Part shown: positions 1-34,967 of the stretch, one piece after another
Layout: every line of letters starts with the position of its first letter
Numbering within the stretch: position 1 is the first letter of the stretch
Assembly (NCBI GenBank): GCA_003282435.1
Contig: QBZG01000014.1
Coordinates: 1 to 34,967 of the forward strand
Reading direction: 5' to 3'
Length of the DNA: 34,967 nt
Origin: SAR116 cluster bacterium AG-335-B03
Lineage (GTDB): Bacteria; Pseudomonadota; Alphaproteobacteria; Puniceispirillales; Marisalimonadaceae
Made by a program: the position numbers and the translations under genes
The notes under the pieces: generated by a model
Database searches by the model: none
What the model was told of the DNA's origin: nothing
Seen by the model: the letters and a program-made list of their open reading frames with translations, nothing else

Positions 1-1
1 A

Positions 2-178
2 ATAGCCTCATTACCTGATTGGATGGAATTTGAAATGATAGAGCTTACAGAAGTTTTATCACAATTAGATGGTCCTAAAATGTCAATTTCATTGTGTTTT
101 AATTATGAATTAAGAAATGACTCTAGAATAAAAGCTTTTAAAGATTTTATGACAAAAGAAGCAGAAATAATTAATTAA
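2..178 (+). CDS. LysR-family transcriptional regulator, C-terminal end (partial)
   Basis: An open frame enters from the left edge and stops with TAA at 176-178, giving 58 residues. The segment ISLCFNYELRNDSRIKAFKDF resembles the last strand and helix of a LysR-type effector-binding domain, where a short hydrophobic strand is followed by a basic RxxAFxDF helix. The DNA-binding half lies outside the window, so target and effector cannot be judged. The next gene starts 163 bases downstream on the same strand, so a shared transcript is possible but not shown. The family call is by pattern only. Confidence 0.55.
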   Translation: MASLPDWMEFEMIELTEVLSQLDGPKMSISLCFNYELRNDSRIKAFKDFMTKEAEIIN

Positions 179-341
179 TTTGTTAATCATTTTTGAAATG
201 CAATTTATGCATACCTGACATATAATGAATCATTTTACAATTGTAGTTATATTAATTATGTTCCACTTCCTTTAAGGTGTTACTTAACAACAAAATGCAC
301 TCTATAGCCTACATTAGCCAATTAATATTAAGGATTAATGG
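179..341 (+). promoter_or_regulatory. Intergenic region with a possible promoter for the gltB-lptA chimera
   Basis: This 163-base AT-rich gap contains a perfect TATAAT at 221-226. No well-spaced -35 hexamer is visible; the nearest TTGAAA at 193-198 is 22 bases away, which is too far. An AAGGA at 331-335 lies just upstream of the ATG at 342 and serves as its ribosome binding site. No hairpin terminator for the upstream regulator is seen. Confidence 0.3.
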
Positions 342-1577
342 ATGAAGAAAAACAAGACTAACAAAATGGGTTTTCCAAAAGCATATGGTTTATATGATCC
401 TCAAAATGAACATGAGAATTGTGGTTTTGGGTTTATTGCGAATATTAAAAATGAACCAAAACATGAAATAGTACATCAAGCCCTAGAAATTGTTCATAAT
501 CTTGATCATAGAGGTGCGATTGGAGCAGATCCCTTAGCTGGAGATGGCGCGGGGATATTAATACAGATACCTGATGACTTTTTTAGAAAAACCTTAATTA
601 ATTCCAATATAAACTTACCAAAAGTTGGAAACTATGGTGTAGGGATGGTGTTTTTACCATCTCAGGAAAAGAGGGCAGAATTAGCAATTCAAGCAGTTGA
701 AAAAGCAATAAAAAACGAAAATCAAAAACTAATTTGTTGGAGAGATGTTCCTGTAGATGAGAGTGTATTAGGTAAAACTGTTAAAGATAATGCACCAATT
801 ATAAAACAATTTTTTATTAAAAAAGACGAAGCTACATTAACAGAGCAAGAATTTCAAAGAAAACTTTATGTGATCAGAAAACAATGTCTTTTTTTACTCC
901 AAAATGAAAAAGACGACTGGGACGACTTTTATGTTGTTTCACTCTCTTCAAGGACAATTATATTTAAAGGAATGGTTTTAGCCCCAAACTTATCTAAATT
1001 TTATATTGACTTCCAAAACAAAAATTTTAAGACAGCTATTGCTTTGTTTCATCAAAGATTTTCTACAAATACATTTCCGTCTTGGAGGCTTGCGCAACCA
1101 TTTAGGTATTTATGCCACAATGGAGAAATAAACACTGTCAAAGGCAATACTAACTGGATGAATTCGAGAAGGTACAGTATGTCATCAGAAGTATTAAAAG
1201 ATGATTTAGAGAAAATATGGCCAATTATTGAAAAATCTCCTTCAGACTCAGCTACATTCGATAACGCTTTAGAACTGCTCGTAATGTCTGGTTATTCATT
1301 ATCGCATGCTATGATGCTTATGATACCAGAAGCTTGGAAAGATAAAGGAAAAAAATCAAAAGCCGATATAGGTGTCTACGATTCATCAGATGAGATTATA
1401 AGACTTTCAGGAAATGTAGCAATAATTAACCAGAATTCTAAAATTAGTGGATCAAAAGGAATAACTAATCTTAAAACTGGTATAAGTAATATTATTGGCG
1501 ACCCTAAAGAGAAAAAAAGAGTTAAAGGTATTTTCTCTCCTGTAAAAAAATTGAATAAAGGAGGTAAAATTGAGTAA
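342..1577 (+). pseudogene. Chimeric ORF: glutamate synthase large subunit N-terminus fused to LptA C-terminus
   Basis: This is one uninterrupted 411-residue frame made of two unrelated pieces. Residues 1 to about 332 match the N-terminal class II glutamine amidotransferase domain of GltB. The expected nucleophile Cys27 (ENCGFGF), HRGAIGADPLAGDGAG, HQRFSTNTFPSWRLAQPF, HNGEINTVKGN and AMMLMIPEAW are all present. The EPWDGPA segment and the FMN, Fe-S and synthase domains that should follow in a protein of about 1,500 residues are missing. From about residue 340 the sequence switches to the end of LptA/OstA, with ADIGVYDSSDEIIRLSGNV, a beta-jellyroll LPS transport strand. LptB follows immediately, as it does behind a normal lptA. 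The junction lies at about 1338-1361 in A-rich sequence. GltB activity is impossible, and an LptA lacking its signal peptide is not expected to work. A real deletion fusion or an assembly chimera would both explain it. Confidence 0.85.
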
Positions 1578-2397
1578 ATTAGAAGAAGAACTCAAACGCC
1601 TAAAATCACCTTCTTTTCAAAAAGTTGAAGATTATAGTAATTTCAAACTATCAAAAAACAATAATGAAGAAAACAACATTAAAAAAGGTTTAGTTATCAG
1701 ATCTATTTCCAAAACTTATGATAAAAGGAAGGTTGTCAATAAAGTTTCTTTAGATTTACAAAAAGGGGAAGCCATTGGACTTCTTGGACCTAATGGAGCC
1801 GGTAAAACTACATGTTTTTACATAATAGCTGGTCTTATTACCGCTGATGAAGGAGATATAATACTTAACCGGTCAAAGATTAATCACTTGCCAATGCATA
1901 TTCGTGCCAAAAATGGTATAGGATATTTATCACAAGAATCATCCATCTTTAGGGGATTAACAGTTGAACAAAATATTTTATCAGTTTTGGAAATTCAGAA
2001 ATATACTAATAATGAAAAATTTCAAATTTTAGAAGAATTAATGTCTGAATTTAATATTGGCAAGATAAGAAATTCATATGGTGCAACTTTATCTGGAGGT
2101 GAAAGAAGACGTACAGAAATTGCTAGGGCTTTGGCTACAAACCCTAGTTATATATTGCTTGATGAACCTCTTGCTGGAATTGATCCAATAGCTATTGATG
2201 ATGTGAAAAATTTAATTCATAAGTTAAAATCTAAAAATATTGGTGTGCTTATAACAGATCATAATGTCCGTGAAACACTAGGAATTGTTGACAAAGCATA
2301 TATACTTTTTGAAGGATCTGTTATAATGTCTGGAAATCCCGATCAAATTAAATCTGATAAAAGAGTTCGAGATGTTTATCTTGGAAATAATTTTTAA
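1570..2397 (+). CDS. lptB: LPS export ABC transporter ATP-binding protein LptB
   Basis: LptB is the cytoplasmic ATPase of the LptB2FGC complex, which extracts lipopolysaccharide from the inner membrane and passes it to LptA. The 275-residue protein has Walker A GPNGAGKTT at 73-81, signature LSGGE at 174-178 and Walker B ILLDEP at 195-200, followed by LAGIDP and the switch histidine in TDHNVRET. It carries about 40 extra charged residues before the ABC core, longer than E. coli LptB. The start is TTG at 1570, chosen because AAAGGAGGT sits just upstream. The gene overlaps the LptA-derived reading frame by 8 bases, the usual lptA-lptB arrangement. Confidence 0.93.
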   Translation: MSKLEEELKRLKSPSFQKVEDYSNFKLSKNNNEENNIKKGLVIRSISKTYDKRKVVNKVSLDLQKGEAIGLLGPNGAGKTTCFYIIAGLITADEGDIILNRSKINHLPMHIRAKNGIGYLSQESSIFRGLTVEQNILSVLEIQKYTNNEKFQILEELMSEFNIGKIRNSYGATLSGGERRRTEIARALATNPSYILLDEPLAGIDPIAIDDVKNLIHKLKSKNIGVLITDHNVRETLGIVDKAYILFEGSVIMSGNPDQIKSDKRVRDVYLGNNF

Positions 2398-2420
2398 ATA
2401 AAAATAATTATAATATAAAC

Positions 2421-2440
2421 TTGACTGATATCTCAGTTAA
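2421..2440 (+). other. Short hairpin between lptB and ptsN
   Basis: TTGACTGA (2421-2428) and TCAGTTAA (2433-2440) can pair into an eight-base-pair stem, including one G-U pair, with loop TATC. No T tract follows, so it is not a canonical terminator. It could be an operator or an RNA structure ahead of ptsN. It might also be chance in AT-rich DNA. Confidence 0.3.
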
Positions 2441-2488
2441 TACTAATTAACGTTCCTTGAATATTTGATTCACTTATTAAGGTAAAAA

Positions 2489-2954
2489 ATGAATATTAAA
2501 GATATGTTGTCTGATAAATCTTTTTTGGTTAATTTTGAAGCGAGTAGCAAAAAAAAACGTACTTGATGAATTATCTAAATTGGCTGAAAAAGATATTAAA
2601 ATTGATTCACGTATCCTACTTGAAGCACTAACAAAACGTGAAAAATTAGGATCTACTGCCGTTGGTAATGGAATAGCTATTCCTCATGCTAATTGTCCAG
2701 ATATAGATAAGCCTAAGGTATTTGTGGCGTTGCTATCAAATAGTTTAGATTTTAATGCTAATGACGACCAACCAGTTGATATAATATTTTTACTATTAGC
2801 ACCTGACAATAGCGGATCTGAACATTTGCAAGCCTTAGCACTAGTGTCACGATTACTCAGAAACAAAGAGCTAACAACCAAATTAAGAGGTTGCAAAAAT
2901 ACTGAAAGTGCTTTTGCCGTAATTTCTCAATCAGTCCGCGGGAAAGCAGCTTAA
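2489..2954 (+). pseudogene. ptsN: PtsN-like nitrogen-regulatory PTS EIIA protein, frameshifted in an A9 tract
   Basis: EIIA-Ntr accepts phosphate from the PTS-Ntr relay and regulates other proteins. A normal start is ATG 2489, preceded by AAGG at 2479-2482 (MNIKDMLSDKSFLVNFEASS). This frame runs into A9 at 2549-2557 and stops at TGA soon after. The rest of the family, including the phospho-histidine motif VGNGIAIPH, continues in the other frame to 2954. Dropping one A (A9 to A8) gives a 154-residue protein, a typical EIIA-Ntr length, with the histidine at about residue 66. The alternative TTG start at 2535 would lose the first strand and has no ribosome binding site. A sequencing error, a real mutation or transcriptional slippage would all fit. 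The rpoN and hpf genes that usually separate lptB from ptsN are absent. Confidence 0.85.
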
Positions 2955-3935
2955 TTACTTATTAACTTGATTCAATATTGGTTTTTCATCAATAAAATTT
3001 AAGATTGAATTTATAGCTTCAATAGCAATATCATTAAAACATTCATCAGTCCAACAAAGTGCATGTGGTGTAATTATAACATTATCATTTTTAAGTAAGT
3101 TACTATTTGTGTCTAGTGGCTCTATGTTGGTTACGTCTAAACCAGCCCCCGCAATTTTTTTATCTTCTAATGCTTTCTCTAAATCAATTTCGTTAATGAC
3201 AGGTCCTCTTGATAAATTAAAAATATATCCACTCCTTTTCATATTTGAGAAAAATTCGGAATCAATCATAGATTCAGTAGAACTGTCAAGATTACAAAGT
3301 ATCACTATGAAATCAGATTTTGATGCTAACTCGTGAAGCTCAGTTTTAACTGCACCTTTTTGAGAAATTTCTTCTTCTGACAAAAATGGATCAAAAGCTA
3401 GTATATTTTTAAAAAAAGGTTTAGAGAGTTTGATCGTTTCAGTGCCAATACTCCCTGCACCTACAACACCCAAAGTTTTCCTACTAAGTCCAACCCCCAT
3501 AAAATTCGTTCTCTGATTCCAATTTCCTGACCTTACAAGTTTATCTTTTTTAATTAATTTACCCGCTAAACCAAATAACATCGTTAATGTCGCAACTGCA
3601 ACAGGTCTTCTCACTGCATTTGGTGTGTTTGTGACTATAATATTTTTTCTTTTCATAGCCTCAATATCAACAGAATCAAATCCCACACCAAATCTAGATA
3701 TAATTTTTAATTTGCAATCAGTGTTAGATACAGAATGAGCATTTGCTTTTGGTAAATTGAGAAGTATCGCATCATACACCGACGTCATTTCAGGAGTTAT
3801 TTCAGATATTGTCTTATCCATCCAAGATATTTCTATATCTTTTCTATTTTTTAAAAGTTCTAATGGATCATTCCCAAAGCAGGGTTCATTCTCACTATTT
3901 AATAAATCTCCAGAAATACCAACTTTAAACATCAT
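2955..3935 (-). CDS. NAD(P)-dependent D-2-hydroxyacid dehydrogenase
   Basis: This cytoplasmic oxidoreductase interconverts a 2-oxoacid and a D-2-hydroxyacid. The 326-residue protein has the Rossmann motif GAGSIG at 159-164 and the family's catalytic triad: Arg243 in NLSRGPVINE, Glu272 in DVTNIEPL and His291 in ITPHALCW. It is closest in feel to phosphoglycerate-dehydrogenase or hydroxypyruvate-reductase-like members, but the substrate cannot be read from sequence. Start ATG 3935 (or 3932) is preceded by GGAG. It is the last gene of a minus-strand operon with an HpcH-type aldolase and a GhrA-like reductase, separated by gaps of about 27 bases. Its stop abuts the stop of ptsN directly. Confidence 0.88.
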   Translation of the reverse strand: MMFKVGISGDLLNSENEPCFGNDPLELLKNRKDIEISWMDKTISEITPEMTSVYDAILLNLPKANAHSVSNTDCKLKIISRFGVGFDSVDIEAMKRKNIIVTNTPNAVRRPVAVATLTMLFGLAGKLIKKDKLVRSGNWNQRTNFMGVGLSRKTLGVVGAGSIGTETIKLSKPFFKNILAFDPFLSEEEISQKGAVKTELHELASKSDFIVILCNLDSSTESMIDSEFFSNMKRSGYIFNLSRGPVINEIDLEKALEDKKIAGAGLDVTNIEPLDTNSNLLKNDNVIITPHALCWTDECFNDIAIEAINSILNFIDEKPILNQVNK

Positions 3936-3963
3936 AAATTCTCCATAAAATTTAATTAAAAAA

Positions 3964-4710
3964 TTATTGCAGTATTTGAGAAATTGATCTTGATAAAATG
4001 CTCATTTCTGTACCAACAGCGATCATATTGAAACCAAGGTCGGAGTACATTTTAAGCTCATCTTGATTATTAACCATTATTCCAAGACTTTTTTTATTTA
4101 ATTTAGCAGCAGCCACAACTTTTTTTATAGAATTAAAGTAAATATCTGAGCCAAATTGGCCAGGAATTCCTAAAAAATTTGTTAAGTCAAAATGCCCAAC
4201 CCATAAACAGTCCACACCATCAATGGCCGCTATTTCTTCAACATTATCCAGTGCTTGTTTAGATTCTATTTGGATGATGTTTATTAAGTTAGAATTTGCC
4301 GTGTGTATATAAGATAACGGGCTTTCATTTTTATAATTATCATGAGCAAAACCAAATCCTGCACCCCTTACTCCATTTGGTGGGTATTTTGAATATTGAA
4401 CAATATTCAGTGCCTCTTCATATGTGTTAACCATAGGTGCCATAATACCAGCAGCGCCCAAATCTAAGGCTCTAGCTACATAATTATAATTTACTTGTGG
4501 TATTCGTATTAAAGGTGAGATGCTGTTAGCATTACTTATTATTGCAAGAGTTTTAAATTGCTCTAATGAAAGACCACCATGCTCCATGTCAAAAATTATA
4601 AATTTGCAACCCGCATTTTTTAAAATAATAGGTATACCTGGGCTAAAAAATTCAAAAATCATCGCACCTCGGATATTATTCAAGTCAGTAATTTGTTTTT
4701 TTAAGCTCAT
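3964..4710 (-). CDS. HpcH/HpaI-family aldolase
   Basis: This is a class II, metal-dependent aldolase that cleaves or forms a 2-keto-3-deoxy or 4-hydroxy-2-oxo acid, typically giving pyruvate and an aldehyde. The 248-residue protein shows FDMEHGG at 40-46, APMVNTYEEA, the GVRGAGF loop, IQIES with metal-ligand-type Glu149, and HFDL with Asp175. Its length matches GarL, RhmA and HpcH. AAGGAG precedes ATG 4710. Co-location with two D-hydroxyacid dehydrogenases suggests degradation of a sugar acid or a short hydroxy-oxo acid in which the aldehyde or oxoacid product is then reduced. The exact substrate is not assigned. Confidence 0.88.
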   Translation of the reverse strand: MSLKKQITDLNNIRGAMIFEFFSPGIPIILKNAGCKFIIFDMEHGGLSLEQFKTLAIISNANSISPLIRIPQVNYNYVARALDLGAAGIMAPMVNTYEEALNIVQYSKYPPNGVRGAGFGFAHDNYKNESPLSYIHTANSNLINIIQIESKQALDNVEEIAAIDGVDCLWVGHFDLTNFLGIPGQFGSDIYFNSIKKVVAAAKLNKKSLGIMVNNQDELKMYSDLGFNMIAVGTEMSILSRSISQILQ

Positions 4711-4737
4711 GAGAATCTCCTTAAAATATTAGGTATG

Positions 4738-5676
4738 CTAATAACCTAAATTGCGATCTACTGTATTAGGCGGCATTTCTCCATTATCAATGCATTTAAT
4801 TGCATTTGCTATCTGTTTAGCAGCTGTCTTTGGATTTGTTTCAGCGGCTACATGTGGCCATATTCTTATATTTTTTTGCTCCCAAAATTTATGATCTTTT
4901 GGTAATGGTTCATTTCTGTAAACATCTAAAATGGCATTTGAGATGTGTCCCGATTTACAATTTTCGATTAAATCATCTTCAACAACGTGCTCACCTCTGC
5001 CCGCATTTATAAAACAAGATCCACGTCTCATTTTAGCAAAGATTGATTTGTTAAAAATATTAGTTGTAGACGGCGTAAGTGGTAAAAGACAAACGTGGAT
5101 ATCACAATTACTTATTAATTTTTCAATGGAATTTTCTCCATAATTACAATTAATACCTTCAATTTCTTTTTTAGTTCTACTCCAACCTTCTACTTTAAAC
5201 CCCAAATTATATAAATCTTTTGCTACCACACTTCCTATGGCTCCTAGTCCGTATATTCCAACTTTTAAGGATAAAAAATTTAATTCTTTTCTGGATTTGT
5301 ATAGTTTTATTTTTTCTTGATTATCATAGCCATAAGTATCCCTAACAAAATTAAGAATAGAAAGAATAACCCAATGACTCATAGATTTTGCCATATAGGG
5401 ATCAACTATTCTAACAATTGGGATTTTTTTAGGTATTGAGTCGTTTTTAAGAATATGGTCTACACCTTGACCCAATGATATTAACCCTTTGAGATTATTA
5501 AGATCCTCTAATCTCTTTAGAGGAGCTTTCCATATGAGTGCTGATGTTGCTTCTTCTGCATCTTTAGACAATAGTGGAACCAACTTTATCGAAGGGAAAT
5601 GGATCCGTAATCTTTTTTCCCATTCATTTTGAAGTTTTATAGTAGTGTTTTTACTAAAGAAACCAACAACTGGCAT
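4738..5676 (-). CDS. Glyoxylate/hydroxypyruvate reductase A-like (GhrA family)
   Basis: It is predicted to reduce glyoxylate or hydroxypyruvate with NADPH. The 312-residue length equals that of E. coli GhrA. GLGAIG is at 143-148, the catalytic Arg227 is in INAGRGEHVV, Glu256 is in DVYRNEPLP, and His275 is in the GhrA-type motif WPHVAAETNP. AAGGA lies upstream of ATG 5676. It is the first gene of the three-gene minus-strand operon, so a promoter is expected in the short gap before the tRNA gene. GhrA is favoured over PGDH because of the PHVAAET motif and length. Confidence 0.87.
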   Translation of the reverse strand: MPVVGFFSKNTTIKLQNEWEKRLRIHFPSIKLVPLLSKDAEEATSALIWKAPLKRLEDLNNLKGLISLGQGVDHILKNDSIPKKIPIVRIVDPYMAKSMSHWVILSILNFVRDTYGYDNQEKIKLYKSRKELNFLSLKVGIYGLGAIGSVVAKDLYNLGFKVEGWSRTKKEIEGINCNYGENSIEKLISNCDIHVCLLPLTPSTTNIFNKSIFAKMRRGSCFINAGRGEHVVEDDLIENCKSGHISNAILDVYRNEPLPKDHKFWEQKNIRIWPHVAAETNPKTAAKQIANAIKCIDNGEMPPNTVDRNLGY

Positions 5677-5763
5677 ATTTAAGTATCCTTTAGTTAAAGA
5701 ATTATTTTTTTAAAACTTCAAAATATTTATATTTAATAAACACACTTACTTGTTAATTATCAA

Positions 5764-5839
5764 TGGTGGAGCTAAGCGGGTTCGAACCGCTGACCTCTAC
5801 ACTGCCAGTGTAGCGCTCTCCCAACTGAGCTATAGCCCC
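5764..5839 (-). tRNA. tRNA-Ala (anticodon GGC)
   Basis: The reverse complement folds as a full 76-base cloverleaf with encoded CCA. The acceptor arm GGGGCTA pairs with TAGCTCC, including the G3-U70 pair that identifies alanine tRNAs. The anticodon arm is CTACA-CTGGCAG-TGTAG with anticodon GGC, and the T loop is TTCGAAC. It lies 13 bases downstream of the FYDLN-acid gene on the same strand and may be co-transcribed with it. Confidence 0.97.
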
Positions 5840-5852
5840 TTTCATTAAAACT

Positions 5853-6257
5853 TTATTTCTTTTCATCAATAATTTCTTCATTAACTTCATCATCTTCATT
5901 AATATCATCTTCGTCAATAAAAGAAATATCTTCCTCTATATTTAATTCAACTCCTGCTTCAGTTTCAGTGTCTTGATTTTCTGTATTTATATCAAGTAAC
6001 GGATCATCGTCTGATACAACTTCATTGTCCGTATCAGTCTCAATATCATCTATATTCGACATATCTACGGACATGTTTTGTTTTTTTTCAGAAACCACTT
6101 TTGCTAATAAATTTTTACCTTTCCTACTCTTTAAATATATGTCTGGATCAAACTCACTACCACATGAAGGACAAATAATAGGAGATTTATTCAGATCATA
6201 GTATTTTGTATTACAAGCAAGACAAATTCTTTTTTTACCCCATTCTGGTTTTGCCAT
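5853..6257 (-). CDS. FYDLN acid domain protein (TIGR02300-like)
   Basis: This is a conserved small protein of unknown function in alphaproteobacteria. The N-terminus has a zinc-ribbon-like CLAC and CPSC pair around the KYYDLNKSP signature, followed by FDPD. The second half is a long Asp/Glu-rich tail, making the protein strongly acidic. I chose ATG 6257 (134 residues, MAKPEWGKKR), because GGGAG lies 8 to 12 bases upstream; a TTG two codons earlier is also in frame. The place beside tRNA-Ala and upstream of divergent aroA is typical for the family. Confidence 0.88.
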   Translation of the reverse strand: MAKPEWGKKRICLACNTKYYDLNKSPIICPSCGSEFDPDIYLKSRKGKNLLAKVVSEKKQNMSVDMSNIDDIETDTDNEVVSDDDPLLDINTENQDTETEAGVELNIEEDISFIDEDDINEDDEVNEEIIDEKK

Positions 6258-6383
6258 TATCAAACTCCCGCAAAATTATTTCCAATATGGGATTAGACTA
6301 AAAATTTTAATTCTGTCAAAAGATTTTTTAATAATTTTGTTAACATTTATTAAATTAAATATATATTTGCATTCTTAATGAGA

Positions 6384-6397
6384 TATAATGGGCATTA
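6384..6397 (+). promoter_or_regulatory. Candidate -10 element for aroA, possibly leaderless transcript
   Basis: A perfect TATAAT at 6384-6389 ends only 8 bases before the aroA ATG at 6398. No Shine-Dalgarno sequence lies between them. With usual spacing, transcription would begin at or next to the A of the start codon, giving a leaderless mRNA. No good -35 hexamer is seen 16-18 bases upstream, so the call is tentative. Confidence 0.4.
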
Positions 6398-7726
6398 ATG
6401 AATTCAATATCGTCTAGTAAATCTATAAATTTATCTGGGAATTTGAGTGTTCCTGGAGATAAATCCATTTCACATAGATCGTTGATCATTGGTTCTTTAG
6501 TCAGTGGCAGAATTGAAATAAATAATCTTTTGGAAAGTGAAGACGTTATTGCAACAGCTGAAGCTCTAAAAATTCTAGGAGTTAAAATAAATAAATTAAA
6601 TGATAAATGGGAGGTATTTGGTAGTGGAATAGGTAATTTTTTTGGCTCTAACTATACACTAAATATGGGTAATTCTGGAACTGGGGCTAGATTGCTAATG
6701 GGATTAGTAGCAGGATCTGACGTTGAAGCTACATTTATAGGAGACGAGTCTTTATCAAAAAGACCAATGAAAAGAGTAACAACACCCTTAAAAAAAACAG
6801 GTGCTGTAATAAGGAGCCAAACTAGTAATTTACCAATTAAAATACAAGGTAGTAAAATTCCTTTACCAATTAAATATCAAAGCCCTGTTTCATCTGCTCA
6901 AGTAAAATCCAGTATATTACTTGCAGGGTTATCCTCATTAGGAAAAACAACAATTATAGAACCATCTTTATCGAGGGATCATACAGAAAGAATGCTGAAA
7001 TTTTTTGGTGCTAATATTTCAACACATCAATTAGATGACATGTCATGGGAAATAACTTTAGATGGTATCCCTGAACTAAAGCCATTAAATCTTAGTATTC
7101 CGGCAGACCCATCTAGTGCAGCATTTCCAATTGTTTCTGCTATAATAACTCCTAATAGTAAAATTAATGTTGAGAATGTGTGCATAAACGAGCTTAGGAT
7201 TGGTCTATATAAAACTTTGATTGAAATGGGTGCCAATATTCAGTTTTCTAATCATAGAGAAAAGAATGGTGAATTGATTGCTGATATTACTGCAAGTTCA
7301 AGTAGCTTAAAAGGAATAACCGTCCCTAAATCAAGAGTTGCATCTATGATTGACGAATACCCTATATTATCAATAGCAGCAACCAGAGCAATAGGAAAGA
7401 CAGTAATGGAAGGGGTTGAAGAGCTTAGATATAAGGAAACTGACAGGATAAAAACAGTTTGTGAGGGTTTACAAAAAATAGGTGTGGTTACTCATGAAAC
7501 TAGCGACAGCATGGTTATAGAAGGAAAAGGTCCTAATGCTAAAATAATTGGCAATATAGAGATTGATTCCAATCTAGACCATAGAATTGCTATGTCTTTT
7601 TTATGTTTAGGTTTGATCACTGAAAAAGCAATTATTGTAAGAAACACAGATACAATAAACTCTTCTTTTCCTTTTTTTATGCAAAAAATGAATAAGATTG
7701 GTAGTAACTTAAAATTTTTTAATTAA
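6398..7726 (+). CDS. aroA: 3-phosphoshikimate 1-carboxyvinyltransferase (EPSP synthase)
   Basis: It catalyses phosphoenolpyruvate plus shikimate-3-phosphate to EPSP, the sixth step of the shikimate pathway, in the cytoplasm. The 442-residue protein has VPGDKSISHRSLI near residue 18, the NSGTGARLLMGL loop around residue 90, GDESLSKRPM, the PVSSAQVKSS motif, IDEYPILSIAA, ELRYKETDRI and the terminal NLDHRIAMSF. This is the complete two-domain fold. The start is ATG 6398, the first in-frame ATG, without a Shine-Dalgarno sequence. It begins the aroA-cmk-rpsA block, with cmk 18 bases downstream. Confidence 0.97.
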   Translation: MNSISSSKSINLSGNLSVPGDKSISHRSLIIGSLVSGRIEINNLLESEDVIATAEALKILGVKINKLNDKWEVFGSGIGNFFGSNYTLNMGNSGTGARLLMGLVAGSDVEATFIGDESLSKRPMKRVTTPLKKTGAVIRSQTSNLPIKIQGSKIPLPIKYQSPVSSAQVKSSILLAGLSSLGKTTIIEPSLSRDHTERMLKFFGANISTHQLDDMSWEITLDGIPELKPLNLSIPADPSSAAFPIVSAIITPNSKINVENVCINELRIGLYKTLIEMGANIQFSNHREKNGELIADITASSSSLKGITVPKSRVASMIDEYPILSIAATRAIGKTVMEGVEELRYKETDRIKTVCEGLQKIGVVTHETSDSMVIEGKGPNAKIIGNIEIDSNLDHRIAMSFLCLGLITEKAIIVRNTDTINSSFPFFMQKMNKIGSNLKFFN

Positions 7727-7744
7727 CAGAAAAAACAATATTTA

Positions 7745-8401
7745 ATGATAGAAATAGCAATTGATGGAACAGCAGCTTCTGGAAAAGGTACTTTAGGCAA
7801 AAAACTATCTGATAAATATAGTTTTCCTTATTTAGATACAGGATTGTTGTATCGTAAGGTTGCTTATGAACTTATAAAGGATAATAAAGTCAACACGCCA
7901 GAATTAGAAAAAACCAGTTGTAATTTTGCAATGATTTTAAATTTCAAAGAATTGAAAAATACAAATTTAAGAACTGAAGACGTTGCTAAACTTGCGTCAA
8001 AGATTGCTACTTTTCCTAATCTTAGAGAGATTTTAAACAACAAACAAAAAGAATTTAACAATTCAAGTAAAAAAAAATTTGGTGGTTGTATTTTAGATGG
8101 AAGAGATATTGGTACCACAATTCTCCCAAATGCAGATTTTAAGTTCTTTATTACTGCGTCATTAAAAATAAGAGCTAAAAGAAGATTGTTAGAAAAAAAT
8201 ATATCTTTCTTGCATGAAAATGATGAAAAGTGTATGTTGCAAGTTTTGATGAATAATATGAGAGAAAGGGATAGAATTGATAGTAACAGACAAATATCAC
8301 CTTTAGTTCCAGCTAAAGATGCTTATGTTATCGATACTACCTCAATTAATCCTGAAGAATTATTGTTAAAAGTTGCCAATATTATTGAAAGAAAAAAATG
8401 A
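7745..8401 (+). CDS. cmk: Cytidylate kinase
   Basis: It phosphorylates CMP and dCMP with ATP for nucleotide synthesis. The 218-residue protein has the P-loop GTAASGKGT at 8-16, the YLDTGLLYRKVA substrate-binding segment, the LDGRDIGTTILPNA motif that binds CMP, and RAKRR and RERDRIDSNRQISPL in the lid region. It follows aroA closely and probably shares its transcript. The cmk-rpsA order downstream of aroA is widely conserved in proteobacteria. Confidence 0.96.
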   Translation: MIEIAIDGTAASGKGTLGKKLSDKYSFPYLDTGLLYRKVAYELIKDNKVNTPELEKTSCNFAMILNFKELKNTNLRTEDVAKLASKIATFPNLREILNNKQKEFNNSSKKKFGGCILDGRDIGTTILPNADFKFFITASLKIRAKRRLLEKNISFLHENDEKCMLQVLMNNMRERDRIDSNRQISPLVPAKDAYVIDTTSINPEELLLKVANIIERKK

Positions 8402-8403
8402 GA

Positions 8404-8428
8404 TGCTAAAAAAATGGAGGTTTTAGCA
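8404..8428 (+). other. Hairpin just after cmk
   Basis: TGCTAAAA (8404-8411) and TTTTAGCA (8421-8428) form a perfect eight-base-pair stem around a 9-base loop containing TGGAGG, starting three bases after the cmk stop. No T run follows, so termination would be weak. It may reduce read-through into rpsA or act as an mRNA 3' end. Confidence 0.35.
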
Positions 8429-8480
8429 AATTAAATAAGCAAATAACCTACTGAAAATTTATTTTATTATAATTATTAGA

Positions 8481-8509
8481 TTGATTTCTTTTGTTTCCAT
8501 AATTATAAC
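8481..8509 (+). promoter_or_regulatory. Predicted sigma70-type promoter for rpsA
   Basis: TTGATT (8481-8486) and TATAAC (8504-8509) are separated by 17 bases, close to the TTGACA-N17-TATAAT consensus. The start point would be near 8516, leaving a leader of about 36 bases that includes AGGAGA at 8541-8546. A dedicated promoter would fit the high expression needed for S1. Confidence 0.45.
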
Positions 8510-8551
8510 CTCAGTAAATTGCTTATATGCTAACTAAGATAGGAGAAAATA

Positions 8552-10261
8552 TTGTCCCAAGCTGATGTAACAGCCTCACCTGTGAATGAAAGCTTTGCAG
8601 AATTACTAGATCAAAGCTTTCAAGAAATGACAAGCATTGAAGGTTCAGTTGTTGCTGGCACAGTATTGTCGGTTGAAAAAGATATGATTTTGATTGATGT
8701 AGGACTGAAATCTGAAGGAAGAGTTCCATTAAGAGAATTTGGAAATAATGAAGAAGATATTAAAATAAATGCTGGAGACGTGGTTGAAGTTTATATTGAA
8801 AGGTTAGAAGATATAAACGGTCATGCTATATTAAGTAGGGAAAAAGCAAGGCGAGAAGAGTCCTGGGTTAACCTAGAAAAAGCTCTCGAAAAACAACAAA
8901 GAGTTAATGGAGTCATATTCGGTAGGGTAAAAGGTGGATTTACAGTTGATCTTGAAGGCGCAACTGCTTTCTTACCCGGAAGTCAAGTTGATATCAGGCC
9001 TATTAAAGATTTAGGTGTTTTGATGGGAACGCCGCAACCATTTCAGATTTTGAAAATGGATAGAAGAAGAGGTAACATTGTTGTATCACGAAGAGCTGTT
9101 TTAGAAGATAGTAGAGCAGAAGCAAGATCTGAACTAGTTGCTAATCTTGAAGAAGGCCAAGTTCTACAAGGCGTTATTAAAAATATTACTGATTATGGCG
9201 CTTTTGTTGATTTAGGTGGTGTAGATGGTCTATTACACGTAACAGATATCTCATGGAAAAGAATTAATCATCCGTCAGAAGCTTTACAGATAGGTCAATC
9301 TGTTCAAGTCAAAGTTATAAAATTTAATGATGAAACACAAAGGATTTCATTAGGGATAAAACAACTTACTGAGGATCCATGGGTACAGGTTTTTGAACGG
9401 TTCCCAGTTGGCTCAAAAATGACAGGAATTGTAACAAATATTACAGATTATGGCTCTTTTGTTGAATTGGAAGACGGGATAGAAGGCCTAGTACATGTTT
9501 CAGAAATGAGTTGGACGAAAAAAAATGTCCATCCTGGCAAAATAGTATCTACTTCTGAAAAAGTTGAAGTAATGGTACTAGAAATTGATGTTCAAAAAAG
9601 GAGAATTTCTTTAGGAATAAAACAATGTGTAGATAACCCATGGGAAAATTATAAATCAAACAATAAAGTTGGAGAAACAATTGAGGGTGAGATAAGGAAT
9701 ATTACTGAATTTGGTTTATTCATAGGATTATCTGAAGATATAGATGGTTTAGTTCATTTATCAGATTTAAGTTGGGATGGCAATGGAGATGAGTTGATAA
9801 AAACATATTCTAAAGGAAGTTCAATCAAAGCCAAAATATTAGATATTGATATAGATAAAGAGCGTATTTCTCTTGGAATCAAGCAATTAACTGAAGACGT
9901 AACTGCTACAGAAATAGGAAATATAAGAAAAGGTTCAACAGTCACTTGCACTATTTCAAATATTATTGATAACGGTCTTGAGGTTAACGTTGGTGAAAAT
10001 CTAAAAGGGTTTATAAAGAAAAGTGACCTATCACGCGAAAGAGCAGATCAAAAAACCGATAGATATGGTGTGGGTGATAAAATTGATGCCGCAGTTATTA
10101 ATATTGACAAAAAGAATAGAAAAATTTCACTTTCAATTAAAGCAAAAGAAATAGAAGAAGAAAAGAAAGCAATGGCTGAGTTCGGATCGTCTGATAGTGG
10201 CGCAAGTTTAGGTGATATCTTAGGAGCTGCATTGGCTAAGAAAGATACAAGTTCTTCATAA
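8552..10261 (+). CDS. rpsA: 30S ribosomal protein S1
   Basis: S1 docks mRNA on the 30S subunit and helps initiation on weakly structured leaders. The 569-residue length fits the six-S1-domain form. Repeats are visible as VVAGTVLSVEKDMILIDVG, VNGVIFGRVKGGFTVDLEG, LQGVIKNITDYGAFVDLGG, MTGIVTNITDYGSFVELED, IEGEIRNITEFGLFIGLSE and a more divergent sixth copy (VTCTISNIIDNGLEVNVGE). The start is TTG 8552, supported by AGGAGA 6 bases upstream; no better ATG exists. The C-terminus is short and Ser/Ala-rich. Confidence 0.97.
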   Translation: MSQADVTASPVNESFAELLDQSFQEMTSIEGSVVAGTVLSVEKDMILIDVGLKSEGRVPLREFGNNEEDIKINAGDVVEVYIERLEDINGHAILSREKARREESWVNLEKALEKQQRVNGVIFGRVKGGFTVDLEGATAFLPGSQVDIRPIKDLGVLMGTPQPFQILKMDRRRGNIVVSRRAVLEDSRAEARSELVANLEEGQVLQGVIKNITDYGAFVDLGGVDGLLHVTDISWKRINHPSEALQIGQSVQVKVIKFNDETQRISLGIKQLTEDPWVQVFERFPVGSKMTGIVTNITDYGSFVELEDGIEGLVHVSEMSWTKKNVHPGKIVSTSEKVEVMVLEIDVQKRRISLGIKQCVDNPWENYKSNNKVGETIEGEIRNITEFGLFIGLSEDIDGLVHLSDLSWDGNGDELIKTYSKGSSIKAKILDIDIDKERISLGIKQLTEDVTATEIGNIRKGSTVTCTISNIIDNGLEVNVGENLKGFIKKSDLSRERADQKTDRYGVGDKIDAAVINIDKKNRKISLSIKAKEIEEEKKAMAEFGSSDSGASLGDILGAALAKKDTSSS

Positions 10262-10282
10262 TATAATTAAAAGGGTGTAATA

Positions 10283-10561
10283 TTGAATAAATCAGATTTA
10301 ATAATAAAAATTGCTAATATTAATACTGAATTGTATCAAAAAGATGCAAGCAAAATAATTAATGTATTTTTCAATACCCTTAGCTTCGCTTTGAGTAAAA
10401 ATGATAGAGTTGAATTACGAGGTTTTGGAGTGTTTGATGTTAAGAAAAGAGAGGCTAGAATTGCCAGAAATCCTAAAAATGGAGCCGTTGTAGCTGTACC
10501 GTCAAAAAATATTCCTTTCTTTAGAATGGGCAAAATAATGAAAGATCGTATCAACAAATGA
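10283..10561 (+). CDS. ihfB: Integration host factor subunit beta
   Basis: It is a DNA-bending HU/IHF-family protein that pairs with IhfA. The 92-residue protein has the family core VELRGFGVFDVKKREARIARNP, with the beta-ribbon arm ending in NPKNG and FFRMGKIMKD. Start TTG 10283 is preceded by AAAGGG. The gene follows rpsA by 21 bases, the standard rpsA-ihfB order, which favours IhfB over HU. Confidence 0.93.
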   Translation: MNKSDLIIKIANINTELYQKDASKIINVFFNTLSFALSKNDRVELRGFGVFDVKKREARIARNPKNGAVVAVPSKNIPFFRMGKIMKDRINK

Positions 10562-10598
10562 TACTTATAAGTTTGATTTTTCGTCTAGTTTATATGTA

Positions 10599-11240
10599 AT
10601 GAAACATTCATTTGAGATTAAGATTTGTGGTATAAATGATCAAATTTCAATGAATGCTGCCTTAAATATCGGTGTTAACTACATTGGTTTAGTTTTTTAT
10701 CATAAATCTCCTAGGAATTTATCAATAACGAGAGCTAAATTACTAACAAAAAATAGAACTAAAAAATCCAAAATAGTTGCTTTAACTGTAAATCCTGACG
10801 ATATTTTTTTACAAGAAATTAAAAAATTTATAAAACCAGATTATATTCAACTACATGGAGAAGAATCGCCTAAAAGATGTGAAAATATTAGAGATAAATT
10901 TAACATCCCTTTAATAAAAGGGATTGGCATTAAAAAAAATATAGATTTAAAAAGACACATTAAAACATATGCAGAAATTTGTGATATTTTAATATTAGAT
11001 GCACCTTCAGAGGAATTGCCTGGTGGAAATGGTAAAAAATTTGATTGGAAAATTTTAAAAAATTATAAATCAAAAAAAAAATGGATGCTTGCTGGAGGTT
11101 TAAATATAAATAATATAAATGAAGCAATTGACATAACTAGACCACCAGCAATAGATATTTCATCTGGACTTGAAACAATAAAAGGTGTTAAGGATCCTCA
11201 ATTAATTAAAAACTTTGTTTTAAAATGTAGAAATTTATAA
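10599..11240 (+). CDS. trpF: Phosphoribosylanthranilate isomerase
   Basis: This TIM-barrel enzyme converts phosphoribosylanthranilate to CdRP in tryptophan synthesis. The 213-residue protein has KICGI with the catalytic Cys, [18 protein letters not shown], the catalytic Asp in LILDAP, and phosphate-binding AGGLN and DISSGLE. It starts at ATG 10599 with no strong Shine-Dalgarno sequence. It leads trpF-trpB-trpA, the usual alphaproteobacterial order. The trpE, trpD and trpC genes are not in the window. Confidence 0.96.
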
Positions 11241-11250
11241 TGGATTAATT

Positions 11251-12462
11251 ATGTCAGAAATTAATTTAAATAGTTTAAAAAAAGGACCTGATTCAAATGG
11301 TAAATTTGGAATTCATGGTGGAAGATTTGTTGCAGAAACATTAATGCCTCTTATTCTTGAAGTAGAAAATTCTTATGAAAAAGCAATTAAAAATCAATCT
11401 TTTATTAGTGAACTAGAAATGTATAGAAGAGATTACATAGGAAGACCTAGCCCTTTATATTTTGCAGAAAGATTAACTGAACACTTTGGGGGAGCTAAAA
11501 TCTACCTAAAAAGAGACGAGCTTAATCATACTGGAGCCCATAAAATTAATAATGTAATAGGCCAAATTTTATTAGCTAAAAAAATGGGTAAAAATAAAAT
11601 AATTGCAGAAACTGGTGCAGGTCAGCATGGTGTAGCAACTGCAACTGCATGTGCCCTATTCGGATTTGAGTGTGAAGTATTTATGGGTGCAATGGATATT
11701 GAAAGACAAAAACCTAATGTTCAAAGAATGCAATTATTAGGTGCTAAAATCAACACAGTAACTTCAGGAACTGGTACTTTAAAAGATGCAATGAATGATG
11801 CGTTAAGATTTTGGGTATCAAACGCTAATACACATTTTTATATTATTGGTACTGCTGCTGGACCTCATCCTTATCCAAAAATGGTCCGCGACTTTCAATC
11901 TGTAATAGGAGAAGAAGCAAAAAAACAAATTTTAGAAAAAGAAAATAGACTACCTGATGTTTTAGTTGCGTGTATTGGGGGTGGATCTAATGCATTAGGA
12001 TTATTCCATCCTTTTCTTGATGATAAAGAGGTCGAAATTTTTGGTGTGGAAGCTGCCGGTAAAGGTCTGAAATCTGACTTTCACGCTGCTTCCCTCTCAG
12101 CTGGATCTCCTGGTATACTTCATGGCAACAGAACTTATTTACTTCAAGACAATAATGGACAAATAAATGACGCACACTCAATTTCTGCCGGGCTTGACTA
12201 TCCTGGAATAGGTCCCGAGCATTCTTGGTTATATGATATAGGAAGGATTAAATATTTATCGACGACAGATGAGGAAAGTTTAATTGCTTTTAAGCTTTGT
12301 AGTAGATTAGAAGGAATTATACCTGCACTTGAACCAGCTCATGCTTTACATATTACTGGTGAACTTGCTACTAAAAGAAAAGGTCAGATTATAATTATGA
12401 ATATGTGTGGTAGAGGAGATAAAGATTTGTCATCAGTATTACCATTAATAATGAAGAAATAA
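11251..12462 (+). CDS. trpB: Tryptophan synthase beta subunit
   Basis: This PLP enzyme condenses indole and serine into tryptophan and forms a channelled alpha2beta2 complex with TrpA. The 403-residue protein has the PLP-lysine motif HTGAHKINN with Lys98, [17 protein letters not shown] for phosphate binding, and a C-terminal CGRGDKD. It lies 10 bases after trpF and 15 bases before trpA, so translation of all three is likely coupled or nearly so. Confidence 0.98.
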
Positions 12463-12477
12463 AATTAATAAAAGCTG

Positions 12478-13296
12478 ATGAACCGGATTAAAAAAATTTT
12501 TAATGAACTTAAAAAAAATAATAAAAAAGCTGTTGGAATTTTTTTAACAGCTGGAGATCCTGATTTTAAAAGCTCTCTTAATCTAATAAAAAAATTACCC
12601 AAAAACGGTGTGGATTTTATTGAAATTGGAATGCCCTTTTCTGATCCTATGGCTGACGGACCTTCAATTCAACTATCAAGTCAAAGAGCCCTTAAATCAG
12701 GCATAAACTTATCAAAATGTTTGTCTCTAGTAGAAATCTTTAGAAAAAAAAATAATCATACACCAATTATCTTGATGGGATATTACAACCCTATATATAA
12801 ATTTGGAAAAAAAAAATTTATAAATAAATGCCTTGAAATTGGAGTTGATGGCCTAATTATTGTTGATTTACCACCAGAAGAGGACGAAGAATTTTATATT
12901 GAAGCTGAAAGAAATAAACTGAGTGTAATTAGACTAGTTACACCTACGACCGATGAGAAAAGGCTTAATAAAATATTATTCAATGCAACTGGGTTTGTAT
13001 ATTATGTCTCAATAACAGGAATTACAGGGACACAAGCCCCAAATATAGCGAATGTATCAATAAAATTGAAAAAAATAACAACTGTTACTGATCTACCAGT
13101 AATTATAGGATTTGGAATTAGATCTCCTTCTCAAGCATCATCCATGGCTAATATGTCAGATGGTATAGTCGTGGGCTCTGCGGTAGTTGATTTGATAAAA
13201 TCATCATTAGATAATGACGGTAATCCAACGAAACAAACACTTAACTCATGTTTAGATTTTATAAGTAAGGTGTCAGAAAATGTTAAACATAATTAA
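12478..13296 (+). CDS. trpA: Tryptophan synthase alpha subunit
   Basis: It cleaves indole-3-glycerol phosphate to indole, which is passed to TrpB. The 272-residue TIM barrel keeps catalytic Glu49 and Asp60 in FIEIGMPFSDPMADGP. It also has the flexible loop YYVSITGITGTQ, GFGIRSPSQ, and VGSAVVDLI near the end. ATG 12478 follows trpB by 15 bases. The sequence is very lysine-rich, matching the AT bias of its neighbours. Confidence 0.97.
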   Translation: MNRIKKIFNELKKNNKKAVGIFLTAGDPDFKSSLNLIKKLPKNGVDFIEIGMPFSDPMADGPSIQLSSQRALKSGINLSKCLSLVEIFRKKNNHTPIILMGYYNPIYKFGKKKFINKCLEIGVDGLIIVDLPPEEDEEFYIEAERNKLSVIRLVTPTTDEKRLNKILFNATGFVYYVSITGITGTQAPNIANVSIKLKKITTVTDLPVIIGFGIRSPSQASSMANMSDGIVVGSAVVDLIKSSLDNDGNPTKQTLNSCLDFISKVSENVKHN

Positions 13297-13335
13297 GCCT
13301 TATTGTATATCTATTTAGAAAAAAGGAGTTTAGAA

Positions 13336-14190
13336 TTGAATTGGATTAAAGAAACAGTATTACCTAAGTTCAAGGCTTTTGTTAAAATAAAAGAGCCTGA
13401 AGAAATATTGTGGATTAAATGTAAATCATGCTCTCAAATGATATTTCATAAAGAATTTCATGAAAGCAATAATGTTTGTAAATCCTGTGGTTTTCACGAC
13501 CATCTATCTGCAAGAGAGAGAATTAATTTTCTTTTAGACAAGGATACTATTGAAGATATTTTAATACCAAAATTAAAATTAGACCCTATTAATTTCAAAG
13601 ATAAAAAAAAGTATATTGATCGTATAAAAGATGCTCAAAATAAAACAAAATTAGAAGACGCATTGTTAGTAAGTTTTGGTCTTGTAAATAAAATACCTCT
13701 AGTATTAGCATGTTTTGACTTCTCATTTATGGCTGGATCTATGGGAAGATATGTAGGAGATGGATTGATAGTAGCTGCTAAAGAAGCTATAAAAAGACAA
13801 TGCTCTTTAATAGTAGTGCCATCTTCAGGTGGAGCAAGGATGCAGGAGGGTATATTTTCCTTGATGCAAATGCCAAGAACAACAATTGCAATTAATAAAG
13901 TTAAAAAAGAAAATCTACCCTATATTGTTCTACTTGCCAATCCTACAACCGGTGGAGTTACAGCGAGTTTTGCAATGCTTGGAGACATTCATATAGCTGA
14001 ACCGGGAGCAATAATTGGATTTGCTGGAAGAAGAGTTATTGAAGAAACTGTTAAAGAAAACCTTCCAGAAGATTTTCAAACAGCAGAATATTTAAAATCT
14101 CATGGCATGATAGACATTGTTATTCCTAGATCTGAGCAAAAAGAAAAAATTTCACATTTATTAAAAACACTAACTTTCTATATTAATTAA
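13336..14190 (+). CDS. accD: Acetyl-CoA carboxylase carboxyltransferase subunit beta
   Basis: It transfers carboxyl from biotin to acetyl-CoA, together with AccA, for fatty acid synthesis. A four-cysteine zinc ribbon (CKSCSQ and CKSCGF) lies near residues 30-60. It is followed by the crotonase-type core with GRYVGDGL, PSSGGARMQEGI, NPTTGGVTASFAMLGD and GFAGRRVIEET. I chose TTG 13336 (284 residues, MNWIKETVLP), because AAAAGGAG lies 7 bases upstream and the start matches the usual SWI/NWI N-terminus. A longer in-frame form from 13303 lacks a ribosome binding site and would add 11 unconserved residues. Confidence 0.95.
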   Translation: MNWIKETVLPKFKAFVKIKEPEEILWIKCKSCSQMIFHKEFHESNNVCKSCGFHDHLSARERINFLLDKDTIEDILIPKLKLDPINFKDKKKYIDRIKDAQNKTKLEDALLVSFGLVNKIPLVLACFDFSFMAGSMGRYVGDGLIVAAKEAIKRQCSLIVVPSSGGARMQEGIFSLMQMPRTTIAINKVKKENLPYIVLLANPTTGGVTASFAMLGDIHIAEPGAIIGFAGRRVIEETVKENLPEDFQTAEYLKSHGMIDIVIPRSEQKEKISHLLKTLTFYIN

Positions 14191-14217
14191 CAATAAACAT
14201 TAATATTTTTTAATAAA

Positions 14218-15450
14218 ATGATCAAAAAACATAAATTATCACACACATTAAATAGAATGTTTTCACTTCACCCAAAACTGATAGACTTCGATCTTTCCAG
14301 ATTAAAATTACTAATGAAAAAATTTAATAACCCACAAAACAGGTTACAAAATGTAATTCATATTGCAGGTACTAATGGCAAAGGTTCAACAGCATCTTTT
14401 CTCAAGGAAATATTGGAATATCATAAGTTATCAGTAAATTTATACACATCGCCTCATTTAATTAATTTTAATGAACGTATAAGAATAAATAATAAGTTTA
14501 TTTCAGATGAAAAACTGATTAAAATTTTAGAAGAAGTAGAAACAAAAAATGCTAATAACCCAATTACATTTTTTGAGATAACGACTGCAGCAGCTATAAT
14601 TGCTTTTGAAAGACAACCTAGTGATGTAAATATATTTGAAACAGGTTTGGGTGGTAGATTAGATGCCACAAATATTATTGAAAATAAAAAACTTACTATA
14701 ATAACTAAAATAGGTTTTGATCACATTGAGTTCCTTGGAGAAAAAATTGAAGAGATAGCGCGCGAAAAGGCTGGAATTTTTAGAAAAAACACCCCAGTTA
14801 TTATTGCGAAGCAAAAGAATATAAAAGCACGTCAAACCCTTTTAACATGCGCAAAAAATTTGAAAACTGAAATAATTGATATTGAAAATATTTCTACAAA
14901 TACAATGCTTGGATTAAGTGGTGATCATCAATATGAGAATGCATCTACAGCTTATACTGCTGCAAAAAAAATATTACCATTAATATCCTTATCAAAGACA
15001 AATTTAGCTTTAAAACAAGCGAATTGGCCTGGAAGAATTCATCAGATAAGACAAGGAAAAATTATCAATTATAGAAATAATATAACAATCCTAGACGGTG
15101 CACATAATAATGATAGTGCATATGTGTTGAATCAATATTTAAATAAAAAATCTATAGGAAAATGGAATTTAATAATTGGCATGTTGAAAAATAGAGATGT
15201 TGAAAATTTTGTGAAAATAATCAAAAATCATATTAATAAAGTGTTTGCTATGGCTATTCCTGAAATAGAGACATCATATTCTCCAGATGAAATAATTGCA
15301 AAATTAAAAAAAATAGGGTTAGAAGTACTTCCTGCACAAAATTTGGAAAATGCCTTACATCATGCTGAAAAAGATATACCTCTTTTAATTACTGGATCAC
15401 TTTATTTAGCAGGAAATACTTTAAAATTTAATAAAACAAAGATTGATTAA
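14218..15450 (+). CDS. folC: Bifunctional folylpolyglutamate/dihydrofolate synthase
   Basis: It attaches glutamate to dihydropteroate and folates. The 410-residue Mur-ligase-family protein has the P-loop GTNGKGST at 51-58, YTSPHLINFNERI, the FETGLGGRLDATN motif, KIGFDHIEFLG, NWPGRIHQI and LDGAHNNDS. It is 27 bases after accD, the conserved accD-folC pair. Its stop overlaps the stop of convergent trxA by four bases. Confidence 0.95.
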   Translation: MIKKHKLSHTLNRMFSLHPKLIDFDLSRLKLLMKKFNNPQNRLQNVIHIAGTNGKGSTASFLKEILEYHKLSVNLYTSPHLINFNERIRINNKFISDEKLIKILEEVETKNANNPITFFEITTAAAIIAFERQPSDVNIFETGLGGRLDATNIIENKKLTIITKIGFDHIEFLGEKIEEIAREKAGIFRKNTPVIIAKQKNIKARQTLLTCAKNLKTEIIDIENISTNTMLGLSGDHQYENASTAYTAAKKILPLISLSKTNLALKQANWPGRIHQIRQGKIINYRNNITILDGAHNNDSAYVLNQYLNKKSIGKWNLIIGMLKNRDVENFVKIIKNHINKVFAMAIPEIETSYSPDEIIAKLKKIGLEVLPAQNLENALHHAEKDIPLLITGSLYLAGNTLKFNKTKID

Positions 15451-15767
15451 ATTGTCTCGTTAACCCAAGTTTCAAGAGCTGATTTTGGTAACGCTCCCAT
15501 TTTTTCAGATATTTTTTGACCATCTTTGAAAATCATTAAAGCTGGAATACTTCTTATACCATAAGCTTGCGATGTTGAAGGATTCTCGTCAACATTAATT
15601 TTCACTATTTTTAGTTTGGTCGCCATTTCTTCAGATAATTCCTCAAGAGACGGACCAATAGCTTTACAGGGTCCACACCACTCTGCCCAAAAATCAACTA
15701 AAACTGGTTCTTTTGATTCTAAAACATCTTGTTTAAATTTTTGGTCATTGGTTTTATTAGTTGCCAT
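15447..15767 (-). CDS. trxA: Thioredoxin
   Basis: It is a general cytoplasmic thiol-disulfide reductant. The 106-residue protein has the active site WCGPC with Cys31 and Cys34, preceded by PVLVDFWAE, and the cis-proline segment GIRSIPALMIF. There is no signal peptide, so it is the cytoplasmic TrxA type. It converges on folC with a four-base overlap of stop codons, leaving no room for an intergenic terminator. Confidence 0.96.
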   Translation of the reverse strand: MATNKTNDQKFKQDVLESKEPVLVDFWAEWCGPCKAIGPSLEELSEEMATKLKIVKINVDENPSTSQAYGIRSIPALMIFKDGQKISEKMGALPKSALETWVNETI

Positions 15768-15804
15768 TTTTTTTAATCTCCCAACTTTCTTTGCTAATTA
15801 TAAT

Positions 15805-17220
15805 TTATTGATATTTCTTTTCTAGATCTTGAAGAAAATTGTCTAATTCTTCTAAAAATAATAGTTTTTCGTCATCACCCTTGATCTCAAATTGTTCTCT
15901 AAAAGTATCTAATTCATGATATGATTTTGGTATTGTATTCCATTTTTCATTATCAGTACTTAAAATCTGTTTTGCAATAATTTTATGAATAATATTATAA
16001 TCAGATTTGGGAAGTACTAAAGGTGCTTCTTCATAGATTAATCTTTGAGCAAAGTATTTATATCTTTGATCTTTAAAGTGGTTTGATATATAAAACTTTT
16101 CTTCCCAATCGGCATTATGAAAATCTATCATTTTTGATTTATCATTGTTATCTGCGAAACCTCCAAAATATAAGCTATCTTCAGGTTGTAAATCAATTTG
16201 AGATTTATAAACCTCCTTTTCTTCATTTTCTTCAAATAATATTCTCTGTATTTTATTTTTAAAATCTGGGTTTTTTTTGATCATCTCTGCTCTTTTGTGA
16301 AGAACTTCAACTCCTATAGATTTATAAAGAGGTATTTTTTCAATATGGCTTGCATCCAATAATACAGGATTCTTATTATTTTTTATTTCTCTTATTAGTT
16401 TTGGTCTTTGTTTAATTTTAATTTTTAAATCTTTTATTGACATATCAAAATAATCAACAGGATCATGAAGCAAATCAAAACACTGAGGATAGTTAAAATG
16501 ATTTTTGCATAAGTAAGTTACTACATGGGTGTTGAATTTACCAAAAAAATATTCATCCATACAAACAATATTATTGTTAATTAGGAAGTTATCAACATCA
16601 ATTTTAGTACTGTTATTCAAAGCAGAATCCCAAATTATGTTAGCTTTTTTTTGTAAAATTTTTGTAATTTCCATAGTAGCTTCTACATCACCCATAGCGT
16701 CATGTGCATTATGAGTAATCTTGTTCAATTCAGTCAAATTATCTAGTTTGAATATTTGATTCCCTTTTTCATTCATACCAACTTCTAAACATTCCGGATA
16801 ATAATATTTAGATGATCTTGTTATTCCTAAAACATCTGCTCTTTTATTTCCATTAAATTGAGTTATATATGGTTCTAGAAGTAATTTAAAAAAAGTTTTT
16901 CTAAGAAACTCTTCATCAAATGAAATAGTATTATATCCAATAAATATAGCTGGAGACCATTTTTTAAATTTATCCTGAAGCTTTTTTATTAAACCATAAT
17001 GTGATAAATTAACATTGTTTAACATCTCTATTGATGTTTTATTAACTAATAAAGCACCAGGTTCGGGAACCAAACCTGATTTTAAACGACATCTATCCTC
17101 AAATCTTTCAAGCTCATTAAAATTCTTGTCGACTAAGATTGCGGCAACTTGAATAATTTGATCCCAAGTAGAATTTCTTCCTGTAGTTTCCAAATCATAA
17201 AAAACAAAATTCATACTCAT
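15805..17220 (-). CDS. sbcB: Exonuclease I (SbcB)
   Basis: It is a single-strand 3'-5' DNA exonuclease acting in recombination and mismatch repair. The 471-residue protein is close in length to E. coli ExoI (475). DEDDh residues are visible: Asp9 and Glu11 in FYDLETTG, Asp102 in NTISFDEEFLRKTFF, and His173 and Asp178 in NAHDAMGDVEAT. The middle has DLKIKIKQRPKLIREIKNNKNP, typical of the SH3-like ExoI extension, followed by a helical C-terminus. ATG 17220 overlaps the tsaE stop (ATGA), so the two are translationally coupled. It occupies the slot between tsaE and trxA where many alphaproteobacteria carry addB-addA. Confidence 0.92.
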   Translation of the reverse strand: MSMNFVFYDLETTGRNSTWDQIIQVAAILVDKNFNELERFEDRCRLKSGLVPEPGALLVNKTSIEMLNNVNLSHYGLIKKLQDKFKKWSPAIFIGYNTISFDEEFLRKTFFKLLLEPYITQFNGNKRADVLGITRSSKYYYPECLEVGMNEKGNQIFKLDNLTELNKITHNAHDAMGDVEATMEITKILQKKANIIWDSALNNSTKIDVDNFLINNNIVCMDEYFFGKFNTHVVTYLCKNHFNYPQCFDLLHDPVDYFDMSIKDLKIKIKQRPKLIREIKNNKNPVLLDASHIEKIPLYKSIGVEVLHKRAEMIKKNPDFKNKIQRILFEENEEKEVYKSQIDLQPEDSLYFGGFADNNDKSKMIDFHNADWEEKFYISNHFKDQRYKYFAQRLIYEEAPLVLPKSDYNIIHKIIAKQILSTDNEKWNTIPKSYHELDTFREQFEIKGDDEKLLFLEELDNFLQDLEKKYQ

Positions 17221-17716
17221 TTATTCATATTCAACTTTAAGGAAAGCTCTTTTATCCTATTAAACCAATTTACAGATCCAAATAGTGAAACTTTTCTTAA
17301 TTCTGAAAATTTCTTCTCATTGTGACCAATAAAAGTGATAGTAATGTTTAAGGGGTCCAAATTTTTAATTTCTAAATTAAATCTTGGCCATTCTAGCAAA
17401 ATAATTTTTTTTTTAGATCTTCAAAGATACCGATTTCTTCAACTTCTTCAAAGTTATTAATTCTATAAAAATCGCAATGCCATATTTCTATAACCTTATT
17501 CAAAGGATAAGTTTGAACGAGGTTAAATGTTGGACTTGGTACTTCTTTAATATTTGTAATACTGCATATAATAGACTTACAAAGAAAAGTTTTACCAACT
17601 CCCAAATCACCTTCAAAAGTAATTAGATCGTTTGCTTTTAATAATCTTGATATCAAACCACCAATATATTTCATTTCATTTTCAGATTTGACAATAATTT
17701 CTGATAATGCCTTCAT
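17217..17716 (-). pseudogene. tsaE: tRNA t6A biosynthesis ATPase TsaE, frameshifted in an A10 tract
   Basis: TsaE is the ATPase partner of TsaB/TsaD in making the t6A37 tRNA modification. From ATG 17716 the frame shows the P-loop GDLGVGKT at 36-43, VPSPTFNLVQTY and the HCDFYRI motif, up to FEEVEEIGIFEDL. It then enters A10 (T10 at 17405-17414 on the plus strand) and stops three codons later. The missing end (LLEWPRFNLEI and the rest) continues in another frame to 17217. One extra A (A11), or two fewer, restores a protein of about 165 residues with the LEWP motif normal for the family. ahcY ends just two bases upstream of the ATG, and the TGA overlaps the sbcB start. TsaE is usually essential, so error or slippage is more likely than true loss. 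Confidence 0.87.
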
Positions 17717-17718
17717 GC

Positions 17719-19110
17719 TCAATACCTATAATTATCAGACTTGAAAGGACCTTGGACTGGAACACCGATATAATCAGCTTGCTCATTTGATAATTTAGAT
17801 AAAGTTGCCCCTACTTTTTCCAAATGGAATGTAGCGACTTTTTCATCTAGATGTCTTGGTAACGTATAGACCTTATTTTCATAGTTTTTAGAATTTTGCC
17901 AAATTTCAATCTGTGCTAAAACTTGATTGGTAAATGAAGCACTCATTACAAAGCTGGGGTGCCCAGTTGCACAACCCAAGTTAACTAATCTTCCCTTTGC
18001 TAACACAATTAATCGTTTACCATCTTGAAACTCTACTTCATCCACTTGAGGTTTAACTTCTGACCACTTCATATTTTGTAATGATTCAACCTGTATTTCA
18101 GAATCAAAATGACCTATATTACAAACTATAGCTCTATCTTTCATATCTCTCATGTGGTCAACTGTAATAACATCTTTATTACCAGTTGCGGTTACAAAAA
18201 TGTCTCCTCTTGGACAAGCTTCTTCCATTGAACACACCTCATAACCTTCCATTGCAGCTTGTAACGCGCAAATTGGGTCAATCTCTGTTACAATCACTCT
18301 TGCTCCACCCTGACGAAGGGAAGCCGCTGAACCTTTACCAACATCACCAAATCCAGCTACTACAGCTACTTTACCGGATAACATGACATCTGTAGCCCTT
18401 CTAATACCATCAACTAAAGATTCTCTACATCCGTATAAATTGTCAAACTTAGATTTTGTTACAGAGTCATTTACATTTATCGCCGGAAAAGGAAGATCAC
18501 CTTTTTCAGCCATTTGGTATAATCTTAAAACACCTGTCGTTGTTTCTTCTGTTACTCCTTTAATACTATTTTTGACCTTAGTAAACCAACCTGGAGAAGA
18601 TTTAAGTCTAGACATGATTTGAGTTTTAAGCGCCTCTTCTTCTTCATTAGCTGGTGACGCAAGCACCCTTTCTCCACTTTCAGCTTTTGCTCCCAAAATT
18701 ATGTAAAGTGTGGCATCTCCACCGTCATCTAGAATCATATTAGCAAACGTACCTTTAGACCATGTAAATATTTTATCAACATACTCCCAATACTCTTTTA
18801 GAGTTTCACCCTTTTTAGCAAAAACTGGGATATTTTGTTCAGCAATAGCCGAAGCAGCGTGATCTTGTGTTGAATATATATTACAACTAGCCCATCTAAC
18901 GGTTGCTCCAAGGCTTACCAAAGTTTCAATAAGTACGGCTGTTTGTATAGTCATATGTAAACAGCCTGCTATTCTAGTTCCTTTTAATGGTTGTTCTTTT
19001 CCATATAATTCTCTGCAAGCAGTCAATCCTGGCATCTCTGTCTCAGCAATTGATATTTCTTTTCTTCCCCAGTTGGCAAGGCTAATATCTGATATTGAAT
19101 AATCTTTCAT
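17719..19110 (-). CDS. ahcY: Adenosylhomocysteinase
   Basis: It hydrolyses S-adenosylhomocysteine to adenosine and homocysteine, relieving product inhibition of methyltransferases. The 463-residue length suits the bacterial form with the extra insert. It has [38 protein letters not shown], the NAD motif [26 protein letters not shown] and the C-terminal dimer tail ending DNYRY. AAGGA precedes ATG 19110. It is the first gene of a coupled ahcY-tsaE-sbcB run. I saw no SAH-riboswitch-like structure in its 88-base leader. Confidence 0.98.
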
Positions 19111-19198
19111 AATAATCCTTAAAAATATTTATACTCCTATAACACTCTAACTATCTTTTGAAAACTGTGAATTTATTACTTTTTAATTTTTTATGCTT

Positions 19199-20797
19199 TT
19201 ATATTTCTAGAAAACTGACTTTAACACTACCTCCGACACATTCATTCTTTTGGTTAAATCTATTTAAAGCTTCAATAGTCCCTCCATGCGCTAAGACTAT
19301 TTGTTTTGAAATGGATAAACCCAAGCCAGAATGATTTCCAAACTTTTCATTTTTAGGTCTGTCTGTATAAAATCTATCAAAAACTTTATTTAGAGATCCA
19401 TTCGAGAAACCTGGACCACTATCTTCAACGAGAATAATAACATGTTCTAAGCTTTTTTCTAAACGTATATTTATAATCTGTTTATCAGTTGAAAAAGAAA
19501 CCGCATTTTGTATTAAATTATCAAAAACCTGTGCAATCTTATTTTCATTACCAAAAATATACATATCTTCGGAATATTTTAAAAAATTTATATTACAATC
19601 AACTGTGGATGATCTTACATCAACCAAAGTTTCAAGTAGAATCGAAATGTTTATTTTTTTCATTTCTATTCTAGATAATTCTGAATCTAGCCTTGAAGCT
19701 GCAGAAATATCGTTAATTAATCTATTAATTCTTTCAACATCATTTTGGATAACTTTTATTAATTTTTTCTGTTCACTTGCACTTCTTACTTTACTAATTG
19801 TTTCTGAAGCAGACCTCACAGATGTTATAGGATTTTTTAACTCATGTGCGACATCCGCAGCAAATTCTGCTATGTGATCTATTCTTTTTTGTAATTCATT
19901 AGTCATTTTGAAAAATGATCGCGCTAGTTTCCCTATTTCGTCCTTTCTAAATCTAAATTCACTTAGATTAAAAGTTTTCATCATTTTGTCTTCTGCTATT
20001 TTATCAGCCTCATTTGATAACTTTACTATAGGGTTAGTTATTGATCTTCCAAAATAAAGAGCAAGAGTAATGGTTGCTAATAAAATTACCCCAAATGCTT
20101 TAAAAAGTTCAGTTTCCAAGTCTACTAATTCTTTTTCTATTTTACTACCCGAAACTGATAGAAGAACAGCGCCCCTAATCATGCGAATATTTTTAATAGG
20201 AATTGCAACTGATAAAAATAAATTTCCACTTTTATCTTGCCTGAGCACTTTTGTGTTTTCACCTCTCAGAGCCATGATAACTTCTGGAAAATCTTCTAAC
20301 GAAAATTCTCTATTATCAACATAAAGTGGAAGATTTAGTGGTTTTGATATAATATTTGAAAATAAAAAGACAAAGTCAGTGAAATAAGTTTTTAAAGAAA
20401 AATCCTTATCTACGGATGGTAAAGGACTTACTTTAACAAATGGACTATATTTCATGCTTGCTTTTGTGTCAGCTATTAAATTCCCGTATATATTGAAAAG
20501 TCTTGCTCTAATGTTAGATCCATAATCAACTTTAGGAATAAGACTTTGTAACGCAGGACTAGAGATTTGATTATTTTGAATTAGGCCATATTGGTTTTCT
20601 GCCAACGCAAGTGCTTTCGTAAGAGTAAGACCTTGTCTTTCTATGGCTGCAAACTCAGATTTAATCAAAATTTCTTGATACTTGTTGAAGTAAATTATAA
20701 TGATAGGATATAATAAAACTGGTAATAAAATTATAAATAATATTCTCATTTTAAGAGGAAAATATAATCTCTTTATAATTCTAAAAAACTTTCTCAA
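19199..20797 (-). CDS. chvG: ChvG-type sensor histidine kinase
   Basis: It is a membrane sensor kinase that phosphorylates the adjacent ChvI-type regulator. The 532-residue protein has a first membrane segment at about 18-37 and a periplasmic domain of about 190 residues. The second membrane segment is at about 231-249, followed by a HAMP linker (GRSITNPIVKLSNEADKIA). The H box AADVAHELKNPITSVR carries His318. N (NKIAQVFDNLIQNA), G1 (DSGPGFS) and G2 (GLGLSI) boxes are complete. Three bases separate it from chvI. In other alphaproteobacteria ChvG/ChvI responds to acid and envelope stress; the signal here is not known. Confidence 0.9.
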   Translation of the reverse strand: MRKFFRIIKRLYFPLKMRILFIILLPVLLYPIIIIYFNKYQEILIKSEFAAIERQGLTLTKALALAENQYGLIQNNQISSPALQSLIPKVDYGSNIRARLFNIYGNLIADTKASMKYSPFVKVSPLPSVDKDFSLKTYFTDFVFLFSNIISKPLNLPLYVDNREFSLEDFPEVIMALRGENTKVLRQDKSGNLFLSVAIPIKNIRMIRGAVLLSVSGSKIEKELVDLETELFKAFGVILLATITLALYFGRSITNPIVKLSNEADKIAEDKMMKTFNLSEFRFRKDEIGKLARSFFKMTNELQKRIDHIAEFAADVAHELKNPITSVRSASETISKVRSASEQKKLIKVIQNDVERINRLINDISAASRLDSELSRIEMKKINISILLETLVDVRSSTVDCNINFLKYSEDMYIFGNENKIAQVFDNLIQNAVSFSTDKQIINIRLEKSLEHVIILVEDSGPGFSNGSLNKVFDRFYTDRPKNEKFGNHSGLGLSISKQIVLAHGGTIEALNRFNQKNECVGGSVKVSFLEI

Positions 20798-20800
20798 TTT

Positions 20801-21490
20801 TTATACATCTCTATACCTATACCCAACACCATATAGAGTTTCAATACAATCAAAATTTTTATCAAAAATTCTAAATTTTCTTCTCATTCTCTTTATATGA
20901 CTATCAATAGTTCTGTCATCAACATATATAGTTTCACCATATGCTGTGTCTATAAGTTGATCTCTATTTTTTACTAATCCTGGTCTAAGTGCCAATGTAT
21001 AAAGTATTAAAAATTCTGTAACAGTCAGCCTTATCTCTTGTCCTTTCCACTTACAAAGATGCCTGTCTGGATCAAGGGATAACTCATTTCTTTGGATCAT
21101 TTTATCTGATGAATCTGAATTTTTAAATAAAGTCCTTCTAAGGACTGCTCTTATTCTTTCTATCAGTAGTTTTTGCGAAAATGGCTTAGTTATGTAGTCA
21201 TCAGCACCCATTCTAAGACCAATTGCTTCGTCTATTTCATCATCTTTACTAGTTAAAAAAATAACTGGTACATCATTAGAAACCCTAATACGTTTTAAAA
21301 GTTCCATACCATCCATTTTTGGCATTTTAATGTCTAAAACAGCTATATCCGGAGAGTTTCTTTGTAATGCAACAAGTCCTTGTTCACTATCATTATAAGT
21401 TTCAACTGACCAACCCTCTGCCCTTAAGGCAAGGGAAACAGATGCTAAAATATTACTATCATCATCAACAAGTATTATCTTTTCACTCAT
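20801..21490 (-). CDS. chvI: ChvI-type response regulator (OmpR family)
   Basis: The 229-residue protein has an N-terminal receiver domain with the acidic pocket LVDDD at 8-12, phosphoacceptor Asp53 in [11 protein letters not shown], Thr in FLTSKDD and Lys in ADDYITKPF. It is followed by an OmpR-type winged helix ending in [15 protein letters not shown] and GVGYRY. It forms a two-gene operon with the kinase. It is assigned to ChvI because of the pairing and the nearby ahcY, which is a common alphaproteobacterial setting. Confidence 0.9.
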
Positions 21491-21596
21491 TATTTCACCT
21501 GTATTTAAAAAAATAATTATTTATTTATGATTATTTGATGAGAAAATTTAGGTTTATTCAAGGCTAAATTAAGTTAATTTATGTTAAATAATATAA

Positions 21597-24443
21597 TCAA
21601 TGAGCTTCAGCCCAATTATTTCCAACACCTACATCTACTTTTAAGTTAACTTTCAAAGGTACGATTGGTAAGTTAGCAGCTTCCATTATGGGTAGTATAA
21701 CATTTGTAAATTCTTCAATATTTTTTTCTTTAATTTCAAATACTAACTCATCATGGACTTGCATCAGCATAGAAATTTCTTTTTTATTTAGTAACTGTTT
21801 ATGAATTTTAATCATCGCCAATTTAATAATGTCCGCTGCAGTACCTTGAATAGGAGCATTAATAGCTTGCCTTTCTGCAAACCCTCTCAGCTTTTGGTTT
21901 TTGGAATTACTATGATTAATATAAACACGTCTATTAAATAAAGTTTCTACATAGCCATCACTATCTAAATTAGATTTAATTTGTTCCATATAATCTCTAA
22001 TTTTTGGGAATCTGTAGAAGTATGAACTAATAAAATCCTTTGCTTCATTTGCAGAACATTTTAACTGCTTTGCAAGACCATATGCTGAAATACCATAGAT
22101 AATTCCAAAATTAATTGCCTTTGCCTTTCTTCTAAACTCTGAAGTCATTTCTTTTATTGGTATACCAAACACCTTAGAGGCAGTATCGGCGTGAATATCT
22201 AAATTATCATTAAACGCATCCAACATCTTATTTTCATCTGCAATATGAGCAATCAACCTTAATTCAATTTGAGAATAATCCATTGAAACTAATTTGAAGC
22301 CCTGCTTTGGCTCAAAAGCTGTTCTAATTAACCTTCCTTCTTCAGTTCTAATTGGTATGTTTTGTAAATTTGGATTTGAAGAAGACAGCCTTCCAGTGCT
22401 TGCTCCAACCATAGAATAGTTAGTGTGAACTCTATGAGTTTTTGAGTTTATTTGTTCAACTAACGCATCCGTGTAAGTGCTTTTAAGTTTAGAAAAATGT
22501 CTCCAACTCAAAATAACGTCTCCAATTGCATATCCCATGTCAGAAATTTTTTCTAATATTTCAACACTTGTTTGCCAGGAGCCATTTTTTGAACGTTTGC
22601 CGCCTTCAATTTTCATCTTATCAAATAAAATTTCTCCTAATTGTTTGGGAGAACCTATATTGAAATTAGTTTTACTCATTTTGAATATTTGCTCTTCCAA
22701 TTTATCAATCTGACTTGATAAATTTTTAGAAATTTCATTGAGTTTTTTAGGATTAATGATTATCCCTGTATTTTCCATTTCTAACAATACATTAATCAAT
22801 GGATTTTCTAGTCTTTTATAAACTGAAAACTTTTTATCATTAATTATTCTTGGTAAAACTCTATTGTAAATTGATAGAGTTATATCAGCATCTTCAGCCG
22901 CGTAATTTAGCGCATCTAAGGGAGACAATTGATTAAATGAAATTTTATTTTTTCCTTTTCCACAAATATCATCATATTTGATGGTATCATGGTTTAATTC
23001 ACGCAATGCTAAAGCATCTAATTTGTGGCTATCCACTCTTCCTGGATCTACCACATATGAAATACACATAGTATCACTAACAGGATTTAAATTAATATTA
23101 CCATTATGTTCTTGTTTCATTACTAATGAATCGTATTTAATGTTATGACCAATTTTTAAAATTGAACTATCTTCTAGAAGTGGTTTAATTAAGGAAATTG
23201 CGTCACCAAATGGAATTTGTTTAAATGATTTTACATCGTCAAAAATAAACCCTGACTGATTATTTTCCAAATTTATTCCATGCCTTAAAGGTATATAACA
23301 AGCCTCACCTTCTTCAAATGACAATGATAGACCAACTAAGTTAGCATTTTTAGCATTTAAAGAGTCCGTTTCACAATCTACAGCAATAGTAGATTTATCA
23401 TAACATCTGTATAAAAAAAGTTTTAAGTCCGATAAATTTTCAATTAAATAATAATTTTTTGAAATGGATTTAAACTCTTGATCATTTTTAATAACATCTA
23501 ATTTTGAAACTTTTGATTCTTCTTTGATTTCTTCTTTCACAACATTTTCATATTTATTTAATAAGCTTTTAAATCCATGGGCTTTTAAAAAAGGAATTAA
23601 TTTATTAAGTTCCAAAATAGAATTTATTTTGAACTCATCAATTTTTGAAATAACTGGTACATCTTTTTTTAAGGTTACTAATGATCTAGATAATCTTGCT
23701 TGATCAGCATATTCTATCAAATTTTCTCTTCTTTTATTTTGTTTTATTTCAGTTGCTCTGATTAACAGTTGTTCTAAATCACCGTATTGATTTATTAACT
23801 CCGCAGCTGTTTTAACACCAATTCCAGGAACTCCAGGTATATTGTCACTGCTATCACCTGCAAGTGATTGAACATCAATCACTTTACTTGGATAAACCCC
23901 AAATTTTTCAAAAACTTGCTCATCATTAATCCAATATTGTTTCATTGGATCAAATAATATTGTGTTATCATCAACTAATTGCATAAGATCTTTGTCACTA
24001 GAAATTATGATTACCTTTTTATTTGTTTTTTGGGCAATGTTTGAATATGTTGCTATTAAGTCGTCAGCTTCAAAACCCTCCATTTCAACAACAGGTAAGC
24101 CAATAGCATTAGTTGCTTCTCTAATAATTGAAAATTGGGGAATTAATTCTTCCGGAGGATCAGATCGATTAGCTTTATATAATTTGTAAAGATCATTCCT
24201 AAATGTTTTTCTTGCAACGTCAAATATAACAGCTACGTACATTGGTTTAAAATCATCAATCAGTTTGAGTAACATTTTTGTATAACCAAACACTGCATTG
24301 ACAGGCACCCCATTTTCATTTGTCATAGAGGGTAACCCATAAAAAGCTCTAAAAATATACCCTGAACCATCAATTAATATTAAATTATTCGGGTCATTCA
24401 ATTTTATATCTGGTCTTTTAGTGTGTTTTAAATTATCGCTCAT
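21597..24443 (-). CDS. polA: DNA polymerase I
   Basis: It removes RNA primers, fills gaps and takes part in repair. All three domains are visible in 948 residues. The 5'-3' nuclease covers about 1-300 (LIDGSGYIFRAFYGLP, EGFEADDLIAT, SGDSSDNIPGVPGIG-like segment). The 3'-5' proofreading domain looks active, with VDCETDSL, GHNIKYDSLV and YAAEDADITL. The polymerase domain has GRLSSSNPNLQNIP, MDYSQIELRLIAHI, RRKAKAINFGIIYG and MQVHDELVFE. It starts at ATG 24443 and diverges from the ABC gene over a 137-base AT-rich gap that should hold both promoters. Confidence 0.98.
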   Translation of the reverse strand: MSDNLKHTKRPDIKLNDPNNLILIDGSGYIFRAFYGLPSMTNENGVPVNAVFGYTKMLLKLIDDFKPMYVAVIFDVARKTFRNDLYKLYKANRSDPPEELIPQFSIIREATNAIGLPVVEMEGFEADDLIATYSNIAQKTNKKVIIISSDKDLMQLVDDNTILFDPMKQYWINDEQVFEKFGVYPSKVIDVQSLAGDSSDNIPGVPGIGVKTAAELINQYGDLEQLLIRATEIKQNKRRENLIEYADQARLSRSLVTLKKDVPVISKIDEFKINSILELNKLIPFLKAHGFKSLLNKYENVVKEEIKEESKVSKLDVIKNDQEFKSISKNYYLIENLSDLKLFLYRCYDKSTIAVDCETDSLNAKNANLVGLSLSFEEGEACYIPLRHGINLENNQSGFIFDDVKSFKQIPFGDAISLIKPLLEDSSILKIGHNIKYDSLVMKQEHNGNINLNPVSDTMCISYVVDPGRVDSHKLDALALRELNHDTIKYDDICGKGKNKISFNQLSPLDALNYAAEDADITLSIYNRVLPRIINDKKFSVYKRLENPLINVLLEMENTGIIINPKKLNEISKNLSSQIDKLEEQIFKMSKTNFNIGSPKQLGEILFDKMKIEGGKRSKNGSWQTSVEILEKISDMGYAIGDVILSWRHFSKLKSTYTDALVEQINSKTHRVHTNYSMVGASTGRLSSSNPNLQNIPIRTEEGRLIRTAFEPKQGFKLVSMDYSQIELRLIAHIADENKMLDAFNDNLDIHADTASKVFGIPIKEMTSEFRRKAKAINFGIIYGISAYGLAKQLKCSANEAKDFISSYFYRFPKIRDYMEQIKSNLDSDGYVETLFNRRVYINHSNSKNQKLRGFAERQAINAPIQGTAADIIKLAMIKIHKQLLNKKEISMLMQVHDELVFEIKEKNIEEFTNVILPIMEAANLPIVPLKVNLKVDVGVGNNWAEAH

Positions 24444-24580
24444 TTAAGATTATTTTGAAAAAAATTACAGTTATTTTATTGATATTATATTATAAATAAA
24501 TTGATGTAATTGTCATTAAATCATAAAGATCTGATATTTTTTTTTTGGGGATATGAGAAAAATCATTAGAAAGATTATAA

Positions 24581-25549
24581 ATGAATAAAAATTATTGGGA
24601 AATTCCAGATAATAAATTAGCCTTGGAAATTAAAAATCTTAATAAATCCTATGATGGAGATACTAAAAATAATGCATTAAACAATGTATCTTTAAATATA
24701 CCAGCTAGAAGTATTTTTGGTCTTTTGGGCCCTAATGGTGCAGGTAAATCAACGCTGATAAATATTATTTCTGGAGCGGTTATTAAAAGTTCTGGCCAGG
24801 TAATTGTATGGGGTTATGATATTGACAAATATAGAAAACAATCAAAATTAGCAATAGGTGTTGTTCCACAAGAGTTAAATATTGATGCTTTTTTTACTCC
24901 TCAAGAAACTTTAAATTTACATTCTGGTATGTTTAATGTTCCTAAAAAATCTTGGAGGACAGATGAATTATTAAAGTTAATGGATTTAAGTAATAAAGCT
25001 AAGAGTTATAGTCGAACATTATCTGGTGGAATGAGAAGAAGGTTACTAGTTGCTAAAGCAATGGTACATTCGCCCCCAATTGTTATACTAGACGAACCTA
25101 CTGCAGGGGTAGATGTAGAGTTAAGACAAAAATTATGGAAATATTTTAAAAAATTGAATGAACAAGGTGTTACTATAATATTAACTACGCACTATCTAGA
25201 AGAGGCAGAAAATTTATGTGACCATATAGCTATTATTAATAAAGGTAGAATTATTACAAATGAAACTACAAATTCTCTTCTTGCAAAATCAAACAAAAAA
25301 ATAATTAAAATCACGTTAAGTAAAAATAAGATTTCGACAAAAGATAAAAATTTTCTTAAAAATATTGGACAAATAATAATTCATGGAAATAAAGTGAAAT
25401 TGCACTTTAATCCTAATAAAATTTCTACGAAAAAAGTTTTTGAAACCTTACATAAATCAAATTTGGATATAATAGATTTATCTACGAAAGATGTTAGTCT
25501 TGAAGATATTTTTATCGATATGACAAGAGAAAACAATAGTAAAATATAA
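24581..25549 (+). CDS. ABC transporter ATP-binding protein (ABC-2/YadG type), no adjacent permease
   Basis: The 322-residue ATPase has Walker A GPNGAGKST at 50-58, the Q-loop VVPQELN, signature LSGGM, Walker B VILDEPTAGVD and switch histidine TTHYLEEAE. It also has a C-terminal extension of about 100 residues, as in YadG/CcmA-like exporters. The next gene starts on the base after its stop and is a GIY-YIG protein, so the membrane partner expected for an ABC-2 exporter is not next door. It may be encoded elsewhere. The substrate is unknown. Confidence 0.85.
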   Translation: MNKNYWEIPDNKLALEIKNLNKSYDGDTKNNALNNVSLNIPARSIFGLLGPNGAGKSTLINIISGAVIKSSGQVIVWGYDIDKYRKQSKLAIGVVPQELNIDAFFTPQETLNLHSGMFNVPKKSWRTDELLKLMDLSNKAKSYSRTLSGGMRRRLLVAKAMVHSPPIVILDEPTAGVDVELRQKLWKYFKKLNEQGVTIILTTHYLEEAENLCDHIAIINKGRIITNETTNSLLAKSNKKIIKITLSKNKISTKDKNFLKNIGQIIIHGNKVKLHFNPNKISTKKVFETLHKSNLDIIDLSTKDVSLEDIFIDMTRENNSKI

Positions 25550-25804
25550 ATGATCTGGTTTGTTTATATGTTAAGATGTAGAGATAATTCAATCTACACT
25601 GGGATAACCAATAACCTAGAAAAAAGAATTGGAGCACATAAGTCAGGAAATGGCTCCAAATATCTTAGAGGAAGATTACCTGTAGAATTGATTTATAAAG
25701 AAGATTTTTTAAATAGAAGTACCGCTTGTAAAAGAGAAATAGAAGTAAAAAAACTAAAGAAAAAAGAAAAAGAATTATTAATAAAGTCTGCAAGCCAAGT
25801 TTAA
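25550..25804 (+). CDS. GIY-YIG nuclease superfamily protein (UPF0213/YhbQ-like)
   Basis: This is an 84-residue single-domain protein. Motifs are FVYMLRC at the start (the GIY position), IYTGITNNLEKRIGAHKSG with the YIG-equivalent TGI and catalytic-type Arg, and GSKYLRGRLPVELIY. It fits the small YhbQ/UPF0213 family, some members of which cut branched or damaged DNA; its role here is unknown. ATG 25550 follows the ABC gene stop with no gap, so the two are almost certainly co-translated. Confidence 0.88.
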   Translation: MIWFVYMLRCRDNSIYTGITNNLEKRIGAHKSGNGSKYLRGRLPVELIYKEDFLNRSTACKREIEVKKLKKKEKELLIKSASQV

Positions 25805-25814
25805 GGGAGAAAAT

Positions 25815-26159
25815 ATGTCTAAATCAAAGTATATTTTTATAGTTTCTATGAATGTAAAGTCTGAATTTGAAAGTCTCTTTAATGAAGTATATGACAAGGA
25901 ACACATACCATATTTATTGGAAGTGTCAGGAGTTAATAAAGTCACAAGAGGTCATGGCGTTCCTTTTATGTTGTCTATTGGAGGTAAAACCAAGTCAATG
26001 GATGCTCCAAGTCAAAAGTTTGTAGCAATGTATGAAATAGAAAATCCAGACGTAGTTAACAGTAGTGAATGGTCTGTAGCAGTAGAAAAAGGACGATGGA
26101 GTACTCACGTAAGGCAACATACTACCGAAAGGTCTCATTTTATGTATAAGTACTGTTAA
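25815..26159 (+). CDS. Small protein resembling dimeric alpha/beta-barrel families
   Basis: This 114-residue protein begins with a hydrophobic strand (KYIFIVSMNV), then FESLFNEVYDKEHIPYLLEVSGVNKVTRG and a later strand KFVAMYEIENPDV. That ferredoxin-like strand-helix-strand pattern and the EHIP-VPGV style segment recall EthD and related stress-response dimeric barrels. GGGAGA at 25805-25810 supports ATG 25815. It follows the GIY-YIG gene by 10 bases, so it is probably in the same operon. It is a distant look-alike of the minus-strand cluster at 31557-33867. Enzyme activity is not assigned. Confidence 0.65.
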   Translation: MSKSKYIFIVSMNVKSEFESLFNEVYDKEHIPYLLEVSGVNKVTRGHGVPFMLSIGGKTKSMDAPSQKFVAMYEIENPDVVNSSEWSVAVEKGRWSTHVRQHTTERSHFMYKYC

Positions 26160-26252
26160 CCTTTAAAGTATAACAATTAAAATATATTTTGTCTTTTTCA
26201 AAGATATTAGTTCATACTAGTTCTACTTATTTATACTTGGGGGAGTGTAGAG

Positions 26253-26472
26253 GTGACAAACATAATTGAAACAAAATTTGGAACTTTAGTTAATAAAAGT
26301 AAAATTGCTTCAGGTAGCGCGTCTAGTATAAAAAAAACTGGAGCTTTTTATATTCTCTATCAGAGTTGGCCAAGATGATATTCGTGAATATTCCTTTACA
26401 GATTTGGCTAGAGCTGCATATGAGAAGAATTATGATTGGTCATCTGGAAGAAAAAATAAAAAAAGAGTCTAA
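26253..26472 (+). pseudogene. Small unknown ORF apparently split by a frameshift
   Basis: From GTG 26253, with a GGGGGAG patch upstream at 26239-26245, a 41-codon frame ends at TGA 26376-26378. The neighbouring frame continues to TAA 26470-26472 with a protein-like sequence (VGQDDIREYSFTDLARAAYE, then a basic tail). Both frames meet after an A8 tract at 26330-26337; one A fewer would join them into about 72 residues. I do not recognise the product, and a second overlapping frame is also open here. The evidence for a gene is therefore the start signal and the composition only. Confidence 0.4.
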
Positions 26473-26696
26473 AGGCTAATACATAATATATTGTATTATA
26501 CAAAGATTTAATTTTATTTAATAACTTATTATAATAAATTATTATTGTTAAAGATATTTAATTGATAAATACATGTCAGATTTTTAAGCTGATACATATC
26601 TTTTAATTATAGAAAATTCATATAAATTGATTAATTTTTAATAACAAAGATAGTTTCTGCATAAAAAAATTACATAAACCCAACTTGTTTTGAAAA

Positions 26697-26720
26697 AAAC
26701 TTTGAGATACTTCAAAGTTT
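26697..26720 (-). terminator. Possible rho-independent terminator (minus strand)
   Basis: AAACTTTGA (26697-26705) and TCAAAGTTT (26712-26720) form a perfect nine-base-pair stem with a 6-base loop. On the minus strand the stem runs straight into a seven-T tract, the classic terminator form, although the stem is AT-rich. It could end transcripts from the minus-strand genes to its right, or insulate the plus-strand gene at 26764. The 291 bases between 26473 and 26763 otherwise show nothing I can name. Confidence 0.45.
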
Positions 26721-26763
26721 GTTCATTATAACATAACCATGGGGGAAAACATGGAGAATAAAT

Positions 26764-26976
26764 ATGTTTTTTGCAATTATGTTAGTATGTTCGCCAATGA
26801 ACTTAATCCATCACGAAAAAGAATGTTTTGGGATTGAGGATACTAAAGGCTACTATTCAACAGAAGCTAAATGTAATAAAAGAATAAAGGAAATGGAAAA
26901 TGAGCTATTACACGTCATAAATTATCCAGCAATTATTAGTAAGAATTGCATTAAAGTTAAATTAGAATCTGTATAA
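26764..26976 (+). CDS. Small cysteine-containing protein, unknown
   Basis: This is a 70-residue protein with a short hydrophobic N-terminus (MFFAIMLVCSPMNLI) that could be a weak signal or membrane segment. Three further regions carry Cys (KECFG, AKCNK, KNCIK). The pattern FSTEEEC-like (YYSTEAKCNKRI) followed by a C-terminal Cys is like small secreted-type proteins I have seen in marine bacterial genomes, but no function is known to me. GGAG at 26754-26757 supports ATG 26764. It stands alone. Confidence 0.5.
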   Translation: MFFAIMLVCSPMNLIHHEKECFGIEDTKGYYSTEAKCNKRIKEMENELLHVINYPAIISKNCIKVKLESV

Positions 26977-27106
26977 TTATAACTTAAATAATTTAGAATT
27001 TTTATTTAACTCATTAGATACAAATTCCTTTAAGAATATTAGTTTAGATAAAAATTTATTGATTTGTGCACAGCTTAGCAAATAAAAAAAGTAATACTTA
27101 TTATTT

Positions 27107-27449
27107 TCAACTAAACCAATTATCATATTCTAGATAGGTTACAATAATTGCTAAAATGATATATGCACTAGCATACCATTTAAAAATATAGGGGTGTGGC
27201 TTTCCATTTTTTTTCAATTTGTGTCCTTTTAAAAAAATATTTTTATTAAAATATGTACCCAATTCCAATACTAAGCAACCAAAAAGCAACAAATAAAAAA
27301 TGTAAAAAAATAGAAAAATAAATTGCTTTTAAAAACTTGTTTTTACCATTATCCCACCAACTGACAAATATATATATAAACTTTGAAAATTTATTCTCTC
27401 CGTCATTCCACCAATTAGTAAACTTTTTTTCTGTCAGTTTTCTGTTCAT
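27107..27449 (-). pseudogene. Two-span membrane protein, split by a one-base frameshift; internal WW repeat
   Basis: Two overlapping minus-strand frames look like one protein. The first, from ATG 27449, has a tandem repeat with an 18-residue period (TNWWNDGENKFSKFIYIF, then SWWDNGKNKFLKAIYF). It continues with a membrane segment FLHFLFVAFWLLSIGIG and stops. The second picks up as GTYFNKNIFLKGHK and ends with a second membrane segment (YASAYIILAIIVTYLEY). Removing one G from the GGG near 27260 joins them into 113 coherent residues with two spans. No function is recognised. It is either a real frameshift or a sequence error. Confidence 0.6.
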
Positions 27450-27526
27450 AAGTCACTTTAGGACAAGCAATAAATATTTTCAATTTTTAAAATTTTAATC
27501 ATCAATAAGTACATATATCATCTTAT

Positions 27527-27658
27527 TTATTTAACTATAAATTGGTACCCCATATTTGGATTGGTAAGTATAGAAGGGCTAATAAAAAAGAAAATGTAAC
27601 CCTTTAACAAAATAAAAAATGTTACAACACATAAAAATATCTTTAGTTCTTTTCTCAT
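27527..27658 (-). CDS. Possible small single-span membrane protein
   Basis: This is a 43-residue open frame from ATG 27658. A basic start (MRKELK) is followed by a hydrophobic stretch IFLCVVTFFILL, then GYIFFFISPSIL and a polar end. The layout fits a one-span inner-membrane peptide. There is no clear Shine-Dalgarno sequence, so it may be chance; AT-rich DNA often encodes hydrophobic frames. It lies just upstream of the two-span protein on the same strand. Confidence 0.35.
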   Translation of the reverse strand: MRKELKIFLCVVTFFILLKGYIFFFISPSILTNPNMGYQFIVK

Positions 27659-27710
27659 AATTAATACTTAACATGTATTAATCAATTTTAATAATAGATT
27701 ATTATTTTCA

Positions 27711-28079
27711 TTATTTACATTCATCAGATGCTACCCATTCTGGCAAAGGTTCACCTCCGGTGTAATGATTATGTGCCGGTGTTTCTCTAAACAGACAATA
27801 TACATCTTCTTTAGTAATATTTAATGTTTCTTTGAGAACTTCAGATATACCGTCAACAAGAGCTTTTTTTCTTGTCGCATCTCTCCCGGGTCTCAAATCC
27901 ACATCAATAACTGGAAGACCATCACCTATAAAACCAAAAGCCTCTCTAATAGAAACATAGTCATATTTAACTTCTTTAGGAGCTAATGTTTTTAATACAA
28001 CTTCTCTTACTTTACTGTGTATTTGTTTTTTAATATCCGTAGAAACACCTTCAGGAACATCTATTCTTATTAATGGCAT
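27711..28079 (-). CDS. Tautomerase-superfamily protein
   Basis: The 122-residue protein starts MPLIRIDVPEG. The Pro exposed after Met removal is the catalytic base of 4-oxalocrotonate tautomerase-like enzymes. The remainder (IREAFGFIGDGLPVIDVDLRPGRDATRKKALVDGI, in pieces, then EDVYCLFRETPAHNHYTGGEPLPEW) fits a longer single-chain member of about 120-150 residues, rather than the 62-residue 4-OT. AGGAGA precedes ATG 28079. A repeated upstream element lies 62 bases before the start. The hydratase-like gene upstream suggests a meta-cleavage-type or similar oxo-acid pathway; the substrate is unknown. Confidence 0.85.
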   Translation of the reverse strand: MPLIRIDVPEGVSTDIKKQIHSKVREVVLKTLAPKEVKYDYVSIREAFGFIGDGLPVIDVDLRPGRDATRKKALVDGISEVLKETLNITKEDVYCLFRETPAHNHYTGGEPLPEWVASDECK

Positions 28080-28140
28080 TTTATCTCCTATAAATATTTT
28101 AAATATTAAGTAGGAATATACTAATCTAACGAAATATTAT

Positions 28141-28221
28141 CCGTAAAGTATTATCCATTTAGTTTATGCGTCTAGTAATACAGCAGAGTTTTTGTAATCA
28201 AAGTTATTGGTACATGATTAG
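28141..28221 (-). repeat. Dispersed upstream element, copy A (before the tautomerase gene)
   Basis: Read on the minus strand, the core is AAATGGATAATACTTTACGG (28160 down to 28141). It lies 62 bases upstream of the tautomerase ATG. A TATATT (28120-28115) sits between core and gene as a likely -10. The distal part, including a CAGAGTT block and ACATGA, aligns with copy B at 33418-33490, so the homologous unit is about 75-80 bases. It could be an operator-promoter module or a decayed mobile repeat. Confidence 0.55.
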
Positions 28222-28273
28222 TGCTAAAGATGTTAACTAAGTCTATATTATTCAGAAGATATAAAAACTATTA

Positions 28274-29059
28274 TTATTTAAAAATTGCTGAAACGTTTCC
28301 AAACAAACTAGAGTTAACCTCTATCCTTTTTTTATCAACTATTGGAATTGGAGGACCATATGCACCTGTCAAAATAAGATCCCCTTTTTTTATTTGATTA
28401 TTCATCTTCGCTTGTTCCATAACAAACCACTCAACTGCTGATAACATGTCAATAGGCCATATTTTATTTGTCCATTTATCTATTGTGATTTTATCATAAA
28501 TCAATTTTAGGTCAGTAATTTCTCCAAATTTTGGTTTGACTATTCCAAGACCACAAACCACGCCGGCATTTATTGCATTATTTGAAATATGTTCTGCACC
28601 ATAGGGTTTATTACCATAAAATATTAGATTATGTATTTCAATTATTGGGTGAATTGTGTCAATTGAAGCTAATATATATTCAAAACTAACTTCTTTAGGA
28701 TGTAAATCACGATTGAATCTTATACCAAATTCAGCTTCCATTGCTGGATTTGAATAATTTTCTTTATTTAATTTTATTCCATTTGAATGAAGTTCACTTT
28801 CCCATAAACGTCCCCAAGCTGGATGGGAAAAACCATATTTTTTTTGTGTTTGTTTAGAAATACTTCCAATTTTGTAACCAATTACTTTTTCACCTCTCTT
28901 TATTCTGAGATCAGTTAGTATTGATTGAATTTTATAAGCATCTGAGATACTAATCTTGATATTTTTATTTTTAAACAAAGCACTATGATTTTTCACATCA
29001 TAATCATTTAAAATTCTGCAGGCATAGCTCTCTAATTTATTTTGAGTTAATTCATTCAT
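28274..29059 (-). CDS. 2-keto-4-pentenoate hydratase-like protein (MhpD/FAH superfamily)
   Basis: The 261-residue protein fits the hydratase/decarboxylase branch of the fumarylacetoacetate hydrolase superfamily, which adds water to 2-oxopent-4-enoate-type acids. It has VIGYKIGSISKQTQ, metal-binding PAMEAEFGIRF with Glu108 and Glu110, Glu141 in HPIIEIHNL, NAGVVCGL, and KKGDLILTGAYGPPIP near the end. It is upstream of the tautomerase gene on the same strand but 194 bases away, so probably a separate transcript. No ring-cleavage dioxygenase or aldolase is nearby on this side. The actual substrate is open. Confidence 0.85.
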   Translation of the reverse strand: MNELTQNKLESYACRILNDYDVKNHSALFKNKNIKISISDAYKIQSILTDLRIKRGEKVIGYKIGSISKQTQKKYGFSHPAWGRLWESELHSNGIKLNKENYSNPAMEAEFGIRFNRDLHPKEVSFEYILASIDTIHPIIEIHNLIFYGNKPYGAEHISNNAINAGVVCGLGIVKPKFGEITDLKLIYDKITIDKWTNKIWPIDMLSAVEWFVMEQAKMNNQIKKGDLILTGAYGPPIPIVDKKRIEVNSSLFGNVSAIFK

Positions 29060-29327
29060 TTTTTTATTATTCTTAAATTAAATACTTTATCTATACCTTC
29101 ATTAATAGTATTACAAATTAAGTATAAAGTAATCATATGTCTCGTTAACAAAAAAACGTACTTAATATTATTAGCTTTGTTGTTAGAAGAATTATTGATA
29201 CTAGATTAATGTAGTTATTAGTTTCTAATAATATAATCTAAAAGAGTAATTGCTTTGTTTAAAGTTACTTTGGACATCATGATAAGATTTTAAGCATGAA
29301 GCATGTACATGAAATAAATAAAATATT
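29060..29327. other. Intergenic spacer without recognised content
   Basis: This AT-rich gap separates the hydratase-like gene and the TSUP gene. It holds GTTAACGAGACATATG on the minus strand (around 29130-29147), which partly resembles the core of the dispersed upstream element but lacks ACTTTACG. A short plus-strand open frame starting at 29296 runs into the antisense of the TSUP gene and is regarded as a shadow. Confidence 0.4.
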
Positions 29328-30077
29328 TTATAAATTCTTAAATAATAATGAAAAACCAATAATAATTAGAATTACTAAAATGGTTTTTCTAAATATTTCG
29401 TTAGATAATCTTACCCTAATTTTAGTACCCAAATACTGTCCTAACAAAGCTGGTGCTGTAATAATAAGACTTACTAACAAATCATAAAAATTTCCTAAAC
29501 CATGAAAAATGAGGGATGAATATAATGGTACAGAAGCTAAAAAATACATTGTTGCTGTAGTTTTTATAAAATTCTCTTTTGCTAAATTTAATGAAACTAA
29601 AAAGGTAATTATAGGTGGTGCATAGAACGTAGACACCCCTCCCAGGATACCTGAAAAAAAACCAATAAAGATTGATATTATTTTCTCATATTTTGGTTTA
29701 AGCCAATTTAGATTTAATCCTAAAAAGTTGAAAGACGTAAAAATAATAATTGTCAACGCAATTATTATTGAGATTGTTTTCAAATTTAAACTTAATATTA
29801 GTTTTCCACCAATAAGTATACCTAAAAAAAGTGTTATAAACATTGGAAAAAACCTAGAATTACTTATTCCTCTTTTGATATCCATTTGGATAAAATTTGT
29901 TACTATAACTGGAAAGCATAAAAGCATCATTGCTTTAGTAGGAGGTAAAATAAAAGCTATCAATGGAACTGAAAACATAGACATTCCAATACCAACTGAT
30001 CCTTTAACTATGCCTCCAAAAAATACAGAGCACAAAATTACAGCAAAGGTAATAATTTCAAAATATTCTAAAAACAT
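29328..30077 (-). CDS. TSUP/TauE-SafE family membrane transporter
   Basis: The 249-residue protein is nearly all hydrophobic, with about 7-8 predicted spans. It has the family marks GGIVKGSVGIGMSMFSVPLIAF near the start and GGVSTFYAPPIITFLV in the second half, the pseudo-repeat of TSUP exporters. This family exports small organic or sulfur anions such as sulfite, sulfoacetate or related acids. It may move a product or substrate of the neighbouring oxoacid enzymes. The repeated element core lies 30 bases upstream of ATG 30077. Confidence 0.88.
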   Translation of the reverse strand: MFLEYFEIITFAVILCSVFFGGIVKGSVGIGMSMFSVPLIAFILPPTKAMMLLCFPVIVTNFIQMDIKRGISNSRFFPMFITLFLGILIGGKLILSLNLKTISIIIALTIIIFTSFNFLGLNLNWLKPKYEKIISIFIGFFSGILGGVSTFYAPPIITFLVSLNLAKENFIKTTATMYFLASVPLYSSLIFHGLGNFYDLLVSLIITAPALLGQYLGTKIRVRLSNEIFRKTILVILIIIGFSLLFKNL

Positions 30078-30106
30078 TTTTGTACTTTAAGTGAAACAAA
30101 TACACC

Positions 30107-30129
30107 TCGTAAAGTACAAACCCATTAAG
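30107..30129 (-). repeat. Dispersed upstream element, copy D (before the TSUP gene)
   Basis: On the minus strand, TACTTTACGAGGTGTATTTG starts from about 30115 and shares the ACTTTACG core with copies A, B and C. It shares CGAG-TGT-TTTG with copy B beyond the core. It ends 30 bases upstream of the TSUP ATG at 30077. The distal part is more diverged than in A and B. Confidence 0.45.
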
Positions 30130-30296
30130 TTATTTATGTAGCCGGAGTATATTAAGTAAAAGCAAAGATGTATAACACATGATAATAGATTGAAAATGAG
30201 TCAATATAGAGTTTTTAGTTTATGCATATATGGTATGATTTAGGTTAGATAATTTTAAAAACAATACTCAAGGTGTTAATGCATTTTGATTAATTA

Positions 30297-30986
30297 TTAA
30301 AACTTCTGCCAAAAATTTGGGTTTGGCAATAAATGTTCAAATTGACTAGAGTTTTTTAGCATTATTGAGATATCACCAGATATTGAAATTCTATCTTCGT
30401 TTGATAAATTTCTCATAGTGGAGTGTGCTGTTTTAGAAGGAAAAATAACAATTTCATTTTCCAAGGCGTCAATCTCAAAAATAGTTTGGTTAAGATTATT
30501 TATATCACTAAGTAAACCCTTTTGTACTTTATCATAGGAAAATAATTTATCTGCAATTTCGTTTGGGTTTTCATTAAAACTGAAAACAATATTTCCAGAA
30601 TTTAAAGGTTTTTTTAGATAATACGCGAAACTAATATTGGACTGCCAGTGTTTATGAGGATTTAAATACTCATCTTTATCACAAACTGTGGCCCAAGACC
30701 TTTGCATATAAAAATCAATCATTTCTATATTTATGTTTAATGTACAAGCATATTCCTTAACCTTAGTTCCAATTTCTTTATACAATTTTCTAAAAAACTT
30801 ATTTCTTAACAAGAATTGTTCCCCATGTATATCGCTTGACCAAGCTGAATTATTATTCTGATTTGAATTTTTAATGTCTAAAATACGTTTTATCATAATA
30901 GCTTTTTGACTATTATTTATATTAATAATGTCTTTAAAAACACTAAAAGGCATAAATTGAAAAGATTTTGTTGATTTATTTTGCAC
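30297..30986 (-). CDS. Putative 2OG-Fe(II) oxygenase-like protein (TIGR02466-like)
   Basis: The 229-residue protein shows NPHKHWQSNISFAYYLKKP with His111 and His113. Then come SGNIVFSF, EIVIFPSKTAHST with His188, and DRISISGDI with Arg199. These match the layout of small 2-oxoglutarate/iron oxygenases of the TIGR02466 type, in which a first His, a distal His and an Arg hold iron and 2OG. The N-terminal third (residues 1-100) has no clear motifs. The start is GTG 30986, about 12 residues before an ATG, with a modest AAGAAG upstream. The substrate is unknown. A copy of the repeated element lies 217 bases upstream. Confidence 0.65.
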   Translation of the reverse strand: MQNKSTKSFQFMPFSVFKDIININNSQKAIMIKRILDIKNSNQNNNSAWSSDIHGEQFLLRNKFFRKLYKEIGTKVKEYACTLNINIEMIDFYMQRSWATVCDKDEYLNPHKHWQSNISFAYYLKKPLNSGNIVFSFNENPNEIADKLFSYDKVQKGLLSDINNLNQTIFEIDALENEIVIFPSKTAHSTMRNLSNEDRISISGDISIMLKNSSQFEHLLPNPNFWQKF

Positions 30987-31556
30987 TATTTATCTTCTTT
31001 ATTTAACGATATCAAATTGATATTTATTGTCTAAAGGATATTCATAAAAGCCTGAAAATATTGTTTAAATGTTTAATTTATTGACAATTATTTAACTAAG
31101 ATTGAATTAATGTATTAACAATTAGATTAAAGAGTTGAGGTTTAAAATAAAAATCTATTTAGAAAATTAATATCTAAAAATTTGTTGTTTTAGAGAATTG
31201 TACCGTAAAGTATTAATCATTTTTGAACTCAGATACTATGCCTCTATTATTAAATATTTTAAACACAAATTTTGCTAGTATTGGACAATTTTCAGATTTA
31301 AAAGCTACACTTAAAATTCTTTGACACTTTGTTTTACATTTTAATTTAGCGTTCTTAGTATAGATAAAGTGGATATGGATATGTGTAAATATATCTAACT
31401 ATAATAACACTTATATGTAACGCTTATATTGGTTATATTTGTCAGTTATTCAAAACTTTTTTAACACTTAGTATAATACTGCCCGGGCATGGGACATGGG
31501 GGAATTGCTAGATATATATATATATTTAGGGTGCTCAGCAAATATATTGATATGGA
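30987..31556. other. 570-base AT-rich intergenic region with ORF remnant and repeat copy C
   Basis: No intact gene is recognised. On the minus strand, a 61-codon open stretch (31213-31398) encodes a Cys-containing sequence (KCKTKCQRILSVAFK) but has no ATG, GTG or TTG in its first half, so it looks like a remnant. Repeat copy C overlaps its stop. On the plus strand, TATAAT at 31472-31477 precedes an unusual GC-rich patch (CCCGGGCATGGGACATGGGG, about 31482-31501). A 23-codon frame from ATG 31490 follows, with a TA run inside it. Confidence 0.4.
31203..31222 (-). repeat. Dispersed upstream element, copy C
   Basis: On the minus strand it reads AAATGATTAATACTTTACGG, 18 of 20 bases identical to copy A. 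It is 217 bases upstream of the 2OG-oxygenase-like gene at 30986, farther than the other copies are from their genes. Similarity outside this block is weak. Confidence 0.5.
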
Positions 31557-31910
31557 TTAATAATTATAATCTAGTAAGTTAAGGGTTCTAGTGGTTAATC
31601 TTTTAACAGTGATCTTCTTGAAAAAATTTTGATTTTCTTCAAAGTGTTTCTCTATTACTTTTTGACCTTTTAAAAAAGCTTTTTCATCTTCATATTCAAA
31701 TAATGTTGATAAAGCAAAGCCACCCTCTTTGTTCCATACCTGATTTAATCTAAAACGCATTAATCCAATTTTCTTCATATTCTCGTAAAAATTTGCGCCT
31801 GTTTTTTCAACATAGTTTATAAATAAATCCATTTCTGCTTCACTAGAAAAATCTATTAAAACATGACTAATTAATTTTGCTGATGGGAATGAATTCTTTA
31901 GTTCTTGCAT
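31557..31910 (-). CDS. Small dimeric alpha/beta-barrel-like protein, paralog 1
   Basis: This is a 117-residue protein of unknown function. The core SSEAEMDLFINYVEKTGANF, KKIGLMRFRLNQVWN and STLFEYEDEKAFLKGQK aligns without gaps over about 65 residues with the gene at 33529. They share EA-M-LF, RF-LNQ-WN, LFEY, AF and QK. The pattern of strand, helix, strand and a helix with AF-xxxQ is that of ABM or NIPSNAP-type ferredoxin-like folds, whose members act as dimers, sometimes as monooxygenases. AAAGGAGGT upstream is a strong ribosome binding site for ATG 31910. It is the last gene in the row. Confidence 0.7.
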   Translation of the reverse strand: MQELKNSFPSAKLISHVLIDFSSEAEMDLFINYVEKTGANFYENMKKIGLMRFRLNQVWNKEGGFALSTLFEYEDEKAFLKGQKVIEKHFEENQNFFKKITVKRLTTRTLNLLDYNY

Positions 31911-32021
31911 AAATTACAACCTCCTTTAAAAATTAACTAAATAACGACAATATAAGTATATAAAATAATAAAGGATAAAATACCAATAGTTACAATCTAA
32001 ACAAAATATTCATCTGCAATA

Positions 32022-32348
32022 CTAATCTATCTTTTCTAAAAGGTTAAAATTAGTTTGAGAAGTAAATCTTCCATTTGTATTACCTCCAACTATAGTCATT
32101 GTAGCTCCCATTTCCTTAATCTGTTTTTTAATATCTAAATGTTCACCAGCCTTTTTATAAGAGTTTTCCCATTCCTTTTCTGACTTCCAAACTGTTAAGA
32201 ATTGAAATGAGGTATCAGATATATCAATAAATAAAGAAAAATTTAAACCGTGTTTAAACAAAGTATCTGTGTAATTTATACAAAAAAGTCTAAAAGATTC
32301 TTTTGATACCTTGTTAACAAATTTAAAAATATGAGTTCTTGTGTACAT
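32022..32348 (-). CDS. Small ABM-like protein, row member 2
   Basis: The 108-residue protein opens with MYTRTHIFKFVNKVSKESF and has a strand-helix hallmark FLTVWKSEKEWENSYKKAGE, resembling the xxVWxSxExxxxy helix of antibiotic-biosynthesis-monooxygenase-like dimeric barrels. There are no catalytic residues I can assign. GAGG lies upstream of ATG 32348, which follows the previous stop by 27 bases, so these genes probably form one transcript. Confidence 0.65.
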   Translation of the reverse strand: MYTRTHIFKFVNKVSKESFRLFCINYTDTLFKHGLNFSLFIDISDTSFQFLTVWKSEKEWENSYKKAGEHLDIKKQIKEMGATMTIVGGNTNGRFTSQTNFNLLEKID

Positions 32349-32375
32349 ACCTTTAACCTCTAAATTAAAAATTTC

Positions 32376-32747
32376 TTAATTCGCTTTATACCAACTACTT
32401 AACTCTATCGTTTCATATTTTGGTTTTAAAGCAGATGTAAATCTATCTATCTCAACTACAAAAAAACTAGCATATTTATCCGTACCCCAACTTTGAACTT
32501 GTTTTTCTACATCTTCTTTTGATTTTGCTAAATAATGTGAACAAAAAAAGCTGCTGCCGTTTCCAAGCCATGTTTGGAAACATGTTGCAAACTCTCCTAA
32601 TGCGTCTTCAGCCCACTTACCATGCGTTACACCTTTAGGATATGATTTTTTAAAAGATGCTTTGTATTCATTTGACAATTCTTCTGACAGAAAATCATAA
32701 ATGACAATAAAGTTATTCTTTCTATTTTCAGTATTTGTTTCTTTCAT
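32376..32747 (-). CDS. Small unknown protein, row member 3
   Basis: The 123-residue protein begins with a polar N-terminus, then a strand NNFIVIYDFLSEEL. Later segments are GEFATCFQTWLGNGSSFFC, the helix SKEDVEKQVQSWGTDKY, and strand ASFFVVEIDRFTSAL. The alternating strand and helix order and the length suit the same ferredoxin-like fold as its neighbours, but direct similarity is weak. It starts 7 bases after the stop of row member 4, so the two are likely coupled. Confidence 0.6.
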   Translation of the reverse strand: MKETNTENRKNNFIVIYDFLSEELSNEYKASFKKSYPKGVTHGKWAEDALGEFATCFQTWLGNGSSFFCSHYLAKSKEDVEKQVQSWGTDKYASFFVVEIDRFTSALKPKYETIELSSWYKAN

Positions 32748-32754
32748 TAACCTA

Positions 32755-33039
32755 TTAATCTAAATAATACTCAATTGGTCCCTCAAATGACCTTATTTTT
32801 AAGTTAGTTTTTAATTCATTAATTTCTGGATTATTCATAATTTTAATTTTATCTGCGGATTTCTTATCTTTGAATTCAGCAATAACAAACGCTGACTCTT
32901 CATTAACTCTAAAAACTTTTGCAGATGTTTGACCCTGTTTTAAATTTTTTGGAAAATGAGTAAATCTTAAATAATCTAAAAAAATATTTAATTGCAGTTT
33001 GGTAGGAGCTGTTATTTCTACAATTCTAACGTACATCAT
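32755..33039 (-). CDS. Small ABM-like protein, row member 4
   Basis: The 94-residue protein has strand MMYVRIVEITAPTKLQLNIF, a central strand AKVFRVNEESAFVIAEF and helix DKKSADKIKIM, again the dimeric-barrel pattern. Its start ATGATG overlaps the TGA of the broken gene upstream (33036-33038), the arrangement of translational coupling. That shows the upstream frame was once a working gene in the same operon. Confidence 0.62.
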   Translation of the reverse strand: MMYVRIVEITAPTKLQLNIFLDYLRFTHFPKNLKQGQTSAKVFRVNEESAFVIAEFKDKKSADKIKIMNNPEINELKTNLKIRSFEGPIEYYLD

Positions 33040-33360
33040 TTAATTTGAACATTAGCATTGTTTATTAATTCTGACATTTCAATTACCGTTTCGCCCTCTG
33101 ACTTGCTTACTATTCATCCCATTTACTTTATATCATTCCAAAACTTGTAAGAAAACTTTGTTCTTGTTTTTAATAAATATGATTTATTCTTCCACAAATG
33201 AAACATATCTATTTGAGTATCTGACACTTCTGTGAAGCACCTAATTAAAAAGCCTCCATTTTCATTAAATAACTCTTCACTCATGTTTTTTAAGGGACAT
33301 GACTATAGAATCTTTGGCTAATTTATTTTGTAATTTTACAGTAACTGTAATTCCATACAT
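33036..33360 (-). pseudogene. Decayed ABM-like row member: one frameshift and two in-frame stops
   Basis: From ATG 33360 the frame encodes MYGITVTVKLQNKLAKDSIV and runs to the A6 tract near 33286-33291. One extra base then shifts it to the frame starting at ATG 33284, which encodes ELFNENGGFLIRCFTEVSD, IDMFHLWKNKSYLL and KFWNDIK. TAA (33123-33125) and TGA (33114-33116) interrupt it. The same frame goes on as SKSEGETVIEMSEL to a final TGA that overlaps the next start. The whole reads as a single protein of about 105 residues of the ABM-like kind. Three lesions make true decay much more likely than sequencing error. Copy B of the repeated element and a TATAAT lie upstream. Confidence 0.75.
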
Positions 33361-33389
33361 ATTTTGAATTCCGAAAGTATTCTAATTCT

Positions 33390-33395
33390 ATTATA
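33390..33395 (-). promoter_or_regulatory. Likely -10 box of the decayed row member
   Basis: The minus strand reads TATAAT here, 30 bases before ATG 33360 and 23 bases after the ACTTTACG core of repeat copy B. Copy A has TATATT at the matching place, 36 bases before the tautomerase start. The shared geometry supports a common promoter with an upstream regulatory site. Confidence 0.4.
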
Positions 33396-33417
33396 TTCTA
33401 ATCCAATCAAACACATC

Positions 33418-33490
33418 TCGTAAAGTGTTAACCATTTCAAAGAGGCATAAAACAGAGTTAGTTTAATCAGAATCAATGGTGCATGAGATG
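33418..33490 (-). repeat. Dispersed upstream element, copy B (before the decayed row member)
   Basis: On the minus strand the core is AAATGGTTAACACTTTACGA. It lies 58 bases upstream of ATG 33360. The distal part (CAGAGTT, TAATCA, ATGG-GCATGA on the plus strand) aligns with copy A, so about 73 bases are related. GGATTAGAATATAAT on the gene side parallels AGATTAGTATATT in copy A. Confidence 0.55.
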
Positions 33491-33528
33491 TGGTTGAAGT
33501 GGCTTTATGAGTCTGAGTGAGTAACGAG

Positions 33529-33867
33529 TTAAACTTTAAGGTCCTGAAGAACAATATTTCGACTTGCCTCTATAACAGGGTCCGCGGCTTGCAGTTCTTT
33601 CATAATGTTTTTGGTAAAAATTTCTAATTCCTTTTGAGATTGTTTAAAAGCATTTGGACTATCATACTCAAACAAAACAGATATTTTAAATGTTCCCTTC
33701 ATATTCCATATTTGATTAAGGCAAAACCTTGTGCATCCTTTTTTTTTAAGTTTATCAAACAATGCTGTACCATTATCTTCCCAAATTCTTCTAAAAAGAA
33801 GCATTTGCGCTTCTGTCTTGAAGGTAAAGGTATTGTAAGTCATTAAATTTGCTTTTGTATCCAACAT
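33529..33867 (-). CDS. Small dimeric alpha/beta-barrel-like protein, paralog 5
   Basis: The 112-residue protein has the core KTEAQMLLFRRIWEDNGTAL, KKKGCTRFCLNQIWN and SVLFEYDSPNAFKQSQKELE. It is clearly paralogous to the protein at 31557, sharing EA-M-LF, RF-LNQ-WN, G-F, LFEY, AF and QK. GGGAG precedes ATG 33867. It is the first gene of the minus-strand row, 168 bases ahead of the decayed member, and may have its own transcript. The function is unknown. Confidence 0.7.
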   Translation of the reverse strand: MLDTKANLMTYNTFTFKTEAQMLLFRRIWEDNGTALFDKLKKKGCTRFCLNQIWNMKGTFKISVLFEYDSPNAFKQSQKELEIFTKNIMKELQAADPVIEASRNIVLQDLKV

Positions 33868-34019
33868 AAACTCCCGATCTGCAAAAATTTATAATAAATT
33901 AAAGTATCAATCAAACCTATCTATGTTAAGTAAAAAGGCACAAAATGTTTCTCAATTTGTTTCACATTTTTAATTAAAAAAAAGGAAATATAATAATTAC
34001 AATATGTTAAATTTTAGAA

Positions 34020-34106
34020 TGGTGCGGCTGAGAAGACTCGAACTTCCACGGGTTTTACCCCACAGCGACCTCAACGCTGCGCGTCTACCAGTTCCGCCAC
34101 AGCCGC
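34020..34106 (-). tRNA. tRNA-Leu (anticodon GAG)
   Basis: The reverse complement is an 87-base class II tRNA with encoded CCA. The acceptor arm GCGGCTG pairs with CAGCCGC. The anticodon arm is CAGCG-TTGAGGT-CGCTG with anticodon GAG. A long variable arm (GGGG-TAAAA-CCC) and T loop TTCGAGT follow. It reads CTC and CTT leucine codons. Confidence 0.96.
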
Positions 34107-34123
34107 ATATTAAAAGATCATGT

Positions 34124-34150
34124 TTGCGATAACAAAAGTATTTGTATAAT
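34124..34150 (+). promoter_or_regulatory. Candidate lipB promoter
   Basis: A perfect TATAAT at 34145-34150 lies 15 bases after TTGCGA at 34124-34129, a little short of ideal spacing. The start point would be near 34157, about 40 bases before the TTG start of lipB. It sits in the divergent gap between tRNA-Leu and lipB. Confidence 0.4.
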
Positions 34151-34197
34151 GCAAGTTAAATAATATATTAGCAAATGATAAGATTAGGGTTATTAAA

Positions 34198-34842
34198 TTG
34201 ACGCAGACTGTTGAATGGAAAATATCGAATAAGTTGATAGATTATGATTTTGCCATCTCAGTAATGGAAAAAAGAGTTTTAGATATAAAAAGAAACTCTG
34301 AGAGAGAATTAGTTTGGCTTTTAGAACATGAGTCTATTTACACAGCCGGAACATCTGCAAAAGATAACGATCTGATAAATAATAGAGTAGAAATTCGTCG
34401 TACTGGAAGAGGAGGACAATGGACATGGCACGGTCCAGGTCAGAGAGTAGTATACTTGATGCTTAATCTTAAAAATAGACTACAAGACGTAAAAGCATAT
34501 ATACATGCTCTTGAAGAATTAGTTATCTTATCATTAAGTGATTTCAATATCTATGGAGTAAGAATAAAAAATCAGCCAGGTGTCTGGGTCAATACAAACA
34601 ACAGATTTGATAAAATTGCTGCTTTAGGCATTCGAATTTCTGGTTGGATCACTTATCATGGCATGTCTATAAATCTAAATCCTAATCTAGAGGAATTTAA
34701 AAACATTGTACCATGTGGAATTAAAGATAGTGGGATAACTAGCATACATAAATTAAATAAGAATGTATCATTTGACGAATTGGATAATAGTTTAAAAAAA
34801 TATTTTCAAAAAATTTTCGGTGAAAATGGTTCATTTTTATAA
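34198..34842 (+). CDS. lipB: Octanoyl-[acyl-carrier-protein]-protein transferase
   Basis: LipB moves octanoyl from ACP to lipoyl domains of 2-oxoacid dehydrogenases and GcvH, the first step of lipoate synthesis. The 214-residue protein has the signature RRTGRGGQWTWHGPGQ at 67-82. Catalytic Lys139 is in DKIAALGIRI and Cys173 is in VPCGI, with YHGMSINLN between them. The start is TTG 34198, an in-frame codon close to the family's usual start, with only a weak AGGG upstream. It stands alone on the plus strand and converges with the partial gene at the right edge. Confidence 0.96.
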   Translation: MTQTVEWKISNKLIDYDFAISVMEKRVLDIKRNSERELVWLLEHESIYTAGTSAKDNDLINNRVEIRRTGRGGQWTWHGPGQRVVYLMLNLKNRLQDVKAYIHALEELVILSLSDFNIYGVRIKNQPGVWVNTNNRFDKIAALGIRISGWITYHGMSINLNPNLEEFKNIVPCGIKDSGITSIHKLNKNVSFDELDNSLKKYFQKIFGENGSFL

Positions 34843-34853
34843 AGTAATTAATG

Positions 34854-34967
34854 TTATTTAAAAAAGTTGGTAAAACATTTCTTCAATATTTTGTCAGCTC
34901 TTAAACTATCAATTTTCAAGACATTGACACTATCTTTAGTTTCAAAAAAACCTTCTTTTGGCCCTTC
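34854..34967 (-). CDS. Unknown protein, C-terminal end (partial)
   Basis: A minus-strand frame enters from the right edge and stops with TAA at 34854-34856. It encodes 37 residues, including DSVNVLKIDSLRADKILKKC and a basic hydrophobic end. It converges with lipB over an 11-base gap. I do not recognise the family, and the fragment is too short to judge; it could be a chance frame. Confidence 0.45.
   Translation of the reverse strand, partial: EGPKEGFFETKDSVNVLKIDSLRADKILKKCFTNFFK

Follow-up and report, generated by a model that had tools for sequence, protein, structure and literature searches.

The open reading frame at positions 342–1577 of the window joins, in frame, the first ~335 residues of GltB to the last ~79 residues of LptA. 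The window is the whole 34,967-nucleotide stretch that was analysed, and it constitutes the entire contig C14 of SAR116 cluster bacterium AG-335-B03, whose assembly comprises 62 contigs and 1.45 Mb and is 66% complete. The hybrid is best explained, with a probability of roughly 0.96, as a chimera of multiple displacement amplification (MDA) that persisted into the assembly of a single-cell genome. It is almost certainly an ordinary false join, with neither biological meaning nor a new protein behind it, and bases 1–1345 are most likely genuine SAR116 DNA lying in the wrong orientation relative to their neighbour. The features at this end of the window, with the basis of each assignment, are as follows:

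1–178, + strand: C-terminal part of a LysR-type regulator gene truncated at the edge of the contig (alignment to lysR of relatives)
342–1345, + strand: 5′ part of gltB, glutamine amidotransferase domain, very probably misjoined (GATase_2; identity to GltB of the relative G001)
1338–1345, + strand: junction, with the 8-bp word AAAGATAA apparently common to both joined stretches (overlap of the two alignments)
1338–1577, + strand: 3′ end of lptA (identity to LptA of G001)
1570–2397, + strand: lptB, complete and collinear with relatives (TIGR04406, E = 1.3e-104)

The hybrid frame starts with ATG and remains open throughout its 411 residues on the + strand, in a window sequence containing no N. 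Residues 27–347 match Pfam GATase_2 (E = 1.1e-127), covering only positions 1–319 of the 420 in the profile, and residues 15–341 match the NCBIfam model for GltB, the glutamate synthase large subunit (E = 1.3e-105). The gltB part is 92% identical to residues 1–339 of the 1544-aa GltB of G001, a protein with all four domains (amidotransferase, central, synthase and GXGXG), of which the hybrid holds only part of GATase_2. On the other side, the NCBIfam match to LptA at residues 337–400 is weak (E = 2.3e-4, below the curated cut-off), and Pfam LptD_N falls just below its cut-off on the LptA fragment (profile positions 69–112 of 113). The LptA identity is firmer than this family match, since it is supported by the LptA of relatives: window positions 1335–1574 are 90% identical to residues 192–271 of the 271-aa LptA of G001, only these residues being present and the N-terminal region missing. 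The start of lptB at 1570 overlaps the end of the hybrid frame, and the same lptA/lptB overlap is found in the public locus L022. At the left end, the 54-aa LysR fragment by itself has no Pfam match; the L022 counterpart of the window start, from position 10028, falls inside a LysR gene (9312–10205). The preliminary description had read the amidotransferase start, the LptA ending, the usual lptA–lptB overlap and the A-rich joining spot (given as about 1338–1361) correctly, and had only taken the LptA tail as somewhat too short, at 70 residues. Any join of two reading frames running in the same direction has a one-in-three chance of an in-frame outcome.

Two further features of the window stand apart from the hybrid. 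A ptsN-like gene (PTS_EIIA_2, 2490–2954) carries one extra A in an A-run near 2557 compared with G001 and the relative G013. The reading frame opened by the ATG at 2490 is thereby interrupted, and the only one left begins at an internal TTG and encodes 139 aa (154 aa in L022); the break is either a sequencing error or a real frameshift. Between 31557 and 33867, four small, closely spaced frames of 108–123 aa lie on the minus strand, and those at 31557–31910 and 33529–33867 match DUF6974, with no Pfam match for the other two.

In SAR116 relatives, the window aligns as two separate blocks, 1–1345 (lysR end, spacer and gltB start) and 1338 onward (lptA–lptB), the latter being collinear with G001 and G013 as far as 20000, the end of the query. 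The second block occupies 14747–33406 of the G001 contig C14 on the minus strand and the first block occupies 39027–40371 of the same contig on the plus strand; the arrangement in G013 is the mirror image. The DNA between the blocks in relatives contains the lptA start, lptC, a 3′-5′ exonuclease gene, an NAD-dependent epimerase-like gene, bacA (uppP), a flavin reductase-like gene and the lysR start. Projected onto L022, the joined points lie at 11372 and 4407, on opposite strands and 6.97 kb apart. The two loci had been described as unrelated, but gltB and lptA are close divergent neighbours in the relatives, most of which carry the names of single-cell assemblies.

Among 57 public loci fetched, 30 contigs have both blocks at the thresholds applied, and 29 of them show this divergent order; the sole exception is L036, which itself bears an inverted join. 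The other loci have the gltB block only (15) or no qualifying gltB block (12, ten of them Campylobacterota-type records by title). Because three of the divergent contigs (L042, L049 and L058) are bulk-metagenome MAGs by title, the order is independent of single-cell data. It had been proposed that the two genes were fused by a deletion that took out the bulk of gltB together with the beginning of lptA, and the open frame itself is all that speaks for such an event. A deletion keeps strand, however, and the genes lie on opposite strands in every two-block contig other than L036, which excludes a deletion for practical purposes unless both genes were on one strand in the ancestor of this genome. 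The comparison of the same locus in close relatives, suggested earlier as a check, instead supports the other option raised in the preliminary description, that the contig is chimeric and everything left of 1338 is misplaced.

An order-wide search of 136 genomes gave some match to the hybrid protein in 116. Among the matches listed, the only one running full length through both parts is that of the window itself, and 19 same-genus genomes, counted by eye, have GltB and LptA parts on one contig in divergent orientation. In G045, likewise divergent, a contig end leaves no more of gltB than its very beginning. In G049 the two parts lie on one strand; judged by contig number and positions, it is probably the same assembly as L036.

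Contig ends are clustered in the same region of the relatives. Ten of the 29 near-relative contigs (L028, L030, L031, L033, L034, L036, L041, L046, L050 and L063) end within L022-equivalent positions 5561–9372, a 3.8-kb stretch between lptC and gltB, and two of these ends share position 7313. The clustering may partly reflect selection, the set having been chosen for gltB, and the stretch may amplify or assemble badly.

At the junction, the alignments of the two blocks overlap by 8 bp, 1338–1345, in L021, L022 and others. The 8-bp word is present at the matching gltB place in 20 of the 29 near relatives by a fuzzy search, which went off target in at least one of the other nine (L027, where the word is present). 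On the lptA side, the word is exact in L022, is represented by six contiguous bases in L026 and is not kept in L025, L027, L029 and L037; the fuzzy-search readings of this side in the 29 relatives had matched unrelated low-complexity places and were discarded. As deduced from the sequences of relatives, the word at the window junction may have a true length of 6–8 bp, and its exact occurrence in the lptA of only some relatives is a point against the MDA-chimera reading. For comparison, 200,000 random inverted joins 1–10 kb apart were drawn in L026, draws off the ends being skipped; at least 8 bp were common to both sides at a frequency of 0.00044, and at least 6 bp at 0.0036.

The window genome itself was searched with a 17.5-kb stretch of G001 spanning the locus. 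Apart from the two blocks of the window, this query gave five short hits elsewhere, each 41–67 bases long, and it found neither the reciprocal lptA′-′gltB junction nor the intervening DNA in the assembly. The intact copies that had been expected elsewhere did not appear: searches of this 66%-complete assembly found neither the part of GltB after residue 339 nor the part of LptA preceding residue 192, and neither gltD nor lptC. At that degree of completeness, failure to find these genes counts for little. Intact copies of gltB and lptA may lie in the unassembled part. The first 1357 bases of another contig of the genome, C5, align forward to G001 C14 47882–49238, ~7.5 kb past the gltB fragment. 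Unassembled gaps of about 5.6 and 7.5 kb flank bases 1–1345 of the window, which thus form an island, with the junction 1.3 kb from a contig end, and this isolation fits an entry into the assembly only by way of a chimeric molecule tied to the well-covered lptA–lptB side.

An inversion was also suspected at the start of C5 and was rejected: the region follows the order of G001 and contains a threonyl-tRNA-synthetase-like frame without a break, and the odd arrangement is that of G013. There, the threonyl-tRNA synthetase gene is split, with C12 26231–27504 corresponding to C5 1–1267 of the window genome reversed and C12 starting at C5 1177. About 91 bases occur twice in G013 (L094 near C12 26230 and the start of L098), and a 24-kb stretch has the opposite orientation to that in both the window genome's contig and G001. 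The arrangement in G013 looks like another false inverted join.

A second, independent inverted join at the gltB–lpt locus is present in L036, which is contig NODE_35 of SAR116 isolate AG-897-B18. Its gltB start runs to L022-equivalent position 11684, where the sequence switches strand at 6224 and continues through lptC, lptA and lptB; the joined points are 5.46 kb apart and have 7 bp in common when read against L045 and L048. In the AG-897-B18 assembly, the 17.5-kb query matched only the two blocks and, in two further places, the lysR stretch, with no other gltB or lptA. As in the window, a 5′ part of gltB is joined to the inverted lpt side of the same locus. Unlike in the window, one breakpoint is deeper inside gltB and the other falls where the exonuclease gene upstream of lptC begins, so that the lptC–lptA–lptB side is kept. 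That another cell shows other breakpoints is easier to reconcile with a recurrent artefact than with a single inherited event.

The same observation bears on a real inversion of ~7 kb in the cell lineage, with breakpoints inside lptA and gltB and an exchange of their 3′ parts. Such an event would produce the geometry observed and would leave both hybrids in frame, and the assembly of the window genome holds no outright contradiction of it. Real inversions can be seeded by short inverted words. Against this stand the missing reciprocal join, the different inverted join in AG-897-B18, and the absence of the window junction from every relative examined (in the order-wide search, among the matches listed). 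The inversion would also break gltB and lptA together, and LptA is generally essential in LPS-bearing bacteria. The event would amount to a surprising one-step loss of two important genes, and it is judged very improbable. No more credence is given to its corollary, a cell with two in-frame hybrids whose glutamate synthesis and LPS transport would rely on copies or routes in the unassembled third of the genome.

The MDA-chimera reading is further favoured over a join made by the assembly software, or by ligation during library preparation, with no MDA molecule involved. Assembler k-mers are usually longer than 8 bp, so the 8-bp word makes a pure graph error unlikely, and random ligation would not be expected to favour an inverted neighbour 7 kb away with a shared word. 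False joins do occur in short-read assemblies: PMC11247762, where it describes the sources of its genomes, puts the rate in benchmark cultures at 1.5 misassemblies per 100 kb, a figure that appears there to concern the GORG-Tropics workflow and that corresponds by arithmetic to ~0.5 per 35 kb. The same text describes single-cell genomes as less prone than MAGs to the mixing of organisms, another kind of chimera. Overall, a false join of this type is an even fainter prospect than the inversion.

The involvement of MDA is presumed from the names of relatives. At 78% identity or more there are 29 public loci (L025–L050, L063, L069 and L077), and 26 of them bear plate-and-well names, which are taken to be those of single-cell genomes, although many of their titles say MAG. 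The window genome is presumably also a single-cell, MDA-amplified genome. PMC10224968 describes its own marine single-cell genomes as made with phi29 MDA or WGA-X. A literature search for chimeric MDA joins in SAR116 single amplified genomes found no paper, and neither did a search on strain SCGC AAA536-G10.

In the proposed course of events, phi29 would have been extending a strand out of lptB in the direction of the lptA start when the 3′ end of that strand was displaced inside lptA. The displaced end could then have annealed, through ~8 complementary bases, to the displaced strand of the neighbouring, divergent gltB, and would have copied that strand back into lysR. Both genes would most likely be intact and divergent in the cell, as in the relatives, with the DNA on both sides of bases 1–1345 left unassembled.

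An in-frame hybrid of two genes in a single-cell assembly can be a product of amplification, and surveys of fused genes could be misled by it. Most such hybrids can be settled cheaply by a check of strand, distance, shared word and the gene order of relatives.

The closest known counterparts are the chimeras described by Lasken and Stockwell in 2007, who sequenced the MDA product of one E. coli cell. According to that paper (PMC1855051), 406 of 475 chimeras were inverted, and 337 of those 406 had joined points less than 10 kb apart; where an inverted join spanned under 10 kb, its two sides had bases in common in 93.5% of cases, in words ranging from 2 to 21 nt. A join of inversion type at a short word common to both sides, as in the window, is the signature of MDA chimeras. 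The cases reported there were seen in raw reads from E. coli, whose genome is known, whereas the window is an assembled contig read from its sequence alone. In the features themselves the likeness is close: the second segment is inverted compared with the relatives, the joined points (6.97 kb) are less than 10 kb apart, the shared word, 8 bp from the relatives, lies within the 2–21 nt range, the intervening DNA is left out, and no reciprocal junction accompanies the join, a weak agreement in a 66%-complete assembly.
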